This document shows, piece by piece, positions 1 through 64,000 of a stretch of 64,000 bases of DNA; the first letter of the stretch is position 1, and each line of letters starts with the position of its first letter. The notes beneath the pieces were generated by a model. That model had not been told where the DNA came from. It searched no databases and saw only the letters and a list, made by a program, of their open reading frames with translations. Source of the DNA: Opitutales bacterium (lineage in GTDB: Bacteria; Verrucomicrobiota; Verrucomicrobiia; Opitutales; JABSRG01); assembly GCA_028280845.1 (NCBI GenBank), contig JANQKZ010000011.1, positions 1 to 64,000 on the forward strand, read 5' to 3'. The position numbers and the translations under genes were made by a program.

Positions 1-4
1 TTCG

Positions 5-95
<91 letters not shown>

Positions 96-102
96 GAAAA
101 AC

Positions 103-603
103 ATGCCTCTCCCTTTTAAAATTACCACCCTCCTGTTTATTCAAAACACAGAGGATCAGCTCCTTCTGCTTCGCCGCACGAAAACCCCGAACTTCAACAA
201 ATGGAGCCCTCCCGGCGGAAAATTGGAAATGGCCGAAGGAGAGAGCCCATTCGAATGTGCCATTCGCGAGGCAGAAGAAGAAGCCGGAATCCAACTGAGT
301 CCGGACGACCTCCACCTCTGGGGAATGATTTCTGAGAAGAGTTTCGAGGGCTCTGGGCACTGGCTCATGTTCATGTTCAAAGTCACCCCAAGACTCAACA
401 CCCTCCCCCCCGGGATCGATGAGGGTAACTTTCAGTTTTTTTCCCGCCAGGATATCGAGCAACTCGAGGTCCCCGAGACTGACAAAATCCTCATCTGGCC
501 CTACTTTGATCAATACCACGACAAATTCATCACCTACCGCGTTGACCTCGCTGCGATGGCTAAGGGCGATCTCAATGTGATTGTCGACCAGGTCATTGGT
601 TAA
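103..603 (+). CDS. Nudix hydrolase (MutT-like)
   Basis: A 166-residue protein of the Nudix family, which cleaves nucleoside diphosphates linked to another moiety using Mg2+. The Nudix box spans about residues 39-63: GG at 38-39 and the REAEEEAG helix at 55-62. The box has two extra residues between the opening Gly and the first conserved Glu ([11 protein letters not shown]). Length and the N-terminal 'TTLLFIQN...LLLLRRTK' strand pattern fit 8-oxo-dGTP diphosphatase-like members, but the substrate cannot be read from sequence. The ATG follows the heptamer array directly, without a clear ribosome binding site. It is a stand-alone gene; the next gene starts 319 bases on. Confidence 0.9.
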
Positions 604-922
604 AAAAACAAAAAGAAAAGCGCTTATCCACGCTCCCGCAAAGCCGCAAAGTATAAAAGCGAAGTGAGGGCATTTTCATGCAGGTGACTGCCGCCGTTGT
701 GCACAAGCACTCGTCATATAGCCGAAGAGATTCCGTGGAATCCGAATCGGCCGTGCCGAAGACCGCTAATGCCTAATATACCCTTCCTCTAAATCGACAA
801 AACCTCAACATGAAGACAGACAAGTCTGTCTTGAATCGGACTGCCCTGAAAATAGGGATTGAACCCACCTGAATCATCCCCAATTCTTCCCCCTTCTCAA
901 CAGACCACAACCCATCCATCCC
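604..922. other. Intergenic region upstream of the PDH operon
   Basis: 319 bases with no convincing gene. It opens with an A-rich run, includes a 'CCGCAAAGCCGCAAAG' phrase typical of dispersed repeats, and contains the palindrome listed at 813-832. A 20-codon ATG reading frame at 810-872 spans the palindrome but has no supporting evidence. The promoter of the PDH operon is expected here; I could not identify a confident -35/-10 pair. Confidence 0.6.
813..832. promoter_or_regulatory. Near-perfect palindrome, candidate operator of the PDH operon
   Basis: AAGACAGACAAGTCTGTCTT has 9-base arms around a 2-base centre, about 90 bases before the E1 alpha start. The centre is too short for a good RNA hairpin, so a dimeric repressor site (TetR- or GntR-like symmetry) is more likely than a terminator. 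The regulator is not identified; this is inference from symmetry and position only. Confidence 0.4.
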
Positions 923-2041
923 GTGAGTAAGAAAAAGGAATTTACCGGAGAAAAACGCGAAGTCATGTCGCCCCCTGCGCGCGATAAATCCCATGCCAAG
1001 GCTGAAATCAATGCCAGCATGACGAAAGAGGACAAAGTTAAAATTTTGACCGATATGGTCAGAATCCGCAGGTTTGAACAAGCCGCACTCCAGCAGTATC
1101 AGAAAGGCAAAATGGGCGGCTTCCTTCATCTTTATATTGGACAGGAAGCGACGGCCGTCGGAACCATTTCGCTCTGCGGAGAACACGATCACGTCATCAC
1201 AGCGTATCGGGATCATGGTCACGCCCTTTCTGTCGGCATGACCATGAACGAGTGCATGGCTGAACTATTCGGGAAATTTACCGGATGCTCCAAAGGCAAG
1301 GGGGGGTCCATGCACTACTTTGCCCCGGACAAGAATTTCTGGGGAGGCCATGGCATCGTCGGCGGGCAAACCCCATTGGGAGCAGGTTTGGCCTTTGCCC
1401 TCAAATACAAAGAGCTCACCGGTTGCTGCCTGTGTTACCTGGGAGATGGCGCCATCAACCAAGGCGCTTTCCACGAATCCTTGAATCTAGCCAGTCTGTG
1501 GGATCTTCCGGTGATCTATATCATCGAGAACAATGGCTATTCCATGGGAACCAGCCAGCGTCGCTCCAGCGCTCATCCCCCCGAAGGACTCGCGCCACGG
1601 GCGGAGGGCTATAACATGGAGTGGGACATGGTAAACGGCGAGGACATCTACGAAACTCGGGCGAAAACTCAGGTCGCGATTGAGCGGGCGCACCAAGAAA
1701 GCCGCCCCACCCTGTTGGAAATAGCCACCTACCGTTACTATGGGCACTCCATTGCTGACGCCAATCACCAGAAGTATCGGACCAAGGAGGAAATCGAAAA
1801 ATACAAGAAGCTGCATGATCCCATCGAGGTCTGGAAAGAAACCCTCTTCGAAGAAAAGGTGATCACGGAAGAAGAAGCCAAAAGCATTGACCAGGCCGCC
1901 AAAGAAGAAGCCGCCTCTTCCGTTGAATTTGCGGAGCAAAGCCCATTCCCGCCCAAGGAAGAAATCTTCACCGACATCTACTGGGAGGTAGATAACAACA
2001 CTGAAGCCGGCCAAACCGGCCGCCACTTCTTTAACGATTAA
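923..2041 (+). CDS. pdhA: Pyruvate dehydrogenase E1 component, alpha subunit
   Basis: A 372-residue thiamine-diphosphate enzyme subunit. With the beta subunit it decarboxylates pyruvate and reductively acetylates the lipoyl group of E2. The ThDP/Mg motif starts at GDG, residues 174-176, and closes with the ENNGYSMGTS segment about 27 residues on. The N-terminal 'RRFEQAALQQY..GKMGGFLHLYIGQEA' region and the 'YRYYGHSIADAN' phosphorylation-loop region are typical of E1 alpha. The listed start is a GTG. An ATG at 965, with GGAG about 13 bases before it, would remove 14 non-conserved residues and may be the true start. It is followed by E1 beta and E2 on the same strand, so an operon is likely. 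No E3 gene is in the window. Confidence 0.95.
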   Translation: MSKKKEFTGEKREVMSPPARDKSHAKAEINASMTKEDKVKILTDMVRIRRFEQAALQQYQKGKMGGFLHLYIGQEATAVGTISLCGEHDHVITAYRDHGHALSVGMTMNECMAELFGKFTGCSKGKGGSMHYFAPDKNFWGGHGIVGGQTPLGAGLAFALKYKELTGCCLCYLGDGAINQGAFHESLNLASLWDLPVIYIIENNGYSMGTSQRRSSAHPPEGLAPRAEGYNMEWDMVNGEDIYETRAKTQVAIERAHQESRPTLLEIATYRYYGHSIADANHQKYRTKEEIEKYKKLHDPIEVWKETLFEEKVITEEEAKSIDQAAKEEAASSVEFAEQSPFPPKEEIFTDIYWEVDNNTEAGQTGRHFFND

Positions 2042-2046
2042 CCCTT

Positions 2047-2084
2047 GTCATTGCGATCCTGCCTTCGCAGCAGCAGCAATCCCC
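2047..2084. repeat. Dispersed repeat, 'GTCATTGCGA...GCAATC' family, copy 1
   Basis: The ends match the family whose best copies read GTCATTGCGAG at the left and GAAGCAATCTC at the right; ATTGC and GCAAT form short terminal inverted repeats. It lies between pdhA and pdhB. Seven copies, all in the same orientation, occur between 2.0 and 7.3 kb. Confidence 0.7.
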
Positions 2085-2090
2085 AGTCAC

Positions 2091-2138
2091 GAGACACCGG
2101 ACACCAGATCACTTTCCATTTACAACCTTTCATTTTCA
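2091..2138. repeat. Degenerate period-7 array abutting the pdhB start
   Basis: Units GAGACAC, CGGACAC and CAGATCA, then ACTTTCC, ATTTACA, ACCTTTC and ATTTTCA, keep a 7-base period (two phases) up to the ATG at 2139. The 'AGACACC' unit recurs at 7.26, 8.23 and 45.2 kb. No Shine-Dalgarno sequence is left between the array and the start codon. Confidence 0.65.
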
Positions 2139-3113
2139 ATGCCACAAATCACATACCGCCAAGCCCTCAACGACGCCTTTTCCGAAGAGATCGAACGCGA
2201 TCCTGACGTCTTTCTCATGGGAGAGGAGGTCGCAGAATATAACGGGGCTTATAAAGTAACCGAGGGCCTCTGGACCAAATATGGGGACAAGCGCGTGATC
2301 GATGCCCCTATCTCCGAAGCTGGCTTTATCGGCCTCGCCGTCGGGGCGTCCATGATGGGCCTGCGCCCGGTCGTCGAGCTCATGTTTTACAGCTTTGCCT
2401 ACGTGGCCTGGGACCAGATGATCAACAACGCCGCCACCGTCCGCTATATGAGTGGAGGCCAAACCAACTGCCCCCTGGTCATCCGCGGTCCCGCCAATGG
2501 CGGAACCAATGTTGGCTCCACCCACTCCCACACGCCTGAAAATATGTGCGCCAATCATCCGGGGGTAAAGGTCTGCTATCCCGCCACCGCCTACGATGCC
2601 AAGGGCATGATGAAGTCCGCCATCCGCGACAACGATCCCGTTTTCTTCATGGAATCCACCGTCCTCTATGGCGACCTTTGGGAGGTCCCTGAAGAAGAGT
2701 ACCTTATTCCCCTGGGGCGAGCTCATGTGAAACGCGAAGGAGCCGATGTTTCCATCATCGCTCATGGAGGTGCAGTCATCACTAGCCTGAAAGCTGCCGA
2801 ATACCTCACTGCTGAACACGACATCGACGTAGAAGTGGTCGACCTCCGCTCCATCCGCCCCCTCGATGAAGAAACGATCTTAAATTCCGTCAAAAAGACG
2901 AACCGCGTCGTGCTGGTCGAAGAAAACAAACCATTCTGCGGGGTAGATGCTCAAGTCGCAGCTACGATTTCGGACAAAGCCTTTGACTACCTGGACGCCC
3001 CAATCAAACGCGTCTCCTCCCTCGACGCCCCGCAAATATACAGCATGCCCCTCGAAAAGGAGCAAATCCCCACTGTCGAACGCATCACCCAGAAAGTCCT
3101 CGAAATCTGCTAA
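2139..3113 (+). CDS. pdhB: Pyruvate dehydrogenase E1 component, beta subunit
   Basis: A 324-residue transketolase-like subunit that pairs with E1 alpha. The N-terminal 'YRQALNDAFSEEIERDPDVFLMGEEVAEYNGAYKVTEGL' region, the 'DAPISEAGFIGLAVGASMMGLRPVVELM' region and the C-terminal transketolase domain with 'VEVVDLRSIRPLDEETI' are all characteristic. Length is normal for the family. It starts 97 bases after pdhA and 156 bases before the E2 gene, with dispersed repeats in both gaps, which is unusual spacing for a co-transcribed operon. Confidence 0.96.
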   Translation: MPQITYRQALNDAFSEEIERDPDVFLMGEEVAEYNGAYKVTEGLWTKYGDKRVIDAPISEAGFIGLAVGASMMGLRPVVELMFYSFAYVAWDQMINNAATVRYMSGGQTNCPLVIRGPANGGTNVGSTHSHTPENMCANHPGVKVCYPATAYDAKGMMKSAIRDNDPVFFMESTVLYGDLWEVPEEEYLIPLGRAHVKREGADVSIIAHGGAVITSLKAAEYLTAEHDIDVEVVDLRSIRPLDEETILNSVKKTNRVVLVEENKPFCGVDAQVAATISDKAFDYLDAPIKRVSSLDAPQIYSMPLEKEQIPTVERITQKVLEIC

Positions 3114-3125
3114 TCCTCCCAATCG

Positions 3126-3161
3126 CCATTGCACCCCCCACCAGCGGGTGAAGCAATCCCC
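3126..3161. repeat. Dispersed repeat, 'CATTGC...GAAGCAATCCC' family, copy 2
   Basis: CCATTGC at the left and GTGAAGCAATCCC at the right match the family ends with a divergent middle. It lies directly after pdhB. Confidence 0.6.
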
Positions 3162-3201
3162 TTGGACACCACAGACACCAGACCCTCCCCCCCTCAGCCA
3201 A

Positions 3202-3242
3202 TCGTCTTTGCGAGGAGCCAAGCGACGCGGCAATCTCCCTCC
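3202..3242. repeat. Dispersed repeat, 'TCGTCTTTGCGAGG...GCAATCTCC' family, copy 3
   Basis: Good copy of the family: TTGCGAGGAGCCAAGC at the left half and GACGCGGCAATCTCCC at the right. It lies between pdhB and pdhC, preceded by short 'GACACCAGACC' units at about 3164-3187. Confidence 0.75.
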
Positions 3243-3245
3243 CCA

Positions 3246-3269
3246 ACTTCCTAATTCTGACTTCACAAC
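3246..3269. repeat. Short period-7 array before pdhC
   Basis: ACTTCCT, AATTCTG, ACTTCAC then AAC and the ATG at 3270. It belongs to the same 'TTCCGAC/TTCTGAC' class seen at 10.6, 11.2 and 57.0 kb. It occupies the position where a ribosome binding site would be expected. Confidence 0.5.
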
Positions 3270-4628
3270 ATGGCCACCATCATCGAAATGCCCAAACTCA
3301 GCGATACCATGACCACCGGTACGCTGGTCACCTGGTTGATTAAAGAAGGCGACACTGTCTCCTCTGGCGACATGATCGCAGAAGTCGAGACCGACAAAGC
3401 CACCATGGAGGTCGAGTGCTTCGACGATGGTGTCATGCTGAAACAATACATTAAAGAAGGCGAAGAAGTCCCCATCGGCGGGGCCATCTGCGCCGTCGGC
3501 GAAGCTGGCGAAGAAGCCCCAGCCGCCCCCGATTCCCCCTCCACAGCTCCTGCCACGTCGGAGTCCAGCAACGACGGATCTGCCCCTGAACCTGCTCCGG
3601 CAATCGAATCTTCCAGCATCAGCACTCCCTCCGCGCCGAAGCCCAGCGACGGTGGCTCCGTCCCTCCAGTCTCAAACCTTCAGCCTGATGCCTCCTCTGA
3701 AGGAGAAAGAATTAAAGCCTCTCCGCTCGCTAAAAAAATTGCCGCTGACATTGGCGTTGACCTCACCACCGTCAAAGGCACCGGCCCCGGCGGCCGCATC
3801 GTCAAGGCCGACGTCCTCAACGCGCCGAAAGGGACCAGTATGCCCATGAAGGAGGGCGCCGCTCACGCGGCGCCAATGAGCGGTCCCGTCGCCGCCACTG
3901 GAGCCGGAATGCCCCTCGCCGCAGCTGACGAAGAAATCAAGGTCACTAACATGCGCGCAGCCATCGCCCGCGCCCTCGTCAAATCCGTCTCGGAGGCCCC
4001 CCATTTCTATCTCCAGATGGAAGTCGATGCCGCCCCGCTGACCAGATTCCGTCAGGAGTTAAACAGCAAATTAGCGGATCTTCCTCCGGAACAGGGCGGT
4101 GTGAAGTTTTCCGTCAACGATCTGATCCTCAAGGCCTCTGCCGAAGCGGTTCGACGTGTTCCCGACATCAATCGCGCATGGTTTGGGGACAGAATGATTA
4201 AGTATGCCAATGTCCACCTTGGCGTTGCCGTCGCCGTCCCTGATGGCCTCGTCACCCCGGTCATTCGCAATGCCGAAACCAAATCCCTTCGCCAGATCAA
4301 TGCAGAGGTCAAAGACCTCGCCGGCCGCGCGCGCACCAAGAAAATCAAGCCCGAGGAGATGTCGGGCAGCACCCTCACGGTGTCCAATCTCGGCATGTTT
4401 GGTATCTCCGACTTTTACGGCATCATCAACCCGCCGAATGCGGCCATCCTCAGCATTGGCGCCACCGTCAAAACCCCCGTCGTCGACGATAACAACAATA
4501 TTTCCATCGGCTATCGCATGAAAGTCGGCCTCAGCGGAGACCACCGCACCATCGACGGAGCCGTCGGTGCCCAATATCTCGCCGCCCTCCGCGAAATCCT
4601 CGAAGCCCCCGCTCTCATGCTGGTGTAG
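3270..4628 (+). CDS. pdhC: Dihydrolipoamide acetyltransferase, E2 of pyruvate dehydrogenase
   Basis: A 452-residue core protein of the PDH complex that transfers the acetyl group from lipoamide to CoA. One N-terminal lipoyl domain carries Lys43 in ETDKATMEVE. A Pro/Ala/Ser/Glu-rich flexible linker covers about residues 85-145. The peripheral-subunit-binding domain is at about 148-185 (KASPLAKKIA...TGPGGRIVKADV). The catalytic domain follows, with the active-site HRTIDG motif at His425. It is the third gene of the PDH set. The branched-chain or acetoin E2 alternatives are less likely given the E1 subunit types. Confidence 0.95.
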   Translation: MATIIEMPKLSDTMTTGTLVTWLIKEGDTVSSGDMIAEVETDKATMEVECFDDGVMLKQYIKEGEEVPIGGAICAVGEAGEEAPAAPDSPSTAPATSESSNDGSAPEPAPAIESSSISTPSAPKPSDGGSVPPVSNLQPDASSEGERIKASPLAKKIAADIGVDLTTVKGTGPGGRIVKADVLNAPKGTSMPMKEGAAHAAPMSGPVAATGAGMPLAAADEEIKVTNMRAAIARALVKSVSEAPHFYLQMEVDAAPLTRFRQELNSKLADLPPEQGGVKFSVNDLILKASAEAVRRVPDINRAWFGDRMIKYANVHLGVAVAVPDGLVTPVIRNAETKSLRQINAEVKDLAGRARTKKIKPEEMSGSTLTVSNLGMFGISDFYGIINPPNAAILSIGATVKTPVVDDNNNISIGYRMKVGLSGDHRTIDGAVGAQYLAALREILEAPALMLV

Positions 4629-4669
4629 CCCTGACATAGGGGCTGTGCTCGTGCAGGCCCATCCCACCC

Positions 4670-4700
4670 TCGTTATTGCGAACCCAGGCGAAGCAATCTC
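4670..4700. repeat. Dispersed repeat, 'TCGTTATTGCGA...GAAGCAATCTC' family, copy 4
   Basis: Short copy (31 bases) with well-conserved ends TCGTTATTGCGA and GCGAAGCAATCTC. Confidence 0.7.
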
Positions 4701-4786
4701 TCAAGCTTCCTCAGCGGTAGAGGAAACAACGGTAGGGACTGGCTTGCCCAGCGAAAGCTAGCCCTCCCGCAATCGGCTCACTCCCC

Positions 4787-4827
4787 TGTCATTGCAATCC
4801 CACCGCCACTGGAGCAACAATCTCCCC
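4787..4827. repeat. Dispersed repeat, 'TGTCATTGCAAT...CAATCTCCCC' family, copy 5
   Basis: Ends TGTCATTGCAATCC and GAGCAACAATCTCCCC match the family; the centre is divergent. Confidence 0.65.
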
Positions 4828-4956
4828 TCCCCTCACCGCCTTTGACTGCCACGCCGAAACCGGCATCCGCTGAATAGAGTGGGCATCTCTGCCGGAAAAT
4901 AACCAACCGCCTAACCTTGTAATATTCTTCCTACCCGTCTAAATCCAGTAGCCATT

Positions 4957-6945
4957 ATGAGCAGAAGTGACGTGATTCAAGAGGCTGGCGAACGCGGAGA
5001 CTTGTTACCATCCACCCTGGACAATCTGGAGGCCTGGATTACCGGGGATTTTCTCCCCGATTGGGCGTCCACAAGCATCGGCGAGCTCATTGAAAATGAA
5101 GAGTGGATCGAGCTCAATGACCGATTCTATCAATACCTGAAATTCGGTACCGGTGGTATGCGTGGCCGAACTATCGGCCGGGTCATCACCCCCACGGAAC
5201 AAGGCAACGAGGACCCCTCGTCATTGCGAGAAGGAACGACGAAGCAATCTCCCGCTCACCCCGCCGTCGGCACCAACGTCCTCAACGACTTCAACGTCGT
5301 CCGTGCGACTATAGGATTATTCCGCTATACAGAAAAATTCCTCCGGGAAGAGGCCGGCAATCTGGACCGACCCGAATTCGTCATCGCTCACGATGTGCGA
5401 CACTTCTCCCGACACTTTTGTGAGTTGGCGGCCTCGACTTGGACGAAACTCGGCGGGATCGCCTACATCTTCGAGGGGCCTCGGTCCACCCCACAACTCA
5501 GCTTTTCGGTTCGCTATTTGAGAGCTCACGCTGGGGTGGTCATCACCGCCAGCCACAATCCCCCTCACGACAACGGGTTCAAAGCCTACTTTATGGATGG
5601 GGCCCAGGTCGTATCTCCTCACGCAGAAGGCATTGTGGATGAAGTCTACGCCGTCTCCCTCGAAGACCTGCCTTCCTTCCTCGAGATCGACTTATCCCAG
5701 GTGGTTACCTTACCCGAATCAGCAGATGCTGCTTATATGGAAGCGCTGGAGGAGAACATTCTCGATTCCGAAGTTCTCCAAGCTCAAAAACCTAAGGTCG
5801 TTTTTACCCCCATTCATGGAACCGGAGGCATTTCCTCCGTCCCACTGATGGAAAGACTGGGGATCGATGTCGTCCACGTGGACGAACAGGACGAAATGAG
5901 CCCGGATTTCCCCACGGTCCAGTCCCCCAATCCAGAAAATGCAGAAGCCCTTGCCATGGCGATCGCCAAGGCCGAGGCTACCGGGGCCGACCTGGTCATC
6001 GCTACCGATCCCGACGCCGACCGCATGGGCGTTGCCGTCCGCACCCCGGCGGGCAAGATGCAGCTTCTCTCCGGAAATCAGATCGGTTCCATTCTCGCCG
6101 AATATCGCATCCAGACCTTGAAGGATGCAGGTATCCTGCCCGAGGAAGGTACCGAGAGCGCCACCCTCATCAAGACATTCGTCACCACTCCCCTCCAGGA
6201 GGCCATCGCGCAAAAACACGGACTCAAGGTCATCGATACCCTTACCGGATTCAAGTTCATCGGAGAAAAACTCAAGGATTACCAGGAAGAGATGGAGCGA
6301 AAGTTGTTTGAGGAGGAAGGTATTGCGCTCGATTACGATCACACTGCCCTTTGGACCCGGGCCGAACTCCTCCTCGAGTATTCGACCTTCTACGTATTTG
6401 GCGGGGAAGAATCCTACGGCTACCTCGGCAACGACAAGGTTCGCGATAAAGACGCCAACGCTGCCGTCCTCATGTTCTGTGAAGTGGCCTCCTACCTCAA
6501 GGCCAACCAGATGACATTTACCGAGTATCTTGATTCCTTGTATCATGAATACGGATACTTCTTGGAAACCCTTGTCAACCTCTACTATGAGGGCGCGAGC
6601 GGGGCCGCCAAAATCCGCCAAATCCTGGACAGTTATCGCGAATCTCCCCCGACCGAACTCAATGGAACCCAGGTCACACAAATGACCGACTTCGGTAAAG
6701 AAGATATCACCGACACCGACGGTAAAGCGATTCCCAAGCAGGACTTTTATCTTCTCGAACTTGCCAACGGCTATCGCTACGCCGTTCGTGGCAGCGGGAC
6801 CGAGCCCAAGATCAAATTCTACGTTTTCGGACAAGAGGCTGTCCCCGAAGACGCGGACCTCGACTCCGTCAAAGCCATTACCCAGGCGAACCTCACCGCC
6901 CTGGCCGAAGCCATCGAAACCGACGCCCGCGCCCGTGCTGAGTAA
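4957..6945 (+). CDS. Phosphoglucomutase/phosphomannomutase (alpha-D-phosphohexomutase)
   Basis: A 662-residue four-domain phosphohexomutase that interconverts hexose 1- and 6-phosphates, here probably feeding the UDP-sugar genes downstream. The active-site phosphoserine is Ser199 in TASHNP. The metal loop DPDADRMG has Asp351, Asp353 and Asp355. The sugar-binding loop GGEESYGY is at 482-489. The phosphate-binding RGSGTEPKIKFY lies in the last domain. The protein is long for the family: after GTGGMRGR there is an extra stretch of about 40 residues, part of which (about residues 88-99) is encoded by an in-frame copy of a dispersed repeat (5218-5253). Glucose versus mannose specificity cannot be decided. 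Confidence 0.93.
   Translation: MSRSDVIQEAGERGDLLPSTLDNLEAWITGDFLPDWASTSIGELIENEEWIELNDRFYQYLKFGTGGMRGRTIGRVITPTEQGNEDPSSLREGTTKQSPAHPAVGTNVLNDFNVVRATIGLFRYTEKFLREEAGNLDRPEFVIAHDVRHFSRHFCELAASTWTKLGGIAYIFEGPRSTPQLSFSVRYLRAHAGVVITASHNPPHDNGFKAYFMDGAQVVSPHAEGIVDEVYAVSLEDLPSFLEIDLSQVVTLPESADAAYMEALEENILDSEVLQAQKPKVVFTPIHGTGGISSVPLMERLGIDVVHVDEQDEMSPDFPTVQSPNPENAEALAMAIAKAEATGADLVIATDPDADRMGVAVRTPAGKMQLLSGNQIGSILAEYRIQTLKDAGILPEEGTESATLIKTFVTTPLQEAIAQKHGLKVIDTLTGFKFIGEKLKDYQEEMERKLFEEEGIALDYDHTALWTRAELLLEYSTFYVFGGEESYGYLGNDKVRDKDANAAVLMFCEVASYLKANQMTFTEYLDSLYHEYGYFLETLVNLYYEGASGAAKIRQILDSYRESPPTELNGTQVTQMTDFGKEDITDTDGKAIPKQDFYLLELANGYRYAVRGSGTEPKIKFYVFGQEAVPEDADLDSVKAITQANLTALAEAIETDARARAE
5218..5253. 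repeat. Dispersed repeat copy 6, in frame inside the phosphohexomutase gene
   Basis: TCGTCATTGCGAGAAGGAAC at the left and GACGAAGCAATCTCCC at the right: the best-preserved copy of the family, yet inside an open reading frame. It is translated as SSLREGTTKQSP between two conserved blocks of the enzyme. Thirty-six bases keep the frame. Confidence 0.85.
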
Positions 6946-7148
6946 TCTCGGGAGGACCGGGTGCCATCCGGCCGCCAATCCAAATCCCCTCTCCCGATAG
7001 GAAGCCGAACGTCCCAACCACCAAAGGTAGGGCGGAACAGCTGCCTCGGCATATCGGGCGAGCACAAGAGAAGCCGGGCCTCGCCCCGCCGAATTCAACC
7101 TTCAGGCAGGGCAACACCCTCCGGGCGGGCTGCACCAACCCCATCCAC

Positions 7149-7218
7149 TCGTCATTGCGCAGTGTCAGCCAAAGCCCACGCGGCGGCTGAAGGAGCCAAG
7201 CAACGCGGCAATCTCCCC
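7149..7218. repeat. Dispersed repeat, TCATTGC...GCAATCTC family, copy 7 (expanded)
   Basis: TCGTCATTGCGCAG at the left and GGAGCCAAGCAACGCGGCAATCTCCCC at the right, with an inserted centre that itself contains CCCACGCGGCGGC. It is about twice the size of the other copies, which may reflect nested insertion or a larger parental form. Confidence 0.7.
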
Positions 7219-7292
7219 AACTCACAGCTCACACTTCACACTTTACCCCATCCCCCCAGACACTAGACACTAGACACCCGATACGAGACACT
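7219..7292. repeat. Two adjacent period-7 arrays before the UDP-sugar pyrophosphorylase
   Basis: First array 7219-7246: AACTCAC, AGCTCAC, ACTTCAC, ACTTTAC. Second array 7258-7292: AGACACT, AGACACT, AGACACC, CGATACG, AGACACT. The two units differ in sequence but share the 7-base period. The start codon follows 14 bases later. Confidence 0.85.
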
Positions 7293-7306
7293 TTTAACCT
7301 TCCCCC

Positions 7307-8743
7307 ATGACTGCCGACCAACTTAGACAACACTACGAAAAAAATGGCCAATCCCAAGTCTTCCACTTCTGGGATGAACTGAACGAAACGGCCCGGGCCG
7401 CCCTTCTCGACCAGGCGGCGGCCATCGATCTCAATGAAATCAACCAACTGGTAGATTCCCTGGTTAAGGGGGGAGGCGAAGCGAAAATAGACTTTTCTGC
7501 GCTGCAGCCCGCCCCGTATGAAACCTTCCCCCAGCATGGGGGCGACCCCAACGCATGGGCTGCCGCCTACAACGCGGGTGAACAGGCCTTGCGGGAAGGC
7601 AGGGTGGCCGCCTTCGTCGTCGCGGGCGGTCAGGGCACACGCCTCGGTTACGATGGTCCTAAGGGCACCTTTCCGGTCACGCCGCTACGGCAGAAAAGCC
7701 TGTTTCAAGTCTTCGCCGAGAAAATCTTATCCGCCTCTCGGGAATATGGACGTGAGATTCCCTGGTTGATCATGACCAGTATCATCAACCACGAGGCGAC
7801 CGTTGCCTTCTTCGCAGAGAACCAGAACTTTGGCCTTAAGGAGGACCAGGTCATCTTTTTCAGCCAGGGCCTCATGCCCGCCGTGGACGACAAAGGCAAA
7901 ATCATCCTGTCCGATAAGGGCACCATTGCCATGAGTCCCGACGGTCACGGTGGCAGCCTTCGGGCCCTCGCCCGCTCTGGAGCAGTCGATCAATTGAGGT
8001 GGAGGGGCATCGACACCATCAGCTACTACCAGGTAGACAACCCCATGGTCCACATCATTGACCCGGCCTTCATCGGTTGGCACCGGATCAAGGGGAGTGA
8101 AATGTCCTCCAAAATGGTTCCCAAAGCCTACCCCGAAGAAAAAGTCGGACACTTCTGCACCCTCGATGGAAGGACCATAGTCATTGAATACTCCGACCTC
8201 CCCATGGAGATGCAACGAGAGACCCTGGACACCAGACACCAGACACCAGACACCTCTCCACAACTTCGCTTTTTAGCCGGCTCCATCGCCATCCACATGA
8301 TTGATATCGACTTTATCGAAAAGGTTGGCTCAGGCATCAACCCAGACTTCCGCCTCCCCTTTCACCGGGCACACAAAAAAATCCAGATCGTTGACGATGA
8401 AGGCAACACGTCCAAACCCGACATCCCCAATGGCTACAAATTCGAGATGTTTGTCTTCGACGCGCTCCCCTTCGCCCAAAATCCGGTCATCATCGAATGT
8501 TCCCGCGCCGACGAATTCGCCCCCGTCAAAAACGCAACGGGCAAAGACTCCCCCGAGTCCTGTCGCGCCGCCCAGCTCGCTCAATGGCGAAGTTGGCTAG
8601 AGGCCGCGGACATTGACCTCCCAAAGGGCGAATTCGAAATCGAAATCAGCCCTCACTTCGCCACCCACGAACAGCAATTCATCGAAAAGTGGGATGCTCT
8701 TGATCCAAAACCTGTTATCACTCCAGGCATGGTTTTAGAGTAA
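7307..8743 (+). CDS. UDP-sugar pyrophosphorylase (UDPGP family, UAP1-like)
   Basis: A 478-residue UTP:sugar-1-phosphate uridylyltransferase of the eukaryote-like UDPGP family, not the short GalU type. The nucleotide-binding signature AGGQGTRLGYDGPKG lies at about residues 106-120. 'QVDNPMVHIIDPAFIGWH' and 'GYKFEMFVFDALPF' match UDP-GlcNAc pyrophosphorylase blocks. The substrate may be GlcNAc-1-P or Glc-1-P. The loop 'RETLDTRHQTPDTSPQ' before the 'LRFLAGSIAIH' block is encoded by four heptamer units (8227-8254). It lies between the phosphohexomutase and a UDP-sugar epimerase, a sensible UDP-sugar supply set for the glycan locus. Confidence 0.92.
   Translation: MTADQLRQHYEKNGQSQVFHFWDELNETARAALLDQAAAIDLNEINQLVDSLVKGGGEAKIDFSALQPAPYETFPQHGGDPNAWAAAYNAGEQALREGRVAAFVVAGGQGTRLGYDGPKGTFPVTPLRQKSLFQVFAEKILSASREYGREIPWLIMTSIINHEATVAFFAENQNFGLKEDQVIFFSQGLMPAVDDKGKIILSDKGTIAMSPDGHGGSLRALARSGAVDQLRWRGIDTISYYQVDNPMVHIIDPAFIGWHRIKGSEMSSKMVPKAYPEEKVGHFCTLDGRTIVIEYSDLPMEMQRETLDTRHQTPDTSPQLRFLAGSIAIHMIDIDFIEKVGSGINPDFRLPFHRAHKKIQIVDDEGNTSKPDIPNGYKFEMFVFDALPFAQNPVIIECSRADEFAPVKNATGKDSPESCRAAQLAQWRSWLEAADIDLPKGEFEIEISPHFATHEQQFIEKWDALDPKPVITPGMVLE
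8227..8254. repeat. Heptamer array (GGACACC + 3x AGACACC) inside the pyrophosphorylase gene
   Basis: Four consecutive 7-mers, in frame, encoding LDTRHQTPDT in a loop ahead of a conserved block. The same unit appears as DTRHQTIDT in the gene at 43.7-45.8 kb and non-coding before this gene's own start. Confidence 0.92.
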
Positions 8744-8903
8744 TTCATTATGCTCCGCGAGCACCTCGCCTCTGCGAGAGACCAATTTTTCGTGCCTTTT
8801 GGCGTCTTATGTTATGCTTCGCTTCGCTCATTGAGGTGCCGTCCCTTTGATCCCCGGTAGTGCTTGATTATATACCTTCGGATTTAGGTTTTAGTTTTTC
8901 CTT

Positions 8904-8935
8904 GGGTATTTGGGTCCTTGGGTATTTGGGTATTT
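8904..8935. repeat. Period-8 array before the epimerase gene
   Basis: GGGTATTT, GGGTCCTT, GGGTATTT, GGGTATTT: four 8-base units ending three bases before the ATG at 8939. A related 'GGGATTTGGGTACTTGGGC' string lies at about 50.68 kb. It is the only array with period 8 rather than 7. Confidence 0.85.
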
Positions 8936-8938
8936 AAT

Positions 8939-9937
8939 ATGAACATTCTCCTCACCGGCGCCGCTGGCTTCATCGCTTCCCACACCGCCGAAGCCCTCCT
9001 GTCCCAAGGCCACACTGTCATCGGCCTGGACAACCTCGACCCCTTCTACGATCTGGCCCTTAAGCAGGAAAACCTGGAAGCCATCAAAAGCAGGGCAACG
9101 ACCACCGGAGACGCCAACTCCTTCCACTTTATCGAAGGCGACATCACCAACCCGACCTGTCTCCAAAAAATTGCTCAAGACTTCCAGCTGAAAACGGAAA
9201 ACGGACCATCGCCCTGGGCGATTGTGCACCTGGCCGCTAAAGCCGGCGTGAGACCGTCCATCCAGGACCCTGTCGGTTACCAGAAAGCCAACGTCGAGGG
9301 CACGCAGGTCCTCCTCGAATTCGCCCGCGAACACCAGATCGAGCAGTTCGTCTTTGCCTCCAGCTCCAGCGTCTACGGGATCAATCCCAAGCGCCCCTGG
9401 TCCGAAGACGACCACGACCTCCGGCCCATCAGTCCCTACGCCTCTACCAAGTTGTCCTGTGAGCTCCTGGGCCACGTCTACGCCAGCCTCTATCCCATTC
9501 GCTTCATCGGACTGCGATTCTTCACTGTCTACGGCCCCCGGCAGCGCCCAGATCTCGCTATTCGCAAATTCATTACCAAAATTGACAAGGGCGAATCCAT
9601 CCCGGTCTTCGGTGACGGCTCTACCAGCCGGGACTACTCCTTCATCAACGACATTGTCGGTGGCATCCTCAAAGCCCTCGAATATAAGGAGAAAAGGTAC
9701 GACATCTTCAATTTAGGCAACGACCGCCCCATCAGCCTCAATCAAATGATCCAAATCATCGAGGAAGCTCTGGGCAAACCCGCCATCATTGACCGCCAAG
9801 GCAACCAGCCTGGTGACGTCCCCCATACCCTGGCTGACATGACCAAAACCCGCGAAGTCCTCAACTATAATCCAGAAACTCCGTTCAGGAAAGGAATAGA
9901 AATCATGGTCGAGTGGTACAAAAATCATCACTCCTAA
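8939..9937 (+). CDS. NAD-dependent UDP-sugar epimerase (UDP-glucuronate 4-epimerase-like)
   Basis: A 332-residue extended SDR protein. The Rossmann motif TGAAGFIASH is at residues 6-15, with the last Gly replaced by Ala13. Catalytic Tyr167 and Lys171 lie in SPYASTK, and 'FASSSSVYG' upstream supplies the Ser. 'TVYGPRQRPDLAIRKFI' is typical of UDP-glucuronate 4-epimerases and related C4 epimerases. An in-frame ATG at 8918 would add seven residues encoded by the period-8 repeat, so 8939 is preferred because it starts right at the Rossmann strand. It probably supplies UDP-galacturonate or UDP-galactose for the glycan. Confidence 0.9.
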   Translation: MNILLTGAAGFIASHTAEALLSQGHTVIGLDNLDPFYDLALKQENLEAIKSRATTTGDANSFHFIEGDITNPTCLQKIAQDFQLKTENGPSPWAIVHLAAKAGVRPSIQDPVGYQKANVEGTQVLLEFAREHQIEQFVFASSSSVYGINPKRPWSEDDHDLRPISPYASTKLSCELLGHVYASLYPIRFIGLRFFTVYGPRQRPDLAIRKFITKIDKGESIPVFGDGSTSRDYSFINDIVGGILKALEYKEKRYDIFNLGNDRPISLNQMIQIIEEALGKPAIIDRQGNQPGDVPHTLADMTKTREVLNYNPETPFRKGIEIMVEWYKNHHS

Positions 9938-10277
9938 GCCCTCGGAGCATAGCACAGACCGCGGCGAAACTGTATGCGAAGCCGGGCCTCAACTGCCTTT
10001 AAAGATGGTATAAACCTACAAAGACCTGATAACTCCCACCAAGGGCAATTATACAATCTGTGCTGATAAGCGCCCACCTGCGGACCATATCAAATCAACA
10101 CAAGATCGCCAGAATCGCGAAACCACAGCATCGCACCAAATATACCGCTGGTGAACGCAGATAAGCGCAACCTGCGCAAAGGGCAGGAGCTGATTGATTT
10201 GCTGAAACAGGCACAACCGATCTTTTCATAGCAAGGGCTCCTGCCATGTTATACCAAATGAATAGGAACATCCCTTT

Positions 10278-10303
10278 CCTTTCGTGCCTTTCGTAGTTTC
10301 AAA
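10278..10303. repeat. Dispersed 'TTTCGTGCCTTTCGTAG' phrase
   Basis: A 26-base phrase ending in GTTTCAAA. Related phrases lie immediately upstream of the genes at 38349, 38723, 39510 and 41046 and at 46847. Here no gene follows closely, which fits gene loss in this region. Confidence 0.55.
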
Positions 10304-10360
10304 TTAGATTGCCCAAACCCTTGAGAAGCGCGGGCCGCGCCCCTCGGAATCAGGTCGTGT

Positions 10361-10398
10361 TGAACAAATTGTTCATTTTTTATTGAACAATTCGAACC
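10361..10398. promoter_or_regulatory. Palindromic operator candidate upstream of the glycan locus
   Basis: TGAACAAATTGTTCA (10361-10375) is a perfect 7-1-7 palindrome. A second partial site, TTGAACAATTCGAAC (10383-10397), follows after a T-run. The repeated half-site TTGAACAA on the same face fits a dimeric MarR/GbsR-type repressor, and such a regulator is encoded at 11252. A promoter probably overlaps, but I cannot place it confidently. Confidence 0.45.
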
Positions 10399-10509
10399 TT
10401 GGATCTCAAATAGAACGAATCTGCTTGAGCATCATGCCTCGCGGAAGACGAACAACCTCGGCTCCATGCCGGCCACTGCTCATTGCCTTTTCATGAGATT
10501 TGCCTCAGC

Positions 10510-10545
10510 TGGACCATTCCCGGTCCACCAATGGCGGTAGCGTGC
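10510..10545 (+). promoter_or_regulatory. ops/JUMPstart core with upstream hairpin
   Basis: GGCGGTAGCGTGC (10533-10545) is identical to the 3' end of the JUMPstart sequence, the ops element at which RNA polymerase pauses and recruits RfaH in enterobacterial polysaccharide operons. A small hairpin, TGGACC/GGTCCA, lies just before it at 10510-10527. Orientation and place, in the leader of a 30-kb glycan locus, are right for antitermination by an RfaH/NusG paralog. No such paralog is in the window. Confidence 0.55.
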
Positions 10546-10626
10546 CGCGCGATGATTCGCACGGAGACATCAGATGCCGGTCCCCAGAATGAGTCTCAGT
10601 CCCCACCGAGCCCTTTATGTCCTCGG

Positions 10627-10654
10627 CTAACTGATTTCCGATTTCCGGCTTCAC
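10627..10654. repeat. Degenerate period-7 units in the leader region
   Basis: CTAACTG, ATTTCCG, ATTTCCG, GCTTCAC. Further units GACTTCC and GTCTTCC lie at about 10708-10721. Same class as the array at 11203. Confidence 0.55.
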
Positions 10655-10947
10655 GTAATGGCCCTCCCTGCCATCCGAATTTCAACTGACGCGGGACGAA
10701 GGCTGGATGACTTCCGTCTTCCGAATTAAATCCCCTTTCTTTCTCCTTCTCAACGAACCATAAACCGTCATACTGAGAGCGTGGCTTCCTCCTCCAAAGC
10801 AAAGACCAAAACAGTCGGTCGTCTCACGACCACTCCCTTGCAGCAGTTCGGCCGCCTGCAGCGGCGAACTGCTTTGCTCTCCAAGAGGCAACACCAAGGC
10901 CGAACCAAGGGAATCCAACGCTTTCGGTCTTATTCGGATATTAGCCC

Positions 10948-11187
10948 ATGGCCCCCGGCTCAGACCCCGAAGACGAACTAACACGTCCGCCCGACGATAA
11001 TGATCTCGTCGACCTCATGACCGAAGCCTGCGGGGTCTCCTTTCAGGAAGCCGAGCCAGGTATCGAGTGGGAAACCGTAGCCGGTGTTCCCATTCCCTTC
11101 GCCGGCAAGTCCCTCATGCTCCAACTCAAGCAAGGCCAACGTGATAAAGACAAAATCGACCGCAATTTCCTCGAGTCCATCGACTGA
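10948..11187 (+). pseudogene. Nucleotidyltransferase C-terminal remnant
   Basis: A 79-codon frame whose part 'DLVDLMTEACGVSFQEAE..IEWETVAGVPIPFAGKSLMLQLKQGQRDKDKIDRNFLES' resembles the C-terminal part of DUF6036/MNT-type nucleotidyltransferases, in which a short helix is followed by a '(V/I)P.A....L...K....R.KD..D..FL' pattern. The catalytic N-terminal half is absent and an in-frame TAG lies one codon before the ATG. I therefore read it as the tail of a decayed gene; an expressed small protein cannot be excluded. Confidence 0.5.
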
Positions 11188-11202
11188 GCACCCTTCTGGT
11201 TA

Positions 11203-11251
11203 CTGACTCCGCCTTCCGGCCTCAGACTTCCGACCACCGATTTCTGAATAA
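11203..11251. repeat. Period-7 array ending exactly at the regulator start codon
   Basis: Seven units: CTGACTC, CGCCTTC, CGGCCTC, AGACTTC, CGACCAC, CGATTTC, TGAATAA, then the ATG at 11252. No ribosome binding site is visible. A second array (11281-11308) starts 29 bases inside the gene. Confidence 0.75.
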
Positions 11252-11782
11252 ATGGCTCTCCCCAATCCAGAGGAACTAAACCCGGATCCCGGATCACGAA
11301 TCGCTGACCGCGCCTCCGGCTCCCTTCCCGACTGGCAAATCCAAACTATCGAAATTTTCGTCCGTACGGCGGACCTACTTGGTCTGCCCAAATCGATCGG
11401 CCAGGTCTACGGTCTCCTCTTTTGCACTGAAGAACCGCTTCCGCTCGACGCAATCAAGGATCGTCTCCAAATCTCCAAAGGGTCGACCTCCCAAGCCCTT
11501 AATACGCTCAAACGTTTGCGCGCCATTAAACCGGTCTTAATTTTAGGAGAACGACGAGACTATTATGAACCAGAACTTCAACTTCGCCGCCTTGTATCAG
11601 GCTTTCTAAATGAGCAGGTCATTCCACATTTGGACTCTGGTAAAGTGAGAATTCACGCAATAAAAACCCAAAAGGAAGAGGACATCCCCCCAAAATTACA
11701 AGAACGCCTCGACCGATTGAATGCCTGGAGGTCGCAATCTATAAAGCTCATCCCTATCATCACTAAATTCTTAGGAAAATGA
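11252..11782 (+). CDS. GbsR/MarR-like transcriptional regulator
   Basis: A 176-residue winged-helix protein. '[48 protein letters not shown]' at about residues 46-95 is a GbsR-type helix-turn-helix, followed by a wing containing 'GERRDYY'. It is first in the glycan locus and likely a local regulator; the palindromes at 10361-10398 are candidate operators. The first 25 residues are low-complexity and partly encoded by period-7 repeats ([10 protein letters not shown] at 11281-11308), so the true start may be later, although the ATG at 11252 is the first available. Ligand unknown. Confidence 0.75.
11281..11308. repeat. Period-7 array inside the regulator gene
   Basis: CCCGGAT, CCCGGAT, CACGAAT, CGCTGAC: four units in frame near the N-terminus, encoding PDPGSRIAD. 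The unit relates to the 'GAATCCC' array in the gene at 44.3 kb. Confidence 0.75.
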
Positions 11783-12101
11783 AAGGAACTCCCTTGGCCA
11801 GCGGGCCCGGAACCCACTTCCATCCCATCCCCTCGATTGTTAAACATGATTGGGAACTAGAGGAATCAAGGGTTGATTTGCTTAATCGGGGAACCGCCTG
11901 GTTAGACGCGGGCACTTACACTTCTCTCAACGAGGCATCTACATTCGTTCACGTCATCGAAGAGCTGCAGGGAACCAAGATCGGGGGCATTGAGGAGGAG
12001 CATATTATTCGGGCTTCATCGAACGCGAACAGGCGCTGAAATTAGCCGTGAACTACAAAAAATCCGGCTACGGAGTGTTTGGGAAACGGGTGGCAGGATA
12101 G
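11779..12101 (+). pseudogene. rfbA: C-terminal remnant of glucose-1-phosphate thymidylyltransferase (rfbA), frameshifted
   Basis: The frame from 11779 contains '[42 protein letters not shown]', which matches the RmlA/RfbA C-terminal region. After base 11997 the match continues in another frame (from 12000): [20 protein letters not shown] followed by KSGYGVFG, the typical RmlA tail, to a stop at 12099. Two bases stand where three are expected, so a single-base deletion has broken the frame. The nucleotide-binding N-terminal two-thirds is missing. It overlaps the regulator stop by 4 bases (ATGA). This is a relic of a former dTDP-sugar operon; an intact rfbA must lie elsewhere if the Fdt genes are active. 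Confidence 0.85.
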
Positions 12102-12127
12102 AACGATTCTCTTTTAGCGATTCAGGA

Positions 12128-13324
12128 ATGAAACACTCGAAACCATACCTCATTCGTGAGAATGATGTTTCCTGTAATATCGGACGCCTTGACGAGGCGT
12201 GGGAGGGATCTCCTACCTTTCTCTATTTTTCTGGTAAAAGCGGCGTTCCTATTGATTGGTTGGAGACGAAAGTAGGTCTCATCGAAAATGAGTTCTCTGA
12301 GGGCCATTTTATCCTCCTCACCTCTGGTAGTACCGGCAGGCCAAAGCTTGTTGTCGGTCATCGGCGCCGGGCCGAGAGACTATGTGGTATTCTTCATGAA
12401 CTTCAGAGCAGTGAGCCTGTTAAGGAAGCTGTGTGTCTTCTCCCTCTAACCTACTGCTATTCTTTCGTTAACCAGTGGCTGTGGGCACGTCAGTTTGGAC
12501 GCTCCCTAATCATGACTCCAGGACTGTCTGAACCCGCTGAAATAAGGACTGCTTTAACACATACACGAGACGCAATGCTATGTTTGGTGGGAGCCCAAGT
12601 ACCTCTCCTGATCAGGCATTTTCCATCTGAGAGTTTTGCAGGAATAATTCGAGTGCATTTTGCTGGTGGCCGTTTCCCCCAAGAGAATCTTTCCAACATT
12701 AAGCGACTATTTCCGAATGCTGAGATCTATAATAATTACGGTTGTGCTGAAGCGATGCCAAGATTAACAATTCGACCTGCCAAGGCGAGTCCTGAAGCAT
12801 CGAACATTGGTAAGCCGTTGCCAGGAGTTGAGTTGAAGTCAGACGAACATAGTCGTATTCTGTTTCGCAGTGTCTTCGGCGCGGTCGCAATGATAGACGA
12901 TACAGGACTCTCTAGAATCGCAAATGACACATGGGTTCCAACTGGTGACTTGGGGCGACCTCTCGAAGATGGCCAATGGCAAATTCTTGGACGCTCGAAC
13001 GAGGTATTTAAGCGCTATGGGGAGAAGGTCTCTATTCCTCAGGTACTATCGACGGTAAGAGATCATTGGGACGGACAGGCGGATTGCTATCGCCAGGCTG
13101 ATCCTCAGGGGGAAGAAGGTTATGTTCTTGTATTATCTCCTATTCCGATAAATGAGGAGGTTCGGAAACTGCTGCGAAGGGTAGGTGGCGCTTTTTCTAG
13201 AGCTCATTGGCCACTGCGGGTCGAGGGGGTAACAAAAATGCCGTTGCTTCCTAATGGTAAGGTGGATCGGCAGCGACTTGCATCTAACGACAATGCTAGA
13301 ATTGTATGGCACCAAAGGTTGTAA
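12128..13324 (+). CDS. AMP-forming acyl ligase (ANL superfamily)
   Basis: A short (398-residue) adenylate-forming ligase. The P-loop LLTSGSTGRPK is at about residues 61-71. 'YNNYGCAEAMPRLT' is the adenine/acyl motif, 'WVPTGDLGR' the hinge-proximal Asp motif, and 'LPNGKVDRQRL' carries the C-terminal catalytic Lys. The N-terminal subdomain is much shorter than in acyl-CoA synthetases. The frame opens at 11990, but that part overlaps the rfbA remnant, so the ATG at 12128 is preferred. With an ACP immediately downstream, it probably adenylates a small carboxylic acid and loads it on that carrier. Confidence 0.85.
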   Translation: MKHSKPYLIRENDVSCNIGRLDEAWEGSPTFLYFSGKSGVPIDWLETKVGLIENEFSEGHFILLTSGSTGRPKLVVGHRRRAERLCGILHELQSSEPVKEAVCLLPLTYCYSFVNQWLWARQFGRSLIMTPGLSEPAEIRTALTHTRDAMLCLVGAQVPLLIRHFPSESFAGIIRVHFAGGRFPQENLSNIKRLFPNAEIYNNYGCAEAMPRLTIRPAKASPEASNIGKPLPGVELKSDEHSRILFRSVFGAVAMIDDTGLSRIANDTWVPTGDLGRPLEDGQWQILGRSNEVFKRYGEKVSIPQVLSTVRDHWDGQADCYRQADPQGEEGYVLVLSPIPINEEVRKLLRRVGGAFSRAHWPLRVEGVTKMPLLPNGKVDRQRLASNDNARIVWHQRL

Positions 13325-13327
13325 CTT

Positions 13328-13573
13328 ATGAATAACTACGATAAATTAAAAGAGTTGTTAGTAGATGTATTTCTTCTTTCAGAAGAAGAGTTCCGGTTTG
13401 ATTTAAAGCGCGAGGAGATTGCCACATGGGACTCGATGGGCACCGTATCTATGGCTGTTGGAGTTCAGGAAACATTTGGATACCACATGACCCCGGATGA
13501 GGCTGTAGGCGTCGCCGGTGTCGAGGATATCATTCGTATACTCGTAGAGAACGGGATTTCCTTTGAAGAGTAG
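13328..13573 (+). CDS. Acyl carrier protein
   Basis: An 81-residue carrier protein. The phosphopantetheine attachment site is Ser36 in WDSMGTV, followed by helix III 'MTPDEAVGVAGVEDIIRILVENG'. It starts 4 bases after the ligase and overlaps the next gene, so it is in the same transcript. It is not the fatty-acid ACP: sequence is divergent and the context is a glycan locus. It probably holds the acyl group activated by the upstream ligase. Confidence 0.88.
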   Translation: MNNYDKLKELLVDVFLLSEEEFRFDLKREEIATWDSMGTVSMAVGVQETFGYHMTPDEAVGVAGVEDIIRILVENGISFEE

Positions 13574-14492
13574 ACCGCCAGAGTATGATCTGCGCGAACT
13601 GCGCCAGCTCTCAAACCAAGCTGCCCTGTGGGTTACTCCGAGCGTGCGGGACACTGTCGAGGCGAGGTTAAGACTGCCAGTTCTTCCTGCTCTTGGGCCA
13701 TTGCCACCAGGAGTAAACACCGTTATTGTCGTTGGAGGTGGCACGCTGATTGACGAAGCAAAGTTCTGGCGGACTGAGAAAGCGCCGCAGATTAAACTAG
13801 TTGCTATTCCATCAATATGGGGGAGTGGCGCGGAAGTTTCTCCGATCGTAGTTTTAAATCGAGAGGAGAAAAAGAGCATCTTTACTGGCGAACAATATAT
13901 GCCTGATGCATATTGCTATTTTACTGAACTGGCAGAGAGCCTTAGCCCTCTTCAAGTTCGTTGCGCAATTGGAGACTGTTGGGCGCACGCTCTAGAGGCA
14001 TTTCTATCGCCTCTAGCTACGGACGAATTAAGGCAAGAGTTAGCTTCACTCGTCATCGAGATGCTTGAAACTCCGTTTGGAGTCGACCCTGCCTGGTTCA
14101 AGCATAGTGCACGGGCTTGCTCCGCCCAGGCAGATTCCAGTGTTGGACTTGTTCATGGTATTGCACATGTCTTAGAGTGCAAACTTAGGGCGCACGACCC
14201 AGTTTCCGATTGGGGACACGCGAAGCTATGTTCGTTGTTTTTATTTCCCGTTATGCATTTCAACAAAGATGCCTCTGCTAAGTGGAAAAATTTGATGGAC
14301 CAGTATGGGTTACCCGAGGACAGAATTCTAGACGTGTTGGCCAACTTGTTTGAAATCAATGCGTATCGGGCAACCCTGGCACATCTATTTGAACAGTGGC
14401 ATCTTATAATACGTGATCCGTGTTCAAGAACCAACTCGACACTGGTCCGCCCAAGCAGCCTTAGTTACTTCATGGAGGAACAGTTTTTGTGA
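13563..14492 (+). CDS. Iron-containing alcohol dehydrogenase family protein
   Basis: A 309-residue protein of the Fe-ADH/dehydroquinate-synthase-like fold. The dinucleotide loop VVGGGTLIDEAKFW is at about residues 57-70. Metal-ligand motifs are visible as 'GDCWAHALE' (Asp and His) and 'VHGIAHVLE...WGHAKL' (His). It is shorter than usual (about 380) at the N-terminus. The start is a TTG inside the ACP gene (11-base overlap). Expected role: NAD(P)H-dependent reduction of an aldehyde or keto group, possibly the aldehyde released by the LuxC-like protein. Substrate unknown. Confidence 0.8.
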   Translation: MKSRPPEYDLRELRQLSNQAALWVTPSVRDTVEARLRLPVLPALGPLPPGVNTVIVVGGGTLIDEAKFWRTEKAPQIKLVAIPSIWGSGAEVSPIVVLNREEKKSIFTGEQYMPDAYCYFTELAESLSPLQVRCAIGDCWAHALEAFLSPLATDELRQELASLVIEMLETPFGVDPAWFKHSARACSAQADSSVGLVHGIAHVLECKLRAHDPVSDWGHAKLCSLFLFPVMHFNKDASAKWKNLMDQYGLPEDRILDVLANLFEINAYRATLAHLFEQWHLIIRDPCSRTNSTLVRPSSLSYFMEEQFL

Positions 14493-15538
14493 TCCATCCC
14501 AATCGCGTTAGTCCGTATGCCGCACGCAATGAGTCCGCTTTTCTTCGAGAGATGAACGAACTCAGCCATCATCATCTTGCCGGGTGTGAGCTTTATCGAC
14601 ACGCATGGCCTGATTGGGACGGAGCAAAGGACTTGGCCTCATTGCCTTACCTTCACGTTGGCGTCTTTAAACATGCAGAGTTTCGGACTCAGGCGGATGG
14701 CATTCGGTTTGAAAGAACGCTCCGGTCTTCTTCCACCACAGGCAGCAGTGCGAGTCAGATCTATTTGGATTCAAAAAGCAGTGCGCTTCAAGCGGCGAGT
14801 TCCTCCGCAATCCTTGAGGATTTTATTGGAGCTGAAAAGCGTCCGTTGCTGATTGTAGATAGTTCACGTTCTTTGATCGACAGGTCGGGGGTTTCTGCAA
14901 GGATCGCAGCTGCCATGAGCCTGCGTCCACTGGCTAGTGACATGGTTTTCCTCCTTGGAGATGGAAATGATCCATCCACTATGGTATGGGACCGGCTAAG
15001 GTGTACCCTGGAGAAACATGATACAGTTATAGTATATGGATTTACATGGATCCTCTGGCTTGCTTGGGGAAACGCAAACAAGCCACCCGATATCGAGGAA
15101 CTCTTGGCAGAGAAAACGATTTTTTTCGTTCATAGCGGTGGATGGAAGAAGCTTGATGCGATTAAAGTCGGGCGAGCCCAGTTTGATACGGCTCTTCTCC
15201 ACAGTCTATCAGATGACTCTCGAGTAATCGACTATTATGGTCTAGTAGAGCAGGTGGGGATGGTTTACCCTTTATGCCGATGCGGAGCCCGACATGTACC
15301 TGCCTGGGGAGCTGTCCTCGTGCGTGATCCATGGACGCTTGAAGTGCTTCCAGACGGGGAGGTAGGCATGTTGCAATTGATGAACACACTCGCATGGGGA
15401 GCTCCATACCACAATGTCCTGACAGAGGATTTAGGTCGAGTCGTTCCCGGCCAATGCAGTGAAGGTAGAAACGGGACACGTTTTGAATTGGTTGGACGAA
15501 TCCCTAAATCCGAAATCAGAGGATGTGCCAATGTCTAG
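14489..15538 (+). CDS. LuxE-type acyl-protein synthetase
   Basis: A 349-residue protein of the LuxE family, which activates a carboxylate as acyl-AMP and passes the acyl group to an enzyme cysteine and then to LuxC. The SSSTTGSSAS segment at about residues 81-90 is the adenylate P-loop counterpart, and 'YYGLVEQVGMVYP' the following motif. Cys346, four residues from the C-terminus in RGCANV, is placed like the acyl-accepting cysteine of LuxE. The GTG start overlaps the previous stop (GTGA), with GGAGGA 9 bases before it. No luxAB is present, so light production is not implied. Confidence 0.85.
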   Translation: MIHPNRVSPYAARNESAFLREMNELSHHHLAGCELYRHAWPDWDGAKDLASLPYLHVGVFKHAEFRTQADGIRFERTLRSSSTTGSSASQIYLDSKSSALQAASSSAILEDFIGAEKRPLLIVDSSRSLIDRSGVSARIAAAMSLRPLASDMVFLLGDGNDPSTMVWDRLRCTLEKHDTVIVYGFTWILWLAWGNANKPPDIEELLAEKTIFFVHSGGWKKLDAIKVGRAQFDTALLHSLSDDSRVIDYYGLVEQVGMVYPLCRCGARHVPAWGAVLVRDPWTLEVLPDGEVGMLQLMNTLAWGAPYHNVLTEDLGRVVPGQCSEGRNGTRFELVGRIPKSEIRGCANV

Positions 15539-16709
15539 CTACCTCCATCAGTTCCGGGCTCCCCGAGTGAGCACAGTAGTAGCCCTTAGATTTCCACTTG
15601 ACGAAGTTGTTGATGATTGGAGTGGGCTGCGTTCAGTAATGATTCGTGAGATTCCCGAGGAATTTACGCGGGACGAATGGGCCTATCTTGTTTCGTTTCT
15701 TGGATCTGAGAACCTCATGGGGGTTTTTGAAACAACTTTTGGTGAATCTGTCTCTTTAGGCTCATCTCGCTCAAGCATAATGGCACAGCCATGTGGTCAA
15801 GTTGCGGTATGGTTGCCCAATAATGTGAGCCTGCTTGGACCATTGGTCCTCATTTTGCTGAGTTTGACTGGCAATCCGATGCGACTTAAGGGGGGGCAGG
15901 ATTCGGAAGATCTCACCGGTGTCTTTTTACGATATGCATTAAAGCATCTTAACCAGGGAAAGCTTCTCAATTATCTTCAGCATCAGGTTAAGCATGAGGT
16001 GTTTGGTCGTGAAGACCCACGTTCAGCGGTGTTCGCCGCGGAGTCCCAAGTAAGAATTGTGTTCGGTTCAGATGAAGCTGCCCGTGCCATCCATAACTTG
16101 CCCCATCCTCTTGGCAGTAAAGCTTACTCATTTATTGATCGTCGCTCCGAGGCTTGGATCGAAAAGTCCTGTATCTCAGATCAACTCATTCTCGACCTGC
16201 TCAAGGTTTTTGCGATCTATGGGCAAGCTGGTTGCACATCGCCGCGTCGGGTGGTTCTCCTTGGTGCCTCAGTTGACGATGCTGTCCAGTTCACTGGGGA
16301 GCTGTCCAAAATATGGATTGCTATGAAGCGGCCTGAACCCGCCATGCATATCGCCTCGAATAACATCATGGGACAGCAGTTGGCCAATGCACTTGGCTGG
16401 AAATCCAGATTGAGCGAAAAACACGGAGCGGTTTTTGCAGCCGGTAATTACTTGCTCCCCGAATGTCCAATGCCTATGGGGTTAATGGTTGTCGCGGCGA
16501 CTGCCGAGGAGGCGCGCAACAGGTTGCCTACAAACATACAGACAATCGGAAGTGCATTTGTTGATCCTGAGGCTGAATCTTGGCTACGTTTTTTTGCTGG
16601 CACCCGGGTGAAGCGTATCGTTCCCCTCTCTTCCATGCACCACTTCGGCCCAGTCTGGGACGGGGAAGAATTTTGGAGAGGCTGTTTTGATCTCATCTCC
16701 CTGACATAG
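15531..16709 (+). CDS. LuxC-type acyl-CoA/acyl-enzyme reductase
   Basis: A 392-residue NADPH-dependent reductase of the LuxC branch of the aldehyde dehydrogenase superfamily; it reduces an activated acyl group to the aldehyde. The catalytic cysteine is Cys235 in YGQAGCTSPRR. 'QPCGQVAVWLPNNVSLLGPLVLILLSLTGNP' is the nucleotide-fold region of the family, and 'IVPLSSMHHFGPVWDGEEFW' the conserved tail. The ATG at 15531 (8-base overlap with luxE-like) is preferred over one at 15459, which would overlap by 80 bases. It completes a LuxC/LuxE pair. Confidence 0.86.
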   Translation: MSSYLHQFRAPRVSTVVALRFPLDEVVDDWSGLRSVMIREIPEEFTRDEWAYLVSFLGSENLMGVFETTFGESVSLGSSRSSIMAQPCGQVAVWLPNNVSLLGPLVLILLSLTGNPMRLKGGQDSEDLTGVFLRYALKHLNQGKLLNYLQHQVKHEVFGREDPRSAVFAAESQVRIVFGSDEAARAIHNLPHPLGSKAYSFIDRRSEAWIEKSCISDQLILDLLKVFAIYGQAGCTSPRRVVLLGASVDDAVQFTGELSKIWIAMKRPEPAMHIASNNIMGQQLANALGWKSRLSEKHGAVFAAGNYLLPECPMPMGLMVVAATAEEARNRLPTNIQTIGSAFVDPEAESWLRFFAGTRVKRIVPLSSMHHFGPVWDGEEFWRGCFDLISLT

Positions 16710-16754
16710 TGATTGATGTCATCTTCTCGATGGTTTCTATAAACAAAAACAAAC

Positions 16755-17327
16755 ATGAAACATAGTTTTCATATGGAAAAATTCGGTGTGCGCCTCCGCC
16801 CGGTGGAGATTACTGATGCAGCCCGGATCGTTGAGTTAAGGAACAGTCCGCATGCACGGGGTTTTTTGGGGGACAGTGCAACAACTGTGGGGGATCAGGA
16901 GAAATGGCTGATGGCCTACTTCGAAAGGCGTGGAGATTACTGTTTCATGATTGAAACTCTCTCAGGCAATTCCCCTGTCGGCATGTTAGGTGTTTATAAC
17001 ATAGAGTCGGAGCAGGGTGAGATGGGTCGTTGGATCGTGCAGCGCGGTGCCATGGTGGCTCCGGCCAGTGCGCTATTGGCCTGGTCATTTTGCTTTGAGC
17101 GGCTAGGTCTGAAGTCAGTGGTGGGGCTGGTCGTTGAAACAAACAAGGAAGTTCTGTCCTTTCACCGGAGATTGGGCTGCGAAGAGGTGGGCATACATTC
17201 TCAAACACGGGTGATTGGAGGAGAATCGGTTCGCATGATTGAGTTCCTAATCACGCAAGATCTCTGGCCGAGCATAAAGCGTGATTTGGAGAAGTACGCT
17301 GAGATGGCACAGTTGTTTTTTCCTTAA
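16755..17327 (+). CDS. GNAT-family N-acetyltransferase
   Basis: A 190-residue GNAT protein: 'VRLRPVEITDAARIVELRNSPHARGFLG' opens the fold, 'SPVGMLGVYNI' is strand 4, 'GRWIV' precedes the acetyl-CoA loop, and 'VETNKEVLSFHRRLGCEEVG' is the C-terminal motif. It resembles sugar N-acetyltransferases of the PseH type and RimJ/RimL-like enzymes. In this place it could acetylate, or transfer an ACP-bound acyl group to, an amino sugar. The specific substrate is not visible. Confidence 0.8.
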   Translation: MKHSFHMEKFGVRLRPVEITDAARIVELRNSPHARGFLGDSATTVGDQEKWLMAYFERRGDYCFMIETLSGNSPVGMLGVYNIESEQGEMGRWIVQRGAMVAPASALLAWSFCFERLGLKSVVGLVVETNKEVLSFHRRLGCEEVGIHSQTRVIGGESVRMIEFLITQDLWPSIKRDLEKYAEMAQLFFP

Positions 17328-17406
17328 ATCAGATAAGAGGTCAGTCGATTTCAAGTGATACATCACTTTCTAATATGTCAGGCTTTTTTTCGCGTTCAAA
17401 AAACTT

Positions 17407-18186
17407 ATGAAAAAAGAAAATAAAGATTATTCAAAAGTAGGGAACGAATTTACATCTCGAAAAGAGCAAGAAATCGAGGCCGGTAATGTACTGCGTGCTA
17501 AACTACTTGAGACACTTCCCCATATGGGATCGAAATGGGACATACACTTGCCCCTGTTTTTAACCCCTGCATCGCTTGCAAGACTGCTTTGGCTGGATAC
17601 GGTTTACAAAGAAGCGATTCATATTCCTGGTTGTTTGGTAGAATTCGGTTCACAGTGGGGAGCTTCGATTAACACGTTTTGCTTGCTTAAACAAATCCAC
17701 GAACCGTGGAATGCGGGGAGGCGGTTATTATCTTTCTCCCTATTTGAAGAAGGATTTTTATCGGTTGACGAACAAGACGGTAACATCTCCGAGGCAGGTG
17801 ATTACCGAGTTTCCAAAGGGTGGGACGAAGAACTTCGGAATATACTGTATCTGCACTCGCAACGCAGTCCCTTAGGTGCTGGTTCTGGGGTTGAGGTTAT
17901 CCCTGGTGATGCTGTGGTGAACTTCAGAGAGTATTTGGAATCCAACCCCGAACTCATGCTTTCCCATGTTCATTTCGATATGGATTTATACAAGCCAACA
18001 CGTGATTTAATTGAGATCTGCCTAAAACGAATGCCAAAAGGTGGTATAATGATATTTGATGAATTAAATTGTCCGTCGTTTCCCGGAGAGACAACCGCCC
18101 TGGACGAAGTAATTGGCATAAACCAACTAAAACTTATCAAATCCAAGTTCCAGCCATATTCCGCATACGCTGTAGTAGGGAGTTGA
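17407..18186 (+). CDS. TylF/MycF-type O-methyltransferase
   Basis: A 259-residue SAM-dependent methyltransferase of the macrocin-O-methyltransferase (TylF) family, whose members methylate sugar hydroxyls. 'GCLVEFGSQWGASINTFC' is motif I, and 'HVHFDMDLYKPTRDLIEICLKRMPKGGIMIFDELNCPSFPGE' carries the Mg-binding acidic residues. It probably methylates a deoxysugar on a nucleotide or in the chain. The surrounding DNA is more AT-rich than the 0-10 kb region. Confidence 0.85.
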   Translation: MKKENKDYSKVGNEFTSRKEQEIEAGNVLRAKLLETLPHMGSKWDIHLPLFLTPASLARLLWLDTVYKEAIHIPGCLVEFGSQWGASINTFCLLKQIHEPWNAGRRLLSFSLFEEGFLSVDEQDGNISEAGDYRVSKGWDEELRNILYLHSQRSPLGAGSGVEVIPGDAVVNFREYLESNPELMLSHVHFDMDLYKPTRDLIEICLKRMPKGGIMIFDELNCPSFPGETTALDEVIGINQLKLIKSKFQPYSAYAVVGS

Positions 18187-18361
18187 ACCGCTAAGAAATA
18201 CATACAGCAGAAATGTAAACTTATAGTCTTAGAACTTTGACAAGTATTCTCAATCTCCCGAAGTACACAGAAGAATAGTCCAACCGTTAAGCAGTTGCTA
18301 CTCAATAGGGCTACCTGTTCTCTAAAAGCTCAACCGGGGTTTTGCCTACCTGACAGCCACC

Positions 18362-18787
18362 ATGCCAAACAACGTTAACGACTGTGCGCTGGTCAACTTT
18401 CCCAAAATTCAAGATCCTCGAGGGAACCTCACTTTTATCGAAGAAGGAACCCACCTCCCTTTCGACATCGAAAGGGTATACTGGATTTATGATGTCCCCG
18501 GTGGCGAGGAGCGGGGAGGTCACGCATTTAAGCAACAGCAAGAAGTAATCATTGCACTGTCGGGCAGCTTCGACGTTGTTTTGAATGATGGCAAATCTGA
18601 ACAGGTTTTCCATCTCAATCGAGCCTATTATGGCCTATACGTCACTCGAATGGTCTGGAGGGAAATGCGCAATTTTTCCACCAATTCCGTAGCCTTCGTT
18701 TTGGCAGATACCGAATACAATCCATTGGATTATATTTATCACTTTGAGGAATTTCTAGAGTTCCGGGAGAGCGAGGGGAAGCATTAG
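18362..18787 (+). CDS. FdtA/QdtA-like dTDP-4-keto-6-deoxyhexose 3,4-ketoisomerase
   Basis: A 141-residue single-domain cupin of the WxcM-like family. 'LVNFPKIQDPRGNLTFIEEGTHLPFDIERVYWIYDVPGGEERGGHAFKQQQEVIIALSGSFDVVLNDG' contains the family's GGHAF/GGHAH motif with the active-site His, and 'RAYYGLYVTRMVWREM' the second block. The enzyme moves the keto group from C4 to C3 before transamination. A divergent second copy follows at once, then the aminotransferase. Confidence 0.88.
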   Translation: MPNNVNDCALVNFPKIQDPRGNLTFIEEGTHLPFDIERVYWIYDVPGGEERGGHAFKQQQEVIIALSGSFDVVLNDGKSEQVFHLNRAYYGLYVTRMVWREMRNFSTNSVAFVLADTEYNPLDYIYHFEEFLEFRESEGKH

Positions 18788-18797
18788 GAGGAACAAT

Positions 18798-19196
18798 CTG
18801 TATAAAAAGATCGAGCTGCCGAAGGTATATGACAGGAAAGGCGCACTGTCGTACGTCTACAACAATATACAGATACCCTTTAAGGTTAGACGAATCTACT
18901 ATCTATATGATGTCCCCGGAGGAGCAGATCGGGGAGGCCATGCCCACAAAAAACTGGAACAGCTTGTAATCGCGATTATGGGAAGTTTCGATCTCGTTTT
19001 AGATGACGGGCAGGACAAAGAGCGCATTCACATGAATCGCTCCTACTACGGCGTATACATTAAGAACAAAATATGGAGAGAACTCGATAATTTCTCATCT
19101 GGTTCCATTTGCATGGTCTTGGCGTCCGATGTTTATGACGAGGATGACTACATTCGCGATTACCGGGAGTTTTTAACTTACCCCGCAGACTGTTAG
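18798..19196 (+). CDS. Second FdtA/QdtA-like sugar 3,4-ketoisomerase, CTG start
   Basis: A 132-residue paralog of the preceding cupin ([52 protein letters not shown]). The only in-frame ATG (18978) lies in the middle of the conserved domain and would delete the GGHAH motif. The homology begins at [17 protein letters not shown], encoded from a CTG at 18798, and a perfect AGGAGG lies at 18786-18791, six bases before it. The preceding in-frame stop is at 18756, and the only other candidate is ATT at 18783. I therefore assign a CTG start. Confidence 0.8.
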
Positions 19197-19225
19197 CTCT
19201 CCAAATCACTAATCCCCAAAATACT

Positions 19226-20332
19226 ATGATACCTTTTTTTGACCTAAAGATTGAAGACAGTCCATACATAGATGAGCTGAAAGCTAGAATCTCAAAAGTA
19301 GTAGATTCCGGTTGGTATGTTCTCGGGAAAGAGCTCGAAGAATTCGAAAACAGTTTTTCGGAATATTGCGGCACAAGATACACCATTGGAACCGGAAACG
19401 GACTCGATGCGTTAACACTGATATTTGAGGCCTACAAAGTTCTGGAAATCCTTCATTCCGGAGATGAAGTGTTAGTACCAAGTAACTCATTTATAGCTTC
19501 TGCCCTTGGCGTCACAAAGGCCGGATTGGTCCCAAATTTTGTGGATATTGATCCCGATACATTTCTCATCTCATTGAATAGCGCTGAGGAACGGATGACG
19601 GCAAAAACTAAAGCCATAATGCCAGTCCATCTTTATGGACGTGCGTGTAACATGGATGCAGTTTGGAAGTTTGCCAATAAGCACAACCTTCTTGTAATTG
19701 AAGATGCCGCTCAAGCTCATGGGGCTTTCTGGAACGAAAAGCGAGCAGGAAACTTAGGGAATGCAGCAGCCTTTAGTTTTTATCCTGCAAAAAACTTAGG
19801 GGCATTTGGTGATGCCGGGGCAGTAACTACAAATGATCCTGATCTGGCCCATACAATTAGAAAGCTCCGCAACTACGGCTGTGAGTCCAAATACGTAAAT
19901 GAATACAAAGGGACCAATAGTCGACTGGATGAAATGCAGGCAGCAGTTTTAAATACAAAACTAAAATATTTGGATCAGAATACATCTGGTCGAAGATTAA
20001 TAGCAGAGCTCTACCAGGATGGTATTAAAAATAGTAATCTGCAAACACCCAACATTCCAATTCAAAAAGAAAGTCATTCCTGGCACTTATACGTCATACG
20101 CACATCCAATCGCGCAGGATTACAAGAACATTTAAATAAAAATAAAATTGGATGGAGCATCCACTATCCAATTCCCATTCACAAACAAAATGCTTTTAAT
20201 GACGCCCCTGATGTTTATCTACCGACAACAGAAGAATTCTCCCAACAGATTATATCCTTACCCATTTCCTCAAAACTAGCGCACTCTCATACAAATAGGA
20301 TAATTGAAGTCTTAAATGACTGGAGTGACTAA
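19226..20332 (+). CDS. DegT/DnrJ/EryC1 sugar aminotransferase (FdtB/QdtB-like)
   Basis: A 368-residue PLP enzyme that aminates a nucleotide-linked keto sugar. The PLP lysine is Lys189 in [14 protein letters not shown]. '[17 protein letters not shown]' and '[34 protein letters not shown]' are standard. Placed right after two FdtA-like isomerases, it should convert a dTDP-3-keto-6-deoxyhexose into the 3-amino sugar (Fuc3N or Qui3N). An acetyltransferase of the usual FdtC type is not adjacent; the GNAT gene at 16755 may substitute. Confidence 0.92.
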
Positions 20333-20366
20333 TACCCAGATATTATCAAACCCATAAATTAAAAGG

Positions 20367-21923
20367 GTGCTGAAACAGGAAAAAAGTAAAAATCTGGAGA
20401 AGGACAACCTTACAGGTAGTCCAATAAAATCGTATGAGAGCATCTTAAAATCTACCTCAATTATTGGAGGCTCCCAATTCCTAATTGTATTAATTGGAAT
20501 GGTGAAGGTTAAATTTACAGCGGTATTATTAGGCCCGTTGGGAATAGGACTAGCAAGTGCCCTAGGATCAATAAACCAAACAGGCACTACATTATTTGGA
20601 TTTGGTTTGGCCAATAGTGGGATACGCGAAATCTCATCTTCACTTGGGGAAAATGACAGTATTAGAGTTTCGAAATTAGCGACGACGCTTTATTTTAGCT
20701 CACTCATTACTGGCCTATTTGGAATGATAGCGGTCGTGCTATTTTCTTCTTGGCTTAGTATTTGGGTGTTTGGCACCCCTAAATACGAAAAACTAATATC
20801 AATATTATCCATCTGTATTTTTTTAGAAAACTTATCCGGGGCACAATTAGCAGTACTTCAGGGGCATAGAAAAATCGTTGCACTGGCGAGTATTCGGCTG
20901 AAAACTAGATTTTTAGCAACAGTGCTGGCTGTGGTATACTTTTACCATTGGGGTCTAGAAGGAATAGTCCCAGCAATGCTAACCACGGCCATCCTCAAGT
21001 GGATAATTTCATTATTCTTTTTAAATAAAATTGCCCTCGAACCCACAACCCTGAGATTAAAAGAATTCTTAATCAATACCAGGGGACTAGCAAAATTAGG
21101 GTTAGCGCTGGTTTGGAACACCCTTCTCATAAGCCTGGTAGCAGTTATTACCAGGAGTTTGGTAAACCACGAAGGAGGTCTTCATTCTCTAGGAATTTAT
21201 AGTGCGGCATACGGAATTTCAGCCATGCTGGTCAATTTTGTTCTTCAGGCCATGGCCACGGACTATTACCCGAGGCTATCAAGATACTCCTCGGATAACA
21301 AAAGTATGTCACAATTAGTTAATGAACAATTTGAAATCGGAATTCTACTAGCTCTTCCGATTATATTATTTGCCACTTCATTTTCTGAGCTTTTAATCAA
21401 TATTCTTTATACCCATGAATTTCAAGAGGCTCATGGCCTCCTGAGCATTTTTATCATTGGTAGTTTTTTCCGGGTCTTACAGTGGCCATTAGGGTATATA
21501 GCACTCGCCAAAAAGAAAGCCGCACTTTTTGCGATTACTGAGACAACTTTCCAAATCCTACATCTACTACTAATTTACTTAGGAATTAAAACAATGGGCA
21601 TAGTTGGCGTGGCAATAGCCTATCCTGTTGTTTATCTTATTGCTTTCCCCATTTCAATTAAAATTGGGAATATTTTGATCGGTTTTAATTTTAACTACTC
21701 CACAAGACTACTATTAGGGAAAAGTATCCTAGCGGTTTTAATTTTGCTAACATTGTCCAGAATAGGTAATGACTTATTTTCTCTATTAGCATCGCTGTGC
21801 GTAAGCACTTGTTTTTCCATCATTTGTTTGAGCGAATTGTTAAGAAGGTTACCAGAAACTCACCCCCTGAATAAGTTAACCACAAAAATCTTTCCTTTCT
21901 TAAATCCAACAACAAAAATTTAA
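20367..21923 (+). CDS. Wzx-like polysaccharide flippase
   Basis: A 518-residue polytopic membrane protein with about 12-14 hydrophobic segments, of the MOP/PST exporter superfamily. The N-terminal part 'STSIIGGSQFLIVLIGMVKVKFTAVLLGPLGIGLASALGSI' is typical of O-antigen translocases. It would flip the undecaprenyl-linked repeat unit to the periplasm. The start is a GTG; the first 20 residues are polar. The gene is markedly AT-rich (20-25 kb block), as Wzx/Wzy-region genes often are. Confidence 0.9.
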   Translation: MLKQEKSKNLEKDNLTGSPIKSYESILKSTSIIGGSQFLIVLIGMVKVKFTAVLLGPLGIGLASALGSINQTGTTLFGFGLANSGIREISSSLGENDSIRVSKLATTLYFSSLITGLFGMIAVVLFSSWLSIWVFGTPKYEKLISILSICIFLENLSGAQLAVLQGHRKIVALASIRLKTRFLATVLAVVYFYHWGLEGIVPAMLTTAILKWIISLFFLNKIALEPTTLRLKEFLINTRGLAKLGLALVWNTLLISLVAVITRSLVNHEGGLHSLGIYSAAYGISAMLVNFVLQAMATDYYPRLSRYSSDNKSMSQLVNEQFEIGILLALPIILFATSFSELLINILYTHEFQEAHGLLSIFIIGSFFRVLQWPLGYIALAKKKAALFAITETTFQILHLLLIYLGIKTMGIVGVAIAYPVVYLIAFPISIKIGNILIGFNFNYSTRLLLGKSILAVLILLTLSRIGNDLFSLLASLCVSTCFSIICLSELLRRLPETHPLNKLTTKIFPFLNPTTKI

Positions 21924-21941
21924 TTAGAAATATATAAATCT

Positions 21942-22943
21942 TTGATAAAAGATACTGCAGTTTCTCAAAATAAGTTCGAGGTTTCGTTTTGCATCTTCAC
22001 ATATAATCACGAGGAATTTATAAAAGAAACCATAAATAGCATATTAATGCAGACTCAAAGAGACTTAGAAATAATTATTTCCGATGACTGCTCTACAGAC
22101 AAGACTTATGAAATAGCAAAATCTCATTTACAAGCTACAGACAATTCAAATTCAATTTGTTTATTACAGACTCCCAGGAATCTTGGAGTTATAGACCATG
22201 TACATTGGGTAATTTCTCAAACTTCTGGGGATCTAATTATTACTGCCGCAGGAGACGATATATCTGAATGCAAACGAACGGAAACAATAATTTCAGCTTG
22301 GAATCGACATGAACAACCAGCGCTGATTACTTCGGATTTTATATATATCGACTCCCAGGGAGAAGAAATTCCGAACTTAAAAAAGTCAATTTCATTCAAA
22401 AATGAAGAAATATGGGCTGGTCAAAGAAACCTGCTTAGAAATGTTTTATTAGAACGGGGTACAATCATTGGAAGCACTGCTGCATATAATAAAAGCCTAT
22501 TTTCAGAATTCCCTGAAATTGAAAAAAGTAACTGGCAAGAAGATGATATTTTGGCATTTAGAGCCTCTCTCATAGGAAAAACTATCTATATCCCTCACAA
22601 GTTGCTCAGGTATAGAATCCACTCTGCAAATTCTTGGGTTGGAAAAAATCTAAACACTGAGGAGCAGGCTAAGAGATTAAGATCGCGGTATTTAGTAAGA
22701 ACACAGAACATTGTAGACCTCGTCTATTATGCGGAGAATAACCGTAGCGAGTTAAATAGATTAGTTTTTTTAATAGTCTTATCCCTTCTGTATATCCAAA
22801 GGATTCAGTATTTCACCAAGTGGAAAAGTAAGTCAGGCTCAAAATTTCAAAAACTTATCTTCACATTGCTTTCTCTACCCTTTGAGCTCATACCGGTGTT
22901 TAGGTCCTTTGCTCTTAGCCTCAGAAGATTCTCCAGAAAATGA
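21942..22943 (+). CDS. Family 2 glycosyltransferase
   Basis: A 333-residue GT-A transferase. 'VSFCIFTYNHEEFIKETINSILMQTQRDLEIIISDDCSTDKTYEIA' is the nucleotide-binding start, and 'GDLIITAAGDDISECKR' contains the DD in the metal-binding position. The TTG start lies 19 bases after the flippase. The donor and acceptor sugars cannot be read. Confidence 0.88.
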   Translation: MIKDTAVSQNKFEVSFCIFTYNHEEFIKETINSILMQTQRDLEIIISDDCSTDKTYEIAKSHLQATDNSNSICLLQTPRNLGVIDHVHWVISQTSGDLIITAAGDDISECKRTETIISAWNRHEQPALITSDFIYIDSQGEEIPNLKKSISFKNEEIWAGQRNLLRNVLLERGTIIGSTAAYNKSLFSEFPEIEKSNWQEDDILAFRASLIGKTIYIPHKLLRYRIHSANSWVGKNLNTEEQAKRLRSRYLVRTQNIVDLVYYAENNRSELNRLVFLIVLSLLYIQRIQYFTKWKSKSGSKFQKLIFTLLSLPFELIPVFRSFALSLRRFSRK

Positions 22944-24070
22944 AATTTAGGAATAGAATTTCTTCCCATATTTATGCACCAAAGGTGTTTTCTCAGTGCA
23001 TTCAATTTAATTATATAAATAGAGGATTAGAAACTTACCCATGTGTTTTTAATGGAGAGGATGAGATTGTAGATTTCAAGCCAGAATACCTCAGCAAAAG
23101 TATTTCAAATGTGCCTTTAGCAATAGGAAAGTGGGTTGTCCCCAAACAATATACTTACACAGTGAGAAATTGTTATGTTGCCAATCACACAATATATGAC
23201 CCTGCGAATCCTGATTTATTATACCCGGAGATATTGCCTGAAATATCCGTAAACTGGAGAAAACTAGGAGGACAGTTTAACTTCAAGAGTCGTTTTCTTC
23301 TCAAGCTAAAGAGGAAGAACGTAGAGTCCATAGATGAGGCGGTCATTCTATCCAATAGCTGGTGGACAACATTCTATCATGGTGTAGTCGATTCGTTTTT
23401 AAAAATCTATGATTTCAGACATTATTGGACAGATTTTTCAAAACTGAAGATTATAGTATTTGGTAAACCCAACAGTTTCCAATTACAATATATGGATCTG
23501 CTTGGCTTGAACCCTGAAAACATACTGTATCTAGATAATAACACACGGCTTCGGGTAGGGAGATTACATCTATCCAGTTCGAGAAGAAACCGATACGCAA
23601 TTTCACCAGATTCCATAAAACGTTTTTCAGAAAATCTTTATAAATCTATCAAACAAAGCAGGGGCACCCCCAAAAGGATACTTATCTCCAGAGCAAACTC
23701 TACCACAAGGAGGTTGGAAAATGAAAATGAGCTCTTCATCAACCTCTTGAAACCCAGAGGCTTTAAACTTATCCAGCTTGAAGATTTAAGGGTACAAGAC
23801 CAGATTTCCCTGTTTCAAGGGGCCGAGATCGTGATTGGCCTGCATGGTTCAGGGTTCACCAACCTGATTTTTTCAAAAGAAACATTGCTCATCGAACTTT
23901 TGCCTTTTGATTCCTGGATTCACACACACTTCCTGGGCATTTGCGCTAGTTGCACATTTAAATACTATGGCATTTTATGTACTAAAAGTTTAGAAACCGA
24001 TGAGGATTTTAACTTAGTAGCCCCGCTAGATGAAGTTGAAACCGTCCTTAACAACAGTTCTATTTATTAG
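22940..24070 (+). CDS. Family 61 (DUF563-like) glycosyltransferase
   Basis: A 376-residue protein. 'NSWWTTFYHGVVDSFLKIYDF' (His-containing), 'RILISRANSTTRRLENENELF' and 'GAEIVIGLHGSGFTNLIFSKETLLIELLPF' are the three blocks of the GT61/DUF563 family. The start overlaps the preceding stop by 4 bases (ATGA). It is an uncommon family among the GT4 and GT2 enzymes of this locus; the role is probably addition of a side-chain sugar. Confidence 0.85.
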   Translation: MKFRNRISSHIYAPKVFSQCIQFNYINRGLETYPCVFNGEDEIVDFKPEYLSKSISNVPLAIGKWVVPKQYTYTVRNCYVANHTIYDPANPDLLYPEILPEISVNWRKLGGQFNFKSRFLLKLKRKNVESIDEAVILSNSWWTTFYHGVVDSFLKIYDFRHYWTDFSKLKIIVFGKPNSFQLQYMDLLGLNPENILYLDNNTRLRVGRLHLSSSRRNRYAISPDSIKRFSENLYKSIKQSRGTPKRILISRANSTTRRLENENELFINLLKPRGFKLIQLEDLRVQDQISLFQGAEIVIGLHGSGFTNLIFSKETLLIELLPFDSWIHTHFLGICASCTFKYYGILCTKSLETDEDFNLVAPLDEVETVLNNSSIY

Positions 24071-24201
24071 TAATCACTCTATACGCGAATATTTTTTGCC
24101 TGGTTGACAGGCACTCCTTTCAATTTGTTTAAACCAATTCTACCTTTATTTTAAAGGATTCTCTTGATTACGCTTCACTTTATTCCATTCTATTCAATCA
24201 G

Positions 24202-25233
24202 TTGAAATCAATAAACAATCAAAAGGTTCTTTTCCTTCTAATTGGAGGCCAAAAGAAGGCGAGTAGCAGAGTAAGAGGGTATTGGATTTCGGAGGCTATG
24301 GAGAAAAAAGGATTCGTATGCCACTTGCATCTGTGCCAGAGTCGTTTCCAATTTATCATAGCATTTTTTAAGATTCTCTTTTCCGATATTATAATATTTC
24401 AAAAGTGCTTTTCAAGATACCACCATATTTTGCTTTCAGTCTCTAAGCTTTTAAATAAGGCCACCTACCTGGATATCGACGATGCCCCCTCACCCAATGA
24501 ATCGCCTATCACTATTGATAACTTTGATAAATTTGTTTCTAAATCCCATGGCGTATTGGCCGGCTCCCAGGCCCTTGTGAATTACTGTCAGCCAAAGAAT
24601 AACAATACCTTTCTCATTCCTTCTTCTATTAAGCTAAGTAATTACCCTCTGGGGGAAAAGCAAAAGCTGAGTTCCTCTAGCCGAATACATCTTGGCTGGA
24701 TTGGTAACGGGAAGCAGTACCGGGAGGATCTCATTTCGATTTTAGTTGACCCTCTAACTCGACTAGCGGCGGAATATCCGATTCACTTCTATCTTATTGG
24801 CGCCTGTTACCTGGAAGAGATTCATGATACCTTTGAAGCTATTCCCAACTTAAGCACTGAAATAAAGGATCAAATCGATTGGAGCGACCCCAGTAAAGTG
24901 CTCAGTGAAATCCATACTTTTGACATAGGTTTATACCCGCTTCTGAACAATAATTATAACCGATATAAGTGCGGATTTAAGGCGCTGGAATATATGGCGC
25001 TTGGCAAACCTGTTGTGGCAAGCCCGATAGGAGCTAACAGCTTGATTATAAATCACGAAGCCGATGGCCTCTTAGCGAGTAATCCCAATGAATGGTATAA
25101 ATGTATAGAAAAACTCATTCATTCTCCGGAATTGAGGAGCACCATGGGTAAGGCCGGACGTTCAAAAGTGGAAATGAACTATAATACTGAGGCCGCAGCA
25201 GATCTCATAATTCGAGCAATAAATATTTCGTAG
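24202..25233 (+). CDS. Family 4 glycosyltransferase
   Basis: A 343-residue GT-B protein. 'RIHLGWIGNGKQYREDL' opens the C-terminal Rossmann domain, and 'GFKALEYMALGKPVVASPIGANSLII' is the donor-binding E-x7-E-like region. The N-terminal half carries a 'YLDIDDAPSPNES' segment often seen in this subgroup. The start is a TTG; 131 bases separate it from the previous gene, and I see nothing definite in that gap. Confidence 0.85.
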   Translation: MKSINNQKVLFLLIGGQKKASSRVRGYWISEAMEKKGFVCHLHLCQSRFQFIIAFFKILFSDIIIFQKCFSRYHHILLSVSKLLNKATYLDIDDAPSPNESPITIDNFDKFVSKSHGVLAGSQALVNYCQPKNNNTFLIPSSIKLSNYPLGEKQKLSSSSRIHLGWIGNGKQYREDLISILVDPLTRLAAEYPIHFYLIGACYLEEIHDTFEAIPNLSTEIKDQIDWSDPSKVLSEIHTFDIGLYPLLNNNYNRYKCGFKALEYMALGKPVVASPIGANSLIINHEADGLLASNPNEWYKCIEKLIHSPELRSTMGKAGRSKVEMNYNTEAAADLIIRAINIS

Positions 25234-25303
25234 CTACGATCTTTAGTTCACATCAAATCAGAGTTCATTTGTTGTAACATACTAATATGCCGCCTAAAGT
25301 GAA

Positions 25304-26524
25304 ATGGTAATAAAAGTCGCATATGGATCCGTGCCAAAAGATAGTGGCACTTTCACATTCTATCGAAATTTACTTCCTGAAATAAAGCAGTGGGGAATCG
25401 ACCTTCGGTGTGTTACCGTTGGTTGCAGGGAGGCTGCGTTATGGGAAGATTCCTATGCCGATAATAATTGCGTGCTCTTAGCGCCGAAAGTAAGCAGTGT
25501 GGAAAAACAGAGCATGGCTTTTTGTAATTGGTGCATCCAAGAAGGCATCGATATCGTTATTGGCGTTAACTCCGAGGCTATCCTTTCATCCCTTCCCCAC
25601 CTTCCCTCTAAAATTCGCGTCATGGCCCGTTGCGCCAACGCCTTTGACCATGGCTACCGGATCACCTTGGCTGGGCGTGAGCGCCTTAGCAAAATTATTG
25701 CCTTATCTCCCCGGCTCCGGGATGACCTGATCAAGGACTATAGCGTTTCCCCCGAACTGATTCAGCTAATCCCCAATGGGATCAACCCCAAACCCTTTGA
25801 ATCGGCTGCCGCCCAACACAGAGGTACTGGATCTTTACTCCGCCTCGGCTTCCTCGGTCGCCTCGAGCACAACCAGAAAGGTGTGCTTCATCTTCCTGCT
25901 ATCGCAAAGGCCCTGCAAGGGCGCAACATTCCCTTTGAGTTGCACATCGCCGGAAAAGGACGCCATGGGGCCCGCCTGAGGCAGCTTCTGGGAAGGGAGA
26001 AGCAGGACGGAAAAGTGCATTTTCACGGGGCTCTTTCCCCTGAACAGGTTCCTGATTTCCTTTCCGCCATAGATCTGTTTCTTTTTCCCTCCCATTTCGA
26101 AGGAATCCCCAATGCGCTTCTCGAGGCCATGATGGCGGGATGCATCCCCCTCGCCTGGAAGATAGCAGGAATCACCGATTTTGTCATCGAAGCGGGGAAA
26201 ACAGGCTTTCTCTTTAACACAGGGGACGTAGAGAGCATGGCGAAAACTATTGGCCACCTTCATCATCATCGATCAGATTTAAACAATCTTCGGCAAACTA
26301 TAGCCCAAGAGGCGCGAATTCGCTTTAATCCTACCCTTGCGGCTAAACGATATGCCAAAACCATTCGTGAAGTGATGGCTAATCCGCCTCCTCCGTTCAA
26401 ACCGCTTCCCTGGACTTCCTTCAAGACAAACGAGAACTTCTCACGTTCATGGACGGAGCACCTTCCGCACTCTGTGCGCCTGGCAGGGAAATCCCTTCTC
26501 TCCCGTCTTCAAAAACTACATTAA
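25304..26524 (+). CDS. Family 4 glycosyltransferase
   Basis: A 406-residue GT-B protein. 'SGTFTFYRNLLPEIKQWGIDL' is the acceptor-side loop, 'LRLGFLGRLEHNQKGVLHLPAIAKAL' opens the donor domain, and 'FPSHFEGIPNALLEAMMAGCIPLAWKIAGITDFV' is the E-x7-E motif. A C-terminal extension of about 40 residues is unassigned. The next gene begins at the base after its stop codon, so the two are co-transcribed. Confidence 0.9.
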   Translation: MVIKVAYGSVPKDSGTFTFYRNLLPEIKQWGIDLRCVTVGCREAALWEDSYADNNCVLLAPKVSSVEKQSMAFCNWCIQEGIDIVIGVNSEAILSSLPHLPSKIRVMARCANAFDHGYRITLAGRERLSKIIALSPRLRDDLIKDYSVSPELIQLIPNGINPKPFESAAAQHRGTGSLLRLGFLGRLEHNQKGVLHLPAIAKALQGRNIPFELHIAGKGRHGARLRQLLGREKQDGKVHFHGALSPEQVPDFLSAIDLFLFPSHFEGIPNALLEAMMAGCIPLAWKIAGITDFVIEAGKTGFLFNTGDVESMAKTIGHLHHHRSDLNNLRQTIAQEARIRFNPTLAAKRYAKTIREVMANPPPPFKPLPWTSFKTNENFSRSWTEHLPHSVRLAGKSLLSRLQKLH

Positions 26525-27205
26525 ATGATTCGCGATTTACTTAATTTGATTCCAGGAATCCGCCATCAGCTAATTGCGGGACCTGAGCATCGAAGATTGA
26601 AGAGTATTTCTTCTCAACTTGCCTTTGAGCAAGTCGAGAAAACTCAGGTTCTTCCCGATCGAAGAGCCATGCTCGATGCCTTAGATCGGCCCGGAATGAT
26701 TGCAGGAGAAGTTGGCGTCGCCCGCGGCGATTTCGCAGACCTTATCTTGTCCATATGCCAGCCTGCCAAACTCCATTTAATCGACTACTGGAAAACGGAG
26801 CGGAAGCCTGAAGGTTTCTCATTTGGTAAAGCAAAAAGAAAAATACCGGCCTATGAAGTTGTGAGGCAGCGCTTCCGGGAAGAGATAGACACCGGGTCCA
26901 TTGTCCTTCACCGCGGGTATTCGTGGGACGAACTGACTAAATTTTCCGATCGATATTTCGACTTTCTCTACATCGATGCTGGGCATGATTATGATAGTGT
27001 CACCAGGGATTTGGAAATTGCGAGGCCCAAGCTGAAGCCGGACGGATTGTTGGCCGGCCACGATTATACAAAGTGGGGTCGCCTTGGATCAAGAATGGGG
27101 GTATTCGAAGCTGTCAATGAATTCTGTATTCGCCATCGCTTTCGATTGAAGTATATCACTTTGGACGCTCAGACCCATCCAAGCTTTGCCTTGTCTCAAT
27201 ATTAA
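26525..27205 (+). CDS. Class I SAM-dependent methyltransferase
   Basis: A 226-residue protein of the Methyltransf_24-like group. Motif I is 'IAGEVGVARGDFADLIL', and 'DFLYIDAGHDYDSVTRDLEIARPKLKPDGLLAGHDY' forms the acidic and post-motif blocks. It is paralogous to the protein at 36858 (AELGVDKGDFSELII; IYIDTDHSYLTTKKEL). It probably methylates a sugar of the exported glycan. Acceptor unknown. Confidence 0.82.
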   Translation: MIRDLLNLIPGIRHQLIAGPEHRRLKSISSQLAFEQVEKTQVLPDRRAMLDALDRPGMIAGEVGVARGDFADLILSICQPAKLHLIDYWKTERKPEGFSFGKAKRKIPAYEVVRQRFREEIDTGSIVLHRGYSWDELTKFSDRYFDFLYIDAGHDYDSVTRDLEIARPKLKPDGLLAGHDYTKWGRLGSRMGVFEAVNEFCIRHRFRLKYITLDAQTHPSFALSQY

Positions 27206-27430
27206 GAATATTTCACACGGCGGAAACTCATCACAAGTATAACTTGCTTCCTCAGCATTTATTAACCTGCAGTCCAAGTGATTCACTCAAAATTCCAGGC
27301 TTGGATTAGAGACTGGGGATTAGTTCGATGCCGACTTCTTTTAAATTAATTCTCGACCTGACTTCTCGTCTTTTGAAACGATTTGCTTGTCGTAAATACG
27401 CAACTTTGGTTTTGGAGCTGACTCAGTAAA

Positions 27431-28498
27431 GTGCGCATACTTCAGATTATTAATGACTATAATTTAGATACCGGAGGGGCTCAACGCGTGGTTTTGAGTT
27501 TAAATCGTTCAATCAACGATGGGGATTCATTTAATTCTGAAATTCTTGGTCTATGCCATTCTGAAAGTCGGTTCAAACAGGCATCTTCCCAAGGCCTCAA
27601 ATCACCATATCACCCATTTGCATTACCTAAACTCTTCTGCTACTTGAGGCGAAACCTCCAATCTCATACCATTCTCCATGTACATCTCTTTCCGGCTATG
27701 TTTTATGTCGCTGTCTTAAAGGGGATTCGGCTTTTTTCAAACCCGATAATCTGCACTGAACACAGTACCTCGAATCGCCGTCGGAGCACATGGTGGGGGC
27801 AATGGGTTGACCGGTTTTTATATTCGCAATATGACCAAATCATTGCAATCAGCGATGGCACAAAAAATGAACTTTTGGAATGGATACCCTCCCTTGAAAG
27901 GAAAGTCCGGGTAGTCCCCAACGGCATTCCCCTTAAAAACAAGACGTTTCCCGAAAGAAACCCGACCAGGGGCCTCATCCTTTCGGTGGGTCGGCTCCAC
28001 CCGGCAAAAAATTTCGACACTGCGATCAAGGCCCTGGCTAAGATTACGGACATGGACTGGACTTATATTATTGCCGGTGAGGGCCAGGAACGGCCATACT
28101 TAGAAGACCTCATCGGTCAGCTTGAGTTACAACATCGTGTAAAATTGATAGGGTATCAAAACGATTTGGAGCCCATTTTCCAACAAGCCGAGATCTTCCT
28201 TGCTCCCTCCCGCTGGGAGGGCTTCGGGCTTTCTGTCGTAGAGGCCATGAATGCAGGTATCCCTGTTGCAGCTTCCCGGGTTCCTGGTTTAGAGGAAATC
28301 CTCAGTGCCAATTCTCCTTGCGGACTTTTTGTCCAGCATGATGAAATTGAATCAATTTCCTCTGCCGTAAAACGGCTGCTTCAAGACCGTAACCTACGCC
28401 ATAAGCTATCCAGAGATGGCTTTCATCGCTCTCTGAATTTTTCCCTGGAAAAGATGGCCCACAACTATGTCAATTGCTACCAAGCCCTCGCCCAATAA
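27431..28498 (+). CDS. Family 4 glycosyltransferase
   Basis: A 355-residue GT-B protein. The 'DTGGAQRVVLSLNRSI' loop is typical of GT4; 'LILSVGRLHPAKNFDTAIKALAKI' and 'APSRWEGFGLSVVEAMNAGIPVAASRVPGLEEI' mark the donor domain. The start is a GTG. The 225-base gap before it (27206-27430) shows no gene or clear signal. Confidence 0.92.
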   Translation: MRILQIINDYNLDTGGAQRVVLSLNRSINDGDSFNSEILGLCHSESRFKQASSQGLKSPYHPFALPKLFCYLRRNLQSHTILHVHLFPAMFYVAVLKGIRLFSNPIICTEHSTSNRRRSTWWGQWVDRFLYSQYDQIIAISDGTKNELLEWIPSLERKVRVVPNGIPLKNKTFPERNPTRGLILSVGRLHPAKNFDTAIKALAKITDMDWTYIIAGEGQERPYLEDLIGQLELQHRVKLIGYQNDLEPIFQQAEIFLAPSRWEGFGLSVVEAMNAGIPVAASRVPGLEEILSANSPCGLFVQHDEIESISSAVKRLLQDRNLRHKLSRDGFHRSLNFSLEKMAHNYVNCYQALAQ

Positions 28499-28511
28499 GA
28501 CAGGAGGAATA

Positions 28512-29891
28512 ATGACCAGCTCTTCCCAGGACCACAGGCGGGCAGTGCTTCTTTTTTCGCTTACTATCTTCTGCCTCTTTGCCATTCCAAAAGCAGGAAT
28601 GCGGGTTGGCCCCATCCCCATTTATTTTATTGATGGCTTGCTGCTCCTTACGTTTTTGTCCGCATACAGGCTTCCCACCGCTCTCCCCAATGGCCCCATT
28701 TTTCCTCTCTTTCTAGCAGTAGGCACCCTCATGGTGATCAGCGAAGCTTACGCAGCCCTCCTTATGGGTCAATTTCTCGAACCTCTCTATCGAACAGGCC
28801 GAACCCTACTTGCCCTTTCTATCTTTTATTCCACGGCAAAAATTCTGATTTCTCCTAAAGACCTGCAAACCCTCCTCAAATTTATTACTGTAGCGGCTGC
28901 TATCACCGCAGCTCTCATGATCGGCACGTCTCTACCCATCCTCCGGGGTCCCCTTTCCGGCCTTTTAACCTCGATTCCCTTTGTAGATTTCGCGGGTAAT
29001 ATGGATCGAAGTTTAGTGAGAATGGAAGGTGCCAGCAGGGGAATGTCCCTTGTAGGCGTTTCTATCCTTTCTGGGTATTTCCTGCTTATTGCCTGGCCCC
29101 TGGTGCTTCATCGCCGAGTCTTCCATGAAGGAAGGAACTTGAAGATCCTCCTCTTCACCTCTTTTGCCATCCCCATTGGGATCGTTTTCTCTTATTCACG
29201 GGGGGCCATTCTCGGCCTGATGTTTGTTACCCTTGGTATTCTGATTTACAGTCCCTCCCGCTCCAAGCCACTCCTCATCGGGAGTCTGATCTTCATGATA
29301 ACCCTGTTTTCTACCGTGGGCTGGAACTCCGAATTCTTTTTCTTTGAGCGCCTGGAAAACAGCACCAGGCGCATGATCGAAAACAATTTCCAACATCAAA
29401 GCGATTCAGAACGCATTCAGTCTTACACTGAACCTCTCGTTCACCTCTTTAACCATCCCGAGTTTATTATTCTGGGACAAGGTTTTGCCCGACATAAGAT
29501 GAGCGGTCATAGCTTGGCAGCAGATAGAGATGCCGCTACTCATGCAGTATTTTCGTCCGCTTATTATGCCTATGGAATGCTCACCGCTGTGCTCCTCCTA
29601 TCCCTATTATTTTATGCCATCTGGAAAACCTGGTCCTTAGCCCGGCATAAAGCATTCCTCTTTTCCCGCGCCCTTCTGCCGGCCCTGTTTGGATTCTTAC
29701 CCTGGTTCATGCTAGGGCATGCCGCCGTCTCCCAGATCCGTGGGATGATTCTCATGTTTTTCGTCTACGCCTTGGTGGCTATTCAAACCCGATTCACCGC
29801 TTTGCCCACCCATGCCCACCGTCCTCATCCTCCTTTCCGACAAGCGTTCAGGGTCCACCATGCTCCAAAAAGAGCTTTGCCAGCACCCTGA
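28512..29891 (+). CDS. O-antigen ligase/polymerase family membrane protein
   Basis: A 459-residue polytopic protein with about ten hydrophobic segments and a large loop containing 'NFQHQSDSERIQSYTEPLVHLFNHPEFIILGQGF', as in the Wzy/WaaL superfamily. It could polymerise repeat units or ligate the glycan to lipid A. The ATG at 28512 has AGGAGG four bases before it and is preferred over one at 28467 that would overlap the previous gene. Its 3' end overlaps the sulfotransferase gene by 80 bases. Confidence 0.82.
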   Translation: MTSSSQDHRRAVLLFSLTIFCLFAIPKAGMRVGPIPIYFIDGLLLLTFLSAYRLPTALPNGPIFPLFLAVGTLMVISEAYAALLMGQFLEPLYRTGRTLLALSIFYSTAKILISPKDLQTLLKFITVAAAITAALMIGTSLPILRGPLSGLLTSIPFVDFAGNMDRSLVRMEGASRGMSLVGVSILSGYFLLIAWPLVLHRRVFHEGRNLKILLFTSFAIPIGIVFSYSRGAILGLMFVTLGILIYSPSRSKPLLIGSLIFMITLFSTVGWNSEFFFFERLENSTRRMIENNFQHQSDSERIQSYTEPLVHLFNHPEFIILGQGFARHKMSGHSLAADRDAATHAVFSSAYYAYGMLTAVLLLSLLFYAIWKTWSLARHKAFLFSRALLPALFGFLPWFMLGHAAVSQIRGMILMFFVYALVAIQTRFTALPTHAHRPHPPFRQAFRVHHAPKRALPAP

Positions 29892-30702
29892 CATCCAAAC
29901 GGTTGCTTATTCATCTCATACCTACCTCGAGACCCATCACTGGACCAAGGCCGCTGTCCTTTTGGGAAGCTCCGCCTACCCGGGTTATGGAAGCCGATCC
30001 AACGCCCGCAAATACTTGGTGGATACCCTAAGGGGCAATCTTCCGGATTTTGTATTGCCAAAAGATGACCGGGAATTGGTTTTCTCCGGCTGGGAAGCCA
30101 TGTGTCACCATTTTGCTCAGCCGGTCTTTTTTGAGAAGTCTCCCCAGCTCCTTGGCGACCCTGCAGCTTTAGACCTTTTCTTCCAATGGGTACGGGAGAC
30201 CCACTTTCAGGTAAAAATTCTGGGCTTGGTTCGAAACCCAATGGCCGTGCAATACTCGGCTTACCAGCTGTTCCATACGTCACCAGATCAACGCCAATTT
30301 GGCTGGAAGCATATTCAAGAAAACTTGCTTCAAATCCAAAAAGAACTCCCCGCCGAACAATTTTGCCTCATCAAATATGAAGATTTGATCCTGACCCCTG
30401 AAGATACATTCTCGGCGATTTGCAAGTTCATCGGCAGGCCACCCCATACTGCCCTGGGTGCATCTACTCACCGGGTATCCCTCAATAAGTGGAGGGAAGA
30501 TCCATTCTTTACCCTGCAGTTAGCTGAAGACGTACAGGTCCTTGCAGAAACCTTAGGGTATTCTTCCGAGGATCTAAGAAATCCGCCTAAAAAAATTCCA
30601 CCCCTTTATCGACGGTTTGCGCGAGAGCTATCAGGCCGGATTAAGCTGGCTAGAACCCGCTTGGTCGATCGTGTCATTCGCCCACTTTTTTTGAAGAAAT
30701 GA
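29812..30702 (+). CDS. Sulfotransferase
   Basis: A 296-residue PAPS-dependent sulfotransferase. The 5'-phosphosulfate loop is RSGSTML at residues 12-18, and 'VKILGLVRNPMAVQYSAYQLF' is the 3'-phosphate region with Arg and Ser. It starts 80 bases inside the upstream gene; a later start would remove the P-loop, so the overlap appears genuine. It suggests that the exported polysaccharide is sulfated, common in marine bacteria. PAPS-producing genes are not in the window. Confidence 0.88.
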   Translation: MPTVLILLSDKRSGSTMLQKELCQHPDIQTVAYSSHTYLETHHWTKAAVLLGSSAYPGYGSRSNARKYLVDTLRGNLPDFVLPKDDRELVFSGWEAMCHHFAQPVFFEKSPQLLGDPAALDLFFQWVRETHFQVKILGLVRNPMAVQYSAYQLFHTSPDQRQFGWKHIQENLLQIQKELPAEQFCLIKYEDLILTPEDTFSAICKFIGRPPHTALGASTHRVSLNKWREDPFFTLQLAEDVQVLAETLGYSSEDLRNPPKKIPPLYRRFARELSGRIKLARTRLVDRVIRPLFLKK

Positions 30703-31514
30703 ACGACACCTTACAAACCCTCGGAGTAGTTGCCATATGCTATAACGAAGAGGAGGATTTGCCGGGTTTCCTCCAAAATCTCCTTCCTTGGGTCCACGAA
30801 ATTGTCCTCGTTGACGATGGATCGAAAGATCAGACTTCGGAAATTGCCAACTCGGCTTCCCCAAAGGTGAAATTCCTTAGATCCCCTCGTCAGGATGGTG
30901 AGTTTTACGCCGACCAAAGAAATAAGGGCATTGCTGCAGCTACCAGTGATTGGCTGCTTCACATGGATATCGATGAACGTGTTCCACCCGCGATGGCCCA
31001 GGAGATCCTTCAAGCCATCCAATCAACCCAGTATGATGCCTACTCATTCCGGCGACTGAATTATTTTCTCCACCGACCGATGCGGGGTGGAGGATGGTCG
31101 GATTGGAACCTCGTCCATCTTGCGCGCCGGGAGGTCCTCAGATTTGGGGGAATGTTTCATGAATCAATTCACCTTTCGGTTCCCGATCACAGGATAGGAA
31201 GCCTCCGCAAGAGTATGCACCATTTTAATGACGCTTCCTATGAAGAAAGACTGAGGAAAAGCATGACCTATCAAGCTGAAGTCGTACAACAAATGAAAAA
31301 TAGGAAGGTTTCAGTGAATGCACTAAACATGACCTTTGCGTGCATTATCGAATTCTTGAAAAAATATGTCTTCAAAAGAGGAGCACTGGACGGTATGCCG
31401 GGGCTCATATCAGCTATTCACTCCACTTGTGCAGTTTTTCGAGCCTACGCCATTTTATGGGATGAACAGAACAGAATTCCTCGGGACTCATTGAACAAAG
31501 GCATTTATGAGTAG
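30699..31514 (+). CDS. Family 2 glycosyltransferase (WaaE/KdtX-like)
   Basis: A 271-residue GT-A protein. 'VVAICYNEEEDLPGFLQNLLPWVHEIVLVDDGSKDQT' and 'YADQRNKGIAAATSDWLLHMDIDERV' are characteristic of the WaaE/KdtX group of LPS core glucosyltransferases and similar O-chain enzymes. The 4-base overlap with the sulfotransferase (ATGA) and 8-base overlap with the next gene show tight coupling. Confidence 0.9.
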   Translation: MNDTLQTLGVVAICYNEEEDLPGFLQNLLPWVHEIVLVDDGSKDQTSEIANSASPKVKFLRSPRQDGEFYADQRNKGIAAATSDWLLHMDIDERVPPAMAQEILQAIQSTQYDAYSFRRLNYFLHRPMRGGGWSDWNLVHLARREVLRFGGMFHESIHLSVPDHRIGSLRKSMHHFNDASYEERLRKSMTYQAEVVQQMKNRKVSVNALNMTFACIIEFLKKYVFKRGALDGMPGLISAIHSTCAVFRAYAILWDEQNRIPRDSLNKGIYE

Positions 31515-32277
31515 TGACGAAATCAAAAAAGATGTTCTTGAAACGCAGGTCGTTCAAGAATCTCAATACGAGTTTCCATATCATTATATACCAACAAATA
31601 ACGAAAACCAGTTTAGGCTTTTCCTATACTGGTCTTGGGGATTAAACTATATAAGTTCGAATGAATATATAATTCGACTTCTAGAAACAATTGATTTCGA
31701 AAGTCTAATTGATATAGGCTGTGGGGATGGAAGACTTCTACGTGATATTAATCGCCAATTCCCATCCAAGCAACTAATTGGAATCGATTACTCAGAACGA
31801 GCGATCGGTGTCGCCAAAGCACTCAATCCAAATATTTCGTATAGAAACATAAACATCTTAGAAGAGTTACCGGAGTTTCAATACGATGTCGTTACACTTG
31901 TTGAGGTCCTGGAGCATATACCCATTAACCAAGCGAAACACTTCATGGCCTCAGTCGCATCGACTCACAAAACTGGGGGAAAATTGATTTTAACAGTACC
32001 ACATGACAATGTTGGCGTTCAAAAAAAGCATTTTCAACATTTCAATAGTGAAACAATAAAACCCTACCTGGGTAATGAGTATAAGATTGAACAATTTTTT
32101 TATTTTGATAAAAAAAGCCGGATTGTTCGATATCTTCAATTCTTATTGAAAAATCGGTTTTTCATTTTGAATTATCAGCCAGCGCTAAATGGAATATACC
32201 GCCTATACCTAAAGCACTTTTTCCATTGCTCAGAGGAAAATTGTCGACGGATCGGTTTAATCGCTACTAGGACATAG
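31507..32277 (+). CDS. Class I SAM-dependent methyltransferase
   Basis: A 256-residue protein. Motif I is LIDIGCGDGRLLRDI, followed by 'LIGIDYSERAIGVAKALNP' and 'YDVVTLVEVLEHIP'. It belongs to the UbiG/Methyltransf_11-type group and could methylate a glycan residue or a chain end. It overlaps the upstream GT2 by 8 bases. AT-rich, like the following genes. Confidence 0.85.
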   Translation: MSSDEIKKDVLETQVVQESQYEFPYHYIPTNNENQFRLFLYWSWGLNYISSNEYIIRLLETIDFESLIDIGCGDGRLLRDINRQFPSKQLIGIDYSERAIGVAKALNPNISYRNINILEELPEFQYDVVTLVEVLEHIPINQAKHFMASVASTHKTGGKLILTVPHDNVGVQKKHFQHFNSETIKPYLGNEYKIEQFFYFDKKSRIVRYLQFLLKNRFFILNYQPALNGIYRLYLKHFFHCSEENCRRIGLIATRT

Positions 32278-32285
32278 AGCTTCCC

Positions 32286-33440
32286 TTGCAAGGAAAACCA
32301 CATATATTGTTCCATAGGCCCACTGCATGGAATAGCAAAGTTCAATGCAGTACAAAAACACTCGCGCGGTTATTTTCGAACCAGAACTACCGCGTAACTT
32401 ATCTCCAAAGTAATATTCATCTGGGTCATCTTTTTTTTCGTAAAGGATATTACGAGTATTGGAAGACAAGGGATTTTTTTGACGGAAATATTTGGATCAC
32501 CTCTTCATTGAGCCTTGTTCCTTTATCAATAAATGGAAGTCATAACAGGCTTCTAGCCAAAGCACATTACAAAAGCTGCATACCTTCTCTATATGAATGC
32601 ATCCAGAGGGGACATTGCACTCCTCCGGATTATATTTGGACAACTATTCCAGGTAGCACCGTATTAAAGTCCATTTTCCCTGAATCTAAGGTGGTTTTTC
32701 ATTCCATTGATAATTACTCTGCCTATAATCGAATTTCTATAAAGAGTTTAGAGAAAATAGATTACAGGGAGGCTGATCATGTCTTCACCATTGGGGAAAT
32801 CATCAAAAAGTCCGTTATCTCGGACTCAGAAATAAAACCCGGTAAGGTCACCAATCTTGGACAAGGGGTGGACACAATACAGTACCAAAACAAATCAACC
32901 CCTCCTTCATTATTTAGTAGCATAGGAAGACCTATCGCCATTTGGACTGGCGTCACAAGAAAGATAGATAGAAATCTATTGTCAATTTTTTCTAAAAAGA
33001 TGCGGCAATTAGGGGGATCAGTATTAATCATCGGCCCTAGTTGTGACTGGCTCCCCGGTTATCTTGAATCACATTCTAATGCAATTCACCTTGGACCGGT
33101 CCCTTCTGAGCAGCTACCCCCATACCTTCAGCATTCGGATATAGGATTAATGCTTTATGATCAGAGCCCTTCCAAGCAAAGCATCTACATGGGCCAGAAT
33201 CCCTTGAAGCTTTACGAGTATGCGGCAGCTGGGTTACCAACTCTCAGCACACCACATGAAGAGTTTCGATTTATCCAACCTCCAATAAAGATTGTCCGCA
33301 AAGGCATTGAGATTGAACAGGCAGTAAATAATTTACTTCAATATAAACAGGAATATCAGCAGAAAATGAAGGAATTTTCCAATAGACACACCTGGCAATC
33401 CATTGTTAAAAGGGCTAATTCTATATTACGGGACCTTTAA
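32286..33440 (+). CDS. Glycosyltransferase, GT-B fold (GT4-like)
   Basis: A 384-residue protein. 'PIAIWTGVTRKIDRNLLSIFSKKM' opens the donor domain and 'IYMGQNPLKLYEYAAAGLPTLSTPHEEF' is the donor-binding region, as in TuaH/GumK-like transferases. The start is a TTG 8 bases after the methyltransferase; no good ribosome binding site is seen, so the exact start is uncertain. Confidence 0.75.
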   Translation: MQGKPHILFHRPTAWNSKVQCSTKTLARLFSNQNYRVTYLQSNIHLGHLFFRKGYYEYWKTRDFFDGNIWITSSLSLVPLSINGSHNRLLAKAHYKSCIPSLYECIQRGHCTPPDYIWTTIPGSTVLKSIFPESKVVFHSIDNYSAYNRISIKSLEKIDYREADHVFTIGEIIKKSVISDSEIKPGKVTNLGQGVDTIQYQNKSTPPSLFSSIGRPIAIWTGVTRKIDRNLLSIFSKKMRQLGGSVLIIGPSCDWLPGYLESHSNAIHLGPVPSEQLPPYLQHSDIGLMLYDQSPSKQSIYMGQNPLKLYEYAAAGLPTLSTPHEEFRFIQPPIKIVRKGIEIEQAVNNLLQYKQEYQQKMKEFSNRHTWQSIVKRANSILRDL

Positions 33441-33453
33441 TAATAGTTCCAAC

Positions 33454-34581
33454 ATGCAAATAGCATACTTTTCTAACCAATTTCCACAGAAAAGTGGCCA
33501 TGGAATCTCCCGTTATTCACAAGAGCTTTTTAGTGAACTACAAAGGGCCAGATCCAAGGTCACCCTCATTCCAACAGCCACGTGGTCGGATTTATCCACA
33601 GAGGAAATTGAAGAGTTAAAATCAAGATCTGGATTAGTTTTTGCCCCTGCCGGCAGACGGATCACGCCTTTAGTCTGGAATTTGACCAACCTGCTCCCAA
33701 TAGAGTCCTATATACCTACGATCGATGCCGTTCACGCCCTTTCGTTAGGTTACCGAGTGGCTACTAAGAAGCCCTATATTGTTACAGTCCATGACATAGG
33801 CCCTTTAACTCACCCGGAATTTTTCAAGAATAAACCCCCTTGGATCATGAGACGGGCATTAGAGCAGATGATCTCCAGGAACGGCCCCATTATTTGCGTA
33901 TCTCACGCTACTGCTGATGATTTGTCTCATTTCGTTAGATCTCGTTACAACCAGGATATTACCTCTCGCATTTCAACCATCCATGAAGGTGTGAGGAAAG
34001 ATTTTTTCCACCAACCAGAAAGTGACCCGGGTAGTAAATCTTTTAAGAGCCTGGCTCCATACTTCTTGTCAGTTGGGAAAGCCAGCCCAAGGAAAAATAA
34101 TGTGAGGGTAATTAAGGCATTCCTTAAAGTCGCGGAGGAAGTACCTCATAACTTAGTTGTGGCTGGAGGCGTAGGATGGAATGACAGTTCAATGGATCAT
34201 ACCATAAAAAGCTCTAAGTTTGCTCACCGCATTAAACATTTAGGCTTCGTCAGCGAATCCGATCTCAAACAACTCTACAGGGGCGCGGCGGCATTCGTAT
34301 ATCCTTCCCTTTTTGAGGGTTTTGGACTCCCAATTCTTGAGGCTATGGCGGCCGGGTGTCCAGTTATTACTTCAAACATAAGTTCCATGCCGGAAGTTGC
34401 GGGCGAAGCGGCATTGCTGGTGAATCCTAGAAGTATCGAAGAAATCGCAGATGGACTGCTTCTCTTAGCTCAAGATGAGGATCAACGTGTAAGTCTAAAA
34501 ATGAAGGGACAATCCCGGGCCAAACAATTTACTTGGGAAAAAACTGCTGAAGCAGTGCTCACAGTATACTCCAACCTCTGA
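33454..34581 (+). CDS. Family 4 glycosyltransferase (mannosyltransferase-like)
   Basis: A 375-residue GT4 protein. 'KSGHGISRYSQELFSELQRA' is the acceptor loop; 'YFLSVGKASPRKNNVRVIKAFLKV' and 'VYPSLFEGFGLPILEAMAAGCPVITSNISSMPEVAGEAALLV' are the donor domain, close to WbaZ/MtfB-type enzymes. The ATG at 33454 is preferred over an upstream TTG (33403) that would overlap the previous gene by 38 bases. Confidence 0.92.
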   Translation: MQIAYFSNQFPQKSGHGISRYSQELFSELQRARSKVTLIPTATWSDLSTEEIEELKSRSGLVFAPAGRRITPLVWNLTNLLPIESYIPTIDAVHALSLGYRVATKKPYIVTVHDIGPLTHPEFFKNKPPWIMRRALEQMISRNGPIICVSHATADDLSHFVRSRYNQDITSRISTIHEGVRKDFFHQPESDPGSKSFKSLAPYFLSVGKASPRKNNVRVIKAFLKVAEEVPHNLVVAGGVGWNDSSMDHTIKSSKFAHRIKHLGFVSESDLKQLYRGAAAFVYPSLFEGFGLPILEAMAAGCPVITSNISSMPEVAGEAALLVNPRSIEEIADGLLLLAQDEDQRVSLKMKGQSRAKQFTWEKTAEAVLTVYSNL

Positions 34582-34643
34582 ATGGCAATTGTTTATTTTT
34601 ATATAAAACAAATATTTCTAGTTCTCTTTCCTACTGAATTCCT

Positions 34644-35786
34644 GTGATAAATTCCAAGAAATTGATCATCGTAGTATCTGAGGATTATTATCTGTGCTCG
34701 CATCGTCTTCCGATCGTTTATCAGGCGATCGAGGAAGGAATGATAGTCACCTGCGCGACTCAGATTAATAAACATAGAGAAACACTTCAGCTTACAGGAG
34801 CAAAATTGGTTCATATACCAATCAAAAGAGCATCTCTGAATCCTTTAAGAGACTTTTCATACTTTTTGAGTTTATATTATTTATATAAAAACGAAAAACC
34901 AGATATTGTTCACCATGTTGCAATGAAACCTGTAATTTATGGTTCTATTGCAGCTCGGTTAAATGGGATTCGAGGAGTAGTAAACGCCTTAGCAGGTTTG
35001 GGAAGCACATTTACATGCAGGAGCATTAAGGATAGGGTGCTAGGGTTTCTCATTGCCAGCTTGTTCCCTATAGTTTTTCGGGCAGGAAAAAGAAATGTAG
35101 CAATCGCCCAGAATTCAAGCGACTCGGTTTCTATAACTAAATACTCCAGGATTTCTACGTCTCAGGTAGCCCTGATTCGGGGATCCGGAGTGAATTTGAT
35201 AAAATTCCCCGCTCACCCCCAACCTCAAACTGACCCAATCATTGTGACAATGGTCTCAAGGATGCTGAAACCCAAAGGGGTTCTTGAGTTGGTTGAAGCC
35301 GCTAAATGCTTAAAGGACAAGAGATCAGATGTACAAATTCGCTTAGTAGGAAGTCCGGACCCAGAAAACAAGTCTTCCATCAAGCATTCTGACCTTCAAA
35401 ACTGGCATGAGAACAATATTATATCTTGGACAGGTCCGGAAACCGATATTTCTAAAGTGTGGAAGGAATCCCATATTGCAGTTCTGCCGACATGGTATGG
35501 TGAAGGAATTCCTAAGGCCCTTATTGAAGCTGCTGCATCCAGTAGACCGGCAATCACAACCGATACCCCTGGATGCAATGACATTGTTCAAGATGGGTTA
35601 AATGGAATCTTAGTTCCACCCAGAAATATAATAGCTTTAGTTAATGCTATCGAGAAATTGGCCGACAACCCCGAATTAAGACAGGAAATGGGTGAAAGGG
35701 GACGGTTACGCGTCCAAACAGAATTTTCAGATGTCGATGTGGCGCAGAAAACAATAGGGATTTATAAGCAGATTCTTGATGACTAG
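34644..35786 (+). CDS. Family 4 glycosyltransferase
   Basis: A 380-residue GT4 protein of the WbnK/PglA-like group: 'YYLCSHRLPIVYQAIEEGMIVTCAT', 'HHVAMKPVIYGSIAARLNGIRGVVNALAGLGSTF', and the donor motif 'LPTWYGEGIPKALIEAAASSRPAITTDTPGCNDIV'. PglA-like enzymes often add the second sugar to lipid-linked bacillosamine, which fits the PglC gene downstream. The start is a GTG. Confidence 0.88.
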   Translation: MINSKKLIIVVSEDYYLCSHRLPIVYQAIEEGMIVTCATQINKHRETLQLTGAKLVHIPIKRASLNPLRDFSYFLSLYYLYKNEKPDIVHHVAMKPVIYGSIAARLNGIRGVVNALAGLGSTFTCRSIKDRVLGFLIASLFPIVFRAGKRNVAIAQNSSDSVSITKYSRISTSQVALIRGSGVNLIKFPAHPQPQTDPIIVTMVSRMLKPKGVLELVEAAKCLKDKRSDVQIRLVGSPDPENKSSIKHSDLQNWHENNIISWTGPETDISKVWKESHIAVLPTWYGEGIPKALIEAAASSRPAITTDTPGCNDIVQDGLNGILVPPRNIIALVNAIEKLADNPELRQEMGERGRLRVQTEFSDVDVAQKTIGIYKQILDD

Positions 35787-36729
35787 GATACTTGTAACCG
35801 GTGCGACCGGATTTATCGGGCAGAAGCTATGCGCTGAATTGGAAAATAATGATTCTAGTATTTTGAAAGCCGGCCGCCGTTTGTCTAAAAATCCAAATGA
35901 TATCTATTTTGACCTAGCCACCTCCAACTCCGATTTACAGCTCTCCAACCTTGGCATTAGAACCGTTTACCACCTTGCAGGAAAAGCTCATGCTCATTCT
36001 ACTCAAGAAAATCGTGGAGAAGAATATCATCGTTTAAATACAGAAGGGACATTTCGGCTGTTGCAGAGCTGTAAAGCTGCGGGAATCAAACGATTTGTTT
36101 TTTTTAGCACAGTCAAGGTATACGGGGAACAAAGCGGAGATTTGAAGCCCATAAACGAAACGTTCGAACCCACCCCTGAAACCCCTTACGGAAAATCAAA
36201 ACTGGAAGCCGAAAAGCTTGTGCTAAACGGTAATTTTGTGCCAGAGCCAGTGGTGTTGCGATTGAGCATGGTTTATGGCAACGGGGAAGATCGAGGAAAT
36301 ATGGATCGGATGATAAGGGCCGTTCAAAGGGGAATGTTCCCGCCCTTACCGGAAGTGGGCAACAAAAGGTCTATGGTCCATGTAGAAGATGTTGTCCAGG
36401 CCGCCATGCTGGCAGCAAATAGTAACAAAGCCGTCGGCAGAATATTTAACGTCACCGATCTTCAATACTATTCAACTCGCAAGATTTATAACCTGATCCG
36501 ATTTAGTCTTGGGTTACCTGCAACTAAATTTTCGGTACCCTCGGCTATCCTAAATGCAGCCGCGAAGTGTGGCGATACCTTAGGATTCATCTTGAAACGT
36601 GAAATGCCGTTAAACACAACTACTTTAAACAAATTAATGGGTAATGCATGGTTTGACGGAGATTCCCTTCAAGAGACACTAAAATACCGCCCCAAATGGA
36701 CCTTTGATAAATGGGTGAATTCTCTTTAA
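35779..36729 (+). CDS. NAD-dependent sugar epimerase/dehydratase
   Basis: A 316-residue extended SDR. TGATGFIGQ at the N-terminus is the Rossmann motif, and 'TPYGKSKLEAEKL' supplies Tyr and Lys. The 'HAHSTQENRGEEYHRLNTEGT' and 'NMDRMIRAVQRGMFPPLPEVGNKRSMVHVEDV' blocks resemble the WbpV/WbjF-type UDP-GlcNAc/QuiNAc C4-epimerase/reductase group that often sits beside the initiating transferase. Start ATGACTAG overlaps the previous stop by 8 bases. Confidence 0.85.
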   Translation: MTRILVTGATGFIGQKLCAELENNDSSILKAGRRLSKNPNDIYFDLATSNSDLQLSNLGIRTVYHLAGKAHAHSTQENRGEEYHRLNTEGTFRLLQSCKAAGIKRFVFFSTVKVYGEQSGDLKPINETFEPTPETPYGKSKLEAEKLVLNGNFVPEPVVLRLSMVYGNGEDRGNMDRMIRAVQRGMFPPLPEVGNKRSMVHVEDVVQAAMLAANSNKAVGRIFNVTDLQYYSTRKIYNLIRFSLGLPATKFSVPSAILNAAAKCGDTLGFILKREMPLNTTTLNKLMGNAWFDGDSLQETLKYRPKWTFDKWVNSL

Positions 36730-36857
36730 AGATCTCTCATCATTTTTTATATATAGAGTTAGGCTTTAAATTTTCCACCGCACTGCTCTTCTTCATGAAA
36801 AGTGTATCTTTCGACAGGTTTATACCTAATTTAACTATTTAAATTGGTTTCGATAAT

Positions 36858-37490
36858 ATGATCAAAAAAACATTTATAAAATTGAGAAAACACTATGCCC
36901 TGAAAAGCATATCCAATCACCCAAAAATCCCCTTGGCAGAGCGCCATGTTGAGAATTCCCAACTGATATTAAACCGGGAAGTGATGCTTCAGAGGATTGG
37001 GAGGAAAGAAATAGTAGCCGAGCTGGGTGTAGACAAAGGAGATTTTAGTGAACTCATAATAAGACACCTTAAACCTAAGGTTTTCCACCTCGTAGATGTT
37101 TGGGAATCAGAGAGGTATAATGAAGGGATTTATGATACCGTAAAAAAACGATTCGAATCAGAATTGGACAACAAACAAGTAATCATTCATAGAAAACTCT
37201 CTACAGAAGCCTCTTCAGATTTCAAAGACGGATATTTTGATTTTATTTATATCGATACTGATCACAGCTACCTCACAACTAAAAAAGAGCTCCATGCCTT
37301 CGCCCCTAAAGTTAAACCGGGAGGAGTAATCGCAGGCCATGATTACGAACTGGGTAATTGGATTCAAACTGTAAGATATGGGGTAATTGAGGCTGTTCAC
37401 GAGTTTTGCGTCCACAATAATTGGGAAATCATTTACCTTACCGCTGAGCCTCTGGAAGCGAGGAGTTTTGCCATAAGAAAAATCCTTTAA
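36858..37490 (+). CDS. Class I SAM-dependent methyltransferase (paralog of the 26525 gene)
   Basis: A 210-residue protein. 'VAELGVDKGDFSELIIRHLKP' is motif I; 'DFIYIDTDHSYLTTKKELHAFAPKVKPGGVIAGHDYE' and 'YGVIEAVHEFCVHNNWEIIYLT' match the 26525 protein block by block. Acceptor unknown. The 128-base gap upstream (36730-36857) is AT-rich and has no evident gene. Confidence 0.82.
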   Translation: MIKKTFIKLRKHYALKSISNHPKIPLAERHVENSQLILNREVMLQRIGRKEIVAELGVDKGDFSELIIRHLKPKVFHLVDVWESERYNEGIYDTVKKRFESELDNKQVIIHRKLSTEASSDFKDGYFDFIYIDTDHSYLTTKKELHAFAPKVKPGGVIAGHDYELGNWIQTVRYGVIEAVHEFCVHNNWEIIYLTAEPLEARSFAIRKIL

Positions 37491-37519
37491 ATCCACCGAC
37501 TTCGGATTCTCCAATATCT

Positions 37520-38158
37520 ATGTATCAACGCATTAGGGATTTATTTATTATTTTATTTTTTATTCCTCTTTGGCTACCAGTTTCCATTCTTATAGCACTC
37601 TTGATCAAGATCTCACTGGGGAGTCCTATAATTTTCAGGCAAGAACGTATTGGAGCTAGAGGACGACCATTTACGCTGCTGAAATTTAGAAGTATGACCT
37701 TCGAAAGAGAAGAAAATGGTGAATTTAAGTCCGACCAAAAGCGTTTGACGCGAATGGGTCGATTTCTCAGATCGACCAGCCTTGATGAATTACCAGAACT
37801 TATCAATGTTTGGAATGGAAGCATGTCTCTTGTAGGACCTCGTCCCCTACTTCCAACGTATGTTAACCGTTATTCACCAGAACAGGCCCGACGACATGAA
37901 GTCCGTCCCGGCATGACTGGATGGGCCCAGATCAAAGGCCGCAACACATTGTCTTGGGATGAAAAGTTTAAATTAGATGTCTGGTATGTCGACAACCAGT
38001 CCCTCTGGCTGGATATTAAAATCCTCGCCATCACGGCTTGGAAAGTACTGACCCGAGAAGGCATTTCTGGAAAAGGGGAAGCCACCATGTCAGAGTTCAT
38101 GGGGAGTAAAGAATCCACCACGGAGGAAACGAAAGAGAAACAAATTAAAGATGAGTGA
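37520..38158 (+). CDS. PglC-type monotopic phosphoglycosyl transferase
   Basis: A 212-residue small initiating transferase. One N-terminal hydrophobic segment (about residues 8-30) acts as a re-entrant helix. 'GSPIIFRQERIGARGRPFTLLKFRSM', 'SLDELPELINVWNGSMSLVGPRPLL' (Asp-Glu dyad) and 'RHEVRPGMTGWAQIKGRN' are the family motifs. It moves a phosphosugar from UDP to undecaprenyl phosphate. With PglD, PglE and PglF nearby, UDP-diNAc-bacillosamine is the likely donor. A separate WecA-type enzyme at 45757 could prime a second glycan. Confidence 0.92.
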   Translation: MYQRIRDLFIILFFIPLWLPVSILIALLIKISLGSPIIFRQERIGARGRPFTLLKFRSMTFEREENGEFKSDQKRLTRMGRFLRSTSLDELPELINVWNGSMSLVGPRPLLPTYVNRYSPEQARRHEVRPGMTGWAQIKGRNTLSWDEKFKLDVWYVDNQSLWLDIKILAITAWKVLTREGISGKGEATMSEFMGSKESTTEETKEKQIKDE

Positions 38159-38323
38159 GGTAGCCTTTGCACAAGAAAAGGAAAATGGGAAGCAGCCACC
38201 GAATCACAATGAGAGGACTGATTTACCCACTCGCCCTGCATGAGGAGAATTAAAATATCAACGATACCTGGATGTGGATTTTCTGTTGTTTATCAAAAAC
38301 ATACCATTCAACTCCCTGTGAGC

Positions 38324-38348
38324 TTCGTGCTCTCTGTGGTTAATTTAA
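38324..38348. repeat. 'TTCGTGCTCTCTGTGGTTAA' phrase abutting the ACP start
   Basis: A 25-base dispersed phrase directly followed by the ATG at 38349. Related phrases abut the starts at 38723 and 41046 and overlap that at 39510. Confidence 0.6.
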
Positions 38349-38630
38349 ATGATTCCGAGTATAATTATTAAATCGATCGAAGGTCTGAATAGCTCCTGGG
38401 GCTTGGAGTATTTCCAGGAATTGAATGCTGACACGAGGCTCTTTCACCCCGATTCCCCCATGACCAGCATGCAGCTGGTCCAGTTGGTAGCCCGTCTCGA
38501 GGAGGTCGTCGAAGAGGAAACCGGACAAGTCATCACACTAGCTGATGAACATGCCATGAGCCAAAAACGGTCCCCTTTCCTCACCATTGGCTCCCTTTCC
38601 GAATATATCACTTCCCTTCTCACTCCGTAA
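38349..38630 (+). CDS. Acyl carrier protein-like protein
   Basis: A 93-residue carrier-protein-like fold. The candidate phosphopantetheine serine is Ser40 in MTSMQLVQLVARLEEVVEEETG; the usual Asp before it is Thr here, which lowers confidence in modification. A helix-III-like segment ends with 'LTIGSLSEYITSLL'. It is followed by an SDR reductase and an AMP ligase, mirroring the first ACP module at 12-16.7 kb. Confidence 0.7.
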   Translation: MIPSIIIKSIEGLNSSWGLEYFQELNADTRLFHPDSPMTSMQLVQLVARLEEVVEEETGQVITLADEHAMSQKRSPFLTIGSLSEYITSLLTP

Positions 38631-38699
38631 CTGGATCCATCTGCGTGCCGGTAATTACAATCTTTGCGATAATCGGGCAGAAGTTCCTTTCAGGTTAAT

Positions 38700-38722
38700 G
38701 CGTGTCCATTCGTGGTTTAAAA
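38700..38722. repeat. 'GTGTCCATTCGTGGTTTAAA' phrase abutting the SDR start
   Basis: A dispersed phrase directly before the ATG at 38723; it contains the GTG (38702) that would otherwise extend the reading frame by seven residues. Confidence 0.55.
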
Positions 38723-39415
38723 ATGATCTTCATTATTTCAGGAAGCCGTAAAGGCATTGGCAGGGAGCTGGTTGAACACTATCTCTCTTCAGGTCACACT
38801 GTCATTGGTTGCAGTCGGGGACTCACCGAGCTGGCACATCCCAACTATACCCACTTCGAGCTCGATGTATCGGATGAGCCTGCCGTCGCGTCTATGGTTA
38901 AGAAAACAGCGAGGGCCCATGGCCGCATTGACGTCCTGATCAACAATGCGGGTATTGCTACCATGAACCCGGTTGCACTCACTCCCCTGACTACGGCAAA
39001 GTCCATCTTCAACACCAACTTTCATGGCACATTCCTTCTCTCCCGGGAAGTGGCCAAGGTCATGCTAAAACAGGAACGCGGCCGTATCATTAATCTCTCG
39101 ACCGTTGCCCATCCGTTAAAATTGGAAGGAGAAGCCCTCTATGCCGCCAGCAAGGCAGCTGTAGAATCGTTCACCCAAGTTCAGGCTCGCGAGCTCGGCC
39201 CAACGGGGATCACGGTCAATGCGATCGGTCCAACCCCCGTTCTCACGGATTTAGTCAAAGGTGTGCCGAAAGAGAAAATGGATTCCCTCCTTCAACGACA
39301 GGCCATAGTACGATTCGGATCGATAGAAGATATCACGAATGTGATCGATTTTTTTATCAGACCAACAAGCGATTTTATCACCGGCCAGGTTCTCTACCTT
39401 GGCGGTATTTCTTAA
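38723..39415 (+). CDS. Short-chain dehydrogenase/reductase (FabG-like)
   Basis: A 230-residue classical SDR. 'IISGSRKGIGRELVEHYL' is the cofactor loop (Thr-Gly replaced by Ser-Gly), 'INNAG' follows, and the catalytic Ser, Tyr and Lys lie in 'INLSTVAHPLKLEGEALYAASKAAVESF'. It probably reduces a 3-keto group on the ACP-bound acyl chain, as FabG does. The start at 38723 is preferred because the Rossmann strand begins there. Confidence 0.88.
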   Translation: MIFIISGSRKGIGRELVEHYLSSGHTVIGCSRGLTELAHPNYTHFELDVSDEPAVASMVKKTARAHGRIDVLINNAGIATMNPVALTPLTTAKSIFNTNFHGTFLLSREVAKVMLKQERGRIINLSTVAHPLKLEGEALYAASKAAVESFTQVQARELGPTGITVNAIGPTPVLTDLVKGVPKEKMDSLLQRQAIVRFGSIEDITNVIDFFIRPTSDFITGQVLYLGGIS

Positions 39416-39494
39416 TTCAATTGACAAGAGGAAAAGGAGACCGGTGAGCGCTCAGCAAACTATGGTATGTCCAGCGGTGAAATTATTAAACTAA

Positions 39495-39530
39495 CCTTTC
39501 GCATTATTCGTGTCTTTCGCAGTTTCAAAA
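39495..39530. repeat. 'TTCGTGTCTTTCGCAGTTTC' phrase overlapping the ligase start
   Basis: A dispersed phrase that here contains the GTG (39510) used as the start of the ligase frame. It may have supplied the start codon and the first residues (MSFAVSKL). Confidence 0.5.
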
Positions 39531-40859
39531 CTAAAAGACCTGTTTCTTAAAAGAGGTAACCGGCTTTTCCTCATTCATGGGGATCAGGAAGTCACCTACG
39601 GGGAATTTACTTCGCATTGGGAGCATGCCGCTGAGGAAAGCAGAAGGGCAGGAATTCAACCCTTTGAACCCATCGCCATCCTGAGTGACTATTCCCCGGA
39701 AGCCCTCGCCCATTTCTTTGCGCTAGCTGAAAACCGGAATATCGTCGTACCTATCGCAAATCATTCTGACGAAGAGACGAAAAAACGGTTGGACGTGGCA
39801 AAGTGCAGGTGGACCTGGTCCTCCCAGAACAGCTTTCAGAAAAATGAAACCCACCGGTCTTACCGGCATCATCGACTCTATCGTCAGTTAACTGATGAAA
39901 ACCGGCCTGGCCTCGTTCTCTTCAGTAGTGGCACGGCTGGAGAGCCCAAAGCGATGCTTCACGACCAGGATAGACTCCTCACCCGGTATCCGCCGAAACC
40001 GGAAAAAGACCTCCGGCAACTCCTCTTTCTCTTCTTCGACCATATTGGTGGCTTCGATACCCTGTTTCGAGCCATCGCCAATGGCAGCACCTTAGTAATC
40101 CCAAAGGACCGGTCGCCTGAATCGGTGGCCCGCCTCATCGCAACTCACCAGATTACAATACTTCCTACGACCCCCACTTTCCTCAACCTCATACTGCTTC
40201 ACCAGTTAAATGAGACTTATGATCTCTCTTCATTAAAAGTCATAGCTTTTGGAGCGGAACCCATGCCGACAAGCCTGTTAAATCGTTTGCGAGAGGCCTT
40301 CCCAAAGGTAGATTTTCAACAAAAATTCGGCACCTCGGAAACCGGAGCGGTCCAGGTTATATCTGCGGTCAATGATGAAATCGCATTCAAAATTATGGAT
40401 CATACCGTGGAGGCAAAAATCGAAGAGGGAGAACTTTATCTTAAATCTTCATCCTCCGTTTTAGGATACCTCAACCACCCAGATCCGTTCACCGATGACA
40501 GGTGGTTTCCCACAGGAGATTTGGTGGAGGAACAAGCCGAAGGAGCCATTCGAATACTGGGACGCAAAACAGAAATCATCAATGTTGGCGGAAACAAAGT
40601 GCACCCGATCGAAATCGAAGACGTTCTTTTGAATCATCATGCGGTGATCGATGCACGAGTCTATGGGAAGGCCAATACCCTGACTGGCCAATGGGTAGAG
40701 GCCGAGGTCATTTTGGACCCGGATCGAGAGACCGTACCTTCAAAACTGGATTTGAAAAAACACTGTTCAGACAGCCTGGACGCCTACAAAGTACCTGCGA
40801 AAATTCATTTTGTGGACCAGGTTTCACAAACTGCTAATTTCAAAAAGAAGCGTAGTTAA
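39510..40859 (+). CDS. AMP-forming acyl ligase (ANL superfamily)
   Basis: A 449-residue adenylating ligase. The P-loop is VLFSSGTAGEPKAML; 'FQQKFGTSETGAVQV' is the adenine motif, 'WFPTGDLVEE' the Asp motif, and 'KTEIINVGGNKVHPIEIEDVL' the hinge. The C-terminal catalytic Lys region ends at 'TANFKKKRS'. It probably loads a carboxylic acid onto the ACP at 38349. The GTG start lies in a dispersed repeat, so the first residues are uncertain. Confidence 0.86.
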   Translation: MSFAVSKLKDLFLKRGNRLFLIHGDQEVTYGEFTSHWEHAAEESRRAGIQPFEPIAILSDYSPEALAHFFALAENRNIVVPIANHSDEETKKRLDVAKCRWTWSSQNSFQKNETHRSYRHHRLYRQLTDENRPGLVLFSSGTAGEPKAMLHDQDRLLTRYPPKPEKDLRQLLFLFFDHIGGFDTLFRAIANGSTLVIPKDRSPESVARLIATHQITILPTTPTFLNLILLHQLNETYDLSSLKVIAFGAEPMPTSLLNRLREAFPKVDFQQKFGTSETGAVQVISAVNDEIAFKIMDHTVEAKIEEGELYLKSSSSVLGYLNHPDPFTDDRWFPTGDLVEEQAEGAIRILGRKTEIINVGGNKVHPIEIEDVLLNHHAVIDARVYGKANTLTGQWVEAEVILDPDRETVPSKLDLKKHCSDSLDAYKVPAKIHFVDQVSQTANFKKKRS

Positions 40860-41010
40860 CATTAACGGTGAATAACTACGGGAATTCCGATAACCCCTGT
40901 AATCGTAGTTCTCGCCTTTACCGGAAGTCGCCTTGTTTGTTTCTTTCTCAAACTGAATTTATCTCTGTCAAGCAGGGCAATCTGGTCATAAAAGGTCCAT
41001 AGTGGCCTCG

Positions 41011-41042
41011 GTAATATCCGCGACCTTCGTGGTATATTAAAC
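41011..41042. repeat. 'CCGCGACCTTCGTGGTATAT' phrase before the pglD-like start
   Basis: A dispersed phrase ending three bases before the ATG at 41046, member of the TTCGTG family. Confidence 0.5.
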
Positions 41043-41045
41043 GAC

Positions 41046-41687
41046 ATGAAAAACTTAATTATAGTTGGAGCTGGCGGTTTTGGGCGGGAAGTCTACGGCT
41101 ACGCGCAGGACATGCCAGAGTGTGGCCGTGAATGGCAACTTAAGGGCTTCCTTGATGATAACCCTCAGGCACTGGAGGGGGTTGATGACATCCGACATCC
41201 TATCCTCTCTCCAATTCGGGAATACCACCCCACCAGCGACGACCTCTTCGCCAACGGCATTGGTCAGCCCGGAATCCGGAAAGAATTGGTCAATATCGTC
41301 CTCTCAAAGGGAGCTGTATTTACTAATCTCATTCACCCGTCAGTCTACATTGGGCGCAATGTAAAAATGGGGACTGGATGTGTTCTTGCCCCCAATGTCG
41401 TTCTAACTGCCGACGCTCTGATCGGAGATCATGTGTGCCTCAATGTTGGCACATGCATCGGCCATGATGCCCGCTTGGGTAATTATATTCAGACCAGTAA
41501 TCTATGCGATATCACTGGCTATGTAAGTATTAAGGAAGGGGTATCCATGGGAAGTCGCTCTACAATCCTCCCCTCTCTCACCGTCGGGGAATGGGCAAAG
41601 GTTGGACCGGGATCCATCGTTGTAAACAATGTTGATCCACACACAACCGTCATGGGAAACCCAGCAAAGCGACTCCCGGCAAGCTGA
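41046..41687 (+). CDS. pglD: PglD/NeuD-type sugar O/N-acetyltransferase
   Basis: A 213-residue protein. An N-terminal Rossmann-like UDP-sugar domain (VGAGGFGREVYGYA) is followed by a left-handed beta-helix of hexapeptide repeats (IHPSVYIGRNVKMGTGCVLAPNVVLTADALIGDHVCLNVGTCIGHDARLGNYI), with the catalytic His in 'GHDARLG'. PglD N-acetylates the C4 amine of UDP-4-amino sugar to give UDP-diNAcBac. PglE lies one gene downstream and PglF further on, supporting the assignment. It is convergent with epsI, 13 bases apart. Confidence 0.88.
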   Translation: MKNLIIVGAGGFGREVYGYAQDMPECGREWQLKGFLDDNPQALEGVDDIRHPILSPIREYHPTSDDLFANGIGQPGIRKELVNIVLSKGAVFTNLIHPSVYIGRNVKMGTGCVLAPNVVLTADALIGDHVCLNVGTCIGHDARLGNYIQTSNLCDITGYVSIKEGVSMGSRSTILPSLTVGEWAKVGPGSIVVNNVDPHTTVMGNPAKRLPAS

Positions 41688-41700
41688 GCCCAACATGAAC

Positions 41701-42444
41701 TCAAATTATAAACCGATAGGTCCAATCCTGAGGATCCTCCCCATCCGGCACCTTTAAATTGGACATTATAACGACGGCCTCCATCAATTGCTGAAACCCA
41801 GGGTCTGTCCAGAGACTCTCTAGAGGCTGGTTGGCTGAAATCCTGACAAAAAGCTGTTCTGGTTTTTGACTCAACCCAAACCGGAAATGATCAGTCAGCA
41901 TGTTCCACCGGTCCCACATACCAACCTTATTATTCTGCTTAAACACTTTGCCATCAATCAAATGCCAATAGGCTACATGTTGAGCGTTTCCCTGCGTCTC
42001 CAGGACCCGGACTTCAGCCGACTTGAGTACGCCATTTTGAAAGGGGAAAAAAACGTTATTTCGGATTTCGGTACATTCCCACCCATTCAGAACCCAGCAG
42101 ACCTCCGGCGTATGGGAACCTACCTGGCGGACAGGCATTTGCAGTGGTTCCCAATAGGCCACATAAAGAATAACCTCGGTGTTTCCCTTTGAATAAACAC
42201 GGGATAAATGATCATTCAGGTTGAGTTTGTCCAACACTCTCCCTTTGAGCTCCTCGGTCTGAGCAATGGGCAGGTCCTTACACTGCCAACCCGGGATTTC
42301 CCTGGGAATAAAGGATTCTAACGGCTCAGTTTTTGTGTAGTGGACAGGGTGAAAGGTGGCATCCCAAAGCTGCGCTCCAATAGCAACACTGAGGACCAAT
42401 ATGCAGGAAACGATCAAAAAGAAAGCTGTCTTTTTTCGAAGCAC
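41701..42444 (-). CDS. epsI: EpsI family exosortase-associated protein
   Basis: A 247-residue protein with an N-terminal membrane anchor (about residues 7-27) and the EpsI domain. 'FIPREIPGWQ' near residue 50 and 'SHTPEVCWVLNGWECTE' near 110-125 match conserved EpsI blocks. EpsI proteins usually accompany an exosortase of the PEP-CTERM type system and polysaccharide genes. No exosortase is found in the window. It is the only minus-strand gene between 11 and 49 kb and so is transcribed apart from the glycan operon. Confidence 0.85.
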   Translation of the reverse strand: MLRKKTAFFLIVSCILVLSVAIGAQLWDATFHPVHYTKTEPLESFIPREIPGWQCKDLPIAQTEELKGRVLDKLNLNDHLSRVYSKGNTEVILYVAYWEPLQMPVRQVGSHTPEVCWVLNGWECTEIRNNVFFPFQNGVLKSAEVRVLETQGNAQHVAYWHLIDGKVFKQNNKVGMWDRWNMLTDHFRFGLSQKPEQLFVRISANQPLESLWTDPGFQQLMEAVVIMSNLKVPDGEDPQDWTYRFII

Positions 42445-42570
42445 TAGAGAAGGATTAATCGTAGAAATTGAATTTTCAATGCAGAACCACTAATCCGCGC
42501 CTATAGAAACTTATCCCTTGTGAATCCCGCCTTCATCTTTAGTGGATATGAGGGCTTAATTAGTGGTTTA

Positions 42571-43698
42571 ATGAATCAACCCGAACGTATCTATCTCTCT
42601 CCTCCACATCTGGATGGGGATGAAATTGAACTGGTTAAGGAAGCGCTAGACAGCAACTGGATAGCCCCAGCCGGCCCTCAAATTGAGGAGTTTGAGAAAG
42701 AGCTGGCTGCTTACCATCAGGTTCAACATGCGATTGCTCTCAATTCAGGAACGGCAGCACTTCACCTGGCCTTGATTCTGGCTGGGATCAAGCCCGGTGA
42801 TTTGGTCCTATGCTCCACCTTTACATTTATAGCATCGGCAAACCCCATAAAATACTTGGGGGCGCAACCGGTGTTTATTGATGCTGAATCAGAATCCTGG
42901 GGAATGTGCCCTTCCGCTCTTCAAAACGCCCTGGAATCCTACCAACACATAGGTATAAAACCGAAGGCAGTCATTGTAGCCAATGTATATGGGCAGCCTG
43001 CAAACTTGCCTCGCATAAAGGAGCTGTGCGAGCACTGGGATGTTATCCTGATCGAGGATAATGCTGAAGCCCTTGGTGCGGAGCTTGGCAATCGTCCTTC
43101 TGGTGCATTCGGTATTTTCTCCGTTCTTTCATTCAATGGGAATAAGCTGGTCACTTCGTCAGGAGGGGGGGCCTTGTTAATCAATGATTCAGAACACGCT
43201 GAAAAGGCCCTTTTACTGGCAACTCAGGCAAAAGAACCGGGATTGGGATATACTCACCGGCATCTTGGGTTCAACTATCGGATAAGTAACATATTAGCTG
43301 CCTTAGGCCGCGCTCAATTCGCCAAATTAAAACATAGAATTATGCTTCGGAGGGACTTGTTTTCTCAATATCAGCAGCAGTTATCCGACCTCCCCATTAA
43401 ATTCATGCCCGAGCCGAGTTGGGCTCGTTCAACCCGCTGGCTCACGTGTCTAACCTTAAGTCCTGACTGCCGGGTTTCACCTCAGGAAATCTGTGAGGGA
43501 ATGGAACAGGAGAACATCGAGTGCCGCCCCGCCTGGAAACCATTACACCGGCAACCGCTATATAGAGATGCCGAGTATTTTGGCGGAATGGTCGCAGAGG
43601 ATCTGTTCCATCGCGGCCTCTGCCTGCCATCAGGCTCCGACATGGCAGAGGCGGAGCGCAATCGTGTGGTGACAACCTTCAGGTCTTTGATCCACTAG
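42571..43698 (+). CDS. pglE: PglE-type DegT/DnrJ/EryC1 aminotransferase
   Basis: A 375-residue PLP aminotransferase. 'ERIYLSPPHLDGDEIELVKEALDSNWIAPAGPQIEEFE' is the signature start of UDP-4-amino-sugar aminotransferases (PglE). The PLP Lys is in 'FNGNKLVTSSGGGALL'. The frame is open from a GTG at 42520, but homology begins at MNQPERIYLSPP, so 42571 is preferred. It aminates the C4-keto sugar made by PglF. Confidence 0.9.
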   Translation: MNQPERIYLSPPHLDGDEIELVKEALDSNWIAPAGPQIEEFEKELAAYHQVQHAIALNSGTAALHLALILAGIKPGDLVLCSTFTFIASANPIKYLGAQPVFIDAESESWGMCPSALQNALESYQHIGIKPKAVIVANVYGQPANLPRIKELCEHWDVILIEDNAEALGAELGNRPSGAFGIFSVLSFNGNKLVTSSGGGALLINDSEHAEKALLLATQAKEPGLGYTHRHLGFNYRISNILAALGRAQFAKLKHRIMLRRDLFSQYQQQLSDLPIKFMPEPSWARSTRWLTCLTLSPDCRVSPQEICEGMEQENIECRPAWKPLHRQPLYRDAEYFGGMVAEDLFHRGLCLPSGSDMAEAERNRVVTTFRSLIH

Positions 43699-43700
43699 AC

Positions 43701-45764
43701 ATGAGATCACTTGCCCTATTCCTTTTTCCATTCCTTTTATATATTTCGGCCACCTCCACAGGCATTGATCTCAGGCCATCCATTAGCGAACGCGAACTGC
43801 TTCCGGGCCCCTCCTCAGCCTATACAGGCCTAAACCAATCCCCATTCCAACATCGTTGGCTTGGTGGCGGGCAACGGTTTCCGCGTTGGACGTGGAAACA
43901 CGACCTGACCACTCAATTTAACTTCCAACACAACGCCCATACCTTCCTTGGGGCTGAGGAATTCAAATCAAACCCAGAATGGTTCCCGCTAGTGAGGGGA
44001 AAACGTGTCGACCTATCCGGAGCAAAGGGCCCCAACCCAAATTACGCCCACCCAGGCTTTGCGGAACACGTTGCCGGCCTGGCCCGTTCCCACTTTGAGG
44101 CAAACCCCGACTCTCTTTCGTTCAGCCTCAGCATGACCGATTCCCTTGTTTTCGATGACTCGGACCTCACCAGAGAGCTCGTCGAGCCCATCGCTTATTT
44201 TCGCCGACGCCCTGATTTCTCAGACCTCGTCTTCGCCTTCGCCAACCGCGTGGCTGAATGGGTCTTTTATCCTGAATCTCGAATCCCGGAACCCGATTCC
44301 CGGTTCCTCACTTCCTACGCCTACTATTGGGCAGAGAATACTCCTTCCTTCGACCTCCATCCACACGTCATTCCATTCCTCACTTCAGACCGCGCCCAAT
44401 GGTGGGATTCAGAGTATCAACGGAATGACCAGGATCTCATCCAACGTTGGGGTCAAGCAGGTCCGCAATTCATCGGTGGAAGAGACTACTATATGGGCGA
44501 AGGCTATTTCATTCCCCGCCATTATCCGAATTTAGCAGCAAAGAGCATTAATTTTTTGGCAAAGCATCATGCCCAGGCCTTTTATGCCGAAGGACGACCG
44601 ATCTGGGGTTGGAATGCTCCCCTCTACTGGCTGGCTGCTCAACTGCTCAGAAACCCGTACCAGGACCACAACACCTTGCTGAGACATTTTTACTCGACCA
44701 TGTATGGACATCAAGCTTCTCCATATATGCATCACTTTTTCACTCGATGCGAAGAAATCTGGATGAACCAATCAGGCACTTGGCAATGGCTCAGATACTA
44801 TCAGCATCCCAGTCAGGCCGAACTCTTTCCACCTGAAGTATGCCAAGAACTTATGGGCATTCTCTGGCAGGCCTATAAGGCAGTGGGTGGATCAGAAAAT
44901 ACACTGAAAGAGGAAGGGGAGAGGTGGAGAGGATGGTCTTCTCATAAGCTCTATCGCATGCGCATTGAACTGACCCTGAAAGCCTTCCAGTTCACCCAGG
45001 TAGCCTCTGAGTTTTATTTTGCCTGGAAAGCTTGTGCCTTAAATCCATTGCTGACGGAATCCGACCTTCGCGCCTTCAAACAGGACCTTCATGCCTTTCA
45101 CCAGGCTCGAGCCAAGCTCGAGCATTTGCCCGACTTAGAAAGCCCAAGCAGTGGCTGGAAATTCAAACACCGCCTCCTCCTCCTCGACCCAGAGCCCCGG
45201 CTTTTACTTTCTAGGGATTCCCCAGACACCAGACACCAGACAATAGATACTGTCTACAAAGCGGATTTTAGTGGTGAGCTCCTCCCCAGAGATACTCTCG
45301 GCTTAGACGCTTGGACTATCCATCGCAAAACCCTAAGTAGTGGCTTAGGCGTCAGCGCAGAACCCACCGAGACCTATGAATTCCGCCGGCTCCCTTCGAT
45401 TGGGAACGAGGAAGCAGGGGCAATTCAAATTAAGGGGTCTACCTATACATCTCTCTATTTTTGGTTTGATGCAGAACCAGGACACACCTATTGCGCTTCT
45501 GTCTTTGCCAAGGGCGTTGTTTCCCCAGGTTCAAGAACCACAATATATCTTAAGTTTAAGAATGAAAAAAGAGAAGATGTCGGTGGGGAAACCATCGACG
45601 AAACACCTCCCGGTATCCACGATGACTGGCTACCCTTGGTTACCACAAACCGGGCCCCAGAAGGAGCAACCCAGGGGTTTGCGGCAGTCCGGGTTTGGAA
45701 GCAATTTCCACGGGATTTCATCCAGTTGGACGATTTCAATATATCTTTAGTTGCTCATGATTAA
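43701..45764 (+). CDS. Secreted DUF4838-type protein (glycoside-hydrolase-like)
   Basis: A 687-residue protein with a signal peptide (about residues 1-18). 'NPEWFPLVRGKRVD', 'FSLSMTDSLVF', and 'GEGYFIPRHYPNLAAKSINFLAKHHAQAFYAEGRPIWGWNAPLYWLAAQLLRNP' match DUF4838 proteins, which are related to alpha-glucuronidase-like glycosidases. A C-terminal carbohydrate-binding-like jelly-roll (about 525-680) ends with 'FIQLDDFNISLV'. Two period-7 arrays are translated inside it (PESRIPEPDSR and SPDTRHQTIDT). It may trim or modify the exported glycan. Catalytic function is unproven. Confidence 0.75.
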   Translation: MRSLALFLFPFLLYISATSTGIDLRPSISERELLPGPSSAYTGLNQSPFQHRWLGGGQRFPRWTWKHDLTTQFNFQHNAHTFLGAEEFKSNPEWFPLVRGKRVDLSGAKGPNPNYAHPGFAEHVAGLARSHFEANPDSLSFSLSMTDSLVFDDSDLTRELVEPIAYFRRRPDFSDLVFAFANRVAEWVFYPESRIPEPDSRFLTSYAYYWAENTPSFDLHPHVIPFLTSDRAQWWDSEYQRNDQDLIQRWGQAGPQFIGGRDYYMGEGYFIPRHYPNLAAKSINFLAKHHAQAFYAEGRPIWGWNAPLYWLAAQLLRNPYQDHNTLLRHFYSTMYGHQASPYMHHFFTRCEEIWMNQSGTWQWLRYYQHPSQAELFPPEVCQELMGILWQAYKAVGGSENTLKEEGERWRGWSSHKLYRMRIELTLKAFQFTQVASEFYFAWKACALNPLLTESDLRAFKQDLHAFHQARAKLEHLPDLESPSSGWKFKHRLLLLDPEPRLLLSRDSPDTRHQTIDTVYKADFSGELLPRDTLGLDAWTIHRKTLSSGLGVSAEPTETYEFRRLPSIGNEEAGAIQIKGSTYTSLYFWFDAEPGHTYCASVFAKGVVSPGSRTTIYLKFKNEKREDVGGETIDETPPGIHDDWLPLVTTNRAPEGATQGFAAVRVWKQFPRDFIQLDDFNISLVAHD
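44274..44308. repeat. Period-7 array inside the DUF4838 gene
   Basis: GAATCTC, GAATCCC, GGAACCC, GATTCCC, GGTTCCT: five units, in frame, encoding PESRIPEPDSRFL. Confidence 0.85.
45224..45251. repeat. AGACACC heptamer array inside the DUF4838 gene
   Basis: AGACACC, AGACACC, AGACAAT, AGATACT: in frame, encoding PDTRHQTIDT at the junction of the catalytic-like and C-terminal domains. Same unit as in the pyrophosphorylase gene at 8.2 kb. Confidence 0.9.
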
Positions 45765-46773
45765 TCCGCTTGCGGCGTTTATATTTATGATCTGCACTTT
45801 TGGTATCTCAACCATTTCGGTTAAGGTACTAAATCACTGGGCGAGGCAAAGGAACATTCTTGATCAACCTAATGAGCGGAGTTTTCACTCTACCCCTACT
45901 CCTCGCATTGGGGGCCTTCCCATCTGGGGATTGGGGGCCATCACTTTAGGGATAACCCTGGCAGTCTGGCCCTTCAATTGGACCTGGGCAGGATACCTCG
46001 TTGGATCTATCGCCTTGGGTTCAGTGGCCCTCCTCGATGATTACCAGTCGGTGTCCCGCCGCCTCCGTTTCGGCGTCCAATTGTTTTCAGCATCCCTACT
46101 GCTGGCACCGTCACTCTTTTTTGGATATTTGGACATATCGCTCCTGGACACTTCCGTACCCACCGTTCTGGCTATCGGGATTTATTTCACCTTTGTGGTG
46201 GGCATGGTGAACGCCTACAACTTTATGGACGGCATTGATGGCATTTCCGGACTCCAGGGGATCGTAGCTGCTTCCGCCTGGCTGGTATTTGCATATCAGT
46301 TAAATTTACCATCGACCATTCTGCTATCGATCATCCTGGCAGTCACCTGCGCAGGTTTCCTCGTCCACAACTGGGCCCCGGCCAAGATTTTCATGGGAGA
46401 TATCGGCAGCACATTCTTAGGTTACACCTTTGCCTCAATGCCAATTCTGGCATTCGCCGAGATAGCAGCAATCAGACATCAGAACCCGGAATTACCAACC
46501 GCCGAGGCACATCTCGCATCGCGCATCCCGGATCTCGGAACTCTTTTAATTTTCGCCATCATCACAGTGTGGCCTTTTATCGCGGACACCGCTTTCACCT
46601 TCACCCGACGCCTCCTAAACCGGGAAAACGTCTTTGAAGCCCATCGGACCCATGTTTATCAGCGCTGGGCCGCCCGATTCCCCGATCGCACCACCGGGCA
46701 CCGCGCCGTCTCGACGACCTACGCGGCGATGTCGGCAGCAGGCATGCTAGCCTTTTTCCTTTTGGCCAGGTAG
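45757..46773 (+). CDS. WecA/MraY-family undecaprenyl-phosphate sugar-1-phosphate transferase
   Basis: A 338-residue polytopic enzyme (about ten hydrophobic segments). 'LLDDYQSVSRRLRFGVQL' contains the DD pair, 'NAYNFMDGIDGISGLQG' the NxxNxxDGIDGL-type motif, and 'HNWAPAKIFMGDIGSTFLGY' the GD motif. The last loop has 'RRLLNRENVFEAHRTHVYQRW', the HxxH-type block. It primes glycan synthesis on undecaprenyl phosphate. It is a second priming enzyme besides PglC. The ATG at 45757 overlaps the previous stop by 8 bases. Confidence 0.92.
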   Translation: MINPLAAFIFMICTFGISTISVKVLNHWARQRNILDQPNERSFHSTPTPRIGGLPIWGLGAITLGITLAVWPFNWTWAGYLVGSIALGSVALLDDYQSVSRRLRFGVQLFSASLLLAPSLFFGYLDISLLDTSVPTVLAIGIYFTFVVGMVNAYNFMDGIDGISGLQGIVAASAWLVFAYQLNLPSTILLSIILAVTCAGFLVHNWAPAKIFMGDIGSTFLGYTFASMPILAFAEIAAIRHQNPELPTAEAHLASRIPDLGTLLIFAIITVWPFIADTAFTFTRRLLNRENVFEAHRTHVYQRWAARFPDRTTGHRAVSTTYAAMSAAGMLAFFLLAR

Positions 46774-46846
46774 GGCCGGAAAATGGGTCGACCTTCACCC
46801 CCCTATCGGCGGTAGCCAGTTTTGATTCTTCAACTCCGCAATATTA

Positions 46847-46876
46847 TCTGTGTTTATCCGCGTCTATATGCGGTTC
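46847..46876. repeat. 'TCTGTGTTTATCCGCGTC' dispersed phrase upstream of pglF
   Basis: A 30-base phrase of the same style as those before the genes at 38.3-41 kb, here 112 bases before pglF. Confidence 0.45.
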
Positions 46877-46987
46877 ATAATCAGGTTGTCTTTTTCATTT
46901 TCTTTTTTTTTAATCAAATGTTTCTCTTAATCATAAATACTTGCTAAACTCCTCACTGGTAACACCTTCGACTATCAGATTTTATAC

Positions 46988-48853
46988 ATGAAAACGGTCT
47001 TCCGTTATCTGACACCAGCCAGAACTCTCGTTCTCGCTTTGGCCTACTCCACCCTCTTTGTCATAAGCCTGAAGCTGGCCTACGAGCTTCGCTTTGATTT
47101 TAACATTCCGGCTGAATTTAATGAACGTTTCCTCAATCAGGTCCTTTGGATCGTGCCGCTCAAGCTCGGTCTCCTCCTGACCTTCGGCCAGTTTGGTGGC
47201 CTCCTCAGTTACTTCCGGCTTCCTGACCTTTCCCGTATCTTCTTTGCCCTTTTTATCGCTTCGATTGGACTATTAATTGCCTTTTACTTTGGAGATCGAA
47301 ATCAATTTGTTCCCCGATCCGTCATTCTTGGAGATTTCCTCTTTTCCATCATTTTCATCACTGGGTTCCGGATGACCCTGCGTATTGTCCGGGAGCGCTA
47401 TATGGTGGGACAGACTGGAAGTGAGAAAAAGCTTAAACGGACTGGGATCATCGGAGCCGGCGATGCCGGGGCTCAAATCGCCGCAGACCTGCTTGCTCAT
47501 CCTCGCCACGGCATGCGCCCGGTTTGTTTTCTTGATGATGATCCAGAGAAGCTAAAACGCCATATTCATGGAATCTCCGTCGTCGATAAGACAAATGGTC
47601 TTCGCGAGGCCAAAACAAAGTATGGCTTGGAAAAAGTTATCATCGCCATGCCCTCCGCTTCCGCCCGTGTCATAACCGATATCGTTCGCCAGGCCCGGGA
47701 CCTCGGCCTGGAAGCTGAAATGGTACCTTCCCTGGAGCAACTCGCGACCGGAAAAGTTAAAGCTAACCAAATACGCCCGGTGGACATCCAGGACTTGTTG
47801 GGTCGCGAGCAAGTCGAACTGGAGACCGAAAAAATCCGGAGAATGATCCAGGGCAGAGTAGTTCTCGTCACTGGAGCCGGGGGCAGCATCGGCTCGGAAC
47901 TCTGCCGCCAGATCGCCCAGAATAATCCGGCACGCCTTTTGATGGTTGAGCAAAATGAATACGCCCTCTTTCAAATCGAAAATGAACTCTCTGAAAAGGG
48001 CTATGATTCTATTTCTGTCGCCCTGATTGCGGACATCCTCGATACCAAACGAATCCATGCAATTTTCAATCGCTACCAGCCTCATTTGGTTTTCCACGCT
48101 GCCGCGCACAAACATGTTCATTTAATGGAGCGACAACCCGGGGAGGCCTTGAAAAACAACTCGGTCGGCACCGAACAACTCGCCAATATTTCCGCCCAGA
48201 TGGGCGTACAGAAATTTGTCCTCATTTCCACGGATAAAGCTATCAACCCCACCAGTGTGATGGGGGCGTCCAAGCGGTTAGCTGAAATCTACCTCCAGGC
48301 CAAACAAAAGGAGAATGGTACTCTCACGCGGTTTATGGCTGTCCGCTTTGGCAATGTCTTGGGATCCTCCGGAAGTGTCGTTCCCATCTTTCGCAATCAA
48401 ATCCAAAAGGGCGGCCCCGTCCGGGTGACCCATCCCGATGTTACACGCTATTTCATGACAATCCCCGAGGCGGTCGGGCTCGTCCTCCAGGCTGCAACCC
48501 AGGGGGATGGCGGAGAAATATTTGTGTTAGACATGGGCAAGCCTATTAAGATCGTCGACCTCGCCCGTCAGATGATCGAGCTCAGTGGCTATCGCCCTGA
48601 TATCGATATCGAAATTGAATATATCGGGCTACGGCCAGGGGAAAAACTCTTCGAAGAGCTCCAGCATGATACGGAAGACCATCAGGAGACGGAGCATCCG
48701 CGAATACGACGTTATTGTTCTGAACCCAGTGAGGCAGTCGTGGTCAGGGAGTTCTTAAGAAATATTGAGGATGACATCCTGCACCTCGACCGGAATGGCA
48801 TTAAAGAAAAATTGAAAACATTTATTCCGGAGTACCGAGCCTTCCTGGATTAA
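46988..48853 (+). CDS. pglF: PglF/CapD-type UDP-GlcNAc 4,6-dehydratase
   Basis: A 621-residue membrane-anchored nucleoside-diphosphate-sugar dehydratase. Four N-terminal hydrophobic segments (about 1-130) are followed by a CoA-binding-like Rossmann domain (GIIGAGDAGAQIA) and the catalytic SDR domain (VLVTGAGGSIGSELCRQI). The active site has the 'ISTDKAINPTSVMGASKRLAE' form, with Met instead of the usual Tyr, typical of this group. It makes UDP-4-keto-6-deoxy-GlcNAc, the first step to bacillosamine. It closes the glycan locus. Confidence 0.93.
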   Translation: MKTVFRYLTPARTLVLALAYSTLFVISLKLAYELRFDFNIPAEFNERFLNQVLWIVPLKLGLLLTFGQFGGLLSYFRLPDLSRIFFALFIASIGLLIAFYFGDRNQFVPRSVILGDFLFSIIFITGFRMTLRIVRERYMVGQTGSEKKLKRTGIIGAGDAGAQIAADLLAHPRHGMRPVCFLDDDPEKLKRHIHGISVVDKTNGLREAKTKYGLEKVIIAMPSASARVITDIVRQARDLGLEAEMVPSLEQLATGKVKANQIRPVDIQDLLGREQVELETEKIRRMIQGRVVLVTGAGGSIGSELCRQIAQNNPARLLMVEQNEYALFQIENELSEKGYDSISVALIADILDTKRIHAIFNRYQPHLVFHAAAHKHVHLMERQPGEALKNNSVGTEQLANISAQMGVQKFVLISTDKAINPTSVMGASKRLAEIYLQAKQKENGTLTRFMAVRFGNVLGSSGSVVPIFRNQIQKGGPVRVTHPDVTRYFMTIPEAVGLVLQAATQGDGGEIFVLDMGKPIKIVDLARQMIELSGYRPDIDIEIEYIGLRPGEKLFEELQHDTEDHQETEHPRIRRYCSEPSEAVVVREFLRNIEDDILHLDRNGIKEKLKTFIPEYRAFLD

Positions 48854-49023
48854 GGCCTTGCTCACCTCCAGCAAAACGCGAAGACACTCGTGAATATTCA
48901 AACGCTGGGTTGTTAGGAGTTCAGTGCCGCATCTGGATTCTGCCGCTCATATCTTTTGGTGAAATATAGGGGTTAGCGTATCCCTGCACTTTCAACATTG
49001 CGATCGTTAGGGGGCAAGAAGAA

Positions 49024-50538
49024 CTATCTTAACGATTTAAGCGTTACTACAGGAATCAGAACGAATGCGTAATAGACGGACGGGGACCAGAAAACAAACT
49101 CCACCGCAGCATAAAAAAACAACACTCCGAACGTTGCTCCCCAAACCATTTGCCCCGCCCGACCTGTTTCAAGCTTATGGGATGGCGGGAAAAAAATCCG
49201 CTTCACCATTACAATCACCCAATAGCCAAGGATCCCCATCAATATGGAAGTTCCAATAACTCCTACTTCGGCTAAGCTTTGTAACCAGTCTGAGTGAGCA
49301 AATTTTAACCTCACTGTCAGGACCGCATCTTCGTCAAAACCTCGTTGCTCACGCCATTGCCTTTTAGTGTGAAATTGGGATATATAAATCTCAGGATAGT
49401 TCCTCTGGTGAACCCCAATGTAAAATCGGTAACTTCCCAAACCAAATCCGGTGAAGGGTTCTTCTTTCCACATGTCCACAGTGGCTTTCATAAAAAGGAA
49501 GCGGGCCCGGGAACCCTTTTCCATGAACCGATCAGATTCTCCCGTATGGGCTAGTCCAAAAGCATCTTGAACCACCTGCTGAACCTCTTTGTTGAGTTGA
49601 ACAATATCTAATTTTGCCCCGAAGAGAAGTCCCACACAAAGGATCAAAACAGAAAGGAATACACCCCCGGCTAAGGATCCTCGATTGATCTCCAGGGTTC
49701 GAGAAGCCATGACGGATGCAATCCAGACCATGAAGAAAATCGCAATGACGGCGGTTCCAAACAGAACTCCTCCTCGCGAATCCGAGACCCACAGTCCTGC
49801 GTAATGCAACAGGGCGATCGAAATGAGAAAAAGAAAGGGACTCGATTTAGCGCCACGGTTGCTAGCTTGATGGAAATAAAAAAGAGCCAGCCCGAGGCAT
49901 AATCCTAAATTTAAAACAAGAAACGCCCCTGCATGGTTCGGGTAGTAAAAGCTCCCAAAGAAACCAATGGATCCCTGGTGGGGGAAAGACCACAAGAGGC
50001 GATCTGAGCCGGAAAAGTGGACCAGAATTGCTAAGGCAACCATCAGAGCGCAGCTGAGAACCGATGTCCAGACGAGGAAGAGAACGGACCGCCGGTGCTG
50101 GATGGCAATCCAGAGGGCGCACACGAATAGCCAGGCGCCCGATTGAAATATAATAGCTTGCCACATGTTCACTTTCTCCCACGGAACGGCGATGCCATGG
50201 GGAAGCCACTCGATGTAGTTGACCGGCTGGAGCCAGTGCTTCGACCCTTCCTGAATACGGACGTACATCGGGTTCAGAGCCTGAATCATGGTGTAGATCA
50301 CATACAAACCTCCTAGCCAGAAAATCGGAAATTTAAGGAGGCGTTTCCACGGTGCTTCGTTCGCCCGGCGTGAGGTATCCCACGCTGCCGGCATGGGAAT
50401 TATCGCCAAAACGAAGCACGAACAACCAAGAACGAACAACGTGATTTTCGCCCAGTCGAAGATCCCGCTGAGTCCCCACCCTGTGAAGATAACCAGGACG
50501 GCCGCCACACCTGCCACCAGCTTCTCCCGTCGCGGCAT
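49024..50538 (-). CDS. O-antigen ligase/polymerase family membrane protein
   Basis: A 504-residue polytopic protein of the Wzy_C/O-antigen ligase type. 'GLWVSDSRGGVLFG' and 'WKEEPFTGFGLGSYRF...KFAHSDWLQSLAEVGVIGTSILMG' (His in the large periplasmic loop) are characteristic. The frame opens at 50760, but that part is encoded by dispersed repeats, so the ATG at 50538 (MPRREKLVAG) is preferred. It stands alone on the minus strand, facing the glycan locus. Confidence 0.85.
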   Translation of the reverse strand: MPRREKLVAGVAAVLVIFTGWGLSGIFDWAKITLFVLGCSCFVLAIIPMPAAWDTSRRANEAPWKRLLKFPIFWLGGLYVIYTMIQALNPMYVRIQEGSKHWLQPVNYIEWLPHGIAVPWEKVNMWQAIIFQSGAWLFVCALWIAIQHRRSVLFLVWTSVLSCALMVALAILVHFSGSDRLLWSFPHQGSIGFFGSFYYPNHAGAFLVLNLGLCLGLALFYFHQASNRGAKSSPFLFLISIALLHYAGLWVSDSRGGVLFGTAVIAIFFMVWIASVMASRTLEINRGSLAGGVFLSVLILCVGLLFGAKLDIVQLNKEVQQVVQDAFGLAHTGESDRFMEKGSRARFLFMKATVDMWKEEPFTGFGLGSYRFYIGVHQRNYPEIYISQFHTKRQWREQRGFDEDAVLTVRLKFAHSDWLQSLAEVGVIGTSILMGILGYWVIVMVKRIFFPPSHKLETGRAGQMVWGATFGVLFFYAAVEFVFWSPSVYYAFVLIPVVTLKSLR

Positions 50539-50571
50539 CTCTCGTCGCTGAGACCGTCCACCTTCCCGAAA

Positions 50572-50781
50572 TCGCTGAATGGACGATGCCGCATTAGTAG
50601 ATGAAGTGGAAGTACCCAAATGGTTCACAGGGGAAAGGTTAAACGAGGGAAGGCTAAAAAATCCACAGCAATACTTTGGGATTTGGGTACTTGGGCATGA
50701 GTCATTCAGCGAAGCGCATCCGCCCGCCTTGGCGAAAGCACTCAATCGACGACACGGCATTGGATGAATTGGTCAAGGTAG
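50572..50781. repeat. Two imperfect direct copies of a 45-base repeat
   Basis: Copy A starts at 50572 (CTGAATGGACGATGCCGCAT) and copy B at about 50738 (CTCAATCGACGACACGGCAT); both continue with 'TAGATGAA' or 'GGATGAAT' and end in 'GTA'. On the minus strand both read as NA(A/V)SSIxxFRxGGR. They inflate the open frame of the ligase gene. Confidence 0.6.
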
Positions 50782-50975
50782 GAGAGCTGGAACTCACGCC
50801 ACAAATTAAAACCACCAATGGACACAAATGCACACTAATTCTAAAACGCCGATTCAACACCCTTTGCGCAACAATGATGGGTTCCACAATTTCACGCTTT
50901 ATGTGATAGCCGTGGTCCCCTGCTTTTCGGCTATGCCGAGCGACCAATCCTCAAAAAAGTCGAACAAAACATAAA

Positions 50976-50998
50976 GCTCACCGATTCCTGCGGTGAGC
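50976..50998. other. 8-bp-stem hairpin in the intergenic region
   Basis: GCTCACCG, 7-base loop, CGGTGAGC. No T-run follows on either strand, so I do not call it an intrinsic terminator. Confidence 0.45.
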
Positions 50999-51316
50999 CG
51001 CTTTCCACAACAGCAATGCCGTTTCCCCTTCAGCATGACTTTTGATCCTCTGGCCCCTCCGGTTGTTGAAGCCGACTTAAGAATGATATAACAACCTCAA
51101 GAGGAAATTTAGCAACGGCTCCAATCGGCTCAATGCTAATGGATCGCGTCATCTGAATTTTACCTAGGTTACGGAAAAACGAGGAACGTGTTGATTGGCG
51201 ACGTCCGTTTTTTCCCTGGTGGCGGGATACGGCGAGACGGCCAAGGTGGCTCCCACAAGGTAAACCACCCATCGGTGTCGTTGTTCGAATCGAACTGAAA
51301 AGGATCCGGGGACGAT

Positions 51317-51422
51317 GGGCGGGCGGGATGATATCCCGCCGGCATTGGCCAGGGCTGGACCCTGTTTTATGTGAAGGCTTATACCCCGGAAGGATTCCGG
51401 CTGCATGCCATGCAGCCCTCCC
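51317..51422. mobile_element. MITE-like element, copy 1
   Basis: Ends GGGCGGGC and GCCCTCCC are near-perfect inverted repeats. Two internal palindromes follow: GGCGGGATGATATCCCGCC (51322-51340) and GGCTGCATGCCATGCAGCC (51399-51417). The second copy at 61.6 kb has the same two palindromes in the same order. No coding capacity. Confidence 0.75.
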
Positions 51423-51696
51423 ATTATCCCCTCATATCGCTTTCCACTCACTTGGCAGGCTATGGATGACACCATGCGCAGCGTTCACCAACGCTAAAGG
51501 GGTGACCGTGCGCCGAATCCATTCTGACAAAACCCCGGGAGGGCGAGGCTCCGCACCGCCGGATTATGCCCACCCTTTTCGATTTCGTTGTCACTGCGGT
51601 AATCGTAGTCGATTCGGATTTGGAGGAAGTATAGGGCGAATCCTTGGGTGCAGCAAAAAATATTGCCAACCCCCGACCCCTCCCTCTTGCTGGAGT

Positions 51697-53283
51697 ATGG
51701 CTCAAGCAACGGATCGATCCCTTTCTTTGGACGGGCAATTTTACCAGGAAGCCGACGCATTTTTCACGTCCAACCTTCCCCACGGGCTGACCTTTGACGA
51801 TATTTCGTTAGCCACCCTTTATTCCGAGGTCTTGCCGAAGCAGACTAAAACCGACGTTTCGCTTTCGGAGACCGTGCAGCTCCATATCCCGATCATCAGC
51901 TCGGACATGGATACAGTGACCGAAGCACGCATGGCGATTGCCATGGCCCTGAATGGCGGCATGGGCATTGTGCATTACAATATGAGCGACCGGGAACAGG
52001 TAAAGGAGGTAGCCCGTGTGAAAAATCATATCCACGGGTTTATCCAGGAACCCGTTACGGTACAGCCCGATTTTCATATCGGGGATGTCCTCCAATTGAT
52101 GGAGCAAAAAGGCTACAAGTTCGCAACCTTCCCCGTCGTTGACAAACACAACCGGCTCATGGGGCTCCTGCCCGGCCGGGTGGTGAAGGGCCGCTATGCC
52201 GCCAAAAAAGTTAGCGAGGCGATGCATGCCCTAGACCAGGTCTTTACCCTCAACCATCGCGAGATTTCCAAAGACCCCATTGGGGCCGCCGACAAGTTTT
52301 TTAACGAACACCTCGGAATCCATAAACTCCTTGTAGTGGATGACGAGCAGAAGCTGAAAGGCCTCTTCACCATGAGCGACATCGAACGCCTGATGGCAGA
52401 AAAAACGAGTGAGGTCAAACCCGCGCGGGATCCCGCTTTCCGACTGGTTTGCGGGGCGGCCATCGGGGCAAAACACACAGCGGATGGGTCCCTTGACCGT
52501 GAAGGCCTGACCACTCACGTGGCCAACCTCGTGGAAGAGGGAATCGATGCCGTAGCCGTGTCTACGGCCCATGGACACACAGCTGGTGTGGGCGACATGG
52601 TTCGTATCCTTCGCAGTGCCTTTCCGGACCTCACCATCATCGCCGGCAACGTGACCAGCGGGGATGGCGTCCGCTTCCTTGCTGAAGCCGGAGCCAACGC
52701 GATCAAAGTGGGTCAAGGGCCGGGATCAATTTGCACGACCCGGATCGTGGCCGGTGTAGGGATTCCCCAGATGACCGCTCTCTATGTAGCCAGCCGCGAA
52801 GCAACGAACCATGGAATCAAGGTGATCGCTGATGGGGGCATCACAAAGTCGGGGGATATAGCGAAAGCGCTGACCCTGGCCGATTCCGTCATTCTGGGCG
52901 GCCTCCTTGCCGGCTGCCGTGAAGCGCCCGGCCAGATCATGGAAATCAATGGGAAACTGTACAAACAGTATCGCGGCATGGGAAGCCATGCCGCGATGAA
53001 AGAGGGATCCGCCGCACGCTACGGACACGACAAACAGGATATCAGTCGAAAGGCCGCCGCTGAAGGTATTGAAGCCCTAAAAGAAGTCTCCGGCACGGTG
53101 GATGATGTGCTGCGTGAATTGGTCGGCGGGGTGCAAAGCGGGTTAGGATACCTGGGCGCCAACGATTTAATGGAGTTGAAGCAAAAAGCGCGGTATATTC
53201 GAGTCAGCCCGGCAGGACAGAAAGAGTCTGCCCCGCATGATGTGATTACCGTCAAAACCACCGACTCCTCCAAGCCCGGCTGA
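51697..53283 (+). CDS. guaB: Inosine-5'-monophosphate dehydrogenase
   Basis: A 528-residue enzyme that oxidises IMP to XMP, the committed step to GMP. '[17 protein letters not shown]' opens the barrel; two CBS motifs occupy about residues 115-230. The catalytic loop is [18 protein letters not shown] with the active Cys, and '[19 protein letters not shown]' is the flap. The frame is open back to 51328, but that part runs through the MITE-like element, so the ATG at 51697 ([10 protein letters not shown]) is chosen. Somewhat longer than E. coli GuaB (488). Confidence 0.95.
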
Positions 53284-53399
53284 GGCTCGGTTGGACCTTT
53301 GGAATGGGAGGCTTTTGCAATTGGATATAGCTCGCGGTCACGCAACACCTTGAGTTCCCATCCCAGGCTTTCAGCTACATGCATGGTGTTCGTTCGGAC

Positions 53400-54713
53400 C
53401 TAAATCGGATCCTGGAGAATAGTGTCATCCTGCGGCACCCCATGGAAGAGGGCTTCGGACATTTCTCCGATAAGGTAAATGGATCCAGTGGCAACGAGCG
53501 TGTCGCCGGGCGACCCAAGGTGGGTTCGCCCTGAATAACCTAGCACGTTTCGCACCTTGGATCGGTGCACCGCTCCGGAAAACTCCTTGGGGATGAACGA
53601 CTCCAGCACTTCATAGGTGGCTGCTCGCGGTTGCCCGGGCTGGAAAAGGTATAAATTCCGGGCATAGTTAGCCACCAGGGGGATCAGGCGACTCGCACGA
53701 TAGGTGCCCAGGGTGCCCACCAGGATATCCGGGAGCCGTCCGGTGGCTGTGATCAGGCGTTTTAGGTTGCCCTCCAGCATGGCGCACCCTTCTGGATTGT
53801 GAGTCGCGTCGAGGATAAGGGTCTTGTTGTCTGCCAGAGCAACCCGCTGCCACCGACCTGGCCAGGAAACCGATTCCAGGGCGGTGGAACGCACCGAAGG
53901 CTCTACCGGAAACCGATCCTTCAGCACTTCCGTCACCAGAGTGGCGGTGGCCGCATTGATCCGCTGGTGATCCCCTTCCAAGCCCACATGGGGATAAGCC
54001 TCAATATCTGGCCCAAAGTGTTCTGTAACCGAGATGACGGTAGACCCCAGGGCCTCCGCCCGGGATCGAATCACCCTTTCGGCCTCGGTTGGCAATTTCC
54101 CCAGGACCACGGGCACCCCAGCCTTGATGATCCCGGCCTTTTCTCCAGCAATCGCCTCAATCGTATCTCCCAGGATTTCGATATGGTCCAGGCTGATCGA
54201 CGTGATGACAGACACCTCTGGCAGGAGGATGTTGGTCGCGTCCAACCGTCCCCCCAACCCGGTTTCGATGATACCCAGATCGACCTGGGCTCGCTTAAAC
54301 TCTAAAAAAGCCATGGCCGTCATGAACTCAAAGAACGACGGATGGTCATCGAGCTCGCGCTCACCCAGCCGACGCGCATGGATTTGAAGTTCCCGAGTCA
54401 GGGATACGATCTCATGCTCATCCAACACTTTCCGGTTCACCTGAACCCGTTCCCCCTGCCGGATGAGATGCGGGGAGGTATACATGCCCGTCTTCAACCC
54501 ACTGGCTCGATAGATGGCCTCCAGCATCGCACACACCGACCCCTTGCCATTGGTCCCGGCCACGTGGATGGTCGGAAAGGCGCGCTCAGGATGGTCAATG
54601 GCTTCCGCCAGGAGCTGCATCCGCTCCAGACCATATTTGGCTCCATGGTGTTTCAAACCATACAGGTAGTCGCGGACTTCGACGTAGGTGTTGAGCTTTG
54701 GATTGAGATCCAT
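53400..54713 (-). CDS. folC: Folylpolyglutamate synthase/dihydrofolate synthase
   Basis: A 437-residue Mur-ligase-family enzyme adding glutamate to dihydropteroate or folate. The P-loop is VAGTNGKGSVCAML; 'KTGMYTSPHLIRQGERVQVN' and 'VDLGIIETGLGGRLDATN' are the FolC signatures; 'ILDATHNPEGCAML' begins the C-terminal domain. Length is typical. It is convergent with guaB; no hairpin-T-run terminator is evident in the 116-base gap. Confidence 0.94.
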   Translation of the reverse strand: MDLNPKLNTYVEVRDYLYGLKHHGAKYGLERMQLLAEAIDHPERAFPTIHVAGTNGKGSVCAMLEAIYRASGLKTGMYTSPHLIRQGERVQVNRKVLDEHEIVSLTRELQIHARRLGERELDDHPSFFEFMTAMAFLEFKRAQVDLGIIETGLGGRLDATNILLPEVSVITSISLDHIEILGDTIEAIAGEKAGIIKAGVPVVLGKLPTEAERVIRSRAEALGSTVISVTEHFGPDIEAYPHVGLEGDHQRINAATATLVTEVLKDRFPVEPSVRSTALESVSWPGRWQRVALADNKTLILDATHNPEGCAMLEGNLKRLITATGRLPDILVGTLGTYRASRLIPLVANYARNLYLFQPGQPRAATYEVLESFIPKEFSGAVHRSKVRNVLGYSGRTHLGSPGDTLVATGSIYLIGEMSEALFHGVPQDDTILQDPI

Positions 54714-55042
54714 CCCTCAAATCATCTCTCCCGGCGACGCAGAGTCACGGAGATTTTTATTTCGTGAATACGCGCATTCCGCCTTTTTCGCTTCGTCCTC
54801 GAAATCTAAATCCCAATCGTGATCCCAATCGATACCAAGGCAGGTCGAGCCGTGAAGACTCTCTTACATGGAAATTCAGAAGGGCCGCATTGGATGCGAC
54901 CGGGGAAACAGATAAAGCTTTGAGTCTCATTACTCATCAATCAGGACAACGAATGGAGTCATCCAGGAGAGCCACAATCCCCGCTTCAAAAAGGGTTGCA
55001 GGCAGGGTAAAACCCCTAATACCCTATTAAACTTTTTCGGAT
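54714..55042. other. Intergenic region between folC and accD
   Basis: 329 bases, divergent promoters expected. It contains a 'GACGCAGAGTCACGGAGATTT' phrase (about 54736) and a 'CCCAATCGTGATCCCAATCG' phrase (about 54811), both repeat-like; the second recurs in variant form near 60.43 kb. A frame at 54764-55030 runs through these repeats and is not a credible gene. Confidence 0.6.
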
Positions 55043-55930
55043 ATGCCCTTATTCAAGAAGCCACAATACTCGACGGTTACGGTTAAAAAAAAGGATATCC
55101 CCAAGGGACTCTGGACCAAGTGCCCTAAAACCGGGGAAATCATATATAACAAAGAGCTCGAGCAGAATTTAATGGTGGTGCCCAAGAGCGGTTACCACTT
55201 CCCCCTCGATGGGCGCAGCCGCATCCACTCCCTTATTGATGAGGGCAGCTTCGAGGAGACCGATAGCGGCCTGACCTCTCTTGATCCCCTCGGCTTCAAG
55301 GGCTTAGCGCCCTATACCGCCAAGCTTGAGCAACACCAGAAACGCACCGGGGAAAAAGACACCGTGATTTGTGGTCTTGGCAAATTGAACGGTATGCCGG
55401 TCAGCCTGGCGGTAATGGACTTTAAGTTTCTCGGCGCCAGCATGGGATCCGTGGCCGGTGAAAAAATCACCCGCGCGATCGAACGTGCCGCCGAGGAAAA
55501 GATTCCCCTCATTATTGTCTCAGCGAGCGGAGGGGCTCGAATGTACGAGGGCATCCTCAGCCTGATGCAAATGGCTAAAACCAGTGCTGCCCTCGCCCGA
55601 CTGGCGGATCTGCGAATTCCTTATTTTTCAGTGCTGACTAACCCGACCATGGCCGGGGTCATGGCCAGTTTTGCCTCCCTCGGGGATGTGATTATTGCAG
55701 AACCTGGTGCGCTTATCGGATTTGCGGGAGCCCGGGTGATTAAAGAAACCACCCAACAGGACCTCCCTCAGGGGTTCCAAACCTCGGAATTCCTCCTCGA
55801 ACGCGGCCTCATCGACCAGATTGTTCACCGGCATGAGCTGAAGGTCAATTTAGCCGGGCTGATCGAAAAACTCTATCCCGCCGCCAAAGCCGAGGTAGAG
55901 GCATCGACCGAATCCGGATCGGTAGCCTAA
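55043..55930 (+). CDS. accD: Acetyl-CoA carboxylase carboxyltransferase, beta subunit
   Basis: A 295-residue subunit that, with AccA, transfers CO2 from carboxybiotin to acetyl-CoA. '[23 protein letters not shown]', '[25 protein letters not shown]' and '[35 protein letters not shown]' are diagnostic. The N-terminal zinc finger is degenerate: of the four ligand cysteines at 27, 30, 46 and 49, only Cys27 remains; the others are Thr30, Val46 and Ser49. The rest of the fold, including the spacing, is intact. accA is not in the window. Confidence 0.94.
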
Positions 55931-56073
55931 GCGGTAATAGAACCCTTGGCTTAATGGAGGGATGCTCGCGGAAGACCACGAGCCCTTTAATCGATGGCAA
56001 GGTGGAGGTCGAGGGCACCCGGGGTTCATACACAACCTCTACATGGACTCCCCTAGACCCTAGCCATTGGACA

Positions 56074-57858
56074 CTAAGCACTAAAATAAGTCTTCACCGC
56101 ATCCAGGGGACGACAATTTAGGATATGGTCCCGCGTGAGCCAACCTTTGCGGGCAATGTAAACCCCCGCTTCTGTATAATCGAATCCGTCCGTAGAATGG
56201 GCATCGGGATTGATCGCACAGAGGACGCCTTTTTCAGCTGCCCGTTTCCAATGCCGCCAGTCCATATCGAGGCGATAGGGATTGGCATTCAATTCAATCA
56301 CGGTGTTGTTGGCCGCAGCCGCATCGACAATCGCGTTTATATCCACGGCATAGGCCTCACGGCGCAGCAAAAGTCGCCCGGTGAGATGGCCCAGCATGGT
56401 GACCTGAGGATGTTCGATTGCTTTGATAATCCGTTTTGTCTGGTCCACCTCACTTAAGCTGAAGGAAGAATGTACACTAGCCACGACATAATCGAGAGCT
56501 TCCAGCAAGTCATTGTCAAAGTCCAGGGACCCATCGGCCAGGATATCCACCTCATTGCCCGCGAAGACATGGCAGGAAAACTGACCGGACGCATTTAGCT
56601 CACGAATCTGCTGTATCTGTTTTCTCAATCGATCCTCGTCCAACCCATTCGCTTGAAAACTGGCCTTGGAGTGATCGGCAATCCCCAGGTAGTCCCACCC
56701 GCGATCCTGCGCAGCTTGAACCATTTCCTCCAGCGAGTTCCGGCCATCGCTCGCCGTGGTGTGGTTGTGGAAGACCCCTTTCAGGTCCGACATGGTTAAA
56801 GGCTCCGGAAAGGCATCCCCTTCCTGTTCCCCAGCTTGAATCTCATCTAAACCCTCTCGGAACTCTGGAGGAATGAATTGCAAATCCAGGGCCTCGAAGA
56901 GGTCATGTTCAGTGCGAATAGAGGGCGGTGATGGTGCGCTGAGTTCGACGGCATCCGGTTCCTCCTTCCTACTCTCCGATTTCTGACTTCCGGCTTCTGC
57001 CTTTCGACTGAGCCCCCATTCGGACAGGGAAAGCCCTCGGGCCAATGCGCGTTGGCGCATGAGGACATTATGTTCCTTAGACCCGGTGAAATGGTGGAGC
57101 GCGAAGGCATATTGATCGGGCGGGACAACACGGAGATCGGCCTGGAGCCCTCCCTCAAGCCGGACACTGCTCTTGGTCTCTCCTTTGGCCGTAACCTCCA
57201 CGACCTCCTCCTGGTTCGTAAACCAGTCCATGATGGGCTCCGGTGAGTTTGACCCCACGATAAAGTCTAAATCACCCACAGTCTCTTTATACCGCCGGTA
57301 ACTCCCGGCGGCCTCCGCCTGATGGACTTCCTCCAGGCTCTTAAGTCCCCCCAGGATTGTTTCAACCACTTCCCGCACGGACCACCAATGATGCCGGGCA
57401 GCATAGGCCTCACGGTTCTGGATCCCACTTAAAACATTCTCCGCCGTCTTTTTGCCGAACCCCTTCAGTCCGGCAATTCTGCCATCCTCAGCCGCGCTCT
57501 TTAACCCTTCAATATCTTCGACACCAAGTTCGTCATAAAGCTTCTTAATCTTCTTCCCGCCCAACCCGGGAATATCCAACATCTCCAGTAAACCTGAAGG
57601 GACCGAGGCTTTCAATTTGGAGTAAAACTCGAGGTCACCCGTAGCATGAAGGGTTTCAATCTTGGTCACGAGGGCATCTCCCATTCCCTTAATATCACCA
57701 AGTCGTTTTTCCTCAATAAGGACATCGAGGTCATCTTCCAGGGTTTCAAGGATGCGGGCCCCATTCTGGTAAGCTCGAATTTTAAAGGGGTTCTCTCCCT
57801 TTAACTCGAGTAGGACCGCGATTTCTTCGAGTACATCCACAATATCCGCTTTGTTCAT
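56074..57858 (-). CDS. polX: Family X DNA polymerase with PHP domain (PolX)
   Basis: A 594-residue bacterial PolX. An N-terminal HhH-type 8-kDa domain (1-150; [26 protein letters not shown]) is followed by the polymerase domain with [17 protein letters not shown] (Asp196, Asp198) and Asp241. The C-terminal PHP phosphoesterase starts at about 360 with '[16 protein letters not shown]' and 'ADHS'. The linker between the two halves (about residues 286-303; [16 protein letters not shown]) is encoded by a period-7 array. PolX fills gaps in repair; the PHP part is expected to give 3'-5' exonuclease or phosphatase activity. Confidence 0.94.
56959..57007. repeat. Period-7 array inside polX
   Basis: On +: TTCCTCC, TTCCTAC, TCTCCGA, TTTCTGA, CTTCCGG, CTTCTGC, CTTTCGA, seven units of the 'TTCCGAC/TTCTGAC' class. 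It is in frame in the interdomain linker of PolX (minus strand). Confidence 0.85.
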
Positions 57859-57918
57859 GAGAACCTTTTACCTGACGATTGCACAGAAGAACACGGATTT
57901 TTCAAATTACGGATCGAC

Positions 57919-59136
57919 CTATTCTCCAAAACACTGGCGCACACGGGCGTAATCGATCTTTCCAGATTTCAAGAGAGGCATGGAACTGGCGACACGAATT
58001 TCTTTAGGGACTGAGAAGGCGGGCAAGGTCGCCTTGACTTCGGATAGCAGAATATCCGGGTCCAATTCGCCAACAACCAAGGCTACTACACGTTCCCCCC
58101 ACTGAGAGTCGGACACCCCGACGACCACAGCTTCCCGGATCTGGGGCACAGCCAACAAGGCCGCTTCCACTGATGCCGGGTCCACCTTTTCTCCCCCGGT
58201 GTTGATGATCCGATCGCTCCTCCCCGTCACGGACAAACGTCCATCTGCCATATATCCGATGTCGTTGGTTTGGTATTCATGACTCAATCCCCGATCCGGA
58301 AAACCAACGTAACCGAGAAACAAGCTGCTCGCATCAATTCGGATAGATTTTGGTGCGCTGGAGGACTTACCCGCTTCAATCGAATGAACGTGAGAAAGTA
58401 ACCGCCCCGCGGTCCATTGCCCCGTTTTAAATTCACCCTCGTCTTGTAAGGTAACCATGGCCGCGGTTTCCGTCATCCCATAGGAAAGCCGAATGGGAAG
58501 CCCCGTTGCCATGAACCGCTTCAGGGTGTCCGGACTAGCCCCAGCCCCTCCCAGGATAATGGCCTTCAGCGATGGAATACAGATATCCCTATCCAACAAT
58601 CGGGTCAGCTGAGTGGGAACGAGGGACAACAAATTAACAGAGCTGTCCACAGCTGGCCAGTCTCCCATCTCAAGCCGCTTCCAATCCCAGAGACAGAGCT
58701 GCCCCTCCGAGACTATGGCGCGAACTACCTGCATCCACCCCCCCACATGCCAGAGGGGAAGCACACATATGGAGTTCAGAGGAGTGTCATGGAAATACGA
58801 ATACAACCCGTGAGCAGCTGAGTGTAACGTCTCCCAAGTATGCCGGACGAGGCGCGGGGTACCCGTAGTCCCGCTGGTCGGAATAAGGACTTCACCTGGA
58901 TTAACATTCCCGGGGAGAATTAGGGGTTGGACCGGATCAGCCAGGCAGACGGTCTGCCCATTCACCAGACCCGCCAACCCGCTCGCCACAAATGAGAGTG
59001 GATCCGCTTCAGACACGATTACCGAACCTGTCCCCCGGTCAGAGAATCGGTCAAAGGACTCCAGGTAAGCATCTCTCTGGAACGCAACCAGAAAACTCCC
59101 TGACTTAATGGCCGCTAGCTGTTGATCCGATATCAT
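57919..59136 (-). CDS. menE: o-Succinylbenzoate-CoA ligase
   Basis: A 405-residue ANL ligase of menaquinone synthesis. The P-loop is LIPTSGTTGTPRLV; 'RLSYGMTETAAMVTLQD' and 'DIGYMADGRLSVTGRSDRIINTGGEKVDPASVE' are the core motifs; 'LLKSGKIDYARV' carries the catalytic Lys. Short, as MenE proteins are. The adjacent menC supports the assignment over a general acyl-CoA ligase. It follows menC on the same strand after 167 bases. Confidence 0.88.
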   Translation of the reverse strand: MISDQQLAAIKSGSFLVAFQRDAYLESFDRFSDRGTGSVIVSEADPLSFVASGLAGLVNGQTVCLADPVQPLILPGNVNPGEVLIPTSGTTGTPRLVRHTWETLHSAAHGLYSYFHDTPLNSICVLPLWHVGGWMQVVRAIVSEGQLCLWDWKRLEMGDWPAVDSSVNLLSLVPTQLTRLLDRDICIPSLKAIILGGAGASPDTLKRFMATGLPIRLSYGMTETAAMVTLQDEGEFKTGQWTAGRLLSHVHSIEAGKSSSAPKSIRIDASSLFLGYVGFPDRGLSHEYQTNDIGYMADGRLSVTGRSDRIINTGGEKVDPASVEAALLAVPQIREAVVVGVSDSQWGERVVALVVGELDPDILLSEVKATLPAFSVPKEIRVASSMPLLKSGKIDYARVRQCFGE

Positions 59137-59303
59137 TCGGGAATTTTGTGTCTATGGTATGGGTTAGCAATTTGACGGGCTGGGGTGTCCCACTACTTTG
59201 AAAAGTACTGGAGCAGGCAAAGCTGGCCCATCGGGTCAGCGGCGAATTCCCCCAAAAATCAATGGACATAAAGCATCATCCACAGGTGGGTTGCAAAGGG
59301 CAT

Positions 59304-60311
59304 TTAAACATTTTTCCAAACCGCTTCCATTTCCTCACGCCCAATCTGTCCAGGCACCATTTCCGGGCCCCGCGGATGCATAGACATTCCATCCGCTTCA
59401 AAATAAACCTGGGTTCCAAATCCGAGGGCCAAGACCTGTTCGGGCTCGGGCAAAGCAGCGGCAATCCGTAAGCCGGCTTCCAGCCCAATGGCAGTTTCAA
59501 AGGCAGAAGAAAAAACCAGGTGGCGCTGCCAGGCAGCCTGCCACTGGTGGTAGAGCAAGGGAGAACCCACGATCGAAGGCTTAATCACCAGATTGCCCTT
59601 CCACCCAGAAATTAATGCTTGAAAGAGGGTATCGACCTGGCACACCGACTCATCCAGCGCAACATGCACTCCATACCGCGTCGCCAGACTCTGCATGACT
59701 TCCTCTCTGCCCGGTGGAAGGGGTTGCTCGAGGAATGCCAATTGGGGCACCTCACTCAATCGTTCCAGCCAATACTCCATATTGTCCTCCCCTAAACTTC
59801 CATTCGCATCCAGGCGCATGGCTCCTTGGACGGGTAGATCTTCAAGCAGCTTGTTGAAAATCCCTATTTCCTCTTCAATAGGGTGCACCCCGATCTTCCA
59901 CTTAAACGTATGGTAGCCTTGTTCCACCAGGGTCTCCATGTAGGCAAAGGCGTTCTCGCCTGCAGGCAGTAACCCCACCACTGGAAAACACCGTTCGGGT
60001 GGATCATCGCTGTAGACTTGCTGCTCGGCAGCCCATAAGGCCATTTGCACACAAGGGTAGCTCGAGGAAACCAAACTGAATCCGAAACGTGGCATGTCCG
60101 ACGGCAACGACCGCAGGCAACCGATCGCATCTTTGACGGACTCAGTCTTAAACGCTTCCAAAGGGGCGACCTCCCCGTAACCTGTCCTCCCCGCCTTATC
60201 GGTAAGGCGAAGCAGCACGCCCTCCCTCCGGGTCCAAAGGCCATGCGCTGTCCTCAGGGGAATCTTAAAGTTCCTCTGGTAGGCCTTGAATTCGAGATGG
60301 AAATCCCCCAT
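59304..60311 (-). CDS. menC: o-Succinylbenzoate synthase
   Basis: A 335-residue enolase-superfamily enzyme that dehydrates SHCHC to o-succinylbenzoate. 'FKWKIGVH' has the KxK catalytic lysine pair. The metal ligands are in RLDANGSL, FLEQPLPPG and VALDESVCQ. The second lysine side is 'GNLVIKPSIVG'. The neighbouring menE gene makes the role clear. Other menaquinone genes are not in the window. Confidence 0.9.
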   Translation of the reverse strand: MGDFHLEFKAYQRNFKIPLRTAHGLWTRREGVLLRLTDKAGRTGYGEVAPLEAFKTESVKDAIGCLRSLPSDMPRFGFSLVSSSYPCVQMALWAAEQQVYSDDPPERCFPVVGLLPAGENAFAYMETLVEQGYHTFKWKIGVHPIEEEIGIFNKLLEDLPVQGAMRLDANGSLGEDNMEYWLERLSEVPQLAFLEQPLPPGREEVMQSLATRYGVHVALDESVCQVDTLFQALISGWKGNLVIKPSIVGSPLLYHQWQAAWQRHLVFSSAFETAIGLEAGLRIAAALPEPEQVLALGFGTQVYFEADGMSMHPRGPEMVPGQIGREEMEAVWKNV

Positions 60312-60396
60312 GCGAATATCCTTTTTTAAAGTGAGAGGATCTGCAACTGAGAAGGTGGATAAATAAGCCGGGGTTGTCCCGGTACCACCCGCTCCC

Positions 60397-60420
60397 GTAG
60401 GAGCGACTTTACGTCGCGAC
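60397..60420. repeat. REP-like element, single copy
   Basis: GTAGGAGCGACTTTACGTCG followed by CGAC, with the hairpin CGAC/GTCG. Same sequence as at 63411. It lies in the menC-kpsF gap, which also holds a 'CAATCGTGATCGTCATCGAT' phrase. Confidence 0.8.
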
Positions 60421-60562
60421 CCGCCTGTTCAACTCAATCGTGATCGTCATCGATTTTTTAGCGGTACCGATTTCGATTGGCAGGGTCTTTACGCTTCGAC
60501 CAGGAAATCACCCGTAAAATTTAAGGCGTGCGAAAGGCCGTTGCATTTCTTTGATTATAAAT

Positions 60563-61543
60563 ATGCGCATGTCCTCCGAGGAAATCTTGGCTCTGGGTCG
60601 TCAAACGATGACCAACGAGTCCGAGCAAGTCGCCTCAGCCTCCAGACGGCTTTCCGATGATTTTGTAAGAATTGTCGAAGTATTAGCAGCCACTCGAGGT
60701 AAGGTAGTGATTTCGGGCATTGGCAAAAGCGGGCACATCGGGCGCAAAATTGTAGCGAGTCTCTGCAGTGCCGGGACGCCCAGTGTGTTTCTACATCCCA
60801 CTGAGGCGGTCCATGGCGACCTGGGACTCTTCCAGCCCGGGGACCCCGCCATCCTGATTTCAAAAAGCGGGTCCACCAATGAGCTACTGGACATCATACC
60901 CATATTGAAACAAATGAAATCTCCGATCATTGCTCTGGTCGGCAATGTCGACTCCGAATTGGCCCGCATGGCAGATTTTACTCTCGATGCCTCGGTCTCC
61001 AGTGAGGCCGATCCGGATGGAATTTTACCCACGGCCAGTTCCACGGTGACGCTGGCAATTGGAGATGCATTGGTGGCGGCAGCTATGCGCGCACGCGGAT
61101 TTACTCCCGAGGATTTCGCACGGTTTCACCCCAGTGGACAACTCGGCCGCAACCTGACCAAGCAGGTTGGGGATATTTTGCACAGCCCGGAGCAAGTCGC
61201 TATGGTGGAACCGGATAATACCCTAAAAGAGGTGGTCATTGCCATGACGGAAAAAAACCTCGGAGCAGCCTGTGTACACCCGCGGGGAGATCCCTCCCGG
61301 ATCATTGGCATTATTACAGATGGGGATGTCCGTCGAGCCCTGCAAAAGCACGATGACCTGGGAGGGCTTACCGCTACCGATTTTATGACCCCTGGTCCTG
61401 TCACGGTCTCCCCCACAGCCTACTTGGCGGAAGCGGTTCGCCTGATGGAGGATCGGCCGGCCCAAATTTCAGAACTGCCGGTCGTTGGACCAGACGGGTT
61501 GTTCATGGGACTGATCCGGATACATGATATTTATCAACCTTAG
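60563..61543 (+). CDS. kdsD: Arabinose-5-phosphate isomerase (KpsF/KdsD)
   Basis: A 326-residue enzyme converting ribulose-5-phosphate to arabinose-5-phosphate for Kdo synthesis. The SIS domain contains 'VISGIGKSGHIGRKIVASLCSAGTPSVFLHPTEAVHGDLG' and 'ISKSGSTNELLDIIPILK'; two CBS domains follow from about residue 205. It implies an LPS with Kdo. ATGs at 60563 and 60569 are both possible; a TTG at 60551 is less likely. Confidence 0.93.
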   Translation: MRMSSEEILALGRQTMTNESEQVASASRRLSDDFVRIVEVLAATRGKVVISGIGKSGHIGRKIVASLCSAGTPSVFLHPTEAVHGDLGLFQPGDPAILISKSGSTNELLDIIPILKQMKSPIIALVGNVDSELARMADFTLDASVSSEADPDGILPTASSTVTLAIGDALVAAAMRARGFTPEDFARFHPSGQLGRNLTKQVGDILHSPEQVAMVEPDNTLKEVVIAMTEKNLGAACVHPRGDPSRIIGIITDGDVRRALQKHDDLGGLTATDFMTPGPVTVSPTAYLAEAVRLMEDRPAQISELPVVGPDGLFMGLIRIHDIYQP

Positions 61544-61610
61544 GAGAACTGGGCTCGCGCAAGCACGACCCCTACGAAGGATTCAAGAAATTTCCCTAGT
61601 GTGCTGTGTC

Positions 61611-61688
61611 GGGAGGGCGGGATGATATCCCGCCGCAATAACCCAGACCTTACCGAAAGATCACGGCTGCATACCATGCAGCCCTCCC
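61611..61688. mobile_element. MITE-like element, copy 2
   Basis: A 78-base element with perfect 8-base terminal inverted repeats GGGAGGGC/GCCCTCCC and two internal palindromes, GGCGGGATGATATCCCGCC (61616-61634) and GGCTGCATACCATGCAGCC (61665-61683). It lies between kdsD and the purA-like gene. Confidence 0.8.
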
Positions 61689-61809
61689 GGAATCCGAATG
61701 AAGTTCTGGGCTCCTGCCAGGACAGAACCCATAACCTGATGTAGCCGGTTCCAATACAGCTTGCCAATGAACCCATCGACCGGTTGGCTCATCGGGTTTG
61801 TTTGAAACG

Positions 61810-63396
61810 ATGTCCCTAACTCCATTTACCAGTCAGATTATAGCAGACACCGGGCTCAGTATGGGCGACGAAGGCAAAGGTCGCCTGGTTCACGAAGCCA
61901 TTGCGGAAATCCAGGATTCCACGGGCCGGACCGATGCGGTCGGCATGGTGCTCAAAGTGAATGGAGGCGCTAATGCGGGCCATACCGCGGCCGGACTCAA
62001 GCTCAACCTGCTCCCCTGCGGTGTGCCCGAAACGGATGTCCCCTATCTAGGTATCGGGGCAGGCGTGGTCGCGGATCCACGCAAATTCTGGTGGGAATTG
62101 CGCCCTCTTGAAATGGAAGACCGATATGAAGTGTTTTCCAGGCTGCTCATTGATGAGCGATGCATGTTGAGCGATCTCACCCATCGCCTCCTTGATCTGG
62201 CGTGGGAGGACTACCGTGTGAATGTCCTCCAGGATGCTCCACGTGGATCCACCGGCCGAGGAATTTCTCCAACGTACGGAGAGGAGACGCTGCAAACCCA
62301 GATTGGGTACCAGTGCTTTAAGGGTGAAAAAGATCCCTTTGTGAAGGCAATGCTGGCGCGTATCAGCCGCGCCGAAGCCATCATTCAACACGTCTGCCAG
62401 GTATCCCCCGAGACTTGGATTTCCTTTTTTGATCGCCTGACCGAAACCGAGACCCGGGCCAATCTCGAGGCGGTCAATGCCCGGATCTTTGATCGGAGTG
62501 AGTTTGACTTCCACCAGTTCAGAGATCCGGAGGATCCGTTCACCCTCGATCGCGACGCGTTGATCGATACCTACTGGCAAGCTGGATCTGCACTTGCCCC
62601 GGCTATCGGGGACATTCGGGAAACTGTGTTAACCCTGCTCAATGACGGTAAGTTCATTATCGGCGAATTTGGCCAGGCCTATTGGTTAGACAAACGGCAT
62701 GGGTTTTCCCCCAATGTCACCGCTTCTCATACTTTTTGCCCGGAATTCTTCCAGAGCGCGGGCATCCCTGTTCGTCCAATTCATAACATCGGAGTGTGCA
62801 AAGCCTACGACACCAAAGTCGGCACCCACCTCTTTCTGTCCGAAATGGAGGATGATAACCCGCTGGCCTCACGGTTGAAGCAAATTGAATTCGGCACCTC
62901 CACTGGACGCCAGCGGATGGTCGGCTGGTTCGATGCAGTAGAGAAAGGGGACGCTATTCGATTCGGTGGCTGTGAAGATATCATGATCAACAAAATCGAT
63001 GTGCTGGCCAACGGGGAGGACTGGACCGGCAATCTGAAAATCTGTGTCGCCTACGAGGACACCGAGGGAAAGGCCTATCCCGGAGTCCCCCGGGATGACA
63101 CCATACGTGCCCAACTCCGGCCCCGCTATATTGAACTACCCAGCTGGACGGAGAACCTCTCCGATTGCAGGAAATGGGACGAACTTCCGGAATCCACCCA
63201 GATCTATGTGGCGATGATGATGTATACGACCATCCAAGTCGCCACCCGTGGCGGCGATTCTCCCCTCCCTCGTCTACCCAATCTGCGCTACCTAGGCGTG
63301 GGCCCGGAACCGAAACAGATCATTAAGGACCTTCCGGATACCGAGAGCCTGCTCGAACTGGCGGGGAAGCTCGCCAAGGTGATGGGAATGCTTTAG
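61810..63396 (+). CDS. Adenylosuccinate synthetase family protein (long, divergent)
   Basis: A 528-residue protein of the PurA fold, which joins IMP and aspartate using GTP. Visible motifs: [12 protein letters not shown] (P-loop with catalytic Asp), [13 protein letters not shown] (catalytic His), [17 protein letters not shown], and [11 protein letters not shown] with '[13 protein letters not shown]' (GTP site). It is about 100 residues longer than usual PurA (about 430), with extra sequence in the middle (roughly 150-300), and lacks the usual 'QWGDEGKGK' start ([11 protein letters not shown] here). It may be the genomic PurA of this lineage or a specialised paralog. The ATG at 61810 is preferred to a TTG at 61798. 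Confidence 0.8.
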
Positions 63397-63410
63397 ACAG
63401 CGTCTCTTTT

Positions 63411-63511
63411 GTAGGAGCGACTTTACGTCGCGGCCAAACCGTGGAAATGATTCAATGCATAGCACTCAGCTATTGCATTGAGCTTCTCTCGCGCCGTGAA
63501 GTCGCTCCTAC
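63411..63511. repeat. Inverted pair of REP-like elements (REPIN-like)
   Basis: GTAGGAGCGACTTTACGTCG at 63411 and its inverted, slightly diverged partner CGCCGTGAAGTCGCTCCTAC ending at 63511, about 56 bases apart. The pair can fold into one long hairpin. It sits just after the purA-like gene. No RAYT transposase gene is in the window. Confidence 0.85.
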
Positions 63512-63652
63512 AGGGAAGATTTGAAAATCAATCTGGAGGGCCGGGTTACCGCAACGTTCGATTACGATTTGGAACAGTAGCCAAGGAAAAAACCTATTGC
63601 ATGTGGGATTCGCAGACCCTTAGGTTTCCCCTTTTACCTCCCTAAACCTTCT

Positions 63653-64000
63653 ATGAAGCGCGCACTTGTCACCGGCATTACTGGGCAAGATGGATCTTAT
63701 CTTGCAGAACTCCTTCTTAAAAAGGGCTATGAAGTCCACGGACTTGTCCGGCGGACCAGCTCGGTAAACCGAGAGCGCATCGACCATCTGTGGGACTACC
63801 AGAATGTGGAAATGAACCAATTCCACATTCACTACGCCGATCTGGCCGATGGCGGTCGACTCGCCAAGCTGATGTATGACCTTAAGCCCGACGAAGTGTA
63901 TAATTTGGGTGCTCAGAGCCATGTCCGGGTCAGCTTTGAAATTCCGGAATACACTTGCGATGTCGCCGGCACTGGAACCGTCCGTATGCTGGAAGCGATT
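63653..64000 (+). CDS. gmd: GDP-mannose 4,6-dehydratase, N-terminal part
   Basis: The first 116 codons of an extended SDR running off the window. [20 protein letters not shown] is the Gmd signature start, followed by '[22 protein letters not shown]', '[37 protein letters not shown]' and '[18 protein letters not shown]'. It makes GDP-4-keto-6-deoxymannose, the precursor of GDP-fucose or related sugars for surface glycans. Confidence 0.94.

What the first reader, a model, noticed from the sequence alone, without database searches (positions are those of the whole stretch)
12128..16709. LuxC/LuxE acyl-reduction module with dedicated ACP, AMP ligase and iron-type dehydrogenase inside a glycan locus
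Five tightly coupled genes encode an adenylating ligase, an ACP (Ser36), an Fe-ADH-family protein, a LuxE-type acyl-protein synthetase (Cys346 near the C-terminus) and a LuxC-type reductase (Cys235). No luciferase genes are present. Together they could load a carboxylic acid on the ACP, reduce it to an aldehyde or alcohol, and hand it to a sugar. Acylated amino sugars made with ACPs are known (for example in Pseudomonas flagellin glycans), but reduction of the acyl group by a LuxC/LuxE pair within such a pathway would be an uncommon chemistry.
Basis: partly seen in the sequence, partly recalled or inferred. Interest (0 to 1): 0.72.

Follow-up and report, generated by a model that had tools for sequence, protein, structure and literature searches.

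The report
Acyl-making cassette for surface amino sugars
Five neighbouring genes, conserved in the same order in distantly related bacteria, most likely build a small hydroxylated acid that is then attached to an amino sugar of a cell-surface polysaccharide; a pathway with the same five activities is already described for the cholera bacterium's O1 antigen, so this is an unreported variant of a known kind and not new chemistry.

Summary
Window 12128-16709 holds an adenylating ligase, an ACP (Ser36), a compact Fe-ADH, a LuxE (Cys346) and a LuxC (Cys235), tightly coupled and inside a glycan locus. The order ligase-ACP-ADH-LuxE-LuxC was found in all 8 related loci fetched, from five bacterial groups, and in one more genome of the window's own order; catalytic residues are invariant. 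The set is already explained in outline: Vibrio cholerae O1 makes tetronate (2,4-dihydroxybutanoate) for acylating perosamine with the same activities, and Aeromonas and enterobacterial flagellin-glycan islands carry ACP/SDR/ligase/LuxE/LuxC sets. The window's set is a separate clade (LuxE support 100/100) with its own gene order, short ligase and short ADH. Best explanation: one carboxylate of a small diacid is reduced by LuxE/LuxC/ADH to an alcohol, the other is loaded on the ACP, and a GNAT N-acyltransferase (16755-17327, nearest solved relative FdhC) puts the acyl on dTDP-Fuc3N or dTDP-Qui3N, whose genes follow directly. Sister loci pair the cassette with WecE and a WecD-fold acyltransferase. 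Ether or alkyl transfer to the sugar is not supported. Substrate and product are inferred.

The parts
12128..13324 (+). AMP-forming acyl ligase, N-terminally short (398 aa); adenylation motifs TSGSTGRPK (65-73) and PNGKVDR (Lys378) kept
   Evidence: PF00501 E 2.8e-18; 44-53% identical copies in 8 loci with these residues largely invariant, Lys378 in all
13328..13573 (+). Acyl carrier protein, Ser36 in WDSMG
   Evidence: NCBIfam PRK05350 E 2.3e-5, below cut-off; 56-68% identity in 8 loci, Ser36 invariant
13563..14492 (+). Compact iron-type alcohol dehydrogenase (309 aa), predicted to reduce the aldehyde to an alcohol
   Evidence: PF00465 E 2e-9; model pLDDT 93.9, Foldseek E about 1e-13 to AdhE and FucO; D138 H142 H198 H202 H219 invariant
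14489..15538 (+). LuxE-type acyl-protein synthetase, Cys346 near the C-terminus
   Evidence: PF04443 131 bits; profile matches solved LuxE 7xc6_E, E 2.9e-17, Gly-Cys aligned
15531..16709 (+). LuxC-type acyl reductase (392 aa from ATG 15531), Cys235 in GCTSP
   Evidence: PF05893 E 2.8e-12; Cys235 invariant in nine sequences
16755..17327 (+). GNAT N-acyltransferase, proposed to transfer the finished acyl from the ACP to the 3-amino sugar
   Evidence: PF13302; only PDB sequence match FdhC 5kta, E 1e-10; FdhC is described as the 3-hydroxybutanoyltransferase for Fuc3N (PMC4869667)
17407..18186 (+). Probable SAM-dependent methyltransferase, role open
   Evidence: weak PF13578 E 0.0013 and TylF E 0.015, both below cut-off
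18362..18787 (+). FdtA/QdtA-type dTDP-4-keto-6-deoxyhexose 3,4-ketoisomerase
   Evidence: PF05523 169 bits; PDB FdtA 2pa7 E 2.3e-30
18798..19196 (+). Second FdtA/QdtA-type ketoisomerase; best start is CTG at 18798 behind AGGAGG 18786-18791
   Evidence: PDB 5tpu E 8e-35, FdtA 2pa7 E 4.8e-33, matches from residue 2-5; sequence
19226..20332 (+). DegT-family aminotransferase of the QdtB kind (3-amino-3,6-dideoxyhexose)
   Evidence: PF01041 368 bits; PDB 5u1z E 9e-111 and QdtB 3frk E 3e-99
20367..21923 (+). Wzx-type flippase; start of the polysaccharide assembly genes (glycosyltransferases, Wzy-like, sugar-phosphate transferase downstream)
   Evidence: PF13440 and PF01943

Best explanation
The five genes are an acyl-supply cassette for N-acylation of a nucleotide-linked amino sugar. 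The set has two independent ATP-dependent carboxylate activators (LuxE and the ligase), which fits a small dicarboxylic acid such as malate or succinate. LuxE activates one carboxylate and carries it on Cys346, LuxC takes it on Cys235 and reduces it to an aldehyde, and the Fe-ADH reduces that to an alcohol. The ligase activates the other carboxylate and loads the hydroxy acid on Ser36 of the ACP. The GNAT protein at 16755-17327 then transfers the acyl to the 3-amino group of dTDP-Fuc3N or dTDP-Qui3N, made from dTDP-4-keto-6-deoxyglucose (rmlA and rmlB elsewhere in the genome) by the FdtA-type isomerases and the aminotransferase at 19226-20332. Shown by sequence: gene content, conserved order, active-site residues, neighbouring amino-sugar and acyltransferase genes. 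Inferred: the order of the reactions, the identity of the acid, the acceptor sugar, and that the GNAT protein uses this ACP.
For: Gene identities and coupling. Order conserved in 8 of 8 loci and in L018. Catalytic residues invariant. GNAT matches FdhC, with the function described in PMC4869667. Aminotransferase matches QdtB-type structures, isomerases match FdtA/QdtA. Intact rmlB and rmlA on contig C13. In six other loci the gene behind luxC is one family whose model matches TDP-fucosamine acetyltransferase WecD, and L005, L006, L007 and L018 carry WecE-type aminotransferases over a curated cut-off. V. cholerae O1 has ACP, ligase, Fe-ADH, LuxE/LuxC and acetyltransferase as its tetronate genes. 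In two genomes of the window's own order the same activities lie as ACP-ligase-ADH-LuxE::LuxC with a PglD-type acyltransferase upstream.
Against: No substrate or product is known for this clade. The ACP and ADH are divergent (ACP below every curated cut-off, ADH about 70 aa short). The tetronate pathway itself was described as putative. The V. cholerae proteins could not be compared directly because no named V. cholerae record could be fetched. Acyltransferases and amino-sugar genes are common in polysaccharide loci, so adjacency alone is weak in the window, although the sixth gene recurs in six loci.
Confidence: 0.68

Rival explanations
1. Load first, reduce later: the ligase puts a dicarboxylic acid on the ACP and LuxE/LuxC/ADH reduce the free end while it sits on the ACP. 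The final product is the same as in the best explanation; only the order of steps differs.
For: The ACP gene lies between ligase and ADH in all type C loci, which would suit carrier-bound reduction.
Against: Luminous-bacterium LuxE/LuxC act on free or enzyme-bound fatty acids (general knowledge); nothing here distinguishes the order.
Confidence: 0.3
2. One reading: the acyl loaded on the ACP is itself reduced to an aldehyde or alcohol, which is joined to a sugar as an alkyl or ether group or by reductive amination.
For: LuxC-type enzymes make aldehydes from acyl thioesters, and the ADH could make an alcohol (families).
Against: LuxE already activates its own acid, so a separate ligase and ACP would be redundant; adjacent genes are N-acyltransferases and amino-sugar enzymes, here and in relatives; no alkyl- or ether-forming enzyme was recognised.
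Confidence: 0.08
3. A fatty-aldehyde module of the luminescence type, or one making a long-chain lipid group on the glycan, as the flagellin papers suggested for their sets ('liposugar').
For: LuxE and LuxC family membership; PMC7874193 and PMC4875605 propose a liposugar.
Against: No luciferase or LuxD-type gene beside the cassette; GNAT and WecD-type partners usually take short acyls (general knowledge); the nearest solved acyltransferase, FdhC, is described as a 3-hydroxybutanoyltransferase (PMC4869667).
Confidence: 0.12

Closest known systems
Vibrio cholerae O1 tetronate genes rfbKLMNO (VC0248-VC0252; wbeL = rfbL)
   Same: ACP, acyl ligase, iron-type ADH, LuxE plus LuxC activities and an acyltransferase in one O-antigen locus, feeding N-acylation of an amino sugar (PMC3441752, PMC9201469, PMC12208996)
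   Different: There the acyl-protein synthase and reductase are annotated as one protein (RfbN), the ligase is 471 aa, and the acceptor is perosamine. Here the order is ligase-ACP-ADH-LuxE-LuxC with separate LuxE and LuxC, a 398-aa ligase and a 309-aa ADH, and the acceptor genes are of the Fuc3N/Qui3N kind.
Aeromonas group II and enterobacterial flagellin glycosylation islands (ACP, 3-oxoacyl-ACP reductase, AMP synthetase, LuxE, LuxC)
   Same: Same ligase, ACP, LuxE and LuxC functions with one alcohol-forming dehydrogenase in a glycan island (PMC7874193, PMC4875605)
   Different: Dehydrogenase is an SDR, not an Fe-ADH; order ACP-SDR-ligase-LuxE-LuxC in the look-alike loci examined here, whose LuxE proteins fall outside the window's clade.
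FdtA/FdtB/FdhC and QdtA/QdtB/QdhC pathways (3-hydroxybutanoyl-Fuc3N and -Qui3N)
   Same: Ketoisomerase, aminotransferase and GNAT N-acyltransferase types match the genes at 16755-20332
   Different: In those pathways no dedicated LuxE/LuxC cassette making the acyl donor was found described; here one lies directly upstream.
LuxC/LuxE fatty-acid reductase of luminous bacteria
   Same: Same two families and active-site cysteines
   Different: No luciferase or LuxD partner; extra ligase, ACP and ADH; glycan setting.

Membership tests
V. cholerae O1-type tetronate (RfbKLMNO) pathway | ACP, ligase, Fe-ADH, LuxE, LuxC activities together in a surface-glycan locus | tested here: met
   V. cholerae annotation
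V. cholerae O1-type tetronate (RfbKLMNO) pathway | Gene order ACP-ligase-ADH and joint LuxE-LuxC protein | tested here: not met
   Window and nine relatives are ligase-ACP-ADH-LuxE-LuxC, unfused; the fused form is seen in L019 and L020
V. cholerae O1-type tetronate (RfbKLMNO) pathway | Sequence clade with the RfbN LuxE domain | tested here: inconclusive
   RfbN itself could not be fetched; window LuxE is a separate clade from the look-alike fused proteins of L019 and L020
V. cholerae O1-type tetronate (RfbKLMNO) pathway | Product 3-deoxy-L-glycero-tetronate on perosamine | not testable with these tools
   No chemistry available; acceptor genes here are nearer QdtB and FdtA types than perosamine synthase
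Flagellin-island cassette (ACP, SDR, ligase, LuxE, LuxC) | SDR dehydrogenase between ACP and ligase | tested here: not met
   Fe-ADH instead; order differs
LuxE acyl-protein synthetase | Family match and C-terminal acyl-accepting Cys | tested here: met
   PF04443 131 bits; Cys346 invariant and aligned with 7xc6 LuxE; below the NCBIfam luminescence equivalog cut-off
LuxC acyl reductase | Family match and active-site Cys | tested here: met
   PF05893 E 2.8e-12, over cut-off; Cys235 invariant; no PDB sequence match
Luminescence lux system | luxAB and luxD beside luxC and luxE | tested here: not met
   Only unlinked family members on other contigs
Fe-ADH | Metal ligands and fold | tested here: met
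   D138 H142 H198 H219 and H202 invariant (assignment to FucO ligands from general knowledge); fold match to FucO and AdhE
FdhC-type N-acyltransferase | Sequence match to FdhC | tested here: met
   5kta E 1e-10, only PDB hit
FdhC-type N-acyltransferase | Transfer of a hydroxyacyl group to dTDP-Fuc3N | not testable with these tools
   Needs purified protein and substrates

The most novel reading that the evidence does not exclude
The type C cassette does chemistry different from the tetronate route: the reduced acyl (aldehyde or alcohol) is itself what is joined to the sugar, or the clade makes an acyl group not yet seen in any glycan, shared across several bacterial phyla.
Probability: 0.12. 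Interest if true: 0.6.

Novelty: new variant of a known kind. Interest (0 to 1): 0.36.

Why it matters
It shows that the cholera-O1 type of acyl supply is one of at least three cassette architectures built from the same functions, spread through distant bacteria and paired with different amino sugars. If the window's clade is confirmed, its small size and the direct FdhC- or WecD-type partner make the long-putative reduce-and-load route testable with a few purified proteins, and would let glycan substituents be predicted from genomes.

Tried and rejected
A direct sequence comparison with V. cholerae RfbK-N was not possible: the whole-genome collection is unnamed and the one named scan did not return Vibrio; a class-wide sample of Gammaproteobacteria gave, besides the starting locus, three SDR-type cassettes and one partial LuxE match. 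PDB search for LuxC, single and profile, gave nothing at E 0.01. The ORF first taken as a sixth gene of the fused cassette in L019 (11288-12013) matched no family and lies over an ORF of nearly the same extent on the other strand, so it was dropped. Viral contigs gave no relative and phages one partial match, so phage carriage was rejected. Promoter and terminator scans were at shuffle level and are not used. Luminescence was rejected. A paper search for a described type C cassette found none, though the library lacks most subscription journals. Telling FdtA-like (galacto) from QdtA-like (gluco) isomerases by residues recalled from memory gave mixed signs, so the acceptor is left as Fuc3N or Qui3N.
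Full report
OBSERVATION. The ligase start at ATG 12128 is reasonable inside a longer TTG ORF from 11990. The genes overlap or lie 3 nt apart. GC of the cassette is 0.493, between the flanking chromosome (0.536-0.556) and the downstream glycan locus (0.449).

MORE THAN CHANCE. A scan of 84,980 species genomes with the LuxE protein returned eight loci, from Gammaproteobacteria, Planctomycetota, Chloroflexi, Bacteriovoracaceae and Burkholderiales. All eight have ligase-ACP-ADH-LuxE-LuxC in that order on one strand; a ninth, L018, is in a genome of the window's own order. Ser36 of the ACP, Cys346 of LuxE, Cys235 of LuxC (259 in the longer ORF), Lys378 of the ligase and the Fe-ADH residues D138, H142, H198, H202, H219 are invariant. 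LuxE Cys346 aligns with the Gly-Cys near the end of the solved LuxE 7xc6. The ADH is about 70 residues shorter than FucO, yet models well (pLDDT 93.9) and matches AdhE and FucO by fold. In a sample of 388 genomes of the phylum, five had a LuxE of this kind or a cousin, so it is a rare accessory set.

THREE ARCHITECTURES. Related loci fall into three forms. Type A, in L019 and L020 (same order as the window's genome), is ACP-ligase-ADH-LuxE::LuxC fusion with a PglD-type acyltransferase upstream. Type B, in L011, L012, L021, L027, L028, L029 and a rearranged L010, has ACP, SDR, ligase, LuxE and LuxC. Type C is the window and its nine relatives. A LuxE tree puts type C in one clade with 100/100 support, A likewise 100/99, B 80/95 (the tree warns that long branches meet). 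The dehydrogenase differs (Fe-ADH or SDR) while ligase, ACP, LuxE and LuxC are constant, which suggests one overall conversion reached with exchangeable dehydrogenases (inference).

WHAT IT FEEDS. Directly behind LuxC is a GNAT protein whose only PDB sequence match is FdhC (5kta, E 1e-10); FdhC is described as the 3-hydroxybutanoyltransferase that acts on Fuc3N (PMC4869667). Then, after a probable methyltransferase, come two FdtA/QdtA-type isomerases and an aminotransferase nearest QdtB-type structures, then a Wzx-type flippase and glycosyltransferases. Intact rmlB and rmlA lie on contig C13. In L002, L003, L005, L006, L009 and L018 the gene behind LuxC belongs to one family without a Pfam name; its model (pLDDT 86) matches TDP-fucosamine acetyltransferase WecD best (E 7.5e-11, TM 0.66/0.74). 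L005, L006, L007 and L018 carry WecE-type aminotransferases over a curated cut-off. So the cassette is paired with N-acyltransferases of dTDP-amino sugars, probably 3-amino here and 4-amino there.

MECHANISM. LuxE activates acids by itself, so a separate ligase and ACP make sense if the substrate has two carboxylates: one reduced to an alcohol by LuxE, LuxC and ADH, the other loaded on the ACP and given to the amino sugar. This is the logic of tetronate (2,4-dihydroxybutanoate) in V. cholerae O1. The conserved order and residues are shown; substrate, product, reaction order and acyl-ACP use by the GNAT protein are inferred.

KNOWN OR NEW. V. cholerae O1 tetronate genes are VC0248-VC0252 (PMC3441752): RfbK carrier protein and RfbL ligase for 2,4-dihydroxybutanoate (PMC12208996), VC0250 iron-containing alcohol dehydrogenase, VC0251 acyl protein synthase/acyl-CoA reductase RfbN, VC0252 acetyltransferase (PMC9201469). 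The original 1995 pathway paper (Morona et al., Gene 166:19-31) was seen only as a citation. Aeromonas group II islands and enterobacterial flagellin islands carry ACP, 3-oxoacyl-ACP reductase, AMP synthetase, LuxE and LuxC (PMC7874193, PMC4875605). The described kind therefore covers this set. What is unreported, as far as the held library shows, is the type C form, with its own order, short ligase, short ADH and its pairing with FdhC-like or WecD-fold transferases. It fails two defining features of the V. cholerae arrangement (order, joint LuxE-LuxC protein), so it is not filed as that pathway, only as working like it.

VERDICT. Observation confirmed; interpretation partly supported; new variant of a known kind; interest moderate.

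Noticed in passing
window 11779-12039: Remnant of an rmlA gene (C-terminal part, profile positions 208-252 of 286, E 1.9e-10) directly upstream of the cassette, behind a MarR-like gene at 11252-11782; suggests recombination at this locus edge.
   Followed up: partly
window 18786-19196: Second FdtA-type gene has no ATG, GTG or TTG start at its true N-terminus; the frame is intact from CTG 18798, 6 nt behind AGGAGG. Likely CTG start.
   Followed up: partly
window 38349-41687: A second possible acyl set in the same locus: small ACP-like ORF (38349-38630, no Pfam support), FabG-like SDR (38702-39415), acyl ligase (39510-40859) and NeuD/PglD-type acyltransferase (41046-41687), followed by a LegC-family aminotransferase (42520-43698), without LuxE or LuxC.
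   Followed up: partly
window 41701-42444 (- strand): DUF3485 protein, a family linked (from general knowledge) with exosortase/EpsI systems, on the opposite strand inside the locus.
   Followed up: no
L002:4680-5114, L003:10182-10874, L005:10191-10937, L006:10185-10934, L009:10185-10874, L018:7598-8359(-): Unnamed protein family behind type C LuxC genes, WecD-like GNAT by predicted fold, no Pfam or NCBIfam match.
   Followed up: yes
own genome G000:C22:211934-212542: LuxD-family (PF02273) match, 72 bits, inside a 568-aa open frame, unlinked to the cassette; the family rings in none of 14 control genomes.
   Followed up: no
phage record MT835565.1 12388-12783: A phage record from human faecal samples with a partial LuxE-like match (32% over 131 residues, E 2e-12).
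   Followed up: no
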